A DNA stretch of 64,000 nt from Bartonella krasnovii (lineage in GTDB: Bacteria > Pseudomonadota > Alphaproteobacteria > Rhizobiales > Rhizobiaceae): NCBI RefSeq assembly GCF_003606345.3, contig NZ_CP031844.2:1843001-1907000 (forward strand). The letters are read 5' to 3'. Shown here one piece after another: positions 1-64,000 of this stretch. The position numbers and the translations under genes were made by a program. Position 1 is the stretch's first letter. Each line of letters begins with the position of its first letter. The notes under the pieces were generated by a model that ran no database searches, was not told the DNA's origin, and saw nothing but the letters and a program-made list of their open reading frames with translations.

Positions 1-2
1 TT

Positions 3-623
3 TTTGGTGTTCACCCCCAAATCGTTGATGCTGAAGGCAATGTTTTAGAAGGTGAAGCAGAAGGCAATCTTTGTATCAGCGATTCATGGCCTGGACAAAT
101 GCGCACGCTCTATAAGGATCACGAGCGCTTTATTCAAACGTATTTTTCTACCTATAAAGGAAAATATTTTACAGGCGATGGCTGTAGACGCGATAGCGAT
201 GGTTATTATTGGATTACAGGACGGGTTGATGACATTCTCAATGTCTCAGGGCACAGGTTAGGAACTGCGGAAATTGAATCCGCCCTTGTTTTGCACCCTG
301 CTGTATCAGAAGCCGCTATTGTTGGTTACCCACATCCTATTAAAGGACAAGGAATTTATAGTTTTGTCACTCTCATGGAAGGCAAAACATCCAGTGACCA
401 ATTGCGGAAAGAGCTTATTCAACATGTCAGAAAGGAAATAGGCTCCATTGCCATCTTGGATAAAGTTCAGTTTGCTCCGCAACTTCCCAAAACGCGATCA
501 GGAAAAATTATGAGACGTATTTTACGCAAAATTGCTGAAAATAATTTCGATAATTTAGGAGATACTTCAACCCTTGCCGAACCACAAGTTGTCGAAGATC
601 TGATTGCCAATCGACAAGATTAA
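3..623 (+). CDS. acs: Acetyl-coenzyme A synthetase, C-terminal part (cut by window edge)
   Basis: This is the last ~206 codons of an AMP-forming acetyl-CoA synthetase, which activates acetate to acetyl-CoA through acetyl-AMP in the cytoplasm. The frame is open from base 3, so the start lies left of the window. Visible landmarks are the adenylate-forming-family core ending in [21 protein letters not shown], the hinge before the C-terminal lid, and the terminal [17 protein letters not shown] motif, whose lysine is the catalytic, acetylation-regulated residue of this family. The tail after it (about 27 residues) is normal. Identification is secure from these motifs; only the missing N-terminus limits it. 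Confidence 0.95.
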
Positions 624-1077
624 GGAAAGGCGACAAAATACAACATACGGTGTTTTTTGTTTTTTGCGCAAATATCTCGGCATTGTTATGAAAACCACTG
701 ATGAAAAGAAAAAATTCCAAATGGGAATATGCATTTGAATAAAAAAATGAGATAAAAAGAACAACTGAGCTTTTTAAATTGCCTTTTTAATGGCTTCATA
801 CCCACTCAATGCAAAAAAGTCTCTGGAGAAGAAGGAAAGATAGTTCTGATGTTTATACTAGAATCACTTTGAATTTCCTGCTAAAATCATAAATAAAGAG
901 AGAAAGAGCAAGTATAAATAATAATATTTTTGAGCAAGAATATTTATCGATAACAAAAGCGCAGAAAAAACCATGAAATTTAAAATGAACAAGCTTACAG
1001 CAAAAGCCTAAGGCAATGAAAAGGAAAAAATTTTTAGAATAAATGCTACAAGATAAAATCAGGAGTAAGAACAAAAA
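624..1077. other. Intergenic region between acs and ftsE
   Basis: No gene is supported in these 454 bases. A short AACA/TGTT hairpin followed by T-runs near 640-665 could end the acs transcript but is weak. An AGGAG ribosome-binding site at 1061-1065 precedes the GTG start of ftsE. Short open frames on the minus strand here have no recognisable content. Confidence 0.5.
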
Positions 1078-1737
1078 GTGATTCATTTTGAAAATGTTGG
1101 TCTGCGCTATGGAATGGGCCCAGAGGTCCTTCGCGATATCAGCTTTCATATTCCTGCTGGCTCATTTCAATTTCTCACGGGGGCCTCTGGGGCGGGTAAA
1201 ACATCATTGATGCGTTTGATGTTTTTGGCACTCAAACCAACGCGTGGTCATATTGATTTATTTGGAACAGACACAGCTTTACTCAAACGACAAGAGCTCC
1301 CAGCTCTGCGACAACGTATTGGTGTGGTTTTTCAAGATTTTCGTCTCCTTGACCATATGACCACTTATGAAAATGTCTCTTTGCCCTTACGCATTAAAGG
1401 GCAAGAAGAAGCAACCTACCGCAGTGAAGTAGAAGATCTTCTCTGTTGGGTAGGTCTTGGGGATCATATTCATGTTTTACCACCGGTTCTTTCCGGTGGG
1501 GAAAAACAAAGAGTCGCCATTGCGCGCGCGCTTATTGATCAACCTGAAATTCTTCTTGCGGATGAACCAACAGGAAATGTCGATCCGCCCTTAGCAAAAC
1601 GTCTGCTACGTTTGTTTATTGAATTAAACCGTTTTGGAACGGCTGTCATCATTGCCACCCATGATATCGCCTTAATGGAACAAGTTGCAGCACGACGTAT
1701 GCTTCTCCATAATGGACGGATGACGATTCATGAATAA
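1078..1737 (+). CDS. ftsE: Cell division ATP-binding protein FtsE
   Basis: FtsE is the ATPase of the FtsEX complex, which at the division septum controls periplasmic peptidoglycan hydrolases in step with divisome assembly. The 219-residue protein has a Walker A motif (GASGAGKTS, about residues 36-44), a Q-loop (VVFQDFRLL), the ABC signature LSGGEKQR and Walker B ILLADEPTG, then the switch histidine in IATHD. Length and motifs fit the family. The start is GTG at 1078, supported by AGGAG 12 bases upstream. The stop overlaps the start of ftsX by 8 bases, so the two are translationally coupled. Confidence 0.95.
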   Translation: MIHFENVGLRYGMGPEVLRDISFHIPAGSFQFLTGASGAGKTSLMRLMFLALKPTRGHIDLFGTDTALLKRQELPALRQRIGVVFQDFRLLDHMTTYENVSLPLRIKGQEEATYRSEVEDLLCWVGLGDHIHVLPPVLSGGEKQRVAIARALIDQPEILLADEPTGNVDPPLAKRLLRLFIELNRFGTAVIIATHDIALMEQVAARRMLLHNGRMTIHE

Positions 1738-2683
1738 ATTGTTTTCTATTTTTACCGGCAATAAAAAAAACACAACGGCGATTATTCCCAGTAGCAACAT
1801 TTCTGGGCAAGCGCTGGTTGCCGTGATTGCTATTATGACATTTCTCTCAAGCCTCACCTTAATTGGTGTTGATTTAATCCAGCGCTCTGCCAAAAATTGG
1901 AGCAATCAAATTAGCTATGAAGCCACAATACAAATACGCCCCATTGACAATGTTGATATCAACAAAGCACTTCATGATGCAGTAACATTGGTTAAAACCT
2001 TTTCTGGTGTACAAGATGCAAAAATTGTTGACCAAAACGCCACTGAAAAGTTACTCGAACCATGGCTTGGAACAGGTTTTAATTTGAACGAATTGCCCCT
2101 TCCCCGCCTTATCATTGTCACCTTAAAAGAAGATGAAACAATCAATTTTGCCGCTATTAATCATGCCATTAAAACTCAAATTCCAGGCGGTCAATTTGAT
2201 GATCACCGTGTTTGGGTCCATCGTTTTGCAACCATGGCATACACCACTGTTTTCATTGGTTTTTTAATTTTAGCATTGGTTTTAGGCTCTCTTATCCTCA
2301 CCATCATTTTTGCCACGCGCAATGCATTGGCAGAAAATGCCCATATTATTAATGTTTTATATTTCCTTGGTACTGAAACTCTTTTCATTGCGCGTCAATT
2401 TGACTGGCATTTTTTTAAAACTGCACTGCGCGGTGCTTTATATGGTGGTCTTACAAGTATATTTCTGTTTTCGTCCTTTTGTCTTTGGACAAATTATAAC
2501 TTAGGAAGAGCAGAAGCCAGCCAAGTAACCGCTTTATTTGGACATATTTCCATAAATTCCATTCCTTATGGAAAAATTATTCTTCTTATTATTTTTGTTT
2601 CTTTTCTCACCACTTTGACAAACCGCATGACTATTTTAGCGCAGCTGAAAAAAATTGATCAATGTGAAAACGGTTTATTTTAA
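1730..2683 (+). CDS. ftsX: Cell division protein FtsX (permease-like)
   Basis: FtsX is the inner-membrane partner of FtsE. The 317-residue protein has the expected plan: a short cytoplasmic N-terminus, a first membrane segment near residues 23-45 (ALVAVIAIMTFLSSLTLIGV), a periplasmic domain of about 120 residues that would contact hydrolase activators, then three more membrane segments toward the C-terminus (about 168-195, 230-255 and 280-300). Its start overlaps the ftsE stop. Sequence conservation of this family is low, so the call rests largely on topology plus position behind ftsE, which together are convincing. Confidence 0.92.
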   Translation: MNKLFSIFTGNKKNTTAIIPSSNISGQALVAVIAIMTFLSSLTLIGVDLIQRSAKNWSNQISYEATIQIRPIDNVDINKALHDAVTLVKTFSGVQDAKIVDQNATEKLLEPWLGTGFNLNELPLPRLIIVTLKEDETINFAAINHAIKTQIPGGQFDDHRVWVHRFATMAYTTVFIGFLILALVLGSLILTIIFATRNALAENAHIINVLYFLGTETLFIARQFDWHFFKTALRGALYGGLTSIFLFSSFCLWTNYNLGRAEASQVTALFGHISINSIPYGKIILLIIFVSFLTTLTNRMTILAQLKKIDQCENGLF

Positions 2684-2687
2684 TTTT

Positions 2688-3350
2688 ATGACTCACAACA
2701 GCTCCAACTCATTGACTCAAAACAATTTAGAACGTCCTATTTCAAAACAGCCCCACCATAGCTGGTCTCTCCGCTACTTATTTCGCTATTTTCCACCCAC
2801 AACTCTTATTCTTGCGGTCATTATTTTCATTTTTTGGGGTGGTTTTATTATTTTTTCTGAAAAAACTGAACAGCTTTTTCCCCCAACGCCTCTTCCCAAA
2901 GCCGATGCCATCATCGTGCTTACAGGCGGAGAACACCGAATAGAAACAGGACTTCATCTCTTACAAAAAGGGCTTGGTTCACGACTTCTCATCAGTGGTG
3001 TAAACACCTCAACCAATCTAAAGGGTTTTATGCATAATATGCATATTAGCCCACAGCTTATCTCCTGTTGTATTGATATTGGGCATCAAGCAATTAACAC
3101 CAGAGGAAACGCCGAAGAAAGTGCCGCTTGGATTAAAAAGCACCACTATAAAACCCTTTATATCGTCACCCATGATTACCACATATGGCGCTCAATGCGT
3201 GAACTTAAATATCTCATGCCCGATATCCATTTCATTGCTTATCCTGTAAAGAGCAAAGCTGAAAATACAATACAACAGATCAAGCAAGCCCGCATTCTTA
3301 TCGTCCAATATATTAAAACGCTCCAAGTCTATATCAGAACCGCCTTCTGA
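2688..3350 (+). CDS. YdcF/DUF218-family membrane protein
   Basis: The predicted protein (about 220 residues) has one membrane segment near the N-terminus (PTTLILAVIIFIFWGGFIIF) followed by a DUF218 domain. That domain shows the family signatures: KADAIIVLTGGEHRIETGLHLL, the LLISG strand, NTRGNAEESAAW and the YIVTHDYHIWRS histidine motif. Members such as ElyC/SanA/YdcF have roles in envelope integrity, but the exact reaction is unknown. A longer frame opens at a TTG at 2655 inside ftsX; I prefer ATG 2688, just after the ftsX stop at 2683. In related genomes this gene follows ftsEX, consistent with an envelope role. Family assignment is good; function is not known. Confidence 0.85.
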   Translation: MTHNSSNSLTQNNLERPISKQPHHSWSLRYLFRYFPPTTLILAVIIFIFWGGFIIFSEKTEQLFPPTPLPKADAIIVLTGGEHRIETGLHLLQKGLGSRLLISGVNTSTNLKGFMHNMHISPQLISCCIDIGHQAINTRGNAEESAAWIKKHHYKTLYIVTHDYHIWRSMRELKYLMPDIHFIAYPVKSKAENTIQQIKQARILIVQYIKTLQVYIRTAF

Positions 3351-3504
3351 TTTCCCTCTGATCCTTTATCCTGGAACCCTTAAACCTTACCACCTTCTAA
3401 CCACTTCCTAGTGTCTTCTCCATACCCTTTCACACGGGATTCCTTCATAAAGGTTTGACAAACAAATCCTCATGCCAAGCAAACGCCCCAATACACTTAT
3501 GCAT

Positions 3505-3740
3505 TCATTACAACACATTGATTTATAATAATCATTTACCATAATTTATTTTAAATAAGAGTTTTAAATACCGTAAGATTCTCGCACTTGAAATTTATTC
3601 TCTGTTGAATCAATCAAAACTGTTTTGTTACACATCACAAGAAAAGAGAACCTGCATGGCATAAAACTGTCCCAAAACAGCATGCCTCTTATGAAAAATC
3701 TCAAGTGCCAAAGGCTTATCGCAAAATTGGGGACAGTGGA
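3505..3740 (+). repeat. Degenerate dispersed repeat, copy 1
   Basis: This stretch resembles three other intergenic places in the window (about 12758-13025, 22128-22480 and 48930-49420). Shared landmarks in order are a cattgatttataataat block, a regular A/T stretch ending in gattct-c-cactt, ttgaatcaatcaaaact (3606-3622), a short block ending in a tggataaaa-like motif, and a ctcaagagcttgtcgcaa-like segment. Copies are diverged (many substitutions and small gaps) and contain no intact frame. They may be remnants of one ancestral mobile or phage element; that is inference. Confidence 0.55.
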
Positions 3741-3797
3741 TAATGGTGTCGGCTTGGATTACGCTCCCTTAAAGAAGAGTGTTTTACCACTGTCCCC
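3729..3797. other. Perfect 11-bp inverted repeat with 47-base spacer, next to the end of the split R-M gene
   Basis: GGGGACAGTGG at 3729-3739 is matched exactly by CCACTGTCCCC at 3787-3797. On the minus strand this lies 15 bases past the stop of the restriction-modification gene, and the distal arm is followed by aatttt, so it could act as a large transcription-terminating stem. The long spacer makes a simple intrinsic terminator doubtful. It could equally be the edge of an old insertion. Confidence 0.4.
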
Positions 3798-3811
3798 TAA
3801 AGACTCTCATT

Positions 3812-6800
3812 TTACCGCACAATGGACAACTGAACCTTTTCAGTTTCTCGCACTTCCAATTTTGGAAGATTACGCACAATTTTCATGGTTTCTAAACTGA
3901 CCGTAATAACCCGTTGAAACAATTCCAAAGGATAGGCTGGATTACCCACCGTCTCAACAGCATAACGATTAGCATCATTCACAATCCCACTCGCTTTATC
4001 CGTTTTGACAATCTGCCGCTCCATCACCCATTCAAGAGCAGGTTTACCACTCACCACATATTCATATGCTTCAAGAGGAATATTTTGCATGGTAATATTG
4101 CTATTATAAACCACGGTGCTTTTATCAATAGCACCGCGCTTACCCGCAAATTTCATCGCTTGAACACGATAAAAACTCTCCGCGTCAGAAATCACCCAAG
4201 TTTTTGGATCCCCTTGTTTATAGGTCACCGGATAGGGCTCAACCTCTTCGTAATTCATATGCAAATCACCAAGCTTTCGACCCGCTGTCACAAAAGCCCA
4301 AAAGTCTTCTACTTTTTTAACCGTTGGAATCCGTGGCAATTCTTTAGACAGATTATGCGCATAACGCTTGCGATAATCCTCAGAATGCAAAATCCCATAA
4401 ACATAATAAAACAAATCATCTTTTGTAATCATTTCACCAGGATAGGCTTCTTTAAAATATGCCAACCCTTCATCGGTGAGTGCATCACGCCGCTTCCAAC
4501 CAGCTTTTTTACCTTCCTCTGCAAGATTGGAAAACAAATGAGATTGGTTATCTTCTTTCTCTTTTGACATCACAGTATTTTTGTAAAAATACCGCGGAAA
4601 ACATTGTCCATTATCTATTGCATAGTAATCCGGTAAACTTTTAGTCATCAAGACAGAAAAACCGCTTCTTGCTCCTACAGAAGAAATTTGTATGACTCTA
4701 TTTTTAAAAACTTCTTCTATCGGAAACATATATGGTATTTGACAGACTGCCTCATTGAAAATGCGATTATAATAAAGCCATTGTCGCGTAAAGGGACGAT
4801 ACAAGCTTTGAGTAAGACATGTATCTTCAAACTCAAAAAAATTTCCCCTAACTAACTGTTGTTTAATTTTAAGGCTCCAACTAATTTTTTTTGCATCCGT
4901 GTTAACAAAATCGTCTACAGCACCTATACGTATTTTTCGATCAAAATGCTCATAAGTATTATTAAAACGCTCTACTTCACCGTCATAAAAAGCAATCATA
5001 TTGCTCATATTGTTTGCTAAAGCTTTACGACTTGAATTATATGCCCAAGCATCACGATTAGTTTTAAGTCCACAAGAAAAGTTTTCAAAGAGCTTTTTAA
5101 CAGAACCCTTCTTCTTACCTAAGGCTAGAAATTTTTCAAAATCACTGTTGCGCTGATCCAACCAATCGCCATACTCATCTGGCGAAATCATTTGCCAGCC
5201 TTGTTCGCACTTTATACCGCTAACACTGCCCAATCTCTGAATTTCATGCAGTTTCTCTTTTGTCGTGAGGTTATTGCCAATATCATGATAATAAATTTTA
5301 CAAGGTCCTGTGGCATTGGGATTTTTGATAAACAGCGTCACCGCAATTCCTGTCATGCTTCCACTACCGAAAACATTTTGCCCTTCTTGAGCACGCCCTT
5401 TACTCAACATATTCTTGCGAATATCACCCCGCAAATTGAGAACATAAATGTTTGAGAATTCTTTGGCTAAAGACTTTCGTAAACCATCCATTGTTGGTTT
5501 TTCTATAAAACTCGAACCAGAAACAAAGCCAATAATACCGCAGTCTTTTATACGATCACTCGCCCAGCGAATAGCACGAATGTAACTATCATAAAGCGCT
5601 TGCATAAGACTCGCACTAGATTGAGCAGCATAAGTTTCACGGATACAAAAGTCCAATTTAGGATAGCCAATATTTTTCGCATTGTCATTTGCACTTTTTT
5701 GTCCAGAAGAATAAGGAGGGTTGCCCACGATAACACGAATATCCAGCTCCTTCTGGCGTGACCTGCGGGTGCTATTATCCTCTAGCAAATGACTGACCAG
5801 ATCTTTATCTTGCTCATAAAGTTGGAATGTATCGGTCAGACAAATTCCTTCAAAGGGAACATAATCCCCCCCCATCAACCCATGATAAGTCGTCTCAATA
5901 TTAATGGCTGTGATATAATAAGCCAGTAAAACAATCTCATTGGCATGAATTTCATGACAAAATTTGTGTTTCATTTCTTCTGGTTTGATCAAGCCTGATT
6001 GCAAAAGCCGTGTGATAAAAGTCCCCGTTCCGGTAAAGGGATCCATGATGTGCACCCCCGAAGAACCAAGCGTTTGGCCAAATTCTTGTTTTAACACATC
6101 ATTGACAGAATGAAGGATAAAATCCACCACTTCAACGGGCGTATAAACAATGCCGAGTTTTTCGACCGTTCGTGGAAAAGCATAACGAAAAAATTTATCG
6201 TAAAGCTCTACAATTAACCTCTGCTTTGCTTGTGGATCGGTAATACCACTGGCGCGTAATTTTACACTGGCATAAAATTTCTCAAGATCTTTGGATTCCT
6301 TATCAAGATTGGCTTCATCAAGCACATCAAGCATCTGTTGCATAGCACGCGAGACAGGATTTTCACGCGTAAACTGATAGCCTTCAAACAACACCTGAAA
6401 AACAGGACGCGTAATGATATGTTGTGCCAACATCTCAATCGCATCAGCCTCTGTAATCGTATTGTTTAAATCATCACGCAGTTCTGCTAAAAACTGGTTA
6501 AAGGCTTGACGTGCCCTCGTGTCTGGTTCTGCCAGAATACCTGTTAAGCGCGTGATATGGTTTTTGGCAATCTCCGCAATATTGCTCGCCCAGTCCTCCC
6601 AATAATCACGCGTCCCACATTTTTTGACGATCTTCGCCATAATGGCACGCGAAAGCTCATCCACAGAGAAGGAAAGTTGCCCTTTGTTCTCATCTATAAA
6701 AAGCAAATCACGCTCAGGACTTCCAATGCCCGATCGTGCCGGTTGTGAGCGGACCGGAAGATTGTCGATAACAGCCGTCACAGCTTGTAACTCAGTACTC

Positions 6801-7174
6801 TGTGTCACCCCAATAATCTCAATCACATTGCTGATATCTTGCCCCAAGGATGCCTTATTAATCGTCGCATCAAAACGATCATCATGGGCGCGCAAAGCAT
6901 TTAAAATTTGCCAAACAACCCGATATTTATCATTGTTGTTTAAAGCCTGTTCCACTGGAATATCAAAAGGAACACCAATAGGCAAAATGACATACCCCAT
7001 CTTTTTGCCTTCACTGCGACGCATCACCCGCCCAACCGCTTGCACAACATCAATCTGACTCTTGCGTGGATTTAAAAACATAATCGCATCAAGAGCTGGA
7101 ACATCCACCCCCTCCGACAAACAACGAGCATTGGTCAAAATACGACAAACCTCATCACCGCTCTCTTCTTTCAA
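3812..7174 (-). CDS. Type ISP-like restriction-modification enzyme, C-terminal part of a split gene (helicase end, methyltransferase, target recognition)
   Basis: The protein begins inside a superfamily 2 helicase: helicase motif V region (SEGVDVPALDAI) and motif VI (QAVGRVMRR). After it come a helical coupler, then an N6-adenine methyltransferase domain with motif I DPFTGTGTF (about residue 380) and motif IV NPPY (about residue 488), then a long C-terminal target-recognition part. It lacks the nuclease and helicase motifs I-III. The frame is open 36 codons further upstream, to an in-frame TAA at 7283-7285, and those codons still read as helicase (for example EHVDGTFNAKDRG), with no good start; the listed start is TTG. 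The missing N-terminal half lies at 20469-21998 on the plus strand. Known family: single-chain type ISP enzymes such as LlaBIII. The remaining 1120 codons are undisturbed, so the break is probably recent. Restriction cannot work from this half alone; methylation is uncertain. Confidence 0.85.
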   Translation of the reverse strand: MKEESGDEVCRILTNARCLSEGVDVPALDAIMFLNPRKSQIDVVQAVGRVMRRSEGKKMGYVILPIGVPFDIPVEQALNNNDKYRVVWQILNALRAHDDRFDATINKASLGQDISNVIEIIGVTQSTELQAVTAVIDNLPVRSQPARSGIGSPERDLLFIDENKGQLSFSVDELSRAIMAKIVKKCGTRDYWEDWASNIAEIAKNHITRLTGILAEPDTRARQAFNQFLAELRDDLNNTITEADAIEMLAQHIITRPVFQVLFEGYQFTRENPVSRAMQQMLDVLDEANLDKESKDLEKFYASVKLRASGITDPQAKQRLIVELYDKFFRYAFPRTVEKLGIVYTPVEVVDFILHSVNDVLKQEFGQTLGSSGVHIMDPFTGTGTFITRLLQSGLIKPEEMKHKFCHEIHANEIVLLAYYITAINIETTYHGLMGGDYVPFEGICLTDTFQLYEQDKDLVSHLLEDNSTRRSRQKELDIRVIVGNPPYSSGQKSANDNAKNIGYPKLDFCIRETYAAQSSASLMQALYDSYIRAIRWASDRIKDCGIIGFVSGSSFIEKPTMDGLRKSLAKEFSNIYVLNLRGDIRKNMLSKGRAQEGQNVFGSGSMTGIAVTLFIKNPNATGPCKIYYHDIGNNLTTKEKLHEIQRLGSVSGIKCEQGWQMISPDEYGDWLDQRNSDFEKFLALGKKKGSVKKLFENFSCGLKTNRDAWAYNSSRKALANNMSNMIAFYDGEVERFNNTYEHFDRKIRIGAVDDFVNTDAKKISWSLKIKQQLVRGNFFEFEDTCLTQSLYRPFTRQWLYYNRIFNEAVCQIPYMFPIEEVFKNRVIQISSVGARSGFSVLMTKSLPDYYAIDNGQCFPRYFYKNTVMSKEKEDNQSHLFSNLAEEGKKAGWKRRDALTDEGLAYFKEAYPGEMITKDDLFYYVYGILHSEDYRKRYAHNLSKELPRIPTVKKVEDFWAFVTAGRKLGDLHMNYEEVEPYPVTYKQGDPKTWVISDAESFYRVQAMKFAGKRGAIDKSTVVYNSNITMQNIPLEAYEYVVSGKPALEWVMERQIVKTDKASGIVNDANRYAVETVGNPAYPLELFQRVITVSLETMKIVRNLPKLEVRETEKVQLSIVR

Positions 7175-7436
7175 CCAATCAAGCAGTGCACCACGATCCT
7201 TGGCATTAAAAGTACCATCAACATGTTCAACTTCACATTGGAGAAATGGCTCAGTTTCCGCACTCCCTTGAAGACTTGTTTTTTACTCTATGGCTAAATG
7301 AAATACGAGAAGGAAAAATTAAGGGAAACGTACGTGGCAAGAATCTGGGCTGTTTATGGACCGAATTGAATAGAAGTCTTTGCTTTTTGTGAGGGAGGAA
7401 AGAAGCCAAAGGTTGTAAAAAGAAAAAGGGTATGAA

Positions 7437-8714
7437 TTAAAGCGGAAAACCGTTTAGGAGACGGGGCGCATTTGGGGTAAGGCCAGCAGCTTCTTGAATG
7501 AAATATTTTTTTATTTTGGGCGCTTGATTGATAATTCCAAGACCGGTATCGCGAAGCATCCGTAAGAGAAGGTTATCGTTCGAAAAAAGTTTATTAAGCC
7601 AATCATTGCTTAAAGCCATACGGACAATTTCAAAACGTCTCCAGCTTTGATAGCGCTCTAAAGCGATGAGGGAGCCAATGTCAAGACCTAATCGTGCTGT
7701 TTCAATAATCACTTCAGCAAGAGCAGCGCTATCACGTAATCCTAAATTGAGTCCTTGTCCTGCGATGGGGTGGATGGTATGGGCAGCATCGCCAACGAGC
7801 GCAAAACGGGGCTTAATACATTGACGTGTTAAAGAAAGTTTTAAGGGGAAAGCTTGACGTTCGCCATTCCAAGAGAGTTTTCCTAATCGATGACCAATAC
7901 GTCTTTCGAGCTCTGTTTCAAAAATAAGTGCATCAGCTTTGAGGTAATATTGTGCGGTTTTATGATCTTCATTCCATACAATGGCGGATCGGTTGCCTTT
8001 TAGAGGGAGAAGAGCGAAAGGGCCGGCCGGTAAAAAATGTTGAATTGCTTGACCATTATGTGGTTTTTCATGTTCAACTGTGCAGATGATTGCTGTTTGT
8101 TTATAGGGGTGAGCAAAGTTTTTAAGACCTGCTTTTTGGCGTAATGTCGAGTGGGCACCATTGGCTGCAATAAGCAATTTTGTTTGCCAAGCCTCTTCAT
8201 TATCTAAAGTGACAGTTGTGTGTTGGTTATCTTGATGAAAATCAACGACACGTGTGTTTGTGATAACAGGAATATTGAGATCTTTGACACGTTTTTTTAA
8301 AGTATTGATCAGTTCTCGATGCTCTACCATCGTTGCAAAGGGTTCACCAGGGGTAATATCGCCTTCAAAGGTTAAAAGAGTGGGTTTAACCGGATCATTT
8401 GTGCTTGTATCTGTGATGATCATTGAGTGAATGGGTTGTGCATAGGGTTTGATAGAGTCCCAACATTGTAGTTGTTTTAACATGCGAACAGAAGCAGCAG
8501 CAAGGGCAATGGTTCGTATGTTAGAAGCAGGAATATCTCCTTGTGGAGCAGCATCAACGATTTTTATTTTCAGATCAGGAGCCGTTTGCTTGAGTGCTAT
8601 TGCCAGTGTTGAACCGACAACCGCTCCCCCAGCAATGAGAAGATCACATTGTTTGATTTTATGAGATTTTATTTTCTTATGGGGTTTTATATCTTTATGG
8701 CGATTAGAATACAC
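7437..8714 (-). CDS. ubiH: FAD-dependent UbiH/UbiF/COQ6-family hydroxylase (ubiquinone biosynthesis)
   Basis: A flavoprotein monooxygenase of 425 residues that would hydroxylate the ring of a ubiquinone precursor at the inner membrane. It has the N-terminal dinucleotide-binding fold (LLIAGGAVVGSTLAIAL, about residues 25-41), and the second FAD motif GDAAHTIHPIAGQGLNLGLRD (about 312-332) typical of the UbiH/COQ6 family. The start is GTG at 8714; the first ~22 residues are lysine-rich and not conserved in character, so translation might begin slightly later. Which ring position it hydroxylates cannot be told from sequence alone. It stands divergent to ftsK, an arrangement common in Rhizobiales. 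Confidence 0.88.
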   Translation of the reverse strand: MYSNRHKDIKPHKKIKSHKIKQCDLLIAGGAVVGSTLAIALKQTAPDLKIKIVDAAPQGDIPASNIRTIALAAASVRMLKQLQCWDSIKPYAQPIHSMIITDTSTNDPVKPTLLTFEGDITPGEPFATMVEHRELINTLKKRVKDLNIPVITNTRVVDFHQDNQHTTVTLDNEEAWQTKLLIAANGAHSTLRQKAGLKNFAHPYKQTAIICTVEHEKPHNGQAIQHFLPAGPFALLPLKGNRSAIVWNEDHKTAQYYLKADALIFETELERRIGHRLGKLSWNGERQAFPLKLSLTRQCIKPRFALVGDAAHTIHPIAGQGLNLGLRDSAALAEVIIETARLGLDIGSLIALERYQSWRRFEIVRMALSNDWLNKLFSNDNLLLRMLRDTGLGIINQAPKIKKYFIQEAAGLTPNAPRLLNGFPL

Positions 8715-9491
8715 AATGCTTTTTCCATTATTTACGGGGCTTCTTCTATTGCTTAAAGCTTGCTTGCTGTTAAAAAGAATATTTTTCTTTTAACTTATCT
8801 ACACTATTTTGATTTTTACTTTTTCCCCTATTTTACAAAGAAGAGACTTCTCTTTGAAAGAAGTATCTTTTTGGTGTCAACCTGATGATAAATCAGTGTT
8901 TTAGAGTGCTTTTGTTTTACTTGTGTGACTCACTTTACAGATTTACCGGATCAGTTTTTTTAATGTTTTCTCCAATTCCTTTTACACTTGATTGATAGAA
9001 AAGAAAACTAAAATTAGATAAAGATGAGAATGTATTTTTAAATTTGTATGAATGTCCTTTAAGAGGCTTGTTCTAAAAGGGTACATTGAGGATGATAGAT
9101 AAAAATAGTGTTCATTTGTGATGGTTAAAACGGTATTAATGTTTTACTGTTAGCATGGTGTAACATAACCTTCTGTTGAAGAGGGTGGTAGAGATTGTTG
9201 TAAGCTCTATAACCCATGTAAAACTTTATACATGAGGTATTTTTGTTGTTTGTTTGATAATATTTTAGGATAGAACTGTTTTTATGCTTTATGTAAGGAT
9301 TGGCCTTTCAGATGGTGGTTTATGAATGACATGAAGTGGGAAAAAGGCAGAATGCACGAGATTAAGAAGTTAGATTGTTGACAGATGATCGTTTACAGAT
9401 CAGCGCTGCTGAGTGTAAGCTTCGTCCTTTTTTAGAGAAGGGGGAAGTTATAACGCTTTAAATATGACAGTTTTATATTTGGAATTGATGG
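8715..9491. other. Divergent intergenic region between ubiH and ftsK
   Basis: These 777 bases hold no frame I can support and no tRNA-like cloverleaf that I can see. The region must contain the promoters of ubiH (minus) and ftsK (plus). It is AT-rich, with several T-runs on both strands. No clear operator or hairpin stands out. Confidence 0.5.
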
Positions 9492-11942
9492 ATGCACCGA
9501 AGTTCTTCTCCTTATGATTCATTAGAGTCCCGAGATTCTCAAGGTTTTCGACTTGTTGAGATGTTTTTACGTCAGATTGGCGTATTTATTGGACTTGGGC
9601 TTTTGGGCTTTATTATTTTTTGTGTATTTTCTTTGGCAACGTGGAATGTTGCTGATCCCTCTTTAACCCATGCAAGTACAAATGAGGTTACAAACCTTAT
9701 GGGGTGGCTGGGGGCGGTTCTTTCAGATTCTATTATGCAGTTTTTTGGCTTAGCAAGTGTTGCTATTTTGTTGCCGCCGTTATTTTGGTCTTTTCTCTTG
9801 TTGGCACAAAAAAATATCTATAATTTGACTTTGCGCTTTTTTTTATGGTTGGTATCAACAATTTGTTTTTTAATGGCTTTTTCCCTTATGACGTCTGTTG
9901 CTTCTTTTACCTATTGGCCATTGCCTATGGGCTTGGGAGGGGTTTTAGGAGATAAAGTTTTAAGTGTTGCTTCTTCAATTTTTCCTCTTTTTCTTTCTCC
10001 ACTTTACAGGGGGCTCTTCAGCGTTGTTTTTATTTTTTTAGGTTTTTTCACTGCTGCTTTTGCTGGCAATGTGATATGGCGGCGTCAAGCAAAGAAAAGA
10101 AAAGAAAAAAACATTCCTAAAAACGAAATCGTTGATCCGGTTTTTGAGATGGAAGAAGATGTGGAATATAGCGCAGAGAATGATCGTGAGAAGCATGGTT
10201 TTTTTGCCACAACTTTTGGCGCTCTTTTACATCTTTTTTATTTTTTACAAGCGCGTTTTTTTCGTTTCTTCTGTTTCAAAAGGTGTTCTCAAAGTAAGAG
10301 ACAAGGCAAATCATTTGATCGGATTGAACCAACTTTTTTGGGTGAAAAAGAAAAGTGTGAGGAAAATCAAAATAAAGCTCATGTTTCTTCTTCTGTTAAA
10401 AGCCGTGGTTTGAAATCTTTAACAGTTTCTTCAAAGGGTGGTTTTGTTCTTCCCCTTTTAGATTACTTATCGGTTCCACCACCGTCTGCTAGGGATGCAA
10501 AACTTTCTCCTGCTGCTTTAAAAGCAAATTCTCAAGAACTTGAAGGGGTTTTGTTAGATTTTGGGGTTAAAGGAAAAATTATAGATGCTTGTCCTGGACC
10601 CGTGGTCACTTTGTATGAATTTGAACCGGCTGCTGGCATTAAGTCTTCCCGTATCATTAGTTTAGCAGATGATATTGCGCGTTCAATGCGTGCGATTTCT
10701 GCCCGTGTTGCTGTGGTTCCTGGGCGCAATGTGATTGGAATAGAGTTACCCAATGCAAAGCGGGAGATGGTTTATTTAAGGGAGATTGTGCAAGCACAGG
10801 AATTTGTTGAAAGTAAAGCCAAATTAGGGCTTGCTTTGGGCAAGACTATCGGCGGAGAAGCTGTGATTGCGGATTTAGCAAAAATGCCGCATCTCTTGGT
10901 GGCTGGTACAACAGGATCGGGAAAGTCTGTTGCTATCAATACAATGATTTTATCATTGCTTTATCGTATGACGCCTGAACAATGCCGTCTCATTATGGTG
11001 GATCCGAAAATGCTTGAACTTTCGGTTTATGATGGCATTCCCCATTTATTAACACCGGTGGTGACAGATCCTAAAAAAGCTGTGACTGCACTTAAATGGG
11101 CTGTTCGTGAAATGGAAGAACGCTACAATAAAATGTCAAAACTTGGCGTTCGCAATATCGATGGGTTTAATGCACGTCTCAAGGAGTCAGAAGGTCAAGG
11201 AGAGACAATGGTGCGTACCATTCAAGTAGGCTTTGATCATGAGACTGGTGAGCCTCTTTATGAAACGGAAACTCTTGATTTTAGTCCTATGCCCTATATT
11301 GTTGTCATTATCGATGAAATGGCTGATTTGATGATGGTCGCTGGTAAAGATATTGAAGGCGCAGTTCAACGTTTAGCACAAATGGCACGTGCTGCCGGTA
11401 TCCATGTTATTATGGCGACACAGCGTCCTTCCGTTGATGTTATTACGGGGACGATTAAAGCCAATTTTCCTACACGCATTTCTTTTTCTGTGAGTTCAAA
11501 AATCGATAGCCGAACAATTCTAGGTGAACAGGGGGCTGAGCAATTATTGGGACAAGGCGATATGCTTTTTATGATGGGAGGAGGACGTATTCAACGGGTG
11601 CATGGACCTTTTGTTGCCGATGATGAAGTGGAGCAGATTGTTGCGCATCTTAAAGCGCAAGCACGACCTGATTATTTGGAAACAATTACCCAAGAAGTTG
11701 AAGAAGATGGAGCTGATGTTTCTTCGTCTTCTCCTTCAGCAGATGATCCCTATAGTCAAGCTGTTGCTATTGTTCTTCGTGATCGTAAAGCTTCAACCTC
11801 TTATATTCAACGCCGTTTAGGTATTGGCTATAATCGTGCTGCAACATTGATTGAGAGGATGGAAGAAGAAGGTATCATTAGTCCAGCAAATCATGCAGGG
11901 AAACGAGAAATTTTAGTTCCTGCCGAAGAAGAACGCTTTTGA
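9492..11942 (+). CDS. ftsK: DNA translocase FtsK
   Basis: FtsK pumps chromosome ends through the closing septum and activates XerCD recombination at dif. The 816-residue protein has an N-terminal membrane domain with four segments (roughly residues 27-50, 75-100, 110-135 and 165-190), a short charged linker, then the motor: Walker A AGTTGSGKS (about residue 475), Walker B VVIIDEMADLMM and the ATQRPSVDVITG segment. The C-terminal gamma winged-helix domain (STSYIQRRLGIGYNRAA, then MEEEGIISPAN) reads KOPS sites. The linker is short compared with the E. coli protein, as usual in alphaproteobacteria. A decayed duplicate of its last ~55 codons lies at 13096-13290. Confidence 0.96.
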   Translation: MHRSSSPYDSLESRDSQGFRLVEMFLRQIGVFIGLGLLGFIIFCVFSLATWNVADPSLTHASTNEVTNLMGWLGAVLSDSIMQFFGLASVAILLPPLFWSFLLLAQKNIYNLTLRFFLWLVSTICFLMAFSLMTSVASFTYWPLPMGLGGVLGDKVLSVASSIFPLFLSPLYRGLFSVVFIFLGFFTAAFAGNVIWRRQAKKRKEKNIPKNEIVDPVFEMEEDVEYSAENDREKHGFFATTFGALLHLFYFLQARFFRFFCFKRCSQSKRQGKSFDRIEPTFLGEKEKCEENQNKAHVSSSVKSRGLKSLTVSSKGGFVLPLLDYLSVPPPSARDAKLSPAALKANSQELEGVLLDFGVKGKIIDACPGPVVTLYEFEPAAGIKSSRIISLADDIARSMRAISARVAVVPGRNVIGIELPNAKREMVYLREIVQAQEFVESKAKLGLALGKTIGGEAVIADLAKMPHLLVAGTTGSGKSVAINTMILSLLYRMTPEQCRLIMVDPKMLELSVYDGIPHLLTPVVTDPKKAVTALKWAVREMEERYNKMSKLGVRNIDGFNARLKESEGQGETMVRTIQVGFDHETGEPLYETETLDFSPMPYIVVIIDEMADLMMVAGKDIEGAVQRLAQMARAAGIHVIMATQRPSVDVITGTIKANFPTRISFSVSSKIDSRTILGEQGAEQLLGQGDMLFMMGGGRIQRVHGPFVADDEVEQIVAHLKAQARPDYLETITQEVEEDGADVSSSSPSADDPYSQAVAIVLRDRKASTSYIQRRLGIGYNRAATLIERMEEEGIISPANHAGKREILVPAEEERF

Positions 11943-13095
11943 AAAACCTTTATAATCGTTGCTTATTGTATCGTAGAAAGCTCGCGTCATCGTACACACA
12001 CAAGTTCTTAATTTACGATAACCCCTTGGTATTTAAGACTTTTCATAAGGGATATTCCTTATTTTATATCATTTTACTTGTACGTTAGATTTTCTTGTAA
12101 TGTGCAAGTAAATTGAATTGATTTAATATATAGAGAGTATCTTGCAATCTTCAGCGTTATGATTTCAGTTAAAAAAATGATGATTTATCATTATAACAAT
12201 ATATTGATATAAAATAGTATCGTTTGAGGTGTGGTGGTATAAAGGCATTAATGGTTTGGTATTTAAGTATTTTTGCTGTTCTTGCCGTTCAATTTCACGG
12301 CAAAATTGGTTGTGTCATGTGATTTGCCTGTCTGCTTTTAGAAAAGGGCTCGTCTGTCGAGTTTTTGTTTAAGTGAATTGTATAGGGGAGAAAAGCCAAG
12401 AGGAACTTTCTAGAATCCAAAAAGCAGATTTCGATTTCGCAAAGTGTGCTTATAGGCAGGTTTTGAGCTTTTTGTGTTTCAAACTCCAAATTGTTTACAC
12501 AGCGGATTGGTTGAGAATTTTTTATTCTTTATGGGTGTATGGTAAGTCAAAGGAGCATTTTTTCCATTGAGTCATTGAAATTTTTTTTCAGGCTCGCGAA
12601 TAATATGTTTAGAATTTAATTTCATCCGCGTATTGACCATAATTCATGCAGCTTTAGGGATTAGGGGTGAAAAAGAAGAGATTATGCATTTAGCTAATCA
12701 GCAGAAAAGTTAAGAAATAGGGATAATTTCGAAAATTCAAAAGAAAACTTATTATTTATATAATGCATTGATTTATAATAATAATCGCATTACTCATTTT
12801 GAATAAAAGATTGCAATATCGTACGATTCTTTCACTTCAAACCTGTTTGCATTGAATCAACCAAAAACTATTCACTTGCAGGTTACGAGCGGGGAGTTCT
12901 GTGTGGATAAAAACGATTAAGAAAGAACTAAAAATGTTTGTTTTGAACCATTTCAATGGCTCAAGAACTTGTCGCAACATTTTAGGGTTGGTACACGTGT
13001 GTGATGTTCTAGCTTGGAAACGATACTGAAAGAGATTGCAAGAAATTAAAGAGGGATTTTTTGTTTTTTCTGCAATCAATAATTTCTGTTGTCGA
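11943..13095. other. Intergenic region between ftsK and the ftsK-tail remnant
   Basis: No intact gene is supported over these 1153 bases. It contains a perfect 7-bp hairpin (TTGCCGT/ACGGCAA, about 12283-12304) without a T-run, and dispersed repeat copy 2. Because an ftsK-tail remnant sits at its right end, next to lolA, this block appears to have been placed between ftsK and its ancestral neighbour by a duplication or insertion event. Confidence 0.5.
12758..13025 (+). repeat. Degenerate dispersed repeat, copy 2
   Basis: Related to the blocks at 3505, 22128 and 48930. It starts with the same cattgatttataataat motif (12764 onward), includes ttgaatcaaccaaaaact and the gtgtggataaaaacgatt block (near 12901), and continues into a ctcaagaacttgtcgcaac segment. 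There is no open frame of note. It lies inside the putatively inverted segment yet has the same orientation as the copies outside it. Confidence 0.55.
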
Positions 13096-13290
13096 ACTGT
13101 TATTGTTGTGCTTCGTGGTGATAAAGTTTCAACTTCTTATAGTCAACGTCGTTTGGGTATTGGTTATAATTGAGCAGCGACATTGCTTGAAAAGAGGAAA
13201 GAAAGCGGCATCGTTCGTTCAGCAAATCACGAGAGAAAACGGAAAATTTTAGGCCTGTTGAGTAAGAATACTTTTAAAAATCTTTTGATA
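13096..13290 (+). pseudogene. Remnant of a duplicated ftsK 3' end
   Basis: Translated in frame, this stretch reads VIVVLRGDKVSTSYSQRRLG and then IGYN, followed by a TGA stop where FtsK has arginine, then AATLLEKRKESGIVRSANHE. This matches the FtsK gamma domain (AVAIVLRDRKASTSYIQRRL and onward) nearly residue by residue. Similarity continues past the ftsK stop codon into the first ~15 bases downstream, so the copied unit included the 3' flank. There is no start or motor domain, so it cannot encode a protein. It sits directly before lolA, ftsK's usual neighbour. Confidence 0.85.
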
Positions 13291-13397
13291 GTGTTTTCAA
13301 AAAGTATCTTTATCTTATAAAGCGGGGTATTTATTCATCATTGATGACTTAATTATAAATGATAAAGTCAATTCGATATTCTTTGGGAGCATTTTTT

Positions 13398-14009
13398 ATG
13401 AAAACGTCTTTTGTACCGCAAAAAAAAAGGGGCTTTTGTTTTGTGGGAATTCTTGTCTTTTGGTGTTTAACTTTTCCTGCTCTTTCGCAAGCATCTAATA
13501 AGATAGCAAAAGCGCAAAATATTGCCAACCACTTTGCGGCAATCAAAACAATGACAGGTGACTTTGTTCAATTTAGTCCAAAGGGGAAAATGTCTCAAGG
13601 AACATTTTATCTTGAGCGGCCGGGGAAAATTCGCTTTATTTATAAGAAAATGCCTCTACAAATTATTGCGGATGGTCAATTTGTGGGCATTAACAATCGG
13701 GCTTTAAATACTTGGAACTTTTCACAACTTTCACAAACGCCAATGAAATTTTTGTTGGATGATAAAATTGACGTATCATCTGGTCGTTTGTTGGCATTTC
13801 GTGAAGATCCAGGGGCCGTGACGATTGTTCTGCGTGATAAAACGATTGGGGCTGGGCAAATAAGAATGGTGTTTGATTCCAAAAGCTTTGCTTTACGGCA
13901 ATGGACAATTGTTGACCAACAAAACTTGGAAACGACTGTGCAGATTATGAATGTGCGGACAGGCGTTCGTTTTGTTCAGGGCATGTTTACACTTCCCTCA
14001 AAAAAATGA
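13398..14009 (+). CDS. lolA: LolA-family outer-membrane lipoprotein carrier protein
   Basis: A periplasmic protein of about 203 residues. A signal peptide (positive KKRG, then a hydrophobic run FCFVGILVFWCLTFPALSQA) is followed by a LolA-type beta-sheet domain: MTGDFVQFSPKGKMSQGTFYL, then PGKIRFIYKKMPLQIIADGQ. LolA carries lipoproteins from the LolCDE transporter to the outer membrane. I chose ATG 13398 because GGGAG lies 8 bases upstream and the signal peptide then starts normally; an in-frame ATG at 13359 would add 13 residues. The ftsK-lolA-xth order is usual in the Rhizobiales. Assignment as LolA rather than a generic LolA-like protein is likely. Confidence 0.85.
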   Translation: MKTSFVPQKKRGFCFVGILVFWCLTFPALSQASNKIAKAQNIANHFAAIKTMTGDFVQFSPKGKMSQGTFYLERPGKIRFIYKKMPLQIIADGQFVGINNRALNTWNFSQLSQTPMKFLLDDKIDVSSGRLLAFREDPGAVTIVLRDKTIGAGQIRMVFDSKSFALRQWTIVDQQNLETTVQIMNVRTGVRFVQGMFTLPSKK

Positions 14010-14043
14010 AACAATAGTGTTATGTCATTGGGATTAAAAACAG

Positions 14044-14853
14044 ATGTTCTTTCGTATTGCGACTTGGAATATTAACTCTATTCGTTTGCGCCTTGCACAG
14101 GTTTTTCAATATTTGAAATTCTTTCCGGCCGATATTTTGTGTCTCCAGGAAACAAAATGTCCCGATGCTTTATTTCCAGTGGAGGCTTTTGAAGCAGCAG
14201 GATATAAGCATATCGCACTGAGCGGTCAAAAATCGTATAATGGGGTGGCGATTGTTTCTCGTTTGCCTTTTAAAAAGGTAGAAAAGCGTTTCTTTTGTCA
14301 AAATAAAGATTGTCGCTATATCTCAGTGATTGTGGAAACCCATGGTAAATTGATGCGGATTCATAATTTTTATGTCCCTGCTGGAGGCGATATCCCTGAT
14401 GCTGAGGTGAATGAAAAATTTCGTTATAAGCTTGATTTTTTAGAAGAAATGTCTTTTATTCGTGCTGATCAAGAAGAAGAAATGTCTTCTCTTTTGCTGG
14501 GCGATTTGAATATTGCTCCTTTAGCAGAGGATGTTTGGTCTCATCAGCAATTGTTGAAGGTTGTAAGCCATACCCCCATTGAAACCGAGCGTTTACAAAA
14601 TTTGTGTTGTCAGGGCGGATGGGTTGATCTCATGCGGTTGCATATCCCTGTTCCCACTAAACTTTATACATGGTGGAGTTATCGTGCTCGCAATTGGGCG
14701 TTGACCGATTATGGGCGCCGGCTTGATCATATTTGGTCGTCTCCAGATTTAGCGCCTTTTGTGGCGGACCTTTCGACTTTTCGTGATGCGCGCGGATGGG
14801 ACCGTCCTTCCGATCATATTCCTGTGCAAACAGTATTTGATTTTTCACGTTAA
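14044..14853 (+). CDS. xth: Exodeoxyribonuclease III
   Basis: A 269-residue member of the exonuclease III/AP endonuclease family, which repairs abasic sites and trims 3' blocks. Family motifs are clear: ATWNINSIRLRL near the N-terminus, the metal-binding LQETKCPD, SYNGVAIVSR, LLGDLNIAP, and the C-terminal RLDHIWSS and SDHIPV with the catalytic Asp-His pair. It begins 34 bases after lolA and may share its transcript. Confidence 0.95.
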   Translation: MFFRIATWNINSIRLRLAQVFQYLKFFPADILCLQETKCPDALFPVEAFEAAGYKHIALSGQKSYNGVAIVSRLPFKKVEKRFFCQNKDCRYISVIVETHGKLMRIHNFYVPAGGDIPDAEVNEKFRYKLDFLEEMSFIRADQEEEMSSLLLGDLNIAPLAEDVWSHQQLLKVVSHTPIETERLQNLCCQGGWVDLMRLHIPVPTKLYTWWSYRARNWALTDYGRRLDHIWSSPDLAPFVADLSTFRDARGWDRPSDHIPVQTVFDFSR

Positions 14854-14921
14854 TTTTGAAATAACAAGGTAAATAAAGTATTAATATTACATAATGATTC
14901 TGAAAGAATGCGGGAGACTAG

Positions 14922-16400
14922 ATGCATATCAAAAATCTCAAAAGGGGCGCTTCTCGTGGATTACTTTCTAGTATCTTACTTTGTTTTCTTTTATCAGGAT
15001 GTATGGTTGGTCCGAATTATCATAAGACATTTTTCTCTGTTCCCTCTAAGTGGGGACAGCGGTCTGCGCAGATATCTCAGCATTCAATTTCCCTTGCTGG
15101 GTGGTGGCGACAGTTAAATGATCCGGTTTTAAATGCGTTAATGGATGAGGCAATTGCTGGAAATAATGATATTGCGATTGCCAAAGCTCGGGTTCGTGAA
15201 GCACGTGCGAGTTTAGGGCAAGCGGTGGGATCTTTGTTGCCAAGTGTGTCAAATACGATTTCAGGAACGCGTAGCGGCTCTGGACAATCTGATACGTTGA
15301 GCCAATATCGTAGTGGATTTGATGCAAGTTGGGAGCTCGATTTTTTTGGAGGGCATAAGCGAGGCGTTGAAGCGGCGCGTTATGGTCTTGAAGCTTCGGT
15401 AGAAGATATGCGTGCGACGATGGTCGTATTGTTAGGAGATGTAGCAACAAATTACGTTCAAATGCGTGGTTGGCAACAAAAATTATTGATTGTGCGGAAA
15501 ATTGCTGCAACGCAGCGCAAAACATATGAATTGATGCAGGCAAAATTAACAGTGGGTGATGTTTCTGAGCTCGACGTTTCAAACGCAAAAGCCCAAATGT
15601 CCAATACAGAAGCCGATATCGCTCAGATGGAAGCAAGTCTGGAAATGAGTATGCATCGCCTTTCCGTCTTAACCGGTCATGTGCCTACGGCTTTGAATGA
15701 CCTTTTACAAAAAAATGCCAAACACGTGAAAATTCCACAACCACAATGGCCAATACCAGCAGGAATTCCGGCTGATATTTTATTGTCACGTCCCGATTTA
15801 CGGCGGGCAGAGCGCCAATATGCACAAGCAACAGCACGCATTGGTCAACGTGAGGCAGAACGTTATCCCTCACTTACATTAACGGGAAATATTTCAACAG
15901 CAGCAACAGCAATAGACCAATTATGGAAAAGTTCAACTATTGGTTGGTCTTTTGGACCTGGTCTTCGTTTTCCCTTCTTTAATGGAGGACAGATTGTTGC
16001 CTCTGTTGCGATGGCGCGGGCGCAGCGTGATCAGGCTTTTATTACTTATCGCTCTGCTGTATTAAGGGCTTTAGAAGATGTTGAAAATGCGCTCGTGAGA
16101 TTAACAAAGGAACATCAGCGCCTTAACAAGCTTATCGTTGCAAATAAAGCTTTTCTGCATTCTTTACAACTGTCACAAAGTCTCTTTGAAAATGGCAACA
16201 CCAGTTTTCTTGAATTATTAAATGCTGATCGTTCTTATTATTCTGCGCAAATGGCACTTAAAGATAGCCGCATTGCTTTAGCTACCCAATATATTGCTCT
16301 GATGAAAGCATTGGGGGGTGGATGGGATGGTGTCGTTGATGTGTCACGTCCGGAAATCGTTGATGGTGTTTCCCATTCATTTGCAAAGGTAGGCCAATGA
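14922..16400 (+). CDS. Outer-membrane efflux lipoprotein of the TolC/NodT family
   Basis: A 492-residue outer-membrane channel component. The N-terminus is a lipoprotein signal with lipobox LSGC (Cys about residue 27) followed by MVGPNY, the signature start of NodT/OprM-type channels. Two repeats of the OEP domain follow, with long helices (for example VREARASLGQAVGSLLPSVS and the LSRPDLRRAERQYAQATARI region). Its stop overlaps the start of the adaptor gene (ATGA), so the three genes to 19600 form one operon encoding a tripartite MacAB-type exporter. Substrate unknown. Confidence 0.9.
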   Translation: MHIKNLKRGASRGLLSSILLCFLLSGCMVGPNYHKTFFSVPSKWGQRSAQISQHSISLAGWWRQLNDPVLNALMDEAIAGNNDIAIAKARVREARASLGQAVGSLLPSVSNTISGTRSGSGQSDTLSQYRSGFDASWELDFFGGHKRGVEAARYGLEASVEDMRATMVVLLGDVATNYVQMRGWQQKLLIVRKIAATQRKTYELMQAKLTVGDVSELDVSNAKAQMSNTEADIAQMEASLEMSMHRLSVLTGHVPTALNDLLQKNAKHVKIPQPQWPIPAGIPADILLSRPDLRRAERQYAQATARIGQREAERYPSLTLTGNISTAATAIDQLWKSSTIGWSFGPGLRFPFFNGGQIVASVAMARAQRDQAFITYRSAVLRALEDVENALVRLTKEHQRLNKLIVANKAFLHSLQLSQSLFENGNTSFLELLNADRSYYSAQMALKDSRIALATQYIALMKALGGGWDGVVDVSRPEIVDGVSHSFAKVGQ

Positions 16401-17617
16401 AAAAAAGTTTCATCAAAAATTTCATTACAAAACGCAAAAAGCTCTCATTCTTTCTGATTTCTCTCTTCATTATTATCACTTTTTTATGGTTACGCTCTGC
16501 TTTTTTTGGAACATCTACACCAACCTATATGACAGCTGTGGTGAAGCGTGGTGATATTGAGGAAAGTGTTCTGGCTTCTGGAATTGTGCGTCCTTATCGA
16601 TTGGTGGCGGTTGGGGCGCGTACTACGGGGCGGGTGGTATCTATGCGCGTTTTTCCGGGAAGTGTTGTGAAAGAGGGAGAGCTCTTGGCAGAAATTGATC
16701 CTACAGACCAAGAAAATGATCTGAAAAGAAAAAAAGCAGCCTTAGCGCATTATCATGCCAATTTAATGGAACAAGAAGCTTATCTTGCCCTTGCACAGAA
16801 AAATTTAGCGCGGCAGAAAAAAATGATCGAGTCGCGTGCAGTTTCAAAAGCTAATTTTGATGATGCCGTGACACAAGTGAAAATACGCGAAGCGCAAATT
16901 GCTCAGTTGCGTCAACAGATTGTGCAAGCTCAAATTGATGTGGAGAGTGCAGAGGTTAATCTTGGTTATACGCGAATAACTGCTCCTTCAGCGGGAACGG
17001 TTTTGGCAACAGTTGTTGAAGAAGGTCAAAATGTTAATGCTGTTCAGTCGGCACCCACAATTGTCATTTTAGGTGACTTGTCAAAGATGACAGTTAAAGC
17101 ACAAATTTCGGAAGCCGATATTCTTAAAATTCGCGCCGGGCAACCTCTTTATTTTACGGTATTGGGTAATGCAGACCGTCGTTATGAGGGAACATTAGAA
17201 AGGGTTGAACCAGCTCCTGAATCCATTCGTGCTGATGTGAGTATTAACCCTGGTTTAGGCGGTAGCTCTTTCCCATCGTCGGCAATTTATTATAATGGGA
17301 TTGTGCATGTTGATAATAAAGACAACTTTTTGCGAACTTATATGACTGCTCAAGTGCATATTATTTTAGGACGTGCTCAGAATGTTTTGCTGGTTCCAAG
17401 TGATGCTTTGCGTGATGAAACAAAAGAAGGAAAAGCATGGGTTTCAGTGTTGGTGAGGGAAAATAAAGTAGTGGCAAAACAGGTGACTGTAGGGCTTAAT
17501 AACAAAGTGATGGCAGAGATTGCTTCAGGGCTTGATGAGGGGGATGTGGTTATTACTGGTTCGCGCGATGGTGTGATGCCAGAAATCCCAGATGAACACA
17601 GCGAAGATGAGAATTAA
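16397..17617 (+). CDS. macA: Periplasmic adaptor subunit of a MacAB-type efflux pump
   Basis: A 406-residue membrane-fusion protein. It has an N-terminal anchor (LSFFLISLFIIITFLWLRSA), a biotinyl-lipoyl-like half (VKRGDIEESVLASGIVRPYR), a helical hairpin of about 90 residues rich in Gln and Ala (roughly 120-190), the second lipoyl half (ITAPSAGTVLATVVEEGQNV) and beta-barrel and membrane-proximal domains. It links the inner-membrane transporter to the outer-membrane channel. It overlaps the upstream gene by 4 bases and is followed 3 bases later by the ABC transporter gene. Confidence 0.9.
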   Translation: MKKSFIKNFITKRKKLSFFLISLFIIITFLWLRSAFFGTSTPTYMTAVVKRGDIEESVLASGIVRPYRLVAVGARTTGRVVSMRVFPGSVVKEGELLAEIDPTDQENDLKRKKAALAHYHANLMEQEAYLALAQKNLARQKKMIESRAVSKANFDDAVTQVKIREAQIAQLRQQIVQAQIDVESAEVNLGYTRITAPSAGTVLATVVEEGQNVNAVQSAPTIVILGDLSKMTVKAQISEADILKIRAGQPLYFTVLGNADRRYEGTLERVEPAPESIRADVSINPGLGGSSFPSSAIYYNGIVHVDNKDNFLRTYMTAQVHIILGRAQNVLLVPSDALRDETKEGKAWVSVLVRENKVVAKQVTVGLNNKVMAEIASGLDEGDVVITGSRDGVMPEIPDEHSEDEN

Positions 17618-17620
17618 GTC

Positions 17621-19600
17621 ATGAAAGCAGAAAAAGCAGAGGCTGTTTTCGTTTTAGAAAATATTGTGCGCACATTTCCTGCGGGTGAAACATCTGTTAC
17701 TGTTTTAAAGGATATCAATTTGACCATTAAGCGTGGGGAAATGGTAGCAATTGTGGGGGCTTCTGGTTCTGGAAAGTCCACATTGATGAATATTTTGGGC
17801 TGTCTTGATCGACCAAGTTCTGGTCGTTATTGGATTTCAGGAAAAGAAACAGCTTCTCTTTCTGCTGATGAATTATCAGCCTTACGGCGTAATCATTTTG
17901 GATTTATTTTTCAGCGCTATCACTTATTGAATGAATTAACCGCCCTTGGCAATGTTGAAATTCCAGCGATTTATGCAGGTTGTGCACCGGATATGAGAAA
18001 AAAGCGTGCAGAAGAACTTTTAACACGCTTAGGTATGGGAGAGAGAATTAATCATCGTCCCAATCAACTTTCAGGGGGGCAACAACAACGAGTATCTATT
18101 GCGCGCGCATTGATGAATAATGCGGAGGTTATTCTTGCTGATGAACCAACCGGAGCACTGGACAAACACAGTGGGCAAGAAGTTTTGCGTATTTTGGATG
18201 AGCTTCATCAAGAAGGGCGCACCATTATTATTGTAACGCATGATATGCAGGTGGCTAAAAGAGCAGATCGTATTATTGAAATCAGTGATGGAGAAATTAT
18301 TGCTGATAAGCTCTCAAAAGGTGTAAAAACAAGAGCTCAGTCCCTTCAGGAGCAAGAAAATCTAAAAGAGCAAAAAACACTGGGTTTTTTTCGTTCTTTT
18401 ATTGAACGTTTTCGTGAAGCATTTGTCATGGCATTGTTGGCTATGAATGCACATCGTATGCGAACTTTTTTAACAATGCTTGGGGTGATTATCGGTATTG
18501 GGGCGATTATTGCCATGGTTGCTTTGGGAAATGGTACGCGGGAAAAAATTATGGAAAATTTTAAGAGTTTGGGCTCTAACACATTAACAATTTTGCCTGG
18601 AAAAAGCCTCTCTGATCCACAAGCAGAGAAAATAACCAGTCTGGTGGAGGCGGATGCAGAAGCTCTTTCTAAATTACCTTATATTGCTGGTGTAACACCT
18701 CAGATTTCAGCAAGTTCTATGGTTCGTTTTGGTGGGATTGAAGTTAATGCTATCATTGCTGGGGTAGGAGAACAATATTTTCAAACACAGGGACTTAAAG
18801 CTGTTCAAGGGCAGTTGTTTGATCAAAAAAGTGTGCATGAGCGGGCGGTTGATCTTGTTATCGAAAAGGAAGCACTTTCGGTGCTTTTCCCTCATAGTCA
18901 TGGGAGTCCCATAGGGAAAATTGTTCATTTGGGTAATGTTCCTGCGCGCATTATTGGTGTGGTAGATCCACAACATATGGGAGGAGGGACCTCAAATACG
19001 TTGCAGGTTTATTTGCCTTATACAACCTTACAAACGCGTTTTCTTGGTACAACTCAAGTTCGGGCCATTACTGTGAAGATCGCCGATCATGTTGATTCAA
19101 ATTTAGCCGAGAATATGGTGAAGCGTTTCCTTATTATGCGTCATGGTGGGGAAGATTTTTTCATTAGAAATTCTCAGCTCTTTCGTGATCGTATCACAGA
19201 AAGTACACAGATTTTAACGCTTTTGGTATCTTCTATTGCTGCTATTTCATTGATTGTAGGGGGGATTGGGGTGATGAATATCATGTTGGTCACTGTTTCG
19301 GAGAGGATCAATGAAATTGGGGTGCGTATGGCTGTTGGCGCACGTCAAAGTGATATCTTGCAGCAATTTCTCATTGAAGCAATTTTGGTTTGTGTCATTG
19401 GTGGTGGATTGGGAGTCCTCTTTGGGCTTTCTATCGGTGGTTTGTTTTTGCTCTTTAAAGCGCCTATTCACCTCGTCTATACGATGGATTCGATCATTAT
19501 ATCTCTTACTTTTTCCACCCTCATCGGGATATGTTTTGGCTTTTCTCCAGCGCGACAAGCTTCACGGCTTGATCCTGTTGTTGCTCTCTCACGAGATTAA
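17621..19600 (+). CDS. macB: MacB-type ABC transporter, fused ATPase and permease
   Basis: A 659-residue protein with an N-terminal nucleotide-binding domain: Walker [11 protein letters not shown] (about residues 44-53), signature LSGGQQQR, Walker [10 protein letters not shown], and a switch histidine in IIVTHD. It continues into a MacB permease with one membrane helix (about 275-297), a large periplasmic domain, and three more helices at the C-terminus (about 530-650). In this family the pump moves substrates such as peptides or toxins from the periplasm across the outer membrane by mechanotransmission. The full-length fusion and neighbouring adaptor and channel genes make the call firm; substrate unknown. 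Confidence 0.93.
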
Positions 19601-20468
19601 GTCTTTATCAATTTAATATATGTTGATTGTTCTATCGGATGAAGTGTTTGTAAAGTAAAGCATGGATGGAAAACGTTAGTGATCTGCTATTTTTTCCTAA
19701 AAAACGCTTCATTCGTTAAAGGGAGCATGCTTTCCTTTACACTAGATATCGTTTAGCTCAAGGCATCATGAAGACTATAAAATTTATAGTACACGCCCCT
19801 TTTTAGGTTTGATCAGGAGCAAACAGGTATCATCGTACATACTTTCCTACCCCCAAATGTTGCAGCCTTTTACATGAGAAGAGTGTAGACTTGAAAATTT
19901 TCATAAGAGGCATTTTCTGTTCCTTCATGCGTGTAGCTTAGCTTTCTTTAGACTATTTGTTTAAGATATCGCTTTTTTTCTATCTCATCTCATTTCATTT
20001 TGGCGGCTGAGATAAAACAAGCTATTTGGGTTGTCTGCGATAAGGATGCTATCGGTGTTTTCTTAAGGGTGTGATTGTAAGACGCAACTTCATAAAATGC
20101 CGGTTTGATTTCATGATTTTGGTGAAGGGGATAAAAAAAGTTTGAGAGGTGAAAAGCCTCTCATTTTTTAAGCTCAATCCTAAAATTATCGCGTACTTTA
20201 TTGTGTCTTTTTACAAAAGGCAAAAAAATTCAAAATCATCATACTTTTCTTTTGTTTTCATAAGGGAGGAGATATCAGTCAATTTATCATATCGTTTGGG
20301 GCATTATATCATTTGGGAGGGGAAAAGAGATTTGCTCATATTATGTCGTTAAAGATAGAAAGAACATCTTAAAATCAAGCAATTTTAAGTCTTTGGGGGA
20401 GACACAAGAGGCATTGACGAATTGGTCTAGATTCGATAATTGAGGGTATTTTTCATTGGGGAAAAAGC
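19601..20468. other. Intergenic region between the efflux operon and the split R-M gene
   Basis: No gene is supported in these 868 bases. The notable element is the terminator-like hairpin at 20143-20169, more than 540 bases after macB, which leaves room for an untranslated transcript. I see no tRNA or clear riboswitch. Confidence 0.45.
20143..20169 (+). terminator. Intrinsic terminator candidate
   Basis: A 7-bp stem TGAGAGG/CCTCTCA with a 7-base loop is followed at once by six T residues. The minus strand also has a T-rich run after the stem, so it may act in both directions. It is far from any upstream coding end. Confidence 0.6.
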
Positions 20469-21998
20469 ATGACGACGCTACAATCGCTTTTACAGACATA
20501 TCGTGAGGAAGCGCGTACCGAACGGGATAAGGGCACGTATTTTGAGCGTTTTGCTCTTGCTTATCTGACCCATGACCCCCTCCAGTCTCAGTGTTATGAA
20601 AAGGTTCAAACTTTTAAAGATTGGGCACACGAAAATGGCTGGGATGGTCGTGATACCGGGATTGATCTGGTGGCAAAGCTTCGTCATGAAGATGGTTTTG
20701 CGGCAATTCAATGTAAATTTTATGATGAATCCTATCGGATTAAAAAAGCAGATATTGATAGTTTTATTTCAGCATCAGGGAAAGAACCGTTTAAGCGGCG
20801 TGTGATCATAGATAGTACACTCAATGCTTGGACTGACAATGCTGAAACAATGATACAGGGGCAAAAAATTCCTGTTACACGGATTAATCTTTCCGATTTG
20901 CAAAAAAGTCCAATCCGTTGGGAGACTTTTGCAGCCAAAGGCACCATTGCGTTGGAGGGTAAAAAGAAACTCCGTCCCCATCAGGGAGAGGCATTGCGTT
21001 TTGTGCGTGCGGGGCTTGCTCAGGCTGATCGAGGTAAGCTCATTATGGCTTGTGGAACCGGTAAGACATTTACCAGTCTTAAGATTGCTGAGGATTTAGC
21101 CGGTCAAGGCAAGTTTGTTTTGTTTCTTGTGCCCTCCTTGGCACTGATGTCACAGACGGTGCGTGAATGGACAACGGATGCTGAAATTGACTTACGTTCC
21201 TTTGCGGTTTGTTCTGATACACAAGTGGGAAAGCGTCGTAAAAATAGTGATGATGTTGCAGAAATTGATGTGTGTGACCTTGCTTTTCCAGCGACAACCG
21301 ATGCAGCAAAACTGGCAGAACAGGCGGGCAAAACTGTTGCAGATGAGATGAGCGTGGTGTTTGCAACCTATCAATCCATTCAGGTGATTGCAGATGCTCA
21401 GAAAAATTATGATTTTCCCACTTTTGATCTGATCATTTGTGATGAGGCGCATCGTACAACAGGGGCAACGCTGGAGGGGGAGGATGAATCCAATTTTGTG
21501 AAGGTGCATTCCAATGATGTTATTCGGGCTAAAAAACGCCTTTATATGACAGCAACCCCCCGCATTTTTGGGAATAACGCAAAAAGTCGCGCACATGAGG
21601 CCAATGCTGTTCTCGCTTCGATGGATGATGAAAAACTTTTTGGTAAAACACTTTTTTATCGGGGGTTTTCATGGGCTGTACAGCATAACCTTTTAACAGA
21701 CTATAAGGTTATTGTTTTAGCTGTAGATGAAAAACTCATCAGTTCCGCTGTTCAAAAGCGCCTTAGTGATAGCGAATCTGCGCTTATTCTTGATGATGCA
21801 ACGAAAATTATTGGTTGTTATAAGGCACTGACCAAACAAGATATGCAAGCTGATGTTGGGGGTGATCGATATCCTATGCATCGTGCTTTAGCGTTTTGTA
21901 AAGATATTCGTAGTTCTAAACTGGTCCGTAAGGAATTTTCAGCAGTTGTTGAGGAATATCTTGAGAGTCATACTTTAAGAATATTAACCACACACTAA
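20469..21998 (+). CDS. Type ISP-like restriction-modification enzyme, N-terminal part of a split gene (nuclease and helicase motor)
   Basis: The 509-residue frame begins with an Mrr-like nuclease domain: YFERFALAYL, then the PD-(D/E)xK-type core GIDLVAKL...AAIQCKFYDE (about residues 62-85). An SF2 helicase follows with Walker A MACGTGKTFT (about 194-203), DEAH box IICDEAHRT (about 316-324) and motif III TATPR. It ends within the second helicase lobe at EEYLESHTLRILTTH, missing motifs V-VI, the methyltransferase and the recognition domain, all of which are at 3812-7282 on the other strand. Upstream gggg at 20458-20461 is a plausible ribosome site. As a lone nuclease-helicase without target recognition it is probably inactive. 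Confidence 0.85.
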   Translation: MTTLQSLLQTYREEARTERDKGTYFERFALAYLTHDPLQSQCYEKVQTFKDWAHENGWDGRDTGIDLVAKLRHEDGFAAIQCKFYDESYRIKKADIDSFISASGKEPFKRRVIIDSTLNAWTDNAETMIQGQKIPVTRINLSDLQKSPIRWETFAAKGTIALEGKKKLRPHQGEALRFVRAGLAQADRGKLIMACGTGKTFTSLKIAEDLAGQGKFVLFLVPSLALMSQTVREWTTDAEIDLRSFAVCSDTQVGKRRKNSDDVAEIDVCDLAFPATTDAAKLAEQAGKTVADEMSVVFATYQSIQVIADAQKNYDFPTFDLIICDEAHRTTGATLEGEDESNFVKVHSNDVIRAKKRLYMTATPRIFGNNAKSRAHEANAVLASMDDEKLFGKTLFYRGFSWAVQHNLLTDYKVIVLAVDEKLISSAVQKRLSDSESALILDDATKIIGCYKALTKQDMQADVGGDRYPMHRALAFCKDIRSSKLVRKEFSAVVEEYLESHTLRILTTH

Positions 21999-22968
21999 AA
22001 AACATCTCACGAAAGCGATCTTATCACTCTTCAAATGGCGCTCTTTCACAGAAAAACAAAATAAACAAAACTTTCTTTATCAGACAAAATATAACTTATA
22101 AGAAACACTTCATTGTTCTTATGTTGAATGAAAACAATGAAAATCGTAAAATGCTCTTATTTCCAATCCCTCTCCTGTTGAATCAATCAAAATCATTCTT
22201 TGCACATCACAAATAGAATTAGGATATGGATAACAAATGATTAAAGAAAGGAATCAAAGCCTCTCATGTCCCTCCCAAGTCTCAAGAGCTTTCGAAACAT
22301 TGAAAGTTAGAAAAGCGTATGATGGTGCAGAATAGATAGAAACTTTTATATTCCGCGCCATAAAATAGACTTATGTCATTAGAAAATATTTTCTTGAAAA
22401 AAGCAGTAAATTAGCAACACAAGTGTATCCCCTTTGAGATATTCTGTTTCTAAAGGAAACTCTTTAATTTATATGAAAATGCCACGATTAAAAAAACTGA
22501 TATATAACAAAGTGTTCCGCACTCTATACCAAGGAGTGCACAACATTGTGGCTAGCAAATACAACCATAGTGTTGGCGTACTGCTTACGCCATAAACTCT
22601 TCCGATTTAAACCCTTTTTGTAAAGAATCAATAAAACCATTTATTTGCATAGACTAAAAAAGAACAACATTAAATAAAACGATAAAAAAGAGATAAAACC
22701 CCCCTCCTCTCTCACATGCAAAAAGAAATTATAATATTTTAAGCTAGCAAGCATAATGATAATGCTAACTTATGACAAAAATATCTTTTTCATTTAGATG
22801 CATTTATCTATATTTTTTATCATTTTATTTTATATTTCAATAGATTAATATATCTATACAGTATTTTTATACAATCAAATAAGCAAAAAGCGCCTACTTC
22901 TCACATTCATATCTCTTGATATTCCCTTGCCTTATAAATATCACACATGTGTTATGCTACTTCTGTTG
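21999..22968. other. Intergenic region before the trw locus
   Basis: No gene is supported over these 970 bases. The left edge is the inferred inversion breakpoint, followed by dispersed repeat copy 3. The right half (22500-22960) is very AT-rich, as expected next to a locus facing an H-NS-like gene. Confidence 0.5.
22128..22480 (+). repeat. Degenerate dispersed repeat, copy 3
   Basis: Shares with the other copies the cctgttgaatcaatcaaaat motif, the atggataacaaatgatt block and the ctcaagagctttcgaaacatt segment. Its 3' half also matches copy 4: both contain a ttagcaacacaagtgtat-like block followed by a gatattctgttt-like block. There is no open frame. It lies about 130 bases right of the inferred inversion breakpoint. 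Confidence 0.55.
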
Positions 22969-23256
22969 TTATGTTACTTCGAGTTCATCAAGTGTATACC
23001 CATTCTCCAACCACTCTTTAATCCACTTAGGTCTCCGTCCACGCCCATTCCATAATTCCCATTGGTTATTGGGATTCCTATAATGACGCTCTTTGCTCAC
23101 AAGATCAGCAATATCAATTCCATGGGTATTAGCAATTTCAAGAATTTTTCGTCGTGCATTTTGCTTTTCTTTTGCTTGCCGTTTTTTCAGTTCCACATCA
23201 ATTTGTGTACGCATCTCTTTTAATTCATCAAAATTCATATTTTTGAGATCATTCAC
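22969..23256 (-). CDS. H-NS-family nucleoid-associated protein
   Basis: The 95-residue product has an N-terminal coiled-coil (MNFDELKEMRTQIDVELKKR, continuing to about residue 45) for oligomerisation, and a C-terminal H-NS DNA-binding domain with YRNPNNQWELWNGRGRRPKW, the family's AT-hook-like loop. I chose GTG 23256 because GGGGAG lies 8 bases upstream; the frame runs open to 23310, which would add 18 residues without homology. Such proteins bind and silence AT-rich acquired DNA. It is divergent to the trw leader genes and so well placed to control them; that role is inference. Confidence 0.88.
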   Translation of the reverse strand: MNDLKNMNFDELKEMRTQIDVELKKRQAKEKQNARRKILEIANTHGIDIADLVSKERHYRNPNNQWELWNGRGRRPKWIKEWLENGYTLDELEVT

Positions 23257-23384
23257 CTTAATTACTCCCCTTGCAAAAAAGAATTGTCCTTTGCCATATT
23301 TTAAACACAATTATAGACAATTTTCGTCTATTTATTATCAAAATTAAAAATACGATACATATATCACTTTGACGGAGATGTGTT

Positions 23385-23999
23385 TTGTACCACAAAGAAC
23401 TCTTTATTTGTGTCTCAACTTCCACCATTGTATCCTTTTTCAGTTTAGTTGCTGAAATTGGAAAATGCAGTGCGCAAACACCATCACACCTCCCTGACTC
23501 TCATGAATCAGTAGTCAAAAGTAAATATAAATCTCCACTCTATAAACTATGGCAATATGCAACAAAGAACAAGCCCTCTCTCTATAATGATGGTGTAGTT
23601 CATTATAACAATACGAGCTGCCCTCAAATACAAAAAGTTTTTACTTGGTATAAATGTTCTTTAAATCTCTTTTTGCAACAAAGAAATTATATAAAACAAG
23701 CAGCTTCTAGAGAGTTCCAAAAATCATTATTGATTAAAAGTCGTACTTTTTTCCTTCATTCAAATAATATCGATTGGCGTAGTCAGCTCTGTTTTATAGC
23801 ATACATTGATCTTGCTTCTTGGATATTCATATATATTACGAATCTTCTTAGAAAAGAAAAAAGTCACCGCCACAAGGAATATTTTAGGCAAAATGATTTT
23901 GTTTTGCAAATTTATAAAACCAAAAGACAGCGGCAAAAAGCACTAAACAGCATTGGCATTTGTATCAATAAAACTCTTCATAATAAGGTGTATTGCTGA
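23385..23999 (+). CDS. Unknown protein with signal peptide or N-terminal anchor, first gene of the trw leader
   Basis: I do not recognise this 204-residue protein. The N-terminus has a hydrophobic run (ICVSTSTIVSFFSLVAEIG) ending near KCSAQTPS, which could be a cleavable signal or a lipoprotein-like signal. A second hydrophobic stretch (CFIAYIDLASWIFIYIT, about residues 137-153) and a very basic C-terminus follow. Codon content is normal for the area. The start is TTG with GGAG 7 bases upstream. Its stop overlaps the next start as TGATG, so it is probably translated and coupled to the TrwN-like gene. It might be a decayed or rapidly changing accessory protein of the secretion system. Confidence 0.55.
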   Translation: MYHKELFICVSTSTIVSFFSLVAEIGKCSAQTPSHLPDSHESVVKSKYKSPLYKLWQYATKNKPSLYNDGVVHYNNTSCPQIQKVFTWYKCSLNLFLQQRNYIKQAASREFQKSLLIKSRTFFLHSNNIDWRSQLCFIAYIDLASWIFIYITNLLRKEKSHRHKEYFRQNDFVLQIYKTKRQRQKALNSIGICINKTLHNKVYC

Positions 24000-24643
24000 T
24001 GATTATTCCAGATTTCGCAATGTTTGCTGCTTCATACATATCTGATACCCCTCATCCAGTATTTTCAGCTCTCATCGAACAGGAAGCGCGGGATAATGCT
24101 TATATAACAGGTAAGAATGATAAATTATTCCGTCAACTATCTCTGCTTAAAGCAAGAGTCGAAGAAACAGCAACAACTGAGCAGTTTAAACAAAATAAAC
24201 ATAATTTTGACGCAATTTTTGAGCAAATCGATGTTGAAAATATGAAATGGCTTTCTTTTTTTGGGGCATTTGACTTTTGCAGAAATCTTGCATCTGCGCA
24301 AAGCGCTTTGACTTACTATTATGAACAAACAACATCAAGGTGTATCTTTGAGAAAGAAGCATTGCGGTCTACTCTGAGTTTTTACAAAACAGAAAACTTA
24401 AACAGTGGTGCTGATACACAGATCGTTGCTTCATATAGCGAAGTGAAAGCTGCTGTACAAAGAAATGAAGATTTGCAAGAGCCTGTAAGGCTTAAAAAAG
24501 AAGAACCAGAACAGACAACTAAAGTAGATTCTCTTCCTCTTTCTTCAGAGGATTTAGAAGATGCGTTTTCGCATAAAGAAAGTAGCAGCCGTGATGCTTT
24601 TGCCACGGAAGATTCTTCTTCATCGGCAAAGCAGCTAGAGTGA
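23999..24643 (+). CDS. Diverged TrwN/VirB1-like lytic transglycosylase
   Basis: The first ~120 residues follow the VirB1-family plan closely: DFAMFAASYISDTPHPVFSA, then QEARDNAYITG, which aligns with the catalytic ESGFNPYAIG segment and keeps the glutamate. After a helix comes KHNFDAIFEQIDVENMKWL (family: GHNFDvGLgQIN..N...L) and AFDFCRNLASAQSAL (family: aFdpCtNLraga.vL). Several usually invariant residues differ, for example GLgQIN becomes IFEQID, so enzymatic activity is uncertain. The C-terminal ~80 residues are acidic and serine-rich. VirB1 enzymes open peptidoglycan for pilus assembly. I use ATG 23999, which overlaps the upstream stop; a TTG six bases earlier is possible. My alignment is by eye. 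Confidence 0.6.
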   Translation: MIIPDFAMFAASYISDTPHPVFSALIEQEARDNAYITGKNDKLFRQLSLLKARVEETATTEQFKQNKHNFDAIFEQIDVENMKWLSFFGAFDFCRNLASAQSALTYYYEQTTSRCIFEKEALRSTLSFYKTENLNSGADTQIVASYSEVKAAVQRNEDLQEPVRLKKEEPEQTTKVDSLPLSSEDLEDAFSHKESSSRDAFATEDSSSSAKQLE

Positions 24644-24724
24644 TAACTGGTATTTTTATAAATGAAAACTAGAATTTTGATAGGGTGGTATAATGAAAGC
24701 TAGATAAGAAAATATTAAAGCTCT

Positions 24725-24757
24725 AATTAGTAAGATTAGACAAAATCTCTTCTAATT
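24725..24757. promoter_or_regulatory. Nested inverted repeats upstream of the trwL leader gene, possible operator
   Basis: AATTAG at 24725-24730 pairs with CTAATT at 24752-24757, and inside it AGATT at 24733-24737 pairs with AATCT at 24744-24748. The structure ends 12 bases before the ATG at 24770, overlapping where a repressor or the ribosome would bind. There is no T-run, so a terminator is unlikely. Function is inferred from position only. Confidence 0.4.
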
Positions 24758-24769
24758 GAGGGCAAAAAA

Positions 24770-25066
24770 ATGAAAATGATAGAACAAAACAGCGTTGATA
24801 TAGCATTTAGTCAGAGAGCAGCACGTGAAATTACAGTTGTGATGCGCTCAGAAAGGGAATGGTATTTTACGTTTGTTGCCGATGATCCAATCACCGGAAA
24901 ACCTAATAAATATACATTACTTACACAAAGAGGAAAATTAAGAACTTGGGCTGACCCAAAATATCTCTTTAAGTTTCTTCATGAAAGAGGGGTCATTTGT
25001 GGGAGTTTTAATCTTAATCAGGATAAAGAACATGAAACAATTAAATATTCTTCAGAAAATAATTAG
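24770..25066 (+). CDS. Small unknown protein immediately upstream of trwL1
   Basis: A 98-residue soluble protein with no signal peptide or membrane segment. It reads like a compact alpha/beta domain (WYFTFVADDPITGKPNKYTL, then LRTWADPKYLFKFLHERGV). GAGGG lies shortly upstream of the ATG. Its 3' end overlaps the trwL1 start by 35 bases in another frame, so the two are likely co-transcribed and coupled. Position suggests a Kor-type regulator or plasmid-derived accessory protein, but I see no recognisable helix-turn-helix and do not assign a function. Confidence 0.6.
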   Translation: MKMIEQNSVDIAFSQRAAREITVVMRSEREWYFTFVADDPITGKPNKYTLLTQRGKLRTWADPKYLFKFLHERGVICGSFNLNQDKEHETIKYSSENN

Positions 25067-25346
25067 GAGTAAAACGACTAAAACATCTGCAGTTCTAACT
25101 GTATTTTTTATGACATATTCTACATGGGCCCAAGCGGCGTTAGATCCTGCAACAAAAGCCTTAACAGCTCTTCAGACAGACTTAAAGACGCTTATCCCTA
25201 TTGCTGCTGCTGTTATACTTTTGTGCTTAGCAATTGGTTATGCAGGGCGCTACATCGGAAAAGATACATTTGTGCGGTGGAGTATCGGTGTTGTTATTGC
25301 AGGATCAGCAGCTGAGCTTGCTAATTTGTTGTTTAAAGTTAATTAA
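25032..25346 (+). CDS. trwL1: Trw pilin TrwL, copy 1 (VirB2-like)
   Basis: A 104-residue prepilin of the Trw type IV secretion system. A signal peptide ends near MTYSTWAQA. The mature part has two membrane segments joined by a basic loop: LIPIAAAVILLCLAIGYAGR, then YIGKDTFVRWSIGVVIAGSA. I chose ATG 25032 since it matches the MK(Q/K)LN start of the other copies; the frame is open further left without homology. In this copy the loop helix begins IPIAAA instead of the IPLAAG of copies 2-7. TrwL subunits form surface filaments proposed to touch erythrocytes. Confidence 0.93.
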   Translation: MKQLNILQKIIRSKTTKTSAVLTVFFMTYSTWAQAALDPATKALTALQTDLKTLIPIAAAVILLCLAIGYAGRYIGKDTFVRWSIGVVIAGSAAELANLLFKVN

Positions 25347-25447
25347 TGAAAAAAACTTAGATTTCAGTATTTTATTTATATTCAAAAAACTATATTGAAA
25401 AAAAGAAAGTACTCATGTCAACTGTAGTATAAATTGAGATAAAAGAT

Positions 25448-25762
25448 ATGAAACAATCAAATATTTTTAAAACGATTAAGAGTAAAGTTAGTAAAGCGTC
25501 TGCAGTTTTTACTGTATTTTTTGTAACCAATCCTGTGTGTGCTCAGCCACAACATTTAACAACTGCAAATACAGCTTTAAATGCTCTCCAGACAGACTTA
25601 AAAACGATTATTCCTCTTGCTGCTGGCGTTATACTTTTGTGTTTAGCAATTGGTTATGCAGGACGCTATATCAGCAAAGATACATTTGTACGTTGGGGTA
25701 TCGGTGTTGTTATCGCTGGTTCAGCTGCCGAACTTGCTAAGCTTTTATTCACGACTCCATAA
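25448..25762 (+). CDS. trwL2: Trw pilin TrwL, copy 2 (VirB2-like)
   Basis: A 104-residue tandem paralogue. The signal peptide ends near TNPVCAQ; the variable mature N-terminus is PQHLTTANTALNALQTDLKT, then the shared IPLAAGVILLCLAIGYAGRY core and a C-terminal tail LAKLLFTTP. It differs from most copies in having ISKDTFVRWG rather than IGKDTFVRWA, a substitution shared in part with copy 7. It is preceded by a gataaaag ribosome-site region and separated from copy 1 by about 100 AT-rich bases. Confidence 0.93.
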   Translation: MKQSNIFKTIKSKVSKASAVFTVFFVTNPVCAQPQHLTTANTALNALQTDLKTIIPLAAGVILLCLAIGYAGRYISKDTFVRWGIGVVIAGSAAELAKLLFTTP

Positions 25763-25903
25763 ATAATCATAAAATTATGTAATATGAAATATTATTTTTA
25801 CTCAGAGAGAAATTTAAATTGCGAAGTCTTATGCATATCTAGAAAACTAGATCGAAAAAGAGGGATTATTATACAAATTTTAATCTAAATTAGGATAAAT
25901 AAT

Positions 25904-26224
25904 GTGAAAAAATTAAATATTCTTCAAATAATAATTCGTAATAAAACTGTTAAAATCCTTGCCGCTTTAGCTGTATTTTTTATAACATATCCTGTGTATG
26001 CTCAAGTGCAATTAAGCAATGCAAATAAAGCTTTAACGGAACTCAAGAGTGACTTAGATAAGATTATCCCTCTTGCCGCTGGCGTTGTACTTTTGTGTTT
26101 AGCAATCGGTTATGCGGGGCGCTACATCGGAAAAGATACATTCGTACGGTGGGCTATCGGTGTTGTCATTGCAGGATCAGCTGCCCAACTCGCTAATCTG
26201 TTATTCAAAGGTGCAGCTGGTTAA
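25904..26224 (+). CDS. trwL3: Trw pilin TrwL, copy 3 (VirB2-like)
   Basis: A 106-residue paralogue. It starts at GTG 25904, placed inside a misleading ATGTGA (an ATG at 25902 in another frame stops at once). The signal ends near TYPVYAQ, the variable segment is VQLSNANKALTELKSDLDK, followed by the common core with VVLLCLAIGYAGRY and tail LANLLFKGAAG. The GTG start is the only one in the array and could lower its translation. Confidence 0.92.
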   Translation: MKKLNILQIIIRNKTVKILAALAVFFITYPVYAQVQLSNANKALTELKSDLDKIIPLAAGVVLLCLAIGYAGRYIGKDTFVRWAIGVVIAGSAAQLANLLFKGAAG

Positions 26225-26356
26225 AATTCACTATAGCAATAATAAAAATGTCTAATAGGAAGTAAAAGATATCCATTAATTATAAATAAAGCCAATAATA
26301 GTTTCATTTATATTGAAAATATATGAAATGTTATTTAGAATTTTAAAGAGAGAAAT

Positions 26357-26674
26357 ATGAAAAAATTAATTAATTTCCAATCAAAAAATAATAACAAAAT
26401 CATCATACTTTCTGCAGCATTAACTGTTTTTTCTATGTGCAGTCCTGTATATGCTAACCCGCAATTATCAAATGCAAAAAATGCTTTAGAAAGGCTCACA
26501 GAAGACTTAAAGGTAATTATCCCTCTTGCTGCTGGCGTTATACTTTTGTGTTTAGCAATTGGTTATGCAGGGCGCTACATCGGAAAAGATACATTCGTAC
26601 GGTGGGCTATCGGTGTTGTCATCGCGGGATCAGCAGCCCAACTTGCTAACCTGTTATTCAAAGGTGCAGCATAA
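26357..26674 (+). CDS. trwL4: Trw pilin TrwL, copy 4 (VirB2-like)
   Basis: A 105-residue paralogue with a distinct leader (MKKLINFQSKNNNK) and signal end SPVYA. The variable mature N-terminus is NPQLSNAKNALERLTEDLKV; the core from IPLAAG to the end (LANLLFKGAA) is almost identical to copies 3 and 5, also at nucleotide level. Its RBS is agagagaaat just before ATG. It belongs to the leader type LIN(F/I)QSK shared by copies 4-7. Confidence 0.93.
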   Translation: MKKLINFQSKNNNKIIILSAALTVFSMCSPVYANPQLSNAKNALERLTEDLKVIIPLAAGVILLCLAIGYAGRYIGKDTFVRWAIGVVIAGSAAQLANLLFKGAA

Positions 26675-26757
26675 ATCAGTATAATACAAAGTGTTTTTAA
26701 GGTAAAAAACTATCTAAATTATTAAAATATTATGGTAATATTTCGTTAAGGTATAAT

Positions 26758-27078
26758 ATGCAAGAATTAATTAATATTCAATCGAAAAAGGACAACAGAA
26801 TTACTGTAATTTCTGTAGCTGCAGTTACGTTTTTTATGAACAGTTCTTATGCTAAAGCAGTGAATTTAACAAAGGCTCAAACGGCTTTAAATGCACTCAA
26901 GAGTGACTTAGATAAGATTATCCCTCTTGCCGCTGGCGTTATACTTTTGTGTTTAGCAATCGGTTATGCGGGGCGTTACATCGGAAAAGATACATTCGTA
27001 CGGTGGGCAATAGGTGTTGTCATTGCAGGATCAGCTGCCCAACTTGCTAACCTGTTATTCAAAGGTGCAGCTAGTTAA
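26758..27078 (+). CDS. trwL5: Trw pilin TrwL, copy 5 (VirB2-like)
   Basis: A 106-residue paralogue with leader MQELINIQSKKDNR, signal end SSYAKA and variable segment VNLTKAQTALNALKSDLDK. The C-terminal 65 residues match copies 3 and 4 (LANLLFKGAAS). The upstream ~75 bases are nearly the same as those upstream of copy 7, so copies 5 and 7 share a duplicated promoter-proximal block. Confidence 0.93.
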   Translation: MQELINIQSKKDNRITVISVAAVTFFMNSSYAKAVNLTKAQTALNALKSDLDKIIPLAAGVILLCLAIGYAGRYIGKDTFVRWAIGVVIAGSAAQLANLLFKGAAS

Positions 27079-27133
27079 AATTAATAACAATAGTATATAA
27101 TACGAAGTAATTTATAATCTTAGTGGAGAAAAT

Positions 27134-27448
27134 ATGCAAAAATTAATTAATTTTCAGTCAAAAAGTAACAATAGAATTGTCGCATTTTCTGTAGCCGTAA
27201 TTGCGTTTTTTATAACGCATCCTACGTATGCAAAATTAGATCCTGCTGAAAAAGCTTTAGGAGCTCTGAAAAAAGATCTTATTGATCACATTATCCCTCT
27301 TGCTGCTGGCGTTATACTTTTATGCTTAGCTATTGGTTATGCAGGAAGATACATTGGAAAAGATACGTTTGTACGGTGGGCTATCGGTGTTGTCATTGCA
27401 GGATCAGCTGCCCAACTTTCTAACTTGTTATTTAAAGGTACTGTATGA
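27134..27448 (+). CDS. trwL6: Trw pilin TrwL, copy 6 (VirB2-like)
   Basis: A 104-residue paralogue with leader MQKLINFQSKSNNR, signal end HPTYA and variable segment KLDPAEKALGALKKDLIDHI, one residue longer before IPLAAG than in the other copies. The core is conserved and the tail is LSNLLFKGTV. Only 55 bases separate it from copy 5. Confidence 0.93.
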   Translation: MQKLINFQSKSNNRIVAFSVAVIAFFITHPTYAKLDPAEKALGALKKDLIDHIIPLAAGVILLCLAIGYAGRYIGKDTFVRWAIGVVIAGSAAQLSNLLFKGTV

Positions 27449-27532
27449 ATCAGTATAATACAAAGTGTTTTTAAGGTAAAAAAACTATCTAAATTATTAA
27501 AATATTATGGTAATATTTCGTTAAGGTATAAT

Positions 27533-27847
27533 ATGCAAGAATTAATTAATATCCAATCGAAAAAGGACAACAGAATATTTGCATTTTCTGTTGTTGCAGC
27601 CGCCTTTTTTATAACATATCCTGCATATGCACAGGTGAAACTAGCGAATGCACAAACGGCTTTAAATGCACTCAAGGATGACTTAGAAAAGATTATCCCT
27701 CTTGCTGCTGGCGTTATACTTTTGTGTTTAGCAATTGGTTATGCAGGACGCTATATCAGCAAAGATACATTTGTACGGTGGGCAATAGGTGTTGTCATCG
27801 CTGGTTCAGCAACACAGCTTGCTACGCTGTTATTTACAGGTAAATAA
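27533..27847 (+). CDS. trwL7: Trw pilin TrwL, copy 7 (VirB2-like)
   Basis: A 104-residue paralogue with the same leader as copy 5 (MQELINIQSKKDNR), signal end YPAYAQ and variable segment VKLANAQTALNALKDDLEK. Its core carries YISKDTFVRW like copy 2, but the rest resembles copy 5, so it reads as a mosaic. The tail LATLLFTGK is unique in the array. Confidence 0.93.
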   Translation: MQELINIQSKKDNRIFAFSVVAAAFFITYPAYAQVKLANAQTALNALKDDLEKIIPLAAGVILLCLAIGYAGRYISKDTFVRWAIGVVIAGSATQLATLLFTGK

Positions 27848-28029
27848 TGAGTTAAATATAAAATATATTTAAAGTAAAAATACTTTTGTTTACAAGTAAT
27901 CCGTAAATTGGTATAATACATAATGTTTTAAATATTTATTGATTATAGGCGTGTATCAATAATAATGTCGTTTATAATGAAAAAAGGAATATTATTTATA
28001 GCAACTTTAATTAAAAGGGGATAAAAGAT

Positions 28030-28341
28030 ATGAAACAGTTAAATACACTTCGAGTAAAAATATACAATAAGATTAATGTTATTATTATCACTTCAATGAT
28101 GTTACTAATAACTCGATTTGCATGTGCTCAAACGGAAACAAAAAGCTTAGATATTTTTATGAGTGTGCGGTATGGATTAAGTATACTTGTCCCTATTGCT
28201 GCTGCTATTATTCTTTTATTTCTTTTGCTTATTTATATATTTCGCATCATCGCAAGAGCTACATTTATGCGATGGGCATTTAGCGTCATTATTGCTGGTG
28301 CAGCCTTCTATATTAGCCACATATTATTTCACCTCCAATAA
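28030..28341 (+). CDS. Divergent TrwL-like pilin, copy 8
   Basis: A 103-residue protein at the end of the pilin array with the same architecture: signal end FACAQ, then ILVPIAAAIILLFLLLIYIF and ARATFMRWAFSVIIAGAAFY. It has lost the GYAGRYIGKDTFVRW loop that is invariant in copies 1-7 and has a more hydrophobic first helix. It is separated from copy 7 by 182 bases, a larger gap than inside the array. It may be a specialised minor pilin or the ancestral single VirB2-like gene; I cannot decide. Confidence 0.8.
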   Translation: MKQLNTLRVKIYNKINVIIITSMMLLITRFACAQTETKSLDIFMSVRYGLSILVPIAAAIILLFLLLIYIFRIIARATFMRWAFSVIIAGAAFYISHILFHLQ

Positions 28342-28353
28342 CAAGAGCACCCC

Positions 28354-28662
28354 ATGAAATCACAAGAAAAAAAAGAATTCCCTCTATTCAAAGGAGCAAC
28401 ACGTGTTCCGACAATATGGGGTGTCCCTATGATGCCATTTATTGTTATGCTTATGGGAGTTGCTGTTGTTGCTATGACAATAAGTATCTTTTTGTGGATA
28501 ATGGCGCCGCCATTATGGTTCATTATGGTGCAAATTACTAAAAACGATGATAAAGCATTTCGTATCTGGTGGTTATGGATCGATACTAAATTTCGCAATC
28601 GCAACAAAGGTTTTTGGGGCGCATCAAGTTATAGTCCCTCTGATTATAGTAAAAGGAGATAA
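28354..28662 (+). CDS. trwM: TrwM, VirB3-like inner-membrane protein
   Basis: A 102-residue protein with the VirB3 plan: short soluble N-terminus PLFKGATRVPTIWGVPMMPF, a hydrophobic hairpin (about residues 27-58), and a basic C-terminal part (FRIWWLWIDTKFRNRNKGFW). VirB3 acts with the VirB4 ATPase in pilus biogenesis. It lies 12 bases after the last pilin gene and 2 bases before trwK, in the expected order. Confidence 0.92.
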   Translation: MKSQEKKEFPLFKGATRVPTIWGVPMMPFIVMLMGVAVVAMTISIFLWIMAPPLWFIMVQITKNDDKAFRIWWLWIDTKFRNRNKGFWGASSYSPSDYSKRR

Positions 28663-28664
28663 AC

Positions 28665-31136
28665 ATGATAGCTGTCGAAAGCAGCAAACGTCTCGCATCA
28701 GAGACACCTGTAAGCCTGTTCCTCCCCTATTCCCATCATATTACAGATACGATTATCTCTACTAAGAATGCAGAATATTTGTCAATTTGGAAAATTGACG
28801 GGCGTTCGCATCAAAGTGCTTCAGAAGAAGACATTTTTCAATGGACAAAAGAGCTTAACAATACTCTGCGGGGTATTGCATCAGCCAATTTATCATTTTG
28901 GACACATATCGTGCGCCGCCGTGTTTATGAATATCCAGATTCAACATTTGATCAAATGTTTTGCTATCAGCTTGATGAAAAGTATCGGCAAAGTTTTTCT
29001 GGTTATAACTTGATGGTCAATGATCTATATCTGACTGTCGTTTTCCAACCGATAGCGGATAGAATTATGTCGTTCTTTTCTAAACATGAACGCGAAACGC
29101 TAGATCAAAAAAAGATGCGACAGGATTCATGTATCAAAGAGCTTAATGACGTCAATCGTACTTTAGGACAATCTTTGAAGCGTTATGGCGCAGAACTTCT
29201 TGGTGCTTATGAAAAAAATGGGCATGTTTATTCTTCTGCACTTGAATTTCTTGGAATGCTTGTCAATGGCGAATATCGTCCTATGCCAATTTGCTATGAT
29301 CGTTTTGCTGACTATATGTCCATCAATCGACCATTTTTCTCAAAATGGGGCTCTCTTGGTGAGCTGCGCACAACCAGTGGAACACGTCGATTTGGAATGT
29401 TAGAAATTAAAGAATATGACGCAACGACCAAACCAGGACAACTGAATGCTTTGCTGGAAAGTGACTTCGAGTTCATATTGACGCAGAGCTTTTCGGTGCT
29501 CTCTCGGCATGCTGCTAAAGACTATTTGCAGCGTCATCAGCGCAATCTTATTGATGCTCGTGATGTGGCAACAAGCCAAATTGCACAAATTGATGAAGCA
29601 CTAAACCAGCTTATCAGTGGGCATTTTATCATGGGGGAACATCATTGTACATTAACCATCTATGGTGATACAATTCAACAAGTTCGTGACCATATGGCCA
29701 AAGCAAGTGCAGCATTATTAGACGCTGCGTTGTTACCCAAACCCGTAGATTTAGCGATAGAAGCTGGCTATTGGGCACAATTTCCTGGCAATTGGAAATG
29801 GAGACCTCGCCCTGCCCCAATTACGTCACTAAACTTTTTATCATTTTCGTCTTTTCATAATTTTATGTCAGGAAAACCCACTGGAAATCCATGGGGACCA
29901 GCTGTCACAATTCTCAAAACAACCAGTAAGACACCACTTTATTTTAATTTTCATGCCTCAAAACTTGAAGAGGATTCAACCGATAAGCGATTACTTGGTA
30001 ATACCGCCCTTATCGGACAATCTGGATCTGGTAAAACTGTGTTGCTCGGCTTTTTGTTAGCACAAGCGCAAAAATTTAAGCCAACAACTGTTGTTTTTGA
30101 TAAAGATCGTGGTATGGAAATTGCCATTCGAGCAATGGGAGGAAGATATCTAACATTTAAGCCAGGAAGATCAAGTGGTTTTAATCCATTTCAACTTCCC
30201 CCCACACAAGATAATCTGATTTTTTTAAAACAATTTATTAAAAAATTGGCAGAAGCTGGTGGTGAAATCACGCATCACGACGAGGAAGAAATTAATAAAG
30301 CTGTTATGTCTGTTATGAGCAGTAATATTAACCCATCGTTGCGTCGTTTGTCTTTTCTGGTTCAATTTTTACCAAATCCGCGTTTAAGTGATTATGATGC
30401 ACACCCGTCTGTTCACGCTCGTTTACTCAAATGGTGCGAAGGTGGTGATTATGGATGGTTATTTGATAATCCTCATGATGCTCTTGATCTTTCAACACAT
30501 CAAATTTACGGCTTTGATATCACAGAATTCTTAGATAATTTGGAAACGCGTACTCCAGTAATGATGTATCTGCTTTACCGTACAGAAGGTATGATTGGCG
30601 GACAAAGATTTATGTATATTTTTGATGAGTTTTGGAAGCCTTTGCAAGATCCTTACTTTGAAGATTTAGCGAAAAATAAGCAAAAAACTATCCGTAAACA
30701 AAATGGTATTTTTGTTTACGCAACACAAGAACCTAGTGATGCTTTGGAAAGTAATATTGCTAAAACACTCATTCAACAATGTGCGACTTACATCTTTCTA
30801 GCCAACCCCAAAGCAAATTATGAAGATTATACAAAAGGTTTTAAATTAACAGATACTGAATTTGAACTCGTTAAAGGACTTGGTGAGTTTAGTCGCCAAT
30901 TCCTCATCAAGCAGGGTGATCAATCTGCACTTGCTGAACTCAATCTCGGTAAATTCCATGTAACAAGCGATGGAAAGAGCGTAGAACACGACTTTAGTGA
31001 TGAGCTCTTAGTGTTATCAGGTACGCCAGATAACGCAGAGTTAGTCGAAAGAATTATCGCAGAAGTTGGTGATGATCCAGCAATATGGTTGCCAATTTTT
31101 TTACATCACGTAAAAAATGACAGGAGGGAAACATGA
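28665..31136 (+). CDS. trwK: TrwK, VirB4-like ATPase
   Basis: An 823-residue cytoplasmic ATPase that energises pilus assembly and substrate transport in the type IV secretion channel. Walker A is ALIGQSGSGKTVLLG (about residues 447-461), Walker B is FMYIFDEFWKP (about 647-657), and the ATQEPSDALES segment follows as in VirB4/TrwK. The length matches R388 TrwK. The gene ends ATGA, overlapping the first trwJ start by 4 bases. Confidence 0.95.
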   Translation: MIAVESSKRLASETPVSLFLPYSHHITDTIISTKNAEYLSIWKIDGRSHQSASEEDIFQWTKELNNTLRGIASANLSFWTHIVRRRVYEYPDSTFDQMFCYQLDEKYRQSFSGYNLMVNDLYLTVVFQPIADRIMSFFSKHERETLDQKKMRQDSCIKELNDVNRTLGQSLKRYGAELLGAYEKNGHVYSSALEFLGMLVNGEYRPMPICYDRFADYMSINRPFFSKWGSLGELRTTSGTRRFGMLEIKEYDATTKPGQLNALLESDFEFILTQSFSVLSRHAAKDYLQRHQRNLIDARDVATSQIAQIDEALNQLISGHFIMGEHHCTLTIYGDTIQQVRDHMAKASAALLDAALLPKPVDLAIEAGYWAQFPGNWKWRPRPAPITSLNFLSFSSFHNFMSGKPTGNPWGPAVTILKTTSKTPLYFNFHASKLEEDSTDKRLLGNTALIGQSGSGKTVLLGFLLAQAQKFKPTTVVFDKDRGMEIAIRAMGGRYLTFKPGRSSGFNPFQLPPTQDNLIFLKQFIKKLAEAGGEITHHDEEEINKAVMSVMSSNINPSLRRLSFLVQFLPNPRLSDYDAHPSVHARLLKWCEGGDYGWLFDNPHDALDLSTHQIYGFDITEFLDNLETRTPVMMYLLYRTEGMIGGQRFMYIFDEFWKPLQDPYFEDLAKNKQKTIRKQNGIFVYATQEPSDALESNIAKTLIQQCATYIFLANPKANYEDYTKGFKLTDTEFELVKGLGEFSRQFLIKQGDQSALAELNLGKFHVTSDGKSVEHDFSDELLVLSGTPDNAELVERIIAEVGDDPAIWLPIFLHHVKNDRRET

Positions 31137-31891
31137 AAAAACAGGTCATAGCAATAGCAATAGTAATAGTGTTAGGGGCTTCAAATCCAGTAAAGGCTTT
31201 TATAGTTGGAGGAATCCCGGATCCGACCGTATTACCAAGTCTTTTTGGTTGGTCTTACCCCCCCAAAAAACCAGCTTCTCCCTCCCAAAATCCTTCACCT
31301 TCAGAACCGAAAACAAAGGCTACTAGTGGATTTATTATTGCCTTAAAAAGGCATTTTGAGCAAACAAGAAAGATACACGAATCCATAACGGGAAGTAAAA
31401 AATTCAACGCGCAAGATAAAAATATACAAACAAATAATGCTAGTTTTTTTCTCAAAAATCCAGAGAAACTCTACAATAGGAGTGCATCTTCTGCCCTATC
31501 TAGCTCCCTTGACAATATTTTAAAAGAAGAAGAAATTCCTGCCTCTCTCCCAGAAGCTCGTGATGCTATAGCTAAACGTGTTCAATATGCCTCCCTCGTT
31601 GATAAGGCTGTAAGTTTAAAGACTTTTCAAGAAGCAGACAATCGTTTTCGACAAATCGAAAAACTATTAAGCGAAATCGAAAACACACAAGATTTAAAAA
31701 GTATTACCGAATTACAAGCACATATAATTGGCATGCTCACTATGCTACAAAACGAAACGGCCAAATTACAAATGGTCGCATATTTACGCAACGCTGAGCA
31801 ATCGCTGATCAAACAGCAGAAAGATAAATACAGCATAAAAATTTTGAATAGCAAAAATACAAAAATGCCTACTATAAGATTTATCCGATAA
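31133..31891 (+). CDS. trwJ1: TrwJ, VirB5-like minor pilin, copy 1
   Basis: A 252-residue secreted or periplasmic protein. A signal peptide (MKKQVIAIAIVIVLGASNPVKA) is followed by a proline-rich stretch and a helical VirB5-type domain: RKIHESITGSKK, FFLKNPEKLYNRSA, KAVSLKTFQEADNRFRQIEK and LQAHIIGMLTMLQNETAKLQ. The C-terminus MPTIRFIR is shared with other copies. Its signal and N-terminus are unlike copies 2-6, which are one family. VirB5-like proteins cap the pilus and act as adhesins; TrwJ of Bartonella has been linked to erythrocyte binding. Confidence 0.9.
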   Translation: MKKQVIAIAIVIVLGASNPVKAFIVGGIPDPTVLPSLFGWSYPPKKPASPSQNPSPSEPKTKATSGFIIALKRHFEQTRKIHESITGSKKFNAQDKNIQTNNASFFLKNPEKLYNRSASSALSSSLDNILKEEEIPASLPEARDAIAKRVQYASLVDKAVSLKTFQEADNRFRQIEKLLSEIENTQDLKSITELQAHIIGMLTMLQNETAKLQMVAYLRNAEQSLIKQQKDKYSIKILNSKNTKMPTIRFIR

Positions 31892-32099
31892 AGTTCTTTA
31901 CAGCGTTTTTCCTTTTTTTATGCAAATAAAAGCTAATGTACAGAATTCAATGTTAATCCAAAAATTTAGAGAGACACAGGAATTTTGTCAAATCTACGAC
32001 AATCGTAGTGAAGCTACCTAAGTAGATGTGTAGAAGTCTTTAGAATATATCTGTAATCTAAGGTGGTAAAAAATTGACTATTCGTTAAAGAGGAATGCC

Positions 32100-32945
32100 A
32101 TGAAATTCACTATTTTCGCGCAACTTTTTACTAAAATTGATCAAGGAACAAAAACATATATCACAGATATTTCTTCAAAAACGATTGCTACAATTACACC
32201 CTTTGTGTCAATCGGGATAACAATCGCTTTTATCATCTATGGATGGCTCATCATTCGTGGCGCTATAGATATGCCTCTCTCCAGTTTTGTGAACCGTTTT
32301 GTGCGTATAAGCATTATCACTTCAATAGCTTTAACCACAGGGCTTTATCAAAGTGACATTGCAAATTTGATAACACAAATGCCCTCTGAATTATCAAAAG
32401 CACTCCTCAAAAATCCACTCACTGAACAACAATTAATGGACTTGCTTGATAAAACAGCAGGACATGGATTTAAATATGCAGGTCGCCTTTTCGAAGAAAC
32501 CGTCTTCTTCGATGCCAATGGGACACTTTACGCTCTCTTAGGCATCATCATCTTGCTGGCAACAAGCCTCGTCGTAGCAATCGGGGGTGGGCTCGTGATA
32601 CTAACAAAAGTCGCTATTGTACTGCTTGTGGGACTTGGGCCATTCTTCATTATTGCTCTACTCTGGCAACCAACCCATAAATTCTTCGAGCAATGGATAG
32701 CACAGATCTTGAGCTATACATTCCTCTTCATACTCTTAACAACCGTGTTTAAGCTAATGATGAATATCTTCTCAAACTATTTGAATGATATGCAGGTCGG
32801 TATCGCACAAAATATAGGCTATATGTTTGGTGGTGCTCTCATCCTGTCCATTATATCCATTATGCTGTTACTCAAACTGTCAAACATTGCCAATTCTTTA
32901 GCAAAAGGAATCACTTTCGCTCATCTATGGAGACATAGAGACTAG
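32100..32945 (+). CDS. trwI1: TrwI, VirB6-like polytopic membrane protein, copy 1 (intact)
   Basis: A 281-residue inner-membrane channel protein with five to six hydrophobic segments (for example ITPFVSIGITIAFIIYGWLI, then LLGIIILLATSLVVAIGGGL and LVGLGPFFIIALLW). It keeps the conserved tryptophan and QWIAQIL segment of VirB6/TrwI. The start ATG 32100 has AAAGAGG nearby. It ends in FAHLWRHRD. Much of the sequence is nearly identical with copy 6, including the C-terminal third, showing recent homogenisation. Confidence 0.92.
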   Translation: MKFTIFAQLFTKIDQGTKTYITDISSKTIATITPFVSIGITIAFIIYGWLIIRGAIDMPLSSFVNRFVRISIITSIALTTGLYQSDIANLITQMPSELSKALLKNPLTEQQLMDLLDKTAGHGFKYAGRLFEETVFFDANGTLYALLGIIILLATSLVVAIGGGLVILTKVAIVLLVGLGPFFIIALLWQPTHKFFEQWIAQILSYTFLFILLTTVFKLMMNIFSNYLNDMQVGIAQNIGYMFGGALILSIISIMLLLKLSNIANSLAKGITFAHLWRHRD

Positions 32946-33187
32946 ATAATATAAAAAGCAGTGATTCTCGTAACGGATACCCCTTAATATCCACAGGACA
33001 AAACAACCAGCTATCCAATCCTACAGTAAAAAACATTTACACTGAAATTAAGTTATTTTCATAAATTTAAAAATGAAATTAAGAAAAGCAAAATAACTAC
33101 ACATTATGTGCTTTACTTTATATTTAAAATGGCAATAATGACAAAAATGTTGGACTTTATTTAATTATCAAAAAGAGTAATATTAAA

Positions 33188-33262
33188 ATGAAAAATATCA
33201 TTCTTATGATTTTGATTGGAAATCTCTTATCGGCTTGTGCCTTAACACCAAAGCCAAAGTAG
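33188..33262 (+). CDS. trwH1: TrwH, VirB7-like lipoprotein, copy 1, stops early
   Basis: A 24-residue frame. The lipoprotein signal [17 protein letters not shown] is complete with lipobox LSAC, but a TAG follows CALTPKPK, where full copies (5 and 6) have CAA and 23 more residues. The former coding sequence continues to 33330 and also has a 2-base insertion (acacaatcc versus acaatcc), so readthrough would not restore the normal end. VirB7 lipoproteins stabilise VirB9 in the outer membrane; an eight-residue mature lipopeptide may not. Confidence 0.65.
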   Translation: MKNIILMILIGNLLSACALTPKPK

Positions 33263-33329
33263 TCAAATGATAGAAACCGTATACCTATTAATAAAACACA
33301 ATCCCTGCCGGAGTTAAGCGAGGAGACAG

Positions 33330-34103
33330 ATGAAAAAACGGTTTGTTATAACAGGAATCATTGTCCTTTTGACAATGCTGAATCTAACCCCATCAAATGC
33401 AGAGGTGAAAGTAGAGTTCGGACCTTCACCAGCTCCATCATCTCCTTTCCCTCCCCAAATCTCATCATCTACTTTATCGCTAGACTATACAAAAATTACA
33501 GAAATTATTGACTTATTAAACAAACAAATTGAGGAAAATAAAAAACAGATCAAAAAAACGCAAGAAATCAATCAGTCTATAACAGGCAATAGAATACAAA
33601 CACCAACAATAGGAGAAAAAACAAAACAGTCATTTTTCTTACATGATCCACATCTTATCTTTATCTATCCAGCACTAGAAGAACCCTCCCAGAAGATTTC
33701 TAATCCGCAATTAGTCCGTTTGTTTAGAAAGATTAATAGCGAAGAAAAGGATATTTTCCGTCGGGCAGCACACGATCTACGCGTAGAATTTAATCAGCGC
33801 CTTAAATATAATAGTATTATTGCTAAAGCCACAAGTTTGAAAACTCTTCAGGATGCAGAGAAGCGTTTTACATATATTGTCAATTTATTAAATAATATAA
33901 ATAAAACAAAAGATCTGAGAGAAGCTTCCGAGCTGCAAGTACGCATCAAAAACATGTTAGCCATGCTTCAAAATGAATCTGCAAAGTTAGAAATGGTCAG
34001 AAGTCTAAACGATAATGAAATGATTTTTTCTGATATGCAAAAACAAGCAGTATATAAACGATTTTATAATTCTCAATACAACAAAATGCCTACAATATAC
34101 TAA
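33330..34103 (+). CDS. trwJ2: TrwJ, VirB5-like minor pilin, copy 2
   Basis: A 257-residue protein with signal peptide [20 protein letters not shown] ending near SNA, a proline-rich linker, then the helical domain with IEENKKQIKKTQEINQSITG and SFFLHDPHLIF. The C-terminal third (KATSLKTLQDAEKRFTYIVN; LQVRIKNMLAMLQNESAKLE) is closest to copy 3. GAGGAGACAG lies just before the ATG, the relic of the trwH-trwJ junction. Confidence 0.9.
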   Translation: MKKRFVITGIIVLLTMLNLTPSNAEVKVEFGPSPAPSSPFPPQISSSTLSLDYTKITEIIDLLNKQIEENKKQIKKTQEINQSITGNRIQTPTIGEKTKQSFFLHDPHLIFIYPALEEPSQKISNPQLVRLFRKINSEEKDIFRRAAHDLRVEFNQRLKYNSIIAKATSLKTLQDAEKRFTYIVNLLNNINKTKDLREASELQVRIKNMLAMLQNESAKLEMVRSLNDNEMIFSDMQKQAVYKRFYNSQYNKMPTIY

Positions 34104-34362
34104 CTACAAAAAAATGTTCAGAATAAAGGTTAGTCGAGGAAACTCTTTCCAACATTTGTTTTCTTTTCATGACAATCATGAAAATAAAGACGGACGTACA
34201 AGGTTCAGTACTAAGCCAATAATTGAAAGAGGCATAGAGATTTATCAAAACCATGATAATCGCGGTGAAAGTACGTAAGGAATGTATAAACGCCAATGAA
34301 GCCTTTAGCATGGTTCTATGTTTTAAGGTAATAAAAATTAACCATTCGCAAAGAGGAATGCC

Positions 34363-35208
34363 ATGGACTTCAATATGTTCACGCAACTTTTTACTAAGAT
34401 TGATCAAGGAACAAAAACATATATCATAGATATTTCTTCAAAAACGATTGCTACAATTACACCCTTTGTGTCAATCGGGGTAACAATCGCTTTTATCGTC
34501 TATGGATGGCTCATCATTCGTGGCGCTATAGATATGCCTCTCTCCAGTTTTGTGAACCGTTTCGTGCGTATAAGCATTATCACTTCAATAGCTTTAACCA
34601 CAGGACTTTATCAAAGTGACATTGCAAATTTGATAACACAAATGCCCTCTGAATTATCAAAAGCACTCCTCAAAAATTCACTCACTGATCTAGAATTAAT
34701 GGCCTTGCTTGATAAAACAGCAGGTATTGGACTTAAATATGCAAGCCGTCTTTTCGAAGAATCTGCTTTTTTTGACGACAACGGGACGCTTTATGCTCTT
34801 TTGGGCCTCCTTCTCTTATTAGCAACAAGCTTCGTAGTGGTAATCGGAGGTGGGCTCGTGATACTAACAAAAGTCGCTATTGTACTACTCGTGGGACTTG
34901 GGCCATTCTTCATTATTGCTCTACTCTGGCAACCAACCCATAAATTCTTCAAGCAATGGATAGCGCAGATCTTGAACTATATAATCCTCTTCATACTCTT
35001 AGCCAGCGTATTTGATCTGATGATGAATATTTTTTCAGTATACTTAGGTTATATGGGTATCGATTTCCAAGATAATGTAGCCTACACGTTTGGGGGAGTG
35101 TTCATCTTGTCTATTATAATCACTATTCTATTATTCAAAATGATAGGTATTGCCAATGCTTTAATAAAAGGCATTACATTTGATCATCTCTGGAGACATA
35201 GAAACTAA
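34363..35208 (+). CDS. trwI2: TrwI, VirB6-like polytopic membrane protein, copy 2 (intact)
   Basis: A 281-residue VirB6-like protein. Residues 1-110 are almost the same as copy 1, but the central and C-terminal parts (KYASRLFEESAFFDDNGTLY; SVYLGYMGIDFQDNVAYTFG; LIKGITFDHLWRHRN) belong to a second type shared with copy 3. So two TrwI types exist in the array. The start ATG 34363 has AAAGAGG upstream. Confidence 0.92.
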   Translation: MDFNMFTQLFTKIDQGTKTYIIDISSKTIATITPFVSIGVTIAFIVYGWLIIRGAIDMPLSSFVNRFVRISIITSIALTTGLYQSDIANLITQMPSELSKALLKNSLTDLELMALLDKTAGIGLKYASRLFEESAFFDDNGTLYALLGLLLLLATSFVVVIGGGLVILTKVAIVLLVGLGPFFIIALLWQPTHKFFKQWIAQILNYIILFILLASVFDLMMNIFSVYLGYMGIDFQDNVAYTFGGVFILSIIITILLFKMIGIANALIKGITFDHLWRHRN

Positions 35209-35369
35209 AGAAAGTATAGCAAAAAACAATTCCTTTAACAGCCACCCTTAATATTCGTATGATAAAATAATCAAAATATTTGCACTGCAATTTGATTCTT
35301 CCATAAATAAAAGAAAAAAAGCAAAATAATTATACGTTATGTGCTTTACTTTATATTTAAATGGCAATA

Positions 35370-35444
35370 ATGAAAAATATCATTTTTATGATTTTGATTG
35401 CAAATCTCTTATCGGCTTGTGCAATAGTGCCAAAGCCAAAGTAG
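35370..35444 (+). CDS. trwH2: TrwH, VirB7-like lipoprotein, copy 2, stops early
   Basis: The same 24-codon early stop as copy 1. Signal MKNIIFMILIANLLSAC, then CAIVPKPK and TAG. The remaining former coding region stays in frame up to the trwJ3 start ([15 protein letters not shown]), so only the TAG separates it from a complete trwH; suppression of one amber codon would give a full-length protein. Confidence 0.65.
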   Translation: MKNIIFMILIANLLSACAIVPKPK

Positions 35445-35509
35445 TCAAATGATAGAAACCCTATACCTATTAATAAAACAATCCCAGCCGAAATTAAGCG
35501 AGGAGACAG

Positions 35510-36310
35510 ATGAAAAAGCAGTTTGTTATAACAGGAATCATTGTCCTTTGGGGAATGATGAATCTAACCCCATCAAATGCAGAGGATAGCTTACCAGCGT
35601 CTTCACCTGTAACAACTTCACCACCTCCTACACCCACGCAAACCCCATCATCTCCTTTATCACTAGACTATACAAAAATTACAGAAATTATTGACTTATT
35701 AAAAAAACAAATTGAAGAAAGTGAAAAACAGATCAAAAAAACGCAAGAGATCAATCAGTCTATAACAGGCAATAGAATACAAAAGCCAACAATAGGAGAA
35801 AAACCAGCACAAAATACGGCAGGCTCAAAAGAAGGTAAGAGTTTTTTCTTGGAAGACTCGTATTTTATCTACCCAACACCACAAAAGTACTATGCGCACA
35901 TTAATCATGGGACGTTAGAAACTTCAATTCTTACTATTAATACAGAGGAGAAACGACTTGGACACTGGACAGCACCAATATTGCACAGAATAATTAGTAA
36001 GCGTCTTAAATATCATGCTATTGTCGCTAAAGCCGTGAGCTTGCAAGCTATTCAGGAGGCAGAGAAGCGCTTTACATATATTGTTGATTTAGTAAATAAT
36101 ATAAATAAAACAAAAGATCTGAGAGAAGTTTCCGAACTGCAAACACGCATCAGGAACATGTCAGCTATGCTTCAAAATGAATTTGCAAAATTAGAAATGG
36201 TTAAAAGTTTAAGCAATGATGAAATGGCTCTTATCGATATACAAAAACGTAAAAGGTATGGATTTATTGTTAATCATAAACATGAACGTATGGTCTCAAT
36301 AAAATTTTAA
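35510..36310 (+). CDS. trwJ3: TrwJ, VirB5-like minor pilin, copy 3
   Basis: A 266-residue copy with signal MKKQFVITGIIVLWGMMNLT, a Pro/Ser/Thr linker (about residues 25-50) and the helical domain (IEESEKQIKKTQEINQSITG; SFFLEDSYFIYPTPQ). The C-terminal third is like copy 2, but the terminus is MVSIKF instead of MPTIR, which is unusual in the set. The last few codons of this gene reappear upstream of trwI copies 4 and 5, evidence for recombination. Confidence 0.9.
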   Translation: MKKQFVITGIIVLWGMMNLTPSNAEDSLPASSPVTTSPPPTPTQTPSSPLSLDYTKITEIIDLLKKQIEESEKQIKKTQEINQSITGNRIQKPTIGEKPAQNTAGSKEGKSFFLEDSYFIYPTPQKYYAHINHGTLETSILTINTEEKRLGHWTAPILHRIISKRLKYHAIVAKAVSLQAIQEAEKRFTYIVDLVNNINKTKDLREVSELQTRIRNMSAMLQNEFAKLEMVKSLSNDEMALIDIQKRKRYGFIVNHKHERMVSIKF

Positions 36311-36420
36311 CAAAATTCTTTATAACACGTGCTTTCTCTTTTAATGCAAATAAAATCCAATATACAAGCTTCAGTGCTATTTAAATAATTCAACAGAGCA
36401 TTATTGTAATTACACCCTTT

Positions 36421-37161
36421 GTGTCAATCGGGGTAACAATCGCTTTTATCGTCTATGGATGGCTCATCATTCGTGGCGCTATAGATATGCCTCTCTCCAG
36501 TTTTGTGAACCGTTTCGTGCGTATAAGCATTATCACTTCAATAGCTTTAACCACAGGACTTTATCAAAGTGACATTGCAAATTTGATAACACAAATGCCC
36601 TCTGAATTATCAAAAGCACTCCTCAAAAATTCACTCACTGATCTAGAATTAATGGCCTTGCTTGATAAAACAGCAGGTATTGGACTTAAATATGCAAGCC
36701 GTCTTTTCGAAGAATCTGCTTTTTTTGACGACAACGGGACGCTTTATGCTCTTTTGGGCCTCCTTCTCTTATTAGCAACAAGCTTCGTAGTGGTAATCGG
36801 AGGTGGGCTCGTGATACTAACAAAAGTCGCTATTGTACTGCTCGTGGGACTTGGGCCATTCTTCATTATTACTCTACTCTGGCAACCAACCCATAAATTC
36901 TTCAAGCAATGGATAGCGCAGATCTTGAACTATATAATCCTCTTCATACTCTTAGCCAGCGTATTTGATCTGATGATGAATATTTTTTCAGTATACTTAG
37001 GTTATATGGGTATCGATTTCCAAGATAATGTAGCCTACACGTTTGGGGGAGTGTTCATCTTGTCTATTATAATCACTATTCTATTATTCAAAATGATAGG
37101 TATTGCCAATGCTTTAATAAAAGGCATTACATTTGATCATCTCTGGAGACATAGAAACTAG
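36421..37161 (+). pseudogene. trwI3: TrwI copy 3, 5'-truncated
   Basis: The frame encodes the same type as copy 2 from residue 36 onward (246 residues, nearly identical) but the first ~35 codons are missing. Only ~110 bases separate it from trwJ3, versus 259 in cassette 2, so the 5' end and spacer were deleted together. The only possible start is GTG 36421 (SIGVTIAFIVYGW), with no ribosome site in front and an in-frame TAA upstream (about 36387). It would lose the N-terminal cytoplasmic and periplasmic segment, so I class it as broken, although the frame is open. Confidence 0.75.
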
Positions 37162-37395
37162 ACAAAAAAGTAATGATTCCCCTAACAGACGCCTTTAATA
37201 TCCATAGGATAAAATAACCAGCTATCCAATCCTAGCGTAAAAACATTTACACTGGAATTGAGTTATTTTCATACATTTAAAAATGAAATTAAGAAAGTAA
37301 AACAATTACACATTATGTGCTTTACTTTATATTTAAAATGGCAATAATGACAAAATGTTGGAATATATCTAACAATAAGAAGAGTAATATTAAAA

Positions 37396-37470
37396 ATGAA
37401 AAATATCATTCTTATGATTTTGATTGCAAATATCTTATCGGCTTGTGCCTTAATGCCAAAGCCAAGGTAG
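37396..37470 (+). CDS. trwH3: TrwH, VirB7-like lipoprotein, copy 3, stops early
   Basis: A 24-codon copy: [17 protein letters not shown], then CALMPKPR and TAG. As in copy 2 the downstream former coding sequence is still in frame up to trwJ4. Identical with copy 4 at protein level, as expected from the 2465-bp duplication. Confidence 0.65.
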   Translation: MKNIILMILIANILSACALMPKPR

Positions 37471-37535
37471 TCAAATGATAGAAACCGTATACCTATTAAT
37501 AAAACAATCCCAGCCGAAATTAAGCGAGGAGACAG

Positions 37536-38333
37536 ATGAAAAAGCGGTTTATTATAACAGGAATCATTGTCCTTTTGGAAATGATGAATTTGGCACATGC
37601 AGTAAATCATCGTGATATAGATGATCTAAATCCAAGATACCGGTTATTCAGATTACGTCCACAGAAAACACCTGCTCCACCTGCTGCTCCACCTGTTGTT
37701 CAACCTCCTTCTACACCTGCTGTTAAACCTACTGCTCCATCACCTTCTCTCTCTATCCCACCAGAGAAATATCTGAAAGCTATTGAGCTCTTAAAAAAGC
37801 GGCTTGCGTTAAAAAAAGAACAACTTTCAAAAACAGAAAAAGCGTATCAAACTATAACAAAGAGTCAGACAACAGGATCTACGCAAATCGATATGATTGA
37901 TTTTTTTCTCGAAGAGCCAGAATCTCTCTATAAGAAAGATCAATTTTCAAGGGAATCATATAAAAAGGTGGAGGAAAGAGAAAAGATTTCTGGGAATTTT
38001 GACGCTATGGAAAAAATTCTTTTTGCACGCTCACAACTTACATCATATCAAGATAAAACTATGGCGTTGAAAAATTTTGAAAATGTAAAAAAGCGTTTTG
38101 ACTACCTTAAAAATTTGTTAAATGAACTTCCAACAAAAAACAACTTGAAAGAGATTGCTGACCTTCGAACATATATCATTGGTGTGCTAGCTTTGATTCA
38201 AAATGAGTCTATAAAAATGCAAATGAGTACGCATTTAGGTAATGCTGAACATAAACTTATCAAATTCAAAAAACGTGAGATGAATTTGGAGTTTTTTAGC
38301 CATGAAAAAAAGGGAATGCCTACCATACGGTAA
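37536..38333 (+). CDS. trwJ4: TrwJ, VirB5-like minor pilin, copy 4
   Basis: A 265-residue copy. After the signal ([22 protein letters not shown]) comes [20 protein letters not shown] and a long proline-rich linker ([20 protein letters not shown]), then the helical domain ([33 protein letters not shown]). The C-terminus is KGMPTIR. It differs from copy 5 only in the signal peptide and one short place (KYLKAIELL versus KYLEIIELL). The proline linker is longer than in the other copies and may hold the domain away from the cell surface. Confidence 0.9.
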
Positions 38334-38460
38334 AAACAAAAGTCAATGTACAAGATTCAGCGCGAATCTGAAATTCAGAGAGATTAAAAAATTCTATCAA
38401 AACCATAACAATCATTCAAAGCCACAATAATCATGGTGAAACCAGCTAAGTGATATGTAA

Positions 38461-39656
38461 ATGCAACTTTTCAATAAAATTGATCAGATAATAAAAACGT
38501 AGAAGCATAGACTAATTTTGGAGGTTAACAACAAACATGTGCCTCAAATAAAATTTTAACAAAATTCTTTATAACACGTGCTTTCTCTTTTAATGCAAAT
38601 AAAATCCAATATACAAGCTTCAGTGCTATTTAAATAATTCAACAGAGCATTATTGTAATTACACCCTTTGTGTCAATCGGGGTAACAATCGCTTTTATCG
38701 TCTATGGATGGCTCATCATTCGTGGCGCTATAGATATGCCTCTCTCCAGTTTTGTGAACCATTTCGTGCGTATAAGCATTATCACTTCAATAGCTTTAAC
38801 CACAGGGCTTTATCAAAGTGACATTGCAAATTTGATAACACAAATGCCCTCTGGATCATCAAAAGCACTCCTCACAAATCCACTCACTGAACAACAATTA
38901 ATGGCCTTGCTTGATAAAACAGCAGGTAATAGATTTAAATATGCAGGTCGTCTTTTCGAAGAAACCGTCTTCTTCGATGCCAATGGGACACTTTACGCTC
39001 TCTTAGGCATCATCATCTTGCTGGCAACAAGCCTCGTCGTAGCAATCGGGGGTGGGCTCGTGATACTAACAAAAGTCGCTATTGTACTGCTCGTGGGACT
39101 TGGGCCATTCTTCATTATTGCTCTACTCTGGCAACCAACCCATAAATTCTTCAAGCAATGGATAGCGCAAATCTTGAACTATACATTCCTCTTCATACTC
39201 TCGAGCAACCCTTGTTGATCGCTGCGTATGCAATCAACACATTGATTAATTTATAGAATAATTTCAGAAGATTGGTAATAAGAATAGTTTTTTACTTACA
39301 AAACTTATTTTTAATGAGAGCCTACCGCCTCTCAAACTCTCCGTACACTCACCAAAATCATGACATCAGACCTGCGTTAATGAGAGGACTAACAAACCTT
39401 AGGTTTTATGGTCAAGGAAACCATGTTTAAGCTAATGATGAATATATTCTCAAACTATTTGAGTGATATGCAGGTCGATATCGCACAAAATATAGGCTAT
39501 ATGTTTGGTGGTGCTCTCATCCTCTCCATTATATCCATTATGCTGTTACTCAAACTGTCAAACATTGCCAATTCTTTAGCAAAAGGAATCACTTTCGCTC
39601 ATCTATGGGGATTAGAAGATACAGCAAGAAGGACTTCCCGTAACAACCGCATTTAG
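38461..39656 (+). pseudogene. trwI4: TrwI copy 4, broken by truncation, chimeric junction and a 213-bp insertion
   Basis: A relic of the true 5' end (MQLFNKIDQIIKT then TAG) stands at 38461-38502. After ~50 bases, sequence copied from the trwJ3 end and trwI3 leader begins (about 38553), leading into a frame from GTG 38670 (182 codons) that stops in SSNPC. Homology resumes at 39423 (FKLMMNIFSNYLSDMQVDIA), in a separate frame from 39408 to 39656. The C-terminus is altered to LWGLEDTARRTSRNNRI rather than LWRHRD. No complete VirB6-like protein can be made. Confidence 0.88.
39201..39422. other. 213-bp (net) insertion inside trwI4
   Basis: Comparing with trwI1, nine bases (ttaacaacc) between catactc and gtgttt are replaced here by 222 bases. 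The insert begins tcgagcaaccc and ends gtcaaggaaacc. It contains a hairpin-like ttgatcgctgcgtatgcaatcaa-type palindrome (39215-39237 region), and the decamer ttaatgagag occurs twice (39311-39320 and 39378-39387). It has stops in all useful frames. I see no clear terminal inverted repeats or transposase, so its nature is unknown. Confidence 0.65.
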
Positions 39657-39860
39657 ATTCCCCCCTACGGGAAAGTGTGAGAATATCTCAATCTCACAAT
39701 AAAAAATATGGGCACTGAAATTGAGTTATTTTCATACATTTAAAAATGAAATTAAGAAAATAAAACAATTATACATTATGTGCTTTACTTTATATTTAAA
39801 ATGGCAATAATGACAGAAAATGTTAGAATATATCTAACAATAAGAAGAGTAATATTAAAA

Positions 39861-39935
39861 ATGAAAAATATCATTCTTATGATTTTGATTGCAAATATCT
39901 TATCGGCTTGTGCCTTAATGCCAAAGCCAAGGTAG
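39861..39935 (+). CDS. trwH4: TrwH, VirB7-like lipoprotein, copy 4, stops early
   Basis: Identical in protein to copy 3: lipobox LSAC, mature CALMPKPR, then TAG. Downstream former coding sequence runs in frame to the trwJ5 start. Part of the 2465-bp duplication. Confidence 0.65.
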   Translation: MKNIILMILIANILSACALMPKPR

Positions 39936-40000
39936 TCAAATGATAGAAACCGTATACCTATTAATAAAACAATCCCAGCCGAAATTAAGCGAGGAGACAG

Positions 40001-40798
40001 ATGAAAAAGCGGTTTGTTATAACAGGAATCATTATCCTTTGGGGAATGGTGAATTTAGCATATGCAGTAAATCATCGTGATATAGATGATCTAAATCCAA
40101 GATACCGGTTATTCAGATTACGTCCACAGAAAACACCTGCTCCACCTGCTGCTCCACCTGTTGTTCAACCTCCTTCTACACCTGCTGTTAAACCTACTGC
40201 TCCATCACCTTCTCTCTCTATCCCACCAGAGAAATATCTGGAAATTATTGAGCTCTTAAAAAAGCGGCTTGCGTTAAAAAAAGAACAACTTTCAAAAACA
40301 GAAAAAGCGTATCAAACTATAACAAAGAGTCAGACAACAGGATCTACGCAAATCGATATGATTGATTTTTTTCTCGAAGAGCCAGAATCTCTCTATAAGA
40401 AAGATCAATTTTCAAGGGAATCATATAAAAAGGTGGAGGAAAGAGAAAAGATTTCTGGGAATTTTGACGCTATGGAAAAAATTCTTTTTGCACGCTCACA
40501 ACTTACATCATATCAAGATAAAACTATGGCGTTGAAAAATTTTGAAAATGTAAAAAAGCGTTTTGACTACCTTAAAAATTTGTTAAATGAACTTCCAACA
40601 AAAAACAACTTGAAAGAGATTGCTGACCTTCGAACATATATCATTGGTGTGCTAGCTTTGATTCAAAATGAGTCTATAAAAATGCAAATGAGTACGCATT
40701 TAGGTAATGCTGAACATAAACTTATCAAATTCAAAAAACGTGAGATGAATTTGGAGTTTTTTAGCCATGAAAAAAAGGGAATGCCTACCATACGGTAA
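40001..40798 (+). CDS. trwJ5: TrwJ, VirB5-like minor pilin, copy 5
   Basis: A 265-residue twin of copy 4. Differences are confined to the signal peptide ([20 protein letters not shown], closer to copy 3) and KYLEIIELL, so the duplicate's 5' end has been exchanged with another trwJ by gene conversion or has drifted. The mature protein is otherwise identical, with the same proline-rich linker and KGMPTIR end. Confidence 0.9.
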
Positions 40799-40925
40799 AA
40801 ACAAAAGTCAATGTACAAGATTCAGCGCGAATCTGAAATTCAGAGAGATTAAAAAATTCTATCAAAACCATAACAATCATTCAAAGCCACAATAATCATG
40901 GTGAAACCAGCTAAGTGATATGTAA

Positions 40926-42121
40926 ATGCAACTTTTCAATAAAATTGATCAGATAATAAAAACGTAGAAGCATAGACTAATTTTGGAGGTTAACAACAAA
41001 CATGTGCCTCAAATAAAATTTTAACAAAATTCTTTATAACACGTGCTTTCTCTTTTAATGCAAATAAAATCCAATATACAAGCTTCAGTGCTATTTAAAT
41101 AATTCAACAGAGCATTATTGTAATTACACCCTTTGTGTCAATCGGGGTAACAATCGCTTTTATCGTCTATGGATGGCTCATCATTCGTGGCGCTATAGAT
41201 ATGCCTCTCTCCAGTTTTGTGAACCATTTCGTGCGTATAAGCATTATCACTTCAATAGCTTTAACCACAGGGCTTTATCAAAGTGACATTGCAAATTTGA
41301 TAACACAAATGCCCTCTGGATCATCAAAAGCACTCCTCACAAATCCACTCACTGAACAACAATTAATGGCCTTGCTTGATAAAACAGCAGGTAATAGATT
41401 TAAATATGCAGGTCGTCTTTTCGAAGAAACCGTCTTCTTCGATGCCAATGGGACACTTTACGCTCTCTTAGGCATCATCATCTTGCTGGCAACAAGCCTC
41501 GTCGTAGCAATCGGGGGTGGGCTCGTGATACTAACAAAAGTCGCTATTGTACTGCTCGTGGGACTTGGGCCATTCTTCATTATTGCTCTACTCTGGCAAC
41601 CAACCCATAAATTCTTCAAGCAATGGATAGCGCAAATCTTGAACTATACATTCCTCTTCATACTCTCGAGCAACCCTTGTTGATCGCTGCGTATGCAATC
41701 AACACATTGATTAATTTATAGAATAATTTCAGAAGATTGGTAATAAGAATAGTTTTTTACTTACAAAACTTATTTTTAATGAGAGCCTACCGCCTCTCAA
41801 ACTCTCCGTACACTCACCAAAATCATGACATCAGACCTGCGTTAATGAGAGGACTAACAAACCTTAGGTTTTATGGTCAAGGAAACCATGTTTAAGCTAA
41901 TGATGAATATATTCTCAAACTATTTGAGTGATATGCAGGTCGATATCGCACAAAATATAGGCTATATGTTTGGTGGTGCTCTCATCCTCTCCATTATATC
42001 CATTATGCTGTTACTCAAACTGTCAAACATTGCCAATTCTTTAGCAAAAGGAATCACTTTCGCTCATCTATGGGGATTAGAAGATACAGCAAGAAGGACT
42101 TCCCGTAACAACCGCATTTAG
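40926..42121 (+). pseudogene. trwI5: TrwI copy 5, broken twin of copy 4
   Basis: Exactly as copy 4 at +2465: 5' relic (MQLFNKIDQIIKT, TAG), chimeric leader, frame 41135-41683 ending SSNPC, the same 213-bp insertion (41666-41887), and a separate 3' frame 41873-42121 ending LWGLEDTARRTSRNNRI. All lesions are shared, so they predate the duplication. Confidence 0.88.
41666..41887. other. 213-bp (net) insertion inside trwI5
   Basis: Second copy of the insertion described at 39201, carried along by the 2465-bp duplication; the sequence looks the same. It is therefore not independent evidence of mobility. Confidence 0.65.
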
Positions 42122-42325
42122 ATTCCCCCCTACGGGAAAGTGTGAGAATATCTCAATCTCACAATAAAAAATATGGGCACTGAAATTGAGTTATTTTCAT
42201 ACATTTAAAAATGAAATTAAGAAAATAAAACAATTATATATTATGCGCTTTACTTTATATTCAAAATGACAATAATAACAGAAAATGTTAGAATATATCT
42301 AACAATAAGAAGAGTAATATTAAAA

Positions 42326-42469
42326 ATGAAAAATATCATTCTTATGATTTTGATTGCAAATATCTTATCGGCTTGTGCCTTAGCGCCAAAGCTCAAACAA
42401 CCAAATGATAGAAACCGGGTGCCTATTAATAAAACAATCCCTGCCGAAATTAAGCGAGGAGACAGATGA
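42326..42469 (+). CDS. trwH5: TrwH, VirB7-like lipoprotein, copy 5 (full length)
   Basis: A complete 47-residue lipoprotein: signal [17 protein letters not shown], mature [20 protein letters not shown] and the end [11 protein letters not shown]. It has CAA where copies 1-4 have TAG. Its stop overlaps the trwJ6 start (ATGA), the natural coupling of the two genes. VirB7 proteins anchor the outer-membrane core complex through VirB9. The protein is identical with copy 6. Confidence 0.88.
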
Positions 42470-43164
42470 AAAAGCGGTTTATTATAACAGGAATCATTGT
42501 CCTTTTGACAATGCTGAATCTAACCCCATCAAATGCAAGTGAAAATCAAACACCAAGTACACATAGCTCAGATGTACTACAAGCTCAAGCGGCAAAATAT
42601 GCAGAAATTATTGAGCTATTAAAAAAACAAATTAAGTTGGAAGAAAACCAACTTTCAGAAATAGAAAAAGCTTATCAATCTATAACAAAGGATCCCAAAA
42701 CAGGATCTACGCAAATGGATATGACTAGTTTTTTTCTCCAAAATCCAGAAACACTCTATAATGATAGTCAGCTTTCAAGGAGTTCATACCAGAAGGTTTT
42801 GGAGGACGAAGGAAAAGTTTCTGGAACTTTTGACTCTATGGGTAAAGCTGTTTTCGCGCGTTTGCAATATATGTCATCTATAGATAAAGCTATCACTTTG
42901 AAAAGTTTTGAAAATGTAAAAAATCGTTTTGACTACCTTAAAAATTTATTAGATGAACTTCCAACAAAAAACGACTTGAAAAGCATTGCTGATTTGCAAA
43001 CACATATCGACGGTGCCTTAGCCTTGATCGAAAATGAATCTATAAAAATGCAAATGATTACACATCTGCGTAACGCTGAACGTAACCTTATCAAATTCAA
43101 AAGACGTGAAATAGATCTGAAGTTTTTTGACATTAAGGCGAAAAACATGCCTACCATACGATAA
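42466..43164 (+). CDS. trwJ6: TrwJ, VirB5-like minor pilin, copy 6
   Basis: A 232-residue copy, the shortest. It lacks the long proline linker: after the signal ([23 protein letters not shown]) comes [20 protein letters not shown] and then the helical domain ([33 protein letters not shown]). The C-terminal half is closest to copies 4 and 5 ([20 protein letters not shown]) and ends KNMPTIR. It may represent the form nearest to R388 TrwJ. Confidence 0.9.
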
Positions 43165-43346
43165 AAACAAAAGCCAATGCACAGGGTTCTGGGTTAACCT
43201 AGCAATTCAAGAGGCATAGAAATTTATCAAAACCATGATAATCGCGGTGAAAGTACTTAAGGAATGTATAAATGCCAATGAAGCCTTTAACATGGTTCTA
43301 TGTTCTAAGGTGGTAAAAAATTGACTATTCATTAAAGAGGAATACC

Positions 43347-44189
43347 ATGAACTTCGCTATGTTCACGCAACTTTTTACTAAAATTGATTACATAATAAGA
43401 ACATCTATCGTGGATATTTCAAGAACGATTGCTACAATTACACCCTTTGTATCAATAGGGGTAACAATCGCTTTTATCATCTATGGATGGCTCATCATTC
43501 GTGGCGCTATAGATATGCCTCTCTCCGGTTTTGTGAACCGTTTCATGCGTATAAGCATTATCACTTCAATAGCTTTAACCACAGGGCTTTATGGAAGTCA
43601 AATTGCAAGTTTTATATTAGGAATGCCCTCTGAATTATCAAAAGCACTCCTCACAAATCCACTCACTGATCTAGAATTAATGGACTTGCTTGATAAAACA
43701 GCAGATAATGGATTTAAATATGCAGGTCGCCTTTTCGAAGAAACCGTCTTCTTCGATGCCAATGGGACACTTTACGCTCTCTTAGGCATCATCATCTTGC
43801 TGGCAACAGGCCTCGTCGTAGCAATCGGGGGTGGGCTCGTTATACTAACAAAATTCGCTATTGCACTACTCGTGGGACTTGGGCCATTCTTCATTATTGC
43901 GCTACTCTGGCAACCAACCCATAAATTCTTCGAGCAATGGATAGCGCAGATCTTGAGCTATACATTCCTCTTCATACTCTTAACAACCGTGTTTAAACTA
44001 ATGATGAGTATCTTCTCAAACTATTTGAGTGATATGCAGGTCGATGCCACACAAAATATAGGCTATATGTTTGGTGGTGCTCTCATCCTCTCCATTATAT
44101 CCATTATGCTGTTACTCAAACTGTCAAACATTGCCAATTCTTTAGCAAAAGGAATCACTTTCGCTCATCTATGGAGACATAGAGACTAG
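43347..44189 (+). CDS. trwI6: TrwI, VirB6-like polytopic membrane protein, copy 6 (intact)
   Basis: A 280-residue intact copy. The N-terminus varies (MNFAMFTQLFTKIDYIIRTS) and there are local changes such as YGSQIASFILGMPSELSKAL, while the rest is nearly identical with copy 1 and ends FAHLWRHRD. Together with copies 1 and 2 it is one of the three TrwI genes that can still make a full VirB6-like channel protein. Confidence 0.92.
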   Translation: MNFAMFTQLFTKIDYIIRTSIVDISRTIATITPFVSIGVTIAFIIYGWLIIRGAIDMPLSGFVNRFMRISIITSIALTTGLYGSQIASFILGMPSELSKALLTNPLTDLELMDLLDKTADNGFKYAGRLFEETVFFDANGTLYALLGIIILLATGLVVAIGGGLVILTKFAIALLVGLGPFFIIALLWQPTHKFFEQWIAQILSYTFLFILLTTVFKLMMSIFSNYLSDMQVDATQNIGYMFGGALILSIISIMLLLKLSNIANSLAKGITFAHLWRHRD

Positions 44190-44433
44190 ATAATATAAAA
44201 AGTAGTGATTCTCGTAACGGATACCCCTTAATATCCACAGGACAAAACAACCAGCTATCCAATCCTACAGTAAAAAAACATTTACACTGAAATTAAGTTA
44301 TTTTCATAAATTTAAAAATGAAATTAAGAAAAGCAAAATAATTATACACTATGCACTTTACTTTATCATTAAAATTATAATAATGATAAAAAATGTTGGA
44401 CTTTATTTAATTATCAAAAAGAGTAATATTAAA

Positions 44434-44577
44434 ATGAAAAATATCATTCTTATGATTTTGATTGCAAATATCTTATCGGCTTGTGCCTTAGCGCCAAAGC
44501 TCAAACAACCAAATGATAGAAACCGGGTGCCTATTAATAAAACAATCCCTGCCGAAATTAAGCGAGGAGACAGATGA
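44434..44577 (+). CDS. trwH6: TrwH, VirB7-like lipoprotein, copy 6 (full length)
   Basis: A 47-residue lipoprotein identical with copy 5. Lipobox LSAC, then the mature 31 residues ending RGDR. Its stop overlaps the trwG start by 4 bases (ATGA). It is the copy in the ancestral position just before trwG. Confidence 0.9.
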   Translation: MKNIILMILIANILSACALAPKLKQPNDRNRVPINKTIPAEIKRGDR

Positions 44578-45275
44578 AAACAAAACAAGCAAAACCAGTG
44601 AAAGCCGAACAGCTTAGCAGTTATTATGAAGAAAGCCGCGGTCTAGAGCGGGATCTCATAAACGAATTTATAAGGTCGCGTAGAACGGCATGGCGTGTAG
44701 CAAGTGCTGTTGGTCTTTTGGGCTTATTCGGTATGATATGTGGTGTCATTGGGTTTTCTCAACCAGCGCCTACACCTTTAGTGTTACGCGTTGATAACAC
44801 AACGGGTGCTGTTGATGTTATCTCAATTATGCGTGAAAACGAAGAAAGCTATGGTGAAGTTGTAGATAGATATTGGCTCAACCAATATGTACTTAACCGC
44901 GAATCTTATGACTACGATACCATTCAACTGAACTATGACACAACAGCACTTTTAAGTGCAGCAGCGGTTCAACAAGAATATTATAAAATCTATGATGGGG
45001 AGAATGCACGAGATAAAGTGCTTTCCAACAAAGCACGTATCACAGTTAAAGTACGATCAATCCAGCCTAATGGACTAGGTCAAGCAACTGTACGTTTTAC
45101 AACTCAACAACATGACAGCAGCGGTGCCGCTACTGGACCAAAGCAGCACCAGATTGCAACAATTGGTTATACCTATGTTGGTGCGCCCATGAAGTCATCT
45201 GATCGATTGCTTAACCCCCTCGGTTTTCAAGTAACAAGTTACCGTTCTGACCCGGAAATACTGTTGAATGATTAA
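44574..45275 (+). CDS. trwG: TrwG, VirB8-like inner-membrane assembly protein
   Basis: A 233-residue bitopic protein. Cytoplasmic N-terminus of ~40 residues, one membrane helix (VASAVGLLGLFGMICGVIGF), then a periplasmic VirB8 domain (LRVDNTTGAVDVISIMRENE; YWLNQYVLNRESYDYDTIQL; conserved NPLGFQVTSYRSDPE at the end). VirB8 nucleates assembly of the secretion apparatus. The start overlaps trwH6 and the stop region overlaps a possible upstream start of trwF. Confidence 0.95.
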   Translation: MKTKQAKPVKAEQLSSYYEESRGLERDLINEFIRSRRTAWRVASAVGLLGLFGMICGVIGFSQPAPTPLVLRVDNTTGAVDVISIMRENEESYGEVVDRYWLNQYVLNRESYDYDTIQLNYDTTALLSAAAVQQEYYKIYDGENARDKVLSNKARITVKVRSIQPNGLGQATVRFTTQQHDSSGAATGPKQHQIATIGYTYVGAPMKSSDRLLNPLGFQVTSYRSDPEILLND

Positions 45276-45288
45276 GGAATTGATTGTT

Positions 45289-46095
45289 ATGAAAAAACTT
45301 GCATTCGTTGTTCTATTATCTTCATTTTCTTCTCTTTATACGGTACCTGTGCAGGCACTCAAAAGTCCATCAAATTCACAATATGATCACCGCATTCGCT
45401 ACATAACATATAACGAAGCCGATGTGGTTCAAATTGAAACAGTTCTTGGTGTAGCAACACATATCATTCTTGAAGAAGGTGAACAGTATATCACTCATGC
45501 CTTTGGCGATTCAGAAGCCTATGCCTTTGCTCATAAAGGGCGGCATATCTTTATTAAACCAAAAGCAGAACTTGCTAATACCAATCTTATCGTTGTAACT
45601 GACAAACGCAGTTACAAATTCCGACTACAGTTTCGAAATGACCGTGCGGGCTCAACCTATGAATTGGCTTTTCATTATCCCGATTCAACCGATGAAAAAT
45701 CAGAGGCAAACCTCAGACGTCTTGCAATTGAACGTGGTTTTCACCAAAGCGTAAATGGCTATAATCTCAGTTACACCATGAGCGGTCATCAAGATATTGC
45801 TCCCATCAATGCTTGGGACAATGGGCGTATTACTTACTTCAAGTTTCCTGCTAACATGGATATGCCATCGATTTATGTCGTAGATGCTGAAGGGAATGAA
45901 AGCTTAATACCACGCACCGTTATCGGTAGTTCTAATGATATTATCGCCGTCCATAAGGTTAATCCTAAATGGCTCATACGACTTGGTAAACGCGCTCTCG
46001 CTGTTTTTAATGAAGCCTATGACCCCAATGGTATACCAAACACGACAGGAACAGTATCTTCGGTGGTTTATCGCATCAATAAAGGAGGAAAATAA
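45289..46095 (+). CDS. trwF: TrwF, VirB9-like outer-membrane core component
   Basis: A ~268-residue periplasmic protein with signal peptide MKKLAFVVLLSSFSSLYTVP ending near QA, the N-terminal VirB9 domain (YDHRIRYITYNEADVVQIET; GEQYITHAFGDSEAYAFAHK) and the C-terminal beta domain (ITYFKFPANMDMPSIYVVDA). It forms the core ring with TrwE and TrwH. I chose ATG 45289, with AAGGAA 9 bases upstream and a normal signal peptide; an ATG at 45268 overlapping trwG would add seven residues. The stop overlaps the trwE start. Confidence 0.93.
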   Translation: MKKLAFVVLLSSFSSLYTVPVQALKSPSNSQYDHRIRYITYNEADVVQIETVLGVATHIILEEGEQYITHAFGDSEAYAFAHKGRHIFIKPKAELANTNLIVVTDKRSYKFRLQFRNDRAGSTYELAFHYPDSTDEKSEANLRRLAIERGFHQSVNGYNLSYTMSGHQDIAPINAWDNGRITYFKFPANMDMPSIYVVDAEGNESLIPRTVIGSSNDIIAVHKVNPKWLIRLGKRALAVFNEAYDPNGIPNTTGTVSSVVYRINKGGK

Positions 46096-47234
46096 TGTTT
46101 GACAATAAGAAAGGAGATGAAAAAGGTAGAAAACTGGATAATATAGAGCAAAAACATATTGAAGATGCCTATGGAAGTTCTGAACTAGGTTCAGAACAAC
46201 GTCCGAAAGTTCCAGGTGCCCGTGCATTGTTAATCGTAGGACTTATTATCATAGTAACGATACCGATTGCTCTAACTTGGAAAGCTCTTAAAATGAGTAG
46301 TACCGTAGAAGTTGAGGAAGACAAATCTCAACAAACGGTGCAACAAGTTATACCAAGCTATACCCCGCGGATTATAGAAGAGCCAAAACCTGTAGAAGAA
46401 GTAGAAAGACCAATACAAACAGAAGAATCAAGCCTAGATATTTCACCAGCCTTGGCTAAACTTCTCCAAACGACTGTTCCCCCACATATGCTACAAGATT
46501 CTGAAGAATTAGCGCGCAAACGTATGCTCAGTTCTAGTCTTAACAGTGGTGGTAGCGAAGGATCTACAGAAACTAAAACATCTAATGATAACAGTAGTGC
46601 ATTAAATCTCCAACCTGTACGTTTAGGGCAATCGCATGCGACGCAACTTCGTAACCGTGACCTCTTAATTACGCAAGGAACGCAAATAGATTGTACATTG
46701 GAAACAAAAATCATCACGTCACAGCCAGGAATGACGACATGTCATTTAACACGGGATATTTATTCTACAAGTGGTCGTGTTGTTTTGCTTGACCGTGGTT
46801 CTAAAGTCGTTGGTTTTTACCAAAGTGGCTTACAGCAAGGACAAACGCGTGTATTTGTGCAATGGTTACGCATTGAAACCCCTTCTGGAGTTATTGTCAA
46901 TCTTGACTCACCCGGTACAGGTCCTCTTGGTGAAGCAGGTATCGGTGGCTGGGTTGATAGACACTTCTGGGAGCGATTTAGTGGCGCAATTATGGTGAGT
47001 ATCATCGGTGATTTAGGAGAATGGGTAAGAGGTAAAATTAATAAAAGTAGCAAAGAGAATAAAGAGAACGCACAATCTCAAAGGGCTCATAATGCTGAAT
47101 TAATAGTAAATGATGTTCTTCAAAATTCCATCAATATCACACCAACTCTTTATAAACACCAAGGCGAACGAGTGAATATTTTCGTTGCTCGTGATTTGGA
47201 TTTCAGCGATGTCTACAGTCTCGTCACACGTTAA
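46095..47234 (+). CDS. trwE: TrwE, VirB10-like energy-sensing core component
   Basis: A 379-residue protein spanning both membranes. Cytoplasmic N-terminus, one membrane helix (ALLIVGLIIIVTIPIALTW, about residues 45-63), a Pro/Glu-rich periplasmic linker (IIEEPKPVEEVERPIQTEES), and the VirB10 beta-barrel domain with LLITQGTQIDCTLETKIITS, LLDRGSKVVGFYQSG and GIGGWVDRHFWERFSGAIMV, which includes the outer-membrane antenna region. Overlaps trwF by 1 base and trwD by 26. Confidence 0.95.
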   Translation: MFDNKKGDEKGRKLDNIEQKHIEDAYGSSELGSEQRPKVPGARALLIVGLIIIVTIPIALTWKALKMSSTVEVEEDKSQQTVQQVIPSYTPRIIEEPKPVEEVERPIQTEESSLDISPALAKLLQTTVPPHMLQDSEELARKRMLSSSLNSGGSEGSTETKTSNDNSSALNLQPVRLGQSHATQLRNRDLLITQGTQIDCTLETKIITSQPGMTTCHLTRDIYSTSGRVVLLDRGSKVVGFYQSGLQQGQTRVFVQWLRIETPSGVIVNLDSPGTGPLGEAGIGGWVDRHFWERFSGAIMVSIIGDLGEWVRGKINKSSKENKENAQSQRAHNAELIVNDVLQNSINITPTLYKHQGERVNIFVARDLDFSDVYSLVTR

Positions 47235-48270
47235 CCCGATACAAAAAGATCAAGCAGTTTCTCAGCTTTTGCAACCGCTTGATCGTTTCTTAGAAGATCC
47301 GAAGATCACTGAATTATCGATCTGCCGCCCCTGTGAAATATGGACAAAAAGCTTCGACGGGTGGCAGGTCCATAGCGTACCTGAGCTAACAACAGGTTTT
47401 TTACAAACGCTTATTACAGCTATTATCGTGTATAACGGTATGGCTCCCAGAAGCATTAATTATGTGCTCTTGCCTGGTGGACAACGTGGTACAATTATCC
47501 AAACGCCAGCTGTCATTGATGGTGCTATTTCCTTTGTGATTCGTAAACATTCTCTTATCGTTAAGACGTTAGAAGAACTCAAAGAAGAAGGAACATTTGA
47601 TGATTGTTCCGATGTAAGTTTTAACAAGCCTTCAGCAAAAGAAGCCAATAACTTGTTATCGAAGCAGGACTTCACGCGGTTAGAACCATTTGAAGTTCAG
47701 CTCTTACAACGCAAACGTGAAGGAAAAATTCTTGAATTTTTGGAAGAATGCGTTCTTCACAAACGCAACATCATCATTGCAGGCAAGACAGGATCTGGTA
47801 AAACAACATTTGCCCGCTCCCTCATTGAAAAAGTTCCTGTAGAAGAGCGTATCATCACGATTGAAGATGTTCATGAGCTTTTTCTACCCAATCATCCTAA
47901 TCATGTAAATATGATTTATGGTAACAATGTGGGGCGTGTTTCAGCTGAAGAGTGCCTAGATGCTTGTATGCGTCAATCGCCTGATCGAATTTTTCTTGCT
48001 GAATTACGAGGCAATGAAGCATGGGAATATCTCAATTCACTCAACACAGGTCATCCTGGATCGATTACAACGACGCATGCCAACAGTGCTTTGCAGACAT
48101 TTGAACGATGTGCCACCTTGATTAAAAGATCAGAAGTTGGCCGCCAACTCGAGATAGAAATGATAAAGATTGTTCTTTACACAACAGTTGACGTCATATT
48201 ATTCTTTAAAGATAGAAAACTTTCTGAAATCTTTTACGACCCGATTTTTGCTAAATCAAAAATCGCTTAA
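47209..48270 (+). CDS. trwD: TrwD, VirB11-like traffic ATPase
   Basis: A 353-residue hexameric ATPase of the VirB11/GspE family. It has Walker A IIAGKTGSGKTTFA (about residues 191-204), the Asp box ITIEDVHELF, Walker B-like DRIFLAELRGNEAWEY and the His box TGHPGSITTTHAN. I chose ATG 47209 inside the trwE end; a TTG at 47185 is possible but less likely. It is the last gene of the operon, followed by a strong intrinsic terminator. There is no downstream coupling protein (TrwB) or relaxase (TrwC). Confidence 0.95.
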   Translation: MSTVSSHVNPIQKDQAVSQLLQPLDRFLEDPKITELSICRPCEIWTKSFDGWQVHSVPELTTGFLQTLITAIIVYNGMAPRSINYVLLPGGQRGTIIQTPAVIDGAISFVIRKHSLIVKTLEELKEEGTFDDCSDVSFNKPSAKEANNLLSKQDFTRLEPFEVQLLQRKREGKILEFLEECVLHKRNIIIAGKTGSGKTTFARSLIEKVPVEERIITIEDVHELFLPNHPNHVNMIYGNNVGRVSAEECLDACMRQSPDRIFLAELRGNEAWEYLNSLNTGHPGSITTTHANSALQTFERCATLIKRSEVGRQLEIEMIKIVLYTTVDVILFFKDRKLSEIFYDPIFAKSKIA

Positions 48271-48305
48271 CAGAAACTACTCTTTTGATAATAGCATACA
48301 GACAA

Positions 48306-48336
48306 AAAAAGCCGTAACCAATTGTTACGGCTTTTT
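48306..48336 (+). terminator. Intrinsic terminator of the trw operon
   Basis: A perfect 13-bp stem (AAAAAGCCGTAAC at 48306-48318, GTTACGGCTTTTT at 48324-48336) with a 5-base loop and T-run, 35 bases past the trwD stop. It is symmetric and could also stop transcripts entering from the right. This is the clearest terminator in the window. Confidence 0.92.
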
Positions 48337-48929
48337 CATTGAGCACACCTTCTTCTTTTTGCCTCTTCAATGTATTTCTGCACTCTTCATGAACAACAAA
48401 AGAAAAAAGAGAACAGAAAACAAAATCGCATATGAGATTCTATCGACCATTTTCTTTATTTATCTTTTGAAAAGATATATTTGATGCAAAAAATTGATTT
48501 TCCTATTAATAAAAGCTTCGTAAAACAGATACCGATCATCACCAATAATTATCATTATCAAGACAAAAGCTTATTTTAAGTGATCAATAAATATGTTTTT
48601 ACCCAAACAATCTTCAGAGACAGAGAACCCCATACAAATACACAATCATTCTGATTGAGCATTTATAAATAACGTTCTATTCAAGAATAAAACGTATAGT
48701 GGCCTATCAGTTTTCTTCCTTAAACAAAAAAGATTCTTCTTCTACATCAATTTGTAAACAATCAAATTTTTCTAAAGAAAGCTTTGTTAACCATATCAGA
48801 TGGAGCTTCGTATTCCCACCCTCAAAAACAATATCCATAAACTATACATGATAAATCCTACTCAATGAATATTCCTACCCTTTTCTCAATATTTCAAAGA
48901 GCAAAAGTTCCGACAAGTAGAGATCAATA

Positions 48930-49420
48930 ATTATACTTCTTAAAGCACCTCACATTGGATTTATAAAGAGTGTTCATCGTCTTGTAAGTTGGATAAAAGA
49001 TCTTAACATTACAGGATTCTCTCATTCCAAATCTGTTTATATTGAATTAACCAAAACAGCTTGCGTACATGTTACAAGCGAAGAAGTCTGCGTGGATAAA
49101 ACTATATAAGAAAGCACTAAAAATACCTATTATGAATCATCTCAAACGCTAAGGATTAACATTGGGAACAAACAAAATGTGTGAGAACACCTGCTAGCTC
49201 CTTCATAAGCACAAAGATGGTATTTTCCCATAGATTTTATTATTTTCATGGAAGCTTTATAATTATACCATTCATGGACGCCATTGCAAAACGGATGTGA
49301 TGAACGTTGAGAAATATTTCTTTAAAACAAACCCGTGAATTGACAACACAAATATATACCTTTTTGGTCATTCTGTTTTGCATGAGGACCAGCCCCTCTT
49401 AAAGAACATAAGAAACAAGC
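48930..49420 (+). repeat. Degenerate dispersed repeat, copy 4
   Basis: Shares ttgaattaaccaaaacag, the gcgtggataaaactata block, aagaaagcactaaaaatac (also in copy 2: aagaaagaactaaaaatg) and, further right, a gacaacacaaatatata and cattctgttt segment also in copy 3. It is the longest alignable copy. No open frame. Confidence 0.55.
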
Positions 49421-50902
49421 AAACTTGATTTTTCATAATGATTTTTTTGCAACTGATCCTAGTCCTCTTCATATAAACTCTCTATTATAATATATAAAAG
49501 AAACGAAATTAAACGCCTGTCCCTATGGATTTCATTCTAGTTTACGGGATTGTCTAGCAGGCTTCACAAAACACTACCTCAAAGGAGAAAGCTTTTTAAC
49601 CCACGCCGATCTGTAATCCATCTCCTTTCCTAGCAGACTTCACCTTTTAAACACTTTATAATCACATCTCAAATGAATGGTATTTTACAGAATAACAGCA
49701 TAAACATCCAAGCAATGACGGATTATACCGTTAATACTTGGCAAACTTTCTTTCATGTTCATAAATATTTCTTATATTGAAAAATAAAAAAAGCGCTTTG
49801 ATAGCTTAAACAAATCTATTTAACCATATATGCAAGCAGTAATGAAATTCAGTAACCTAAAAATAGAAGCTAAATTTAAAAATTTCTATATTTTTTATGG
49901 ATAAAAACATATAAAATGAGCCCTATAAATTTCATCAAAATAAAACACCTTTTTTTGATGATTGAATTCTTTTGACTTTAAAGCAATCTACAAACATCAC
50001 TTAGTTTTAAATACATGTTTCTAATATTTCAACCTTCGTTTTCTAAGCTTTTAGAAAAACTATAAATTTGATATTTTCTTAAAAGCCTTTTTAGGCTCTC
50101 TAATAAATCAAGAGCATTTGATATTATGATAGTTTTAAACTACAGCCTTCTTAATTATAGGATATCGCAATAAGAGAGTGATTTTACATTCTCTAATTTT
50201 GAGAACTATCAATTTTATTTTTAATGCGACTAACAATCGAATCTCTAAAATATAATATATTCTTTAAATACTTTTAAATATATGTGATGATGATACCAAA
50301 GGCCCAACCACTGAATATCAGCAGTGTTTTCAATATTATAATAAACGTATCGTAAGATTATAGACTATCGTCACTCATTATTACTTCATCTGAATGATTT
50401 ATATACGTTATCATGTTTACATTATTCTTTTTTTTATGCTTTATTGATATAAGCTAGCCTTCTTTTATAAAAAACGATCAATAAAATCATGCATCAAAAT
50501 GAGAATTTTGATACGAACTTAATGAAAACAAAAACACATGGTATAATGTTTTTACATAGAAGGCTATTTTAAGTGTTTATTTTACCCACAAAACTCATGC
50601 CTTTTTAAAACAATAATAAATAATAATTGTGTTAACCATTTTATGAAAACCCATAAAATTTTAGAAATTAAATCTCAAGAAGAACAAAAACCACTATTTG
50701 CTGTGTTTTACTTTACTTTTTATGTTTTATGAATGAATCAATTTATACAGGATAGTATTTAATCATGAGTTTTTTTCAGTCATTAGCAAGATTGCTTCTA
50801 AAAGAATAACTTAATTTTAAGATGATGACTTCGCTTTTAAAACGATTATCGTTACACAGCCTCCTCATAAGGAATTCATGCGCTTTTAGAAACTAAATCC
50901 CC

Positions 50903-50926
50903 AAAGGCTATACCATTCTAGCCTTA
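50903..50926 (-). terminator. Hairpin after sdhB, possible terminator
   Basis: On the minus strand, about 30 bases past the sdhB stop, AAGGCTA and TAGCCTT form a 7-bp stem with an 8-base loop. There is no clean T-run after it, so termination is only plausible. Confidence 0.35.
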
Positions 50927-50954
50927 ACCTTTATTTTCATGAATGAGCAATTCT

Positions 50955-51734
50955 TTAAAGGCGGCGTTCAACCATGAGTTTTTTAATTTCAGCAATAGCT
51001 TTTGCTGGATTTAATCCTTTTGGACAAGTTTGTGCACAATTCATAATCGTATGGCACCGATAAAGGCGAAAAGGATCTTCTAAATTATCAAGACGCTCAC
51101 CACACATCTCATCGCGTGAATCAGCAATCCAACGATAAGCTTGGAGCAGGATGGCTGGCCCCAAATAACGATCACCGTTCCACCAATAACTCGGACATGA
51201 TGTCTGACAACAGGCGCACAAAATACACTCATAAAGACCATCAATTTTTTGCCGGTCAGAGTGACTTTGTAACCATTCTTTAGCAGGTTCAGGTGAAACA
51301 GTTTGCAACCAAGGCTCAATCACACGATGTTGTGCATAAAAACGCTTCAGATCAGGAACTAAATCTTTCACCACCGGCATGGAAGGCAAAGGATAGACCT
51401 TAATGGGGTGTTTTACATCATCCATACCTTTGGTACAAGCCAACGTATTGAACCCATCAATATTCATGGCACAGGAACCACAGATGCCTTCACGACAAGA
51501 TCGACGAAGTGTTAAAGTTGGATCAATATGGTTTTTAATAAACAAAAGTCCATCAAGAATCATAGGACCACAAGCAGAACGATCTACGTAATAGGTATCC
51601 AAATGTGGATTTTCCTCATCATCAGGCGACCAACGATAAACATGAAATTCTGTTAGTTTTGTCGCACCTTCAGGTTTAGGCCAAACCTTTCCTGGTTTTA
51701 CTTGAGAATTTTTGGGAAGCTTAATTTGTACCAT
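50955..51734 (-). CDS. sdhB: Succinate dehydrogenase iron-sulfur subunit
   Basis: A 259-residue subunit that passes electrons from the flavin to ubiquinone through three iron-sulfur centres. The [2Fe-2S] ligands are in [21 protein letters not shown], the [4Fe-4S] in [16 protein letters not shown], and the [3Fe-4S] in [17 protein letters not shown]. Length and motifs are standard. It is the last gene of the sdhCDAB operon, 14 bases after sdhA. Confidence 0.97.
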
Positions 51735-51748
51735 AATTTATTCTCCCC

Positions 51749-53593
51749 TTAGTAAACACGTTTTTTAGGTGCAATACGCTTTAAGTCGATACCACCATCT
51801 TCTTCAGCAGTTAATGGATCAACATGGACAGGTCGATAGGACAAAGTTACCTTACCACTTTTAGACAAATGAGAAAGCGTATGTTTTCGCCAATTTTTAT
51901 CGTCTCTCTCTGGATAATCTTCACGTGCATGAGCACCCCGACTCTCTAAACGTGCTTCGGCAGAATAAACAGTGGTAATTGCATTGGCCATCAGATTTTC
52001 AAGCTCTAATGTTTCGACCAAATCAGAATTCCATATCAATGAGCGATCTGTGACCTTGAGATCCGCCAATTCATCCCAAATTTGACTTATCCGTCGACAT
52101 CCTTGTTGCAAAGAATCTTCCGTACGGAAAACAGCAGCATCTTCTTGCATTGTGCGTTGCATTTTTTCGCGCAAGACAGCTGTTGGCATTGTTCCTTGAG
52201 CAAAACGCAATCGATCAAAACGCGCGATAATTTCATCACAAGCGGTCTCATTAAGAGGTGGAATTTCAGCATCTCGATCAATCACTTCACCAGCACGAAT
52301 TGCAGCGGCACGACCGAACACGACAAGATCAATTAATGAATTTGATCCCAAACGATTAGCACCATGAACAGAGGCACATCCAGCCTCTCCTACCGCCATC
52401 AAACCTGGTTGAACACGATCAGGCAAATCAGCCGTTGGATTGAGAACTTCCCCATAGTAATTGGTAGGGATGCCGCCCATATTATAATGAACCGTAGGCA
52501 GGATAGGGATGGGTTCTTTTGTCACATCAACACCAGCAAAGATTCGAGCGGATTCGGAAATTCCTGGTAAACGTTCATGCAAGATAGCGGGATCAATATG
52601 ATTGAGAACCAAATGGATATGATCTTTTCTTGGGCCAACGCCACGCCCTTCACGAATTTCAAGCGTGATACAACGCGAAACCAAATCGCGTGAAGCCAAA
52701 TCCTTAAAGGAAGGCGCATAGCGCTCCATAAAGCGTTCACCTTCAGAGTTGATTAAATAGCCCCCTTCCCCACGAGCGCCTTCCGTAATGAGACAACCAG
52801 AACCATAAATCCCTGTAGGGTGGAATTGCACAAATTCCATATCCTGAAGGGGTAATCCAGCCCGTGAGATCATTCCACCCCCATCACCCGTACAGGTATG
52901 CGCCGATGTTGCTGAAAAATAAGCACGTCCATAACCACCGGTTGCAAGAACAACCATTTTAGCAGAAAAACGGTGTATTGTACCATCATCGAGATTCCAT
53001 GCCACAACCCCCGTACAAACCCCATCGGTCATGATGAGATCGAGCGCAAAATATTCAATAAAAAATTGCGCATTATGCTTTAAGCTTTGTCCATAAAGCG
53101 TATGCAAAATGGCATGGCCTGTACGATCAGCAGCTGCACAAGTCCGTTGAACAGGTGGACCTTCACCAAATTGTGTTGTATGCCCACCAAAGGGACGTTG
53201 ATAAATTTTTCCTTCTTGCGTTCGGGAAAAAGGAACACCATAATGCTCTAATTCATATACAGCAGCAGGGGCATTACGCACCAAATATTCCATTGCATCG
53301 GTATCGCCCAACCAATCAGAACCTTTCACAGTATCATATAAATGCCACTGCCAATTGTCAGGTCCCATATTTGAAAGAGATGCGGCAATTCCCCCTTGTG
53401 CTGCAACGGTGTGTGAGCGCGTTGGAAAAACTTTCGTAATACAAGCTGTCTTTAATCCTTGTTCTGCCATACCCAATGTTGCACGTAATCCTGCCCCACC
53501 TGCCCCAACAACAACAACATCAAATTTATGATCTACAGTTTGATAAGGAGCGTTACCTGCTTTAGCGCCCAAAGATGATCTTGTACCCGCCAT
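51749..53593 (-). CDS. sdhA: Succinate dehydrogenase flavoprotein subunit
   Basis: A 614-residue catalytic subunit oxidising succinate to fumarate. The FAD fold is [20 protein letters not shown] (about residues 24-43), the covalent flavin histidine is in [11 protein letters not shown], the substrate region contains [20 protein letters not shown], and the conserved arginine segment is [11 protein letters not shown]...[20 protein letters not shown]. The C-terminal domain ends with [20 protein letters not shown]. It is full length and ordinary. Confidence 0.97.
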
Positions 53594-53599
53594 ATTTGC

Positions 53600-53986
53600 T
53601 TAACCCCCTAATGCAATTTTTAAAAGAGAAAAAATAATGACACCGCCCATGAAAAAACAAAATAAAATATTTAATATCAAAAAGAATAACCGAAAGCCTT
53701 CGCGTGGAATATAATCTTCAATCACCACCTGCATACCAAGTTTCATATGATAAAGGACTGAAAAAGTCATCAATCCCATCAAAATAGCAACAATAGGATG
53801 TGCAAACCTTGCACGTACAATACTATAATCCTTGCCCACAAGCGAAAGAATAAGAACAATAAAAAATATCAAAAGCGGTAGATTGATAAACCCTGTCAAA
53901 CGTTCTCGCCAAAAGTGCTCTGTTCCCTCATGTGCACTCCCACGCCCCCGCACTTTTCCAAGTTCCGTTCGAAAATCTTTTTTCAT
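53600..53986 (-). CDS. sdhD: Succinate dehydrogenase membrane anchor subunit D
   Basis: A ~128-residue hydrophobic anchor with three membrane helices (LPLLIFFIVLILSLVGKDYS; HPIVAILMGLMTFSVLYHMK; FRLFFLILNILFCFFMGGVI). The haem-binding histidine is in SVLYHMKLGMQVVIEDYI, typical of alphaproteobacterial SdhD. I prefer ATG 53986 over the GTG at 53998, since a GGGGG run then sits at a normal distance. It starts shortly after the sdhC stop and ends 6 bases before sdhA. Confidence 0.93.
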   Translation of the reverse strand: MKKDFRTELGKVRGRGSAHEGTEHFWRERLTGFINLPLLIFFIVLILSLVGKDYSIVRARFAHPIVAILMGLMTFSVLYHMKLGMQVVIEDYIPREGFRLFFLILNILFCFFMGGVIIFSLLKIALGG

Positions 53987-54004
53987 GTCTCTTTTCACCC
54001 CCAG

Positions 54005-54406
54005 CTAAACAACGATATATCCAATAACCCAAATCATAAAAGTAATAATAAGAGAAATAAACACTGTCGCCCAAGCAGTGACTGTTGCCTTTTCTTTTAC
54101 CAAAAGACAAGGCCTCAAATCCCAAACAATGTGGCGAACGCCACCAACCATGTGATGGACCCCTGCTAAAGTATAAAGAAACAAAACACACAGTCCAAAC
54201 CAAGAACTATAAATTTCGTGAATTGTTCTAAATGCCTCTTCCCCACACGCAATAGCACTTAACCAAACGGCAAGAAAAATCGTTCCAACATAAAGGGCCA
54301 TACCCGTAATACGGTGTGCAATGGACATGGCCATAGTAATTGTCCAACGATAAATACTTATATGAGGGGAACGAGGGCGCTCTTTTATCCTAGTTGTTTC
54401 TGTCAT
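54005..54406 (-). CDS. sdhC: Succinate dehydrogenase cytochrome b556 subunit
   Basis: A 133-residue membrane subunit with the SdhC signature RPRSPHISIYRWTITMAMSI, then AHRITGMALYVG and the haem-histidine region LAGVHHMVGGVRHIVWDLR. Three membrane helices are visible. It forms the quinone site and haem with SdhD. It is the first gene of the operon; its promoter must lie between 54407 and ~54600. Confidence 0.95.
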   Translation of the reverse strand: MTETTRIKERPRSPHISIYRWTITMAMSIAHRITGMALYVGTIFLAVWLSAIACGEEAFRTIHEIYSSWFGLCVLFLYTLAGVHHMVGGVRHIVWDLRPCLLVKEKATVTAWATVFISLIITFMIWVIGYIVV

Positions 54407-54894
54407 AAAATATCCTGACCTGGTTTTTGCAACCGCAACGAACGAGAAAGTTCACACAAAGTGACCAAATATATTCTCTCGTTTTTACTTGTTTGGCATC
54501 TCAAGATACCGATATACAGGTCGGTTGTCTCAAATAACGGATTAAAGGTCACGCATAAAAAAAACCGATTACTCCACGGATATGATCCGCAAAACTTGCC
54601 TTAATCTAATACACTTTTATCTTAACGTCAAAGGTCTAACATCTTTTATCAGACATAAACAGACATTTTTTTAACTACACTTAATTCCGTTTGAGTACCC
54701 ACGACATGTGCAATGATACCTTGCACTTCATTCAATTTATTAAGAATAAAAAAGAAACAAAATTTGGATAGGTTAAACATTTTTATGTCCCCTCCCCGCC
54801 TTTTACAAGCCTTTTCAATAACAAAACGAATCACTAAAGACACAACTAAGCGGCATAAAAACCGCTTTTGCATAAAGTTCAACCGATATAATTT
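54407..54894. other. Intergenic region between rplS and sdhC
   Basis: These 488 bases hold the sdhC promoter region and the 3' flank of rplS. A short inverted repeat AAGCGG/CCGCTT (54848-54867), about 30 bases past the rplS stop, may be part of a terminator but lacks a T-run on the minus strand. A 77-codon minus-strand frame at 54649-54882 has no recognisable content and I do not call it. Confidence 0.45.
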
Positions 54895-55335
54895 TTACTC
54901 AGTAACTTGTACTGCAACATCTGCGCTTACAGGGGTTGTCTCTATTTTCTCAACGCCCTTTTCGCCTTTTTTTCGATAATCTCTCTTTTCAGCAATACGG
55001 GCGGCTTTACCTCTCAAGCCACGAAGATAATAGAGTTTTGCCCGACGAACTTTACCACGACGCACCAGCTCAACAGCTTCAATCAAGGGAGAATAAACAG
55101 GAAATACACGTTCGACCCCTTCACCATAAGAAATCTTGCGGACTGTAAAGGTCTCATTCAACCCACCGCCTGAACGCGCAATACACACGCCTTCATAAGC
55201 CTGAACACGCGTCCGCGTACCTTCCGTCACACGCACCATGACACGGACAGTATCTCCCGGTTTAAAGGCTGGAAATTGGCGCTTTTCTTCAATTTTTGCA
55301 CATTGTTCAGCTTCAAGCTGCGCGATAATATTCAT
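54895..55335 (-). CDS. rplS: 50S ribosomal protein L19
   Basis: A 146-residue ribosomal protein at the 30S-50S interface. Motifs are [11 protein letters not shown] at the start, [30 protein letters not shown] in the core, and [28 protein letters not shown] near the end. The extended basic and Val-rich C-terminus (to VAVQVTE) is typical of alphaproteobacteria. I use ATG 55335, with AAGGA 8 bases upstream; an ATG at 55350 would add five residues. Confidence 0.95.
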
Positions 55336-55545
55336 TTCTTTATCCTTCATGTTCTTTATCGAACAGTCAGAGCGCTCAACTCTTACCCAAAAAGCCTTGT
55401 TCTATGAAAAGATGCTCTTTAGGTTATGCCTTAACACAGGAGCGAATACACCATTCCTTCATTTTACTTTTGGAACTATAGAAAACCTTTTATTCAAAAT
55501 TCTCTCAAAAAGAAAGTCATGCCATACACCACCTTATCCTATGAA

Positions 55546-56244
55546 TCAAGTTTTCTGACGATTTTTATCATAACGCGCATAAAGATCAGGACGACGTTGA
55601 CGTGTTAACAATTCGGCTTGACTTTGACGCCAATCTGCAATCGCTTTGTGATGACCTGAGGTCAACACGGACGGAATACCTCGCCCTTCGAAAAGAGAAG
55701 GACGCGTATATTGGGGATGTTCCAACAAACAATTTTCAAAACTTTCACACTTTGCAGAAGCTTCATTTCCCATCACACCGGGGAGAAGACGGATAATAGC
55801 ATCTAAGATAACCAATGCGGCAGTTTCACCCCCTGAAAGAATATAATCACCAATAGAGACTTCTTTTAATTCTCGTGCTTCTATGACTCGCTCATCAACG
55901 CCTTCAAAACGTCCACAAACCAATGTTATGCCCGAATCACTAGCCAAACTACGCGCATAAGCTTGGTCAAAAGGGCGCCCACGTGGACTCATCAGTAATC
56001 TTGGCGAATCCTTTGGACAATAATCCAGCGCAGCTGCTAAGACATCTGCCCGCATCACCATACCAGCCCCCCCACCAGCGGGTGTATCGTCAACGCTATG
56101 GTGTTTATCCAAAGCAAAATCTCTAATCTGCACTGTCTCCAGTGACCAAATTCCACGTTTTAAAGCTTGCCCTGCTAAAGAATATCCTAAAAAACCAGGG
56201 AACATTTCAGGATAAAGAGTTAAAACGCGCGCCTGAAACTTCAT
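55546..56244 (-). CDS. trmD: tRNA (guanine-N1)-methyltransferase
   Basis: A 232-residue SPOUT-family enzyme that makes m1G37 in tRNA. It has [20 protein letters not shown] near the N-terminus, [32 protein letters not shown], and the trefoil-knot AdoMet site [19 protein letters not shown] and [13 protein letters not shown]. The length is normal. About 195 bases separate it from rplS and 301 from rimM, a looser spacing than in compact versions of this operon. Confidence 0.96.
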
Positions 56245-56545
56245 TGTTATTTTTTCATCCTCAATTTATTCAACAAACTCTTTTAAGTCAAAATGGCATA
56301 AACAATATTAATATAACGCTATAGCGTTAATTAGAATCTTCTTAACCTGCAACCTATTCAACACTGTACTTTTCGTACTTACACCTTCAAAAAAGACTCT
56401 AAAACTCAGGAATATTTTGAGATAAAATGCTACAATATCTGCTCAAAATGTTCTCTTAATCTTTTCATACTGTTCACTTTTTATTGACAAAATTCACCAG
56501 TTATTTTTACTTCCACCTTTATTTTCATAGATTAAAGTTGTTTTC
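56245..56545. other. Spacer between rimM and trmD
   Basis: An AT-rich 301-base spacer with no gene I can support. It probably carries an internal promoter for trmD-rplS or is decayed sequence; no clear hairpin was found. Confidence 0.4.
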
Positions 56546-57091
56546 TTACTGATCATTTTCTCTCCCATCGCTAAGGCCAGCGGCCATGGGATCAACAATA
56601 AGGAAACCAGAATCCATACAAATTTCTGGTACCGCCACCTTACTAAAGGGAATAAGCACTCTTTTACCTGTATTCAAACCTATTTCAAGTAAATCACCAG
56701 CCCCGAAATTATAAAAACCACATACTTCCCCTAAGATTTTTCCCCCATATTCTTGAACACGCAAGCCTATTAAATCAACTTGATAAAACTCATCCTCATC
56801 CAAATCATCAATCAATTGATTACGCATCACATAAAGGCGAATTCCTTTTAAAGACTCAGCATCATTACGATTATCGATCCCTTTAAAACGCACAATCGCG
56901 TTATTTTTTTGTGTGCGAAGAGTTACAATTTCATAAGAACGCCCCATATCATCATAAAGAGTCCTGTAAGACTTAAAACGTTGTGGCTCGGCACTCAAAA
57001 TTTTAACAAAAACATCTCCTCTTATACCGTGAGGCACACCAATAATGGCAAGATAGACTTTATTTTTAAGCTTTTCTTTATTATACTTCAT
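56546..57091 (-). CDS. rimM: Ribosome maturation factor RimM
   Basis: A 181-residue factor for 16S rRNA processing and 30S head assembly. N-terminal RimM domain (VYLAIIGVPHGIRGDVFVKI; FKGIDNRNDAESLKGIRLYV) and C-terminal PRC-barrel (EFYQVDLIGLRVQEYGGKIL; LIPFSKVAVPEI) are both present. In Rhizobiales rpsP usually stands directly upstream of rimM; here the upstream neighbour is a divergent SapC-family gene, so that link is broken. Confidence 0.94.
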   Translation of the reverse strand: MKYNKEKLKNKVYLAIIGVPHGIRGDVFVKILSAEPQRFKSYRTLYDDMGRSYEIVTLRTQKNNAIVRFKGIDNRNDAESLKGIRLYVMRNQLIDDLDEDEFYQVDLIGLRVQEYGGKILGEVCGFYNFGAGDLLEIGLNTGKRVLIPFSKVAVPEICMDSGFLIVDPMAAGLSDGRENDQ

Positions 57092-57222
57092 GCAAAAATG
57101 TTATCTCTCAAAAATGAACCCTCAATCTTAATCATTTCTATTCAATCTTGTTGCCATATAAGACAATCTTCCCAAAAGACCTTTCTTGGTAACAAAAACA
57201 AATTAATAAAGGAGAAAGTCTT

Positions 57223-58044
57223 ATGGCAAATATTATGCTATTTTACAAAGATATCACGCCAATCAACAAAGTTTCACATAAAAATCTAAAATTTGCGCCA
57301 CCAAGTGATATGTCTTTTGCCAAAGATACGCACTGGGTTCCCTTAGCAAGTACTGAATATTTTCAAGCAGCCCTAGACTATCCCATTTTGTTTATGTGCG
57401 CTGAAGATGAACAAAAAAAACGGCACTATACATCCGCTGCTCTTGTTGGTCTTTCTAACGACGAAAATGACTATATCGCTTCTGATAAAAGTTGGAAAAC
57501 CAATACTTATGTTCCGGCTTTTGTTCGCCGCTATCCTTTTGTTTTAGCACAAATTAGCAATGAAAAAGAGCTTTCTGTTTGCTTTGATCAACAGTCAGGA
57601 ATGTTTAATGAAGTTGCAGGAACAGAACTTTTTAACTCTGATGGCTCTATTTCTCCTTTTATGGAAGAACGTATTCGTTTTCTTGAAAGTTTTAAAGTCG
57701 CAATGGAGAAAACCTCTGAATTTATTGATGCTCTTGTGGAAATGGATCTTCTCAGTCAAAAATCAATCAATGTGAAAAACGATCAAGGTCTCTCGGCGCA
57801 ATTAGAAAATTTTTGGGTTGTTGACGAAGAAAAATTGAATAAATTATCGGCAAGCCAACTTGCCAAACTTCATAAAAATGGCTTTTTAGGATTAATTTTT
57901 GCGCATTTAATGTCAACACATAATCTTTTAAAAATACTCTCTCTCAAAGGTGAAAAACAACTTATCAATCGTGAAGAGCAACCTGAAAAGAAGAATGGTC
58001 TCATCGACGATAAAAAATCTACAAAGAAAGAAACCCTCAACTAG
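57223..58044 (+). CDS. SapC-family protein
   Basis: A 273-residue protein matching the SapC family: MLFYKDITPINKVSHKNLKF near the start, HWVPLASTEYFQAALDYPIL, then TYVPAFVRRYPFVLAQISNE and LFNSDGSISPFMEERIRFLE. The name comes from Campylobacter S-layer work; the biochemical role is not established. There is no signal peptide. The C-terminal tail (about 40 residues) is charged and probably disordered. GGAG 9 bases before ATG 57223 supports the start. xerC starts 3 bases after its stop, so the two are likely co-transcribed. Confidence 0.88.
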   Translation: MANIMLFYKDITPINKVSHKNLKFAPPSDMSFAKDTHWVPLASTEYFQAALDYPILFMCAEDEQKKRHYTSAALVGLSNDENDYIASDKSWKTNTYVPAFVRRYPFVLAQISNEKELSVCFDQQSGMFNEVAGTELFNSDGSISPFMEERIRFLESFKVAMEKTSEFIDALVEMDLLSQKSINVKNDQGLSAQLENFWVVDEEKLNKLSASQLAKLHKNGFLGLIFAHLMSTHNLLKILSLKGEKQLINREEQPEKKNGLIDDKKSTKKETLN

Positions 58045-58047
58045 ATA

Positions 58048-59016
58048 ATGCCAATAAAAAACGACAAGAGAAAAGATGAAAATAGTCCTCTCATTCCAGC
58101 CGACCATGCGGTTTTAACTGCAAGGAAAAACTGGTTAGAGCATCTCGTAAAAACCCGTCGTATGTCCGTACAAACAGCACAAGCCTATGAACGTGATACG
58201 CGGCAATTTTTATCTTTTCTCTGTCAACATTTAAACCAAGCACCAACTTTCACAGATCTAGCTCATTTACGCGTTAATGATTTGCGTGCTTATCTTGCTT
58301 ATCGGCGTACAAACAATGTCAGTGCACGCTCTTTAAGCCGCGCGATAGCAGGCATCCGTTCCTTTTTCAAATACCTATCTCGCGAAGGAATCGTCAATAT
58401 TCCCGCAGCTCAGCTTATCCGAAGCCCCAAACATCCAAAGTCGCTCCCCAAACCTTTAGCGATACAATCAGCTCTTCACGTTGTCAAACAAGAAAATCAG
58501 CTAGAAAACGAACCTTGGATTAACGCGCGTAACGCAGCTGTCCTTATGCTTCTCTATGGCTGTGGAATGCGAATATCAGAAGCCTTAAGCCTTACACCAG
58601 AACAATTTTCTGATCTTGAAAAAACAAGCTTATACATAACAGGAAAAGGGGGGAAAACACGCCTTGTCCCTCTCATCAAAATTGTTCACGAAGCTGTACA
58701 AAATTATCTCAAATGTTGCCCATATCCTTTAAAAGATAACCAACCCATGTTTCGCGGTGCGCGAGGTGGTCCCTTACAGCCAGCTATTATTCAAAAAACT
58801 GTACGCAACTTACGCACAAGTCTTGGTTTGCCAGAAACAGCCACCCCCCATACACTACGTCATTCTTTTGCCACCCATCTTTTATCACGAGGGGGAGATC
58901 TGCGAACGATTCAAGAACTTCTTGGGCACGCGAGTCTTTCCACCACACAAACCTATACCCATGTTGATACAGATCATTTGCTGGAAATTTATCAAAAGAC
59001 CCATCCTCGTTCTTAA
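58048..59016 (+). CDS. xerC: Tyrosine recombinase XerC
   Basis: A 322-residue site-specific recombinase that with XerD resolves chromosome dimers at dif. It has the N-terminal SAM-like domain (WLEHLVKTRRMSVQTAQAYE) and catalytic residues: Arg in GCGMRISEALSL, Lys in YITGKGGKTRLVPL, HTLRHSFATHLL (HxxR), GHASLSTT (His) and Tyr in QTYTHVD. Full length. XerC is preferred over XerD because of its Rhizobiales-like length and the N-terminal extension, but the distinction is not absolute. Confidence 0.92.
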   Translation: MPIKNDKRKDENSPLIPADHAVLTARKNWLEHLVKTRRMSVQTAQAYERDTRQFLSFLCQHLNQAPTFTDLAHLRVNDLRAYLAYRRTNNVSARSLSRAIAGIRSFFKYLSREGIVNIPAAQLIRSPKHPKSLPKPLAIQSALHVVKQENQLENEPWINARNAAVLMLLYGCGMRISEALSLTPEQFSDLEKTSLYITGKGGKTRLVPLIKIVHEAVQNYLKCCPYPLKDNQPMFRGARGGPLQPAIIQKTVRNLRTSLGLPETATPHTLRHSFATHLLSRGGDLRTIQELLGHASLSTTQTYTHVDTDHLLEIYQKTHPRS

Positions 59017-59036
59017 AAAAAGCCTCATCAAAAAAA

Positions 59037-59309
59037 TTAAAGTGTTTCAACCTCAAGTGCCAAGGCATGGACACAAGTTGCTAACTCTTCTTGTAAAACT
59101 TTATAAATCGCTCGATGGATTTCTACGCGCGTCATCTTGGAAAAAGAAGAAGATAAAATTTTCACGCGAAAATGTGTTTCTCCTTTACCATCAAAAGCAT
59201 GTTCATTATGAGGATGTCCCTCATGAAGATGACTTTCATTAATCACTTCAAGTTTCTGCGGATGAAAAGCATCCTGAAGCTTTCTCTTGATTATTGTTTC
59301 TATAGACAT
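59037..59309 (-). CDS. BolA-family protein
   Basis: A 90-residue BolA-like protein (MSIETIIKRKLQDAFHPQKL; VINESHLHEGH; THFRVKILSSSFSKMTRVEI; HRAIYKVLQEEL; VHALALEV). It has the KH-like fold signature FxVkivS..F.g...v.rHr. BolA proteins pair with monothiol glutaredoxins in iron-sulfur and iron regulation. It converges with xerC, with 20 bases between the stops, and is divergent to the J-domain gene. Confidence 0.93.
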   Translation of the reverse strand: MSIETIIKRKLQDAFHPQKLEVINESHLHEGHPHNEHAFDGKGETHFRVKILSSSFSKMTRVEIHRAIYKVLQEELATCVHALALEVETL

Positions 59310-59432
59310 TTTTCATTCCTTAACAAAATGAAAGTGTAAGAATACACCTTTTCCATAATTAAATAAGTGTGAAAACAAATTTTTTAAAAGTCAATTCTTG
59401 TAAAATTAATCAATTTTGCATAAACCAATAAT

Positions 59433-60053
59433 ATGGCAATAACATCTAAATTATTCGATTCAATTCGCATAAGCTCAAATAAAAAACAAAAATCTGAGCC
59501 AGAAGCGCAGCAGTGTCAGTGGGAAGGGTGTGAAAAGACAGGAACCCATAGAGCACCGGCAGGTCGAAATCATGAAGGACAATATCTACATTTTTGTATT
59601 GAGCACGTGCGTGCCTATAATAAAAATTTTAATTACTTCTCGGGTCTTAGCAATCAAGATATTGCAAAATTCCAAAAGGACGCTCTTACAGGGCATCGTC
59701 CAACATGGCCTACAGATCTTAGCAATGGTACATCGAAAAAAACTGCTGCCAATTATGCAAAGATTCGCTCTGGAACAGCAGCCTATCAAAATCGTATGCG
59801 TGATCCCTTCACGCTTTTTACGGGACGGCATTCAAGCAATAAATTCTCAAGAAAATTAAAGCCCTTAGAAGCAAAAGCTTTTGATACATTGGGACTACAA
59901 GCAAACGCTTCAGCAGAAGATATCAAAATGAAATATAAAGAGCTGGTAAAAAAACACCATCCTGATTCCAATGGTGGTAATCGTGCTTCTGAAGAGCGCT
60001 TTCGCGATGTTTTGCATGCTTATAATTTGCTTAAAAAATCTGGTTTATGCTAA
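59433..60053 (+). CDS. J-domain (DnaJ-like) protein next to cobS
   Basis: A 206-residue protein. The N-terminal half has a cysteine-histidine cluster (CQWEGCEKTGTHRAP; HFCIEHVRAYNKNFNYF) that may bind a metal; the C-terminal 60 residues are a J-domain (AFDTLGLQANASAEDIKMKY; LVKKHHPDSNGG with the HPD motif). It would stimulate an Hsp70 ATPase for a specific client. The bolA / J-protein / cobS / cobT cluster is conserved in Rhizobiales, suggesting a shared job with the CobST-like ATPase. Confidence 0.9.
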   Translation: MAITSKLFDSIRISSNKKQKSEPEAQQCQWEGCEKTGTHRAPAGRNHEGQYLHFCIEHVRAYNKNFNYFSGLSNQDIAKFQKDALTGHRPTWPTDLSNGTSKKTAANYAKIRSGTAAYQNRMRDPFTLFTGRHSSNKFSRKLKPLEAKAFDTLGLQANASAEDIKMKYKELVKKHHPDSNGGNRASEERFRDVLHAYNLLKKSGLC

Positions 60054-60269
60054 AAAATACGCATTGATTAACCCATTGTCATTGAGATCATCACTCTTTA
60101 CATAAAACATTCTTGTCTTCACAAAACATGATAGAATAGATAAAAACGATCTTTCTTCATCTCATCTTTCTTCATCTCTAAGACTCTCGTTAGAGCATTG
60201 CATAAATGCTCTAACTCTTGTATCGTTTCCTCATGAAATAAATAGCGTTCTTTCCTAGCCAGAAACATC

Positions 60270-61250
60270 ATGACAAATCTTAACCTTGAAAATACACCCG
60301 ATATTACACTTTGCGCTCGTGACTTATTTCATATCGAAACAGATATGAAAGTTCCTGCCTTTAGTACAAAAAATTCACATGTTCCTGATATTGATCCCGA
60401 TTATCTTTTTGATCCGCAAACAACTTTAGCGATTCTTGCAGGTTTTACTTTTAACCGTCGTGTCATGGTTTCCGGCTATCACGGTACAGGCAAATCAACG
60501 CATATTGAACAAGTTGCTGCCCGCCTCAATTGGCCTTGTCTTCGCATTAATCTCGACAGTCATGTAAGTCGTATCGATCTTGTAGGAAAAGACGCGATTG
60601 TTTTAAAAGATGGCTTACAAGTCACTGAATTTAAAGAAGGCATTTTACCATGGGCTTATCAAAATAATATTGCTCTTGTTTTCGACGAATATGATGCGGG
60701 ACGTCCTGATGTTATGTTTGTTATCCAACGTATTCTTGAAACCTCTGGCAAACTCAGCTTACTTGATCAAAGCCGTGTTATCTCTCCTCACCCAGCATTT
60801 CGTCTTTTTGCAACGGCCAATACTATTGGGCTTGGTGATACAACAGGGCTTTATCATGGTACCCAACAAATCAATCAAGCCCAAATGGACCGCTGGTCTA
60901 TTATTACGATACTTAATTATTTACCCCATGATAAAGAGGTTGATATTGTTTGTTCAAAGGTCAAATCTTTTCAAACGGCTGAGGGGAAAAAGACAATTTC
61001 ACAAATGGTTCACGTTGCTGATATGGTCCGCCAAGCTTTTATCAATGGGGATCTTTCAACAGTCATGAGCCCGCGGACTGTCATTACTTGGGCAGAAAAT
61101 ACCACAATTTTTCAAGATATTGGCTTTGCCTTCCGATTAACCTTTCTCAATAAATGTGATGAACTCGAACGTGCCAGTGTCGCAGAATTTTACCAACGCG
61201 CCTTTGGACAAGAGCTTCCAGAATCACTTATGCAGGGTGTCTTGTCTTAA
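60270..61250 (+). CDS. cobS: CobS-like AAA+ ATPase (cobaltochelatase subunit family)
   Basis: A 326-residue MoxR-type AAA+ ATPase. Walker [19 protein letters not shown] (about residues 69-86), Walker [11 protein letters not shown] (about 136-145), and sensor-1 region [20 protein letters not shown]. In aerobic cobalamin synthesis CobS and CobT drive cobalt insertion by CobN. No cobN or other cobalamin gene is in the window, so the present role may differ. It starts 216 bases after the J-protein gene and is followed 6 bases later by cobT. Confidence 0.93.
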
Positions 61251-61256
61251 AGGAAT

Positions 61257-63158
61257 ATGTCAATTATGGCGACCACCCCTGACGACAACAGTAAAAATCA
61301 AATAAACAATCCTCCCCTCAATACACTTGATAGTGGAGCGTTTAAGAAAGCTCTTTCCACTTGTATGCGTGCCATTGCAGGTACATCCCACCTTGAAGTT
61401 TCCTTTAGTCATAACCGTCCATCTTTAAGCGAAAATTGTGCACGTTTACCAGAATTACCACAACGCGCTACAGATAAAGATATCACCATTACCCGCGGCT
61501 TAGGTGATTCCATGGCTCTGCGCAAAGCATGGCATGATAACCGCATTCACATGCAATTTTCTCCTCTAACATCAGAAGCACAAGCTATCTTTGATGCCCT
61601 TGAACAAACACGTATCGAAGCAATCGGTACTTTAGCCATGGAGGGGCTTGCAAAAAATCTTGATATCATGCTCGCCGATAAATACAAAAGAGCTCATTAT
61701 GAAAAGATTAATAACCAAAGTGAAGCCCCTATCCAAGAAGCGATTGCTCTTTTATTGCGCGAAAAAATAACAAAGCGTACAGCCCCAAAAGAAGCAGGTC
61801 CTGTCTTAGAATTATGGCGCCAAGAACTTGAACAAAAAGCTGCAGCAGAGCTCAATGAGCTCACGCATCATATTTACAATCAACAAGCTTTTGCACAGAT
61901 CGTTCGCCAAATGCTTGCTACCCTCCAAATGACGGTGCAACAAGATGAAACTTCTAACAGTGAAAATGATAAAAAATTAAAAAACGAATGTGAACCTCAA
62001 AATCAAACAGAAGAAGAAAGTAAAAACGAAAAACATACTCAAAGTGAAGAACAAACCAGCACTGAACAAGAAAGTGATGCACAAGACGAAGGAAAAACAC
62101 AAGCGACACAAACAAATGACATTGATCAAACTGACGGTGAGCAAAAAAATAGCTCTTGGCAAGAAAAGCCAGACAAATTCAAACGTCTTTTTTCCGATTC
62201 AGAGCAAATGGAAAAACTTGGCAATTATAAAATCTTCACCCGTCAATTTGATGAAATTTTAGAAGCAACCGATTTTTGTTCTGAAAACGAGTTAGATCAC
62301 TTACGCCGTTGTCTTGATAAGCAAATTAATCATCTTCAAAACATTGTTGGACGTTTAGCTAACCGCCTCCAGCGGCGCCTTATGGCACAACAAAATCGCA
62401 ACTGGAATTTTGACCTTGAAGAAGGATATCTTGATACAGCAAGGCTTCCACGACTGATTATTGATCCCATGCAGCCCCTTTCTTTTAAAATGGAAAGTAA
62501 CACCCAATTTCGAGATACGGTTGTTTCACTCCTCATTGATAATTCTGGTTCAATGCGCGGACGCCCCATTAGCGTTGCCGCAAGTTGTGCTGATATTTTA
62601 GCACAAACGCTTGAGCGTTGTGGTGTCAAAGTTGAAATTTTAGGTTTTACCACCAAAACTTGGAAAGGGGGAAAATCACGCGAAAAATGGCTCGAACAAC
62701 ATAAACCTCATCATCCTGGACGTCTGAATGATTTGTGCCATATCATCTATAAAAGTGCTGATACCCCATGGCGTCGCGCACGCCGCAATCTAGGTTTGAT
62801 GATGCAAGAAGGATTACTCAAAGAAAATATCGACGGGGAAGCTTTAATTTGGGCGCATCAACGCCTTTTATCACGCCGTGAACAACGCCGTATTCTCATG
62901 GTCATTTCTGATGGTGCCCCTGTTGACGACTCAACACTATCGGTCAACGCCAGCAACTACCTAGAAAAACATTTACGCGCAGTGATTCAAGAAATCCAAA
63001 CCCATTCCCCTATCGAACTCATTGCCATTGGAATTGGTCATGATGTCACCCGTTATTACCAACGTGCTGTAACAATTATGAATGCCGAAGAGCTTGCAGG
63101 TGCCATAACAAAACAATTAGAAGCACTTTTTAGTGATAAAACACCTAAAACTTTATGA
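61257..63158 (+). CDS. cobT: CobT-like protein with VWA domain (cobaltochelatase subunit family)
   Basis: A 633-residue partner of CobS. The N-terminal region is helical, then there is a long acidic, Gln/Glu-rich low-complexity segment (about residues 222-305), then the C-terminal von Willebrand A domain with the MIDAS motif [14 protein letters not shown] (about 425-438) and the later [12 protein letters not shown]. It forms a chaperone-like double ring with CobS. ATG 61257 or 61266 could be the start; AAGGA lies just upstream of the first. Confidence 0.92.
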
Positions 63159-63215
63159 GAAATAAACCCGCCTTAAATCAGCAACAGTTATATTTTAAAA
63201 AAACCATTTCTATCA

Positions 63216-64000
63216 TTAAACCATAGGAATTTGATGACTAACAACCTGAGAAGATAATCCCACAAATTGAATATCAAACTTTAAGGACGCTTCTACTTTA
63301 CTAGATGCATTATGAATTCTAAAAGAAATACTCCATCCATCTTCAAAAATCATAATAAGTTTGTTTTTACTTTCTTCCTTTATTGAAACTGATAAAATTT
63401 TGCTAGGAATTCTCCATTTACAACCATATCCTAGGGTACCATTCATATTAAAATACTGAATAATTACCCGTTTTTATTTAGATCTTGTATCTATCATAAT
63501 TTTATAAAAATCATAAGAACCTATAACATACTGAAACAATAGTTTAACAAACTCATCTTGATAATCTAAACAAAGCCTTTGAAGTTCTTTCGAGAAAGAT
63601 TCTAAAATTGCTAGATAAATTCTACTTTCTTTATCACCTATGTCTCTAAAAAACATTTTCTTAATTTCTAAGCTCTATTCAATAATCAAAAATAGGCCTA
63701 ATTTCATTAAACTAAACACTGCTACAAGGATAACCTGTCCATTCTTTACCAAAATCTATTTTACTGGAAAAGCGAGGATGTTTGATAGCGCTATGATTAT
63801 GTTTTGCAGAAATACCAATAGGATTTTCAGGAACTTTTAAAATAATATCACGGACATCTCCTTTGATCCCAACAGAATCTTCTTGAAGAACAATCGTTTT
63901 CGTATTTCTAATATTTTTATCATGTAACTGTAAGAAAACAGCTGCTTCAATAGAAGCAAGATTTAAAAGTCTTCTGTCAGTGTCATTAAATAAATTATAA
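63216..64000 (-). pseudogene. Decayed HaeIII-like type II restriction endonuclease (continues past the window)
   Basis: Reading leftward from the edge, one frame gives DSVGIKGDVRDIILKVPENP, then ISAKHNHSAIKHPRFSSKID and FGKEWTGYPCSSV, then a stop (TAG, about 63716). This closely follows the central part of HaeIII-family endonucleases (GDVRDI, SxKhNHxAxKHSRLS, DFGxxWxGxPCS). Further pieces follow in shifted frames: FNEIRPIFDY then stops, FRDIGDKESRIYLAILESFS (63474-63656), and WRIPSKILSVSIKEESKNKL with a C-terminal end at 63216. At least three stops or frameshifts separate them, so no enzyme is made. Family recall is from memory; the cognate GGCC methylase would lie to the right, outside the window. 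Confidence 0.75.

Follow-up and report, generated by a model that had tools for sequence, protein, structure and literature searches.

An inversion of about 14.69 kb has split a Type ISP restriction-modification gene of Bartonella krasnovii into two parts on opposite strands

In Bartonella krasnovii, the pieces of a Type ISP restriction-modification (R-M) gene now lie 13 kb apart on opposite strands, at the two ends of an inverted chromosomal segment. All positions refer to the window, i.e., the whole stretch of 64,000 nucleotides that was analyzed (contig NZ_CP031844.2), which belongs to a two-contig genome of 2,186,621 bases, with a chromosome of 2,157,564 bases. We assign a probability of roughly 0.93 to the following account as a whole. 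A single two-break inversion of ~14.69 kb (7275-21965) occurred in the lineage of this genome, which is represented by one strain's sequence; the inversion may be fixed in the species or may date from laboratory passage. One break hit a vertically kept Type ISP gene, in the region encoding the C-terminal helicase lobe, and the other the intergenic spacer that separates ubiH from an H-NS-like gene. Rejoining involved little or no homology and, by comparison with relatives, small losses and gains of bases. Restriction would have been lost, and the C-terminal part of the gene may still be transcribed.

Table 1. Coordinates of the disrupted gene, the joints, and the neighboring features in the window.
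Feature	Position	Strand	Remarks
Ancestral downstream flank of the R-M gene	1..3350		Unmoved
C part of the Type ISP enzyme	3812..7271	-	Remainder of lobe 2, coupler, N6-adenine methyltransferase, target recognition domain
Joint A	7272..7274		~3 bases absent from the nearest relative's matching flanks; between C part and ubiH-side spacer
Inverted segment	7275..21965		14,691 bases, uncertain by a few bases
ubiH-like FAD monooxygenase gene	7437..8714	-	Same direction as the C part, which now lies downstream of it
ftsK	9492..11942	+	
lolA	13359..14009	+	
Exonuclease III-like gene (Exo_endo_phos family)	14044..14853	+	
Efflux operon (OEP, HlyD-type fusion protein, MacB-type ABC transporter)	14922..19600	+	
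N part of the Type ISP enzyme	20469..21965	+	499 residues; Mrr-type nuclease, helicase lobe 1, start of lobe 2
Joint B	21965..21966		N part directly abuts the old ubiH/H-NS spacer
H-NS-like gene	22969..23310	-	Outside the inversion; ancestral neighbor of the ubiH 3' end

The original prediction held that a plus-strand frame (20469-21998) and a minus-strand frame (3812-7282) are the halves of one Type ISP gene, free of other lesions, and that inverting ~14.7 kb would rejoin them. Both frames are open at these coordinates, neither part has an internal stop, and the domains are as predicted. The N-terminal part (N part) matched Mrr_cat_2 (E = 4e-39) and ResIII (E = 1.9e-27), with ResIII/DEAD representing the helicase side. 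The C-terminal part (C part) matched Helicase_C (E = 4.5e-8), ISP_coupler (E = 2e-50), N6_Mtase (E = 7e-6), and Type_ISP_C (E = 1e-101). The N-terminal Mrr-family nuclease, the two lobes of an SF2 helicase-like ATPase, the coupler, the N6-adenine methyltransferase, and the Type ISP recognition domain are all present, but the lobes are split over two frames, and these frames lie on opposite strands instead of encoding a single polypeptide. The motifs GTGKT, DEAH, TAT, and QAVGRVMR are readable in the sequences of the two parts, which we take to carry helicase motifs I-III and V-VI, and NPPY is readable in the C part. The frame of the C part is open over 1156 codons, with TTG at 7174 as the first mechanical start codon (1120 aa), and that of the N part runs on to 21998 by 10 unrelated residues. 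The nearest relatives match up to N residue 499 (21965) and from C residue ~5 (~7271) onward; the final 10 residues encoded by the N frame and the 4 at the start of the C frame therefore lie outside the gene.

Alignment with LlaBIII (PDB 4xqk) placed the N part at residues 29-516 and the C part at residues 523-1578. The LlaBIII and LlaGI alignments place the cut within helicase lobe 2, after LlaBIII residue 516 and before residue 523. Both of these single-chain Type ISP R-M enzymes (PDB 4xqk, 5ffj) share domain order and sequence with the B. krasnovii gene across its two parts, whereas the latter is cut within lobe 2, with the parts on opposite strands. As judged from its sequence, the locus is a disrupted Type ISP orthologue and not a working enzyme. 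Three full-length paralogues and several fragments are present elsewhere in the same genome.

The two halves were compared separately, by tblastn, with 24 loci fetched from other genomes, 15 of them from Bartonella. The C part followed the N part on the same strand in all 24 loci (the C half is matched only in part in L037, L043, and L044), so the parts abut in full-length homologues, and the view that they belong to one gene was borne out. This contiguity also rules out two unrelated fragments. In the nearest relative, Bartonella sp. B1099 (L023), N residues 1-499 lie at 10001-11497 and C residues 5-1156 at 11504-14959. Orthologues were defined by an N part of at least 75% identity, which leaves out paralogues of about 67% or less. 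Among the matches listed, such orthologues occurred in 26 of 70 further Bartonella genomes; all 26 have the C part behind the N part (in G020 via its locus L039), and the split state was seen in none of them. An open frame of at least 1650 residues was present in 23 of these 26 genomes, again among the matches listed. The shorter frames of the other three (G068, 1043 residues; G037, 1508; G020, 355) indicate that the gene is damaged there in other ways. The orthologues of B1099 and B. elizabethae F9251 (G055 and G017) are single open frames of 1658 and 1660 residues, located beside the efflux operon. Their N part is 97% and their C part 87-89% identical to those of the window, and they have the same neighbors, but in the uninverted arrangement.

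The flanks of the gene in relatives settle the direction of the rearrangement. Material corresponding to window 1-3350 follows the C part in 15/15 Bartonella loci, and the efflux operon with the lolA region precedes the N part in 14/15. In the remaining locus (L025, B. massiliensis OS09), the sequence upstream of the R-M gene (1-5030) matches no window sequence, unlike in the 14 others. The second ancestral joint, i.e., the passage from the ubiH side (7275) to 21966, was found in six of eight fetched stretches (L047-L052). In L047, window position 7275 passes to 21966 with 2 bases between, and in L050 and L051 the uninverted join is seen at gene level. The other two stretches (L053 and L054) did not show this joint; for genome G026, the reason is that the gene is turned round. 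Two further stretches, L056 and L058, contain the entire uninverted order within single 20-kb spans. ubiH is present in 71/71 genomes and the H-NS region in 46/71. Of the 45 relatives that have both, 44 carry H-NS on the expected strand at most 3 kb from the ubiH 3' end; in the remaining one (G042), H-NS is near ubiH on the opposite strand. Among all 46 genomes, a distance of ~14 kb between the two is seen in the window's genome only. From the flanks in relatives and the adjacency of ubiH and H-NS, the inversion is derived and is seen, among the genomes examined, in this one only. The predicted inversion was thus confirmed at both joints.

In one stretch of G026 (L055; G026:C1:2330001-2350000), a whole, unsplit orthologue at 4253-9247 is reversed relative to the efflux operon, and its left flank is unlike the window. 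This indicates that the locus rearranges in more than one way.

At joint A, the ubiH-side spacer (...AACAAG) is connected to the C part (TCAAGGG) via ~3 extra bases. At joint B, the N part (...CTTGAG) is followed directly by the old spacer. Compared with B1099, ~5 gene bases and 2 spacer bases are missing and 3 are added. The ancestral joints were taken from relatives with an N-part dS of about 0.16-0.18, so the numbers of lost and gained bases may be off by a few. Words shared between the joints were compared on the two corresponding joints of B1099. At radii from 10 to 200, in either orientation, they remained near the mean of random pairs and below the random maximum. The longest inverted word was 4 bases at radius 10 and 5-6 bases at radii 15-25, against a random mean of 4.0-5.5. 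We therefore read the joints as probable products of illegitimate joining and not of recombination at repeats.

Homologous recombination between inverted repeats was rejected as a cause because none of the 25 longest of 196 inverted pairs (scan of 3500-22600) has an arm at each joint; among these 25, the pairs closest to the joints, I23 and I24, are still 92 to ~410 bases away. The dispersed repeats found between genes at 3516-3729, 12766-13006, and ~22175-22212 are away from the joints and diverged, and probably did not cause the inversion. Diverged repeats of this kind (3516-3729, 12766-13006, 22175-22212, and 48989-49347) are common to several Bartonella loci. An Rfam scan of 3400-23000 at gathering scores gave no match.

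The 9-mer taaaaaaca had been proposed to mark the joint. It is indeed present at 21996 on the plus strand and at 7277 on the minus strand, but does not mark the joint: the window contains 7 copies, the copy at 21996 lies 31 bases past the joint, and the 160 bases around the spacer joint lack it in 3/3 relatives tested. Both copies that had been cited fall within the old ubiH/H-NS spacer.

Three of 15 relatives (L023, L028, and L033) have a perfect 16-bp palindrome whose center coincides with the break in the gene, and this palindrome is missing in the other 12. It is the only one of that size in 21.5 kb of L023. The arms left in the window suggest that the window's ancestor also had it. By eye, no similar palindrome is present at the other joint, and we treat the palindrome at the break as a post hoc lead only. 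The window itself contains 3 perfect palindromes of at least 16 bp. Single-family searches, by which distant forms could be missed, found no match to Ku and none to SbcD in the genome. The control search for Ku was positive in 1/14 genomes (Bacillus subtilis) and that for SbcD in 13/14, with 8 above the curated cut-off. As no Ku was found, the end-joining route that is usual in bacteria leaves the near-blunt joints unexplained; together with the lack of an SbcD match, these joints turn the repair route into a testable question.

The N part retains the nuclease and lobe 1 without the recognition domain, and the C part the recognition and methylation domains without the nuclease. With its motor cut in two and its nuclease parted from target recognition, the enzyme would be unable to restrict DNA. 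Type ISP cleavage is described as requiring the convergence of translocating enzymes (PMC7049714), and one chain is said normally to carry all tasks (PMC4872093); on these two statements, loss of restriction is to be expected. Most likely, then, as far as the sequence tells, this restriction enzyme has been lost. The frame of the C part starts ~155 bases behind ubiH on the same strand, and no terminator-like site was found between ubiH and the C part (6900-8900); the C part may therefore still be transcribed.

Alternatively, the C part may survive as an adenine methyltransferase in its own right, either by itself or together with the N part in trans. The long open frame with its coupler, methyltransferase, and recognition domains and the passage from ubiH without a terminator-like site are consistent with this, as are the first 480 codons of the C part, which differ from L023 by 19 amino-acid vs 61 silent changes. 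In addition, a PDB chain named as a site-specific adenine methyltransferase (7lo5) matches C residues 252-1141. A simple recent break predicts the same picture, however. Moreover, the first start codon is TTG, and the methyltransferase match begins only after ~320 residues of coupler and remaining helicase. With L026 as outgroup, the C part has an excess of amino-acid changes against L023 (93/103 vs 25/74, Fisher p 2.5e-4); with L036 as outgroup, there is no significant excess vs L023 or L024 (p 0.32 and 0.55). We consider a retained methyltransferase unlikely. A fuller version, in which a chance inversion, with its break at the palindrome center and no Ku or SbcD found, parted restriction from modification and the C part behind ubiH, once part of a defense enzyme, became an orphan epigenetic regulator that methylates adenines and marks the genome, would be slightly less likely still.

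The fast changes of the C part lie largely in the recognition block. Among relatives, both synonymous and nonsynonymous divergence are high around the recognition domain (window ~5820-4380; C-part codons ~480-960), and this looks like divergence from recombination of specificity. The dN/dS of the N part was 0.087 vs L023 and 0.108 vs L024, and the window's branch showed no significant excess of amino-acid changes in this part (p 0.37, one comparison). The event had also been called recent. That both frames are open and that dN/dS is low in the N part is compatible with this but does not prove it; a recent event would fit these frames and the divergence.

The original prediction also allowed that the enzyme might phase-switch by inversion, i.e., that a recombinase flips the segment reversibly at short inverted sites and so toggles the restriction enzyme. 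Invertible, phase-variable R-M loci of the hsdS type exist, and there, as here, an end of the inversion lies inside an R-M gene. Both parts being open frames without stops would agree with a switch, and the break at a palindrome center in 3/15 relatives can be read as a recombination site. This palindrome is missing in the other relatives, however, with nothing similar seen at the second joint. Unlike in hsdS-type loci, the joints share no more inverted homology than expected by chance, bases were lost and gained so that the exchange was not conservative, and no recombinase family is represented among the ten ORFs that were scanned within and next to the segment. The split state is also absent from all 26 orthologue-bearing relatives among the matches listed. 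This part of the prediction did not hold, and we regard a phase switch as highly improbable.

An equally small chance is left to a wrong join in the published chromosome. A later assembly of B. krasnovii OE1-1 A2, taken as the same strain, is given with a chromosome of 2,163,391 bases vs 2,157,564 here (PMC11466379). Against an artifact, the joints have no long inverted repeat that could mislead an assembler, an assembler would have had to make two false joins at places that agree with each other, and neither of the nearest relative's matching flanks contains the extra bases of joint A.

The preferred reading is thus a gene disrupted by illegitimate inversion, with two breaks, near-blunt joints, and halves on opposite strands. 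Gene disruption by inversion is a known kind of event, from which the present case does not differ in kind as far as is known, and the details of the joints give it modest interest. The case represents a clean, nearly base-resolved loss of a conserved defense gene by repeat-free chromosomal inversion, with the parental joints readable in relatives. Annotation should treat the frames at 3.8-7.2 kb and 20.5-22.0 kb as a single disrupted gene. A 2018 paper in Genome Biology and Evolution reportedly described structural changes in this lineage, including an inversion in passaged lines that may or may not be the present one. No paper naming both Bartonella and "type ISP" was found in the open-licence literature, and by title and the start of the abstract none of the open-licence Bartonella papers on rearrangement, restriction-modification, or inversion is about this event. 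The words inversion, restriction, and rearrange are absent from the main text of PMC11466379. The same paper, which includes 18 B. krasnovii isolates, names published nanopore reads of the host strain (SRR6873507), which makes the age and variability of the event checkable.

The orthologue is apparently frameshifted, with split matches, in B. tribocorum C635 (L033) and B. gabonensis 669 (L039). Given the broken gene in these two loci and the shorter frame in G037, this defense gene seems to have been lost repeatedly. To the right of the inversion, repeated gene families with many overlapping matches occupy 25000-27860 and 31900-44600 of the window; they presumably resemble the trw secretion locus.
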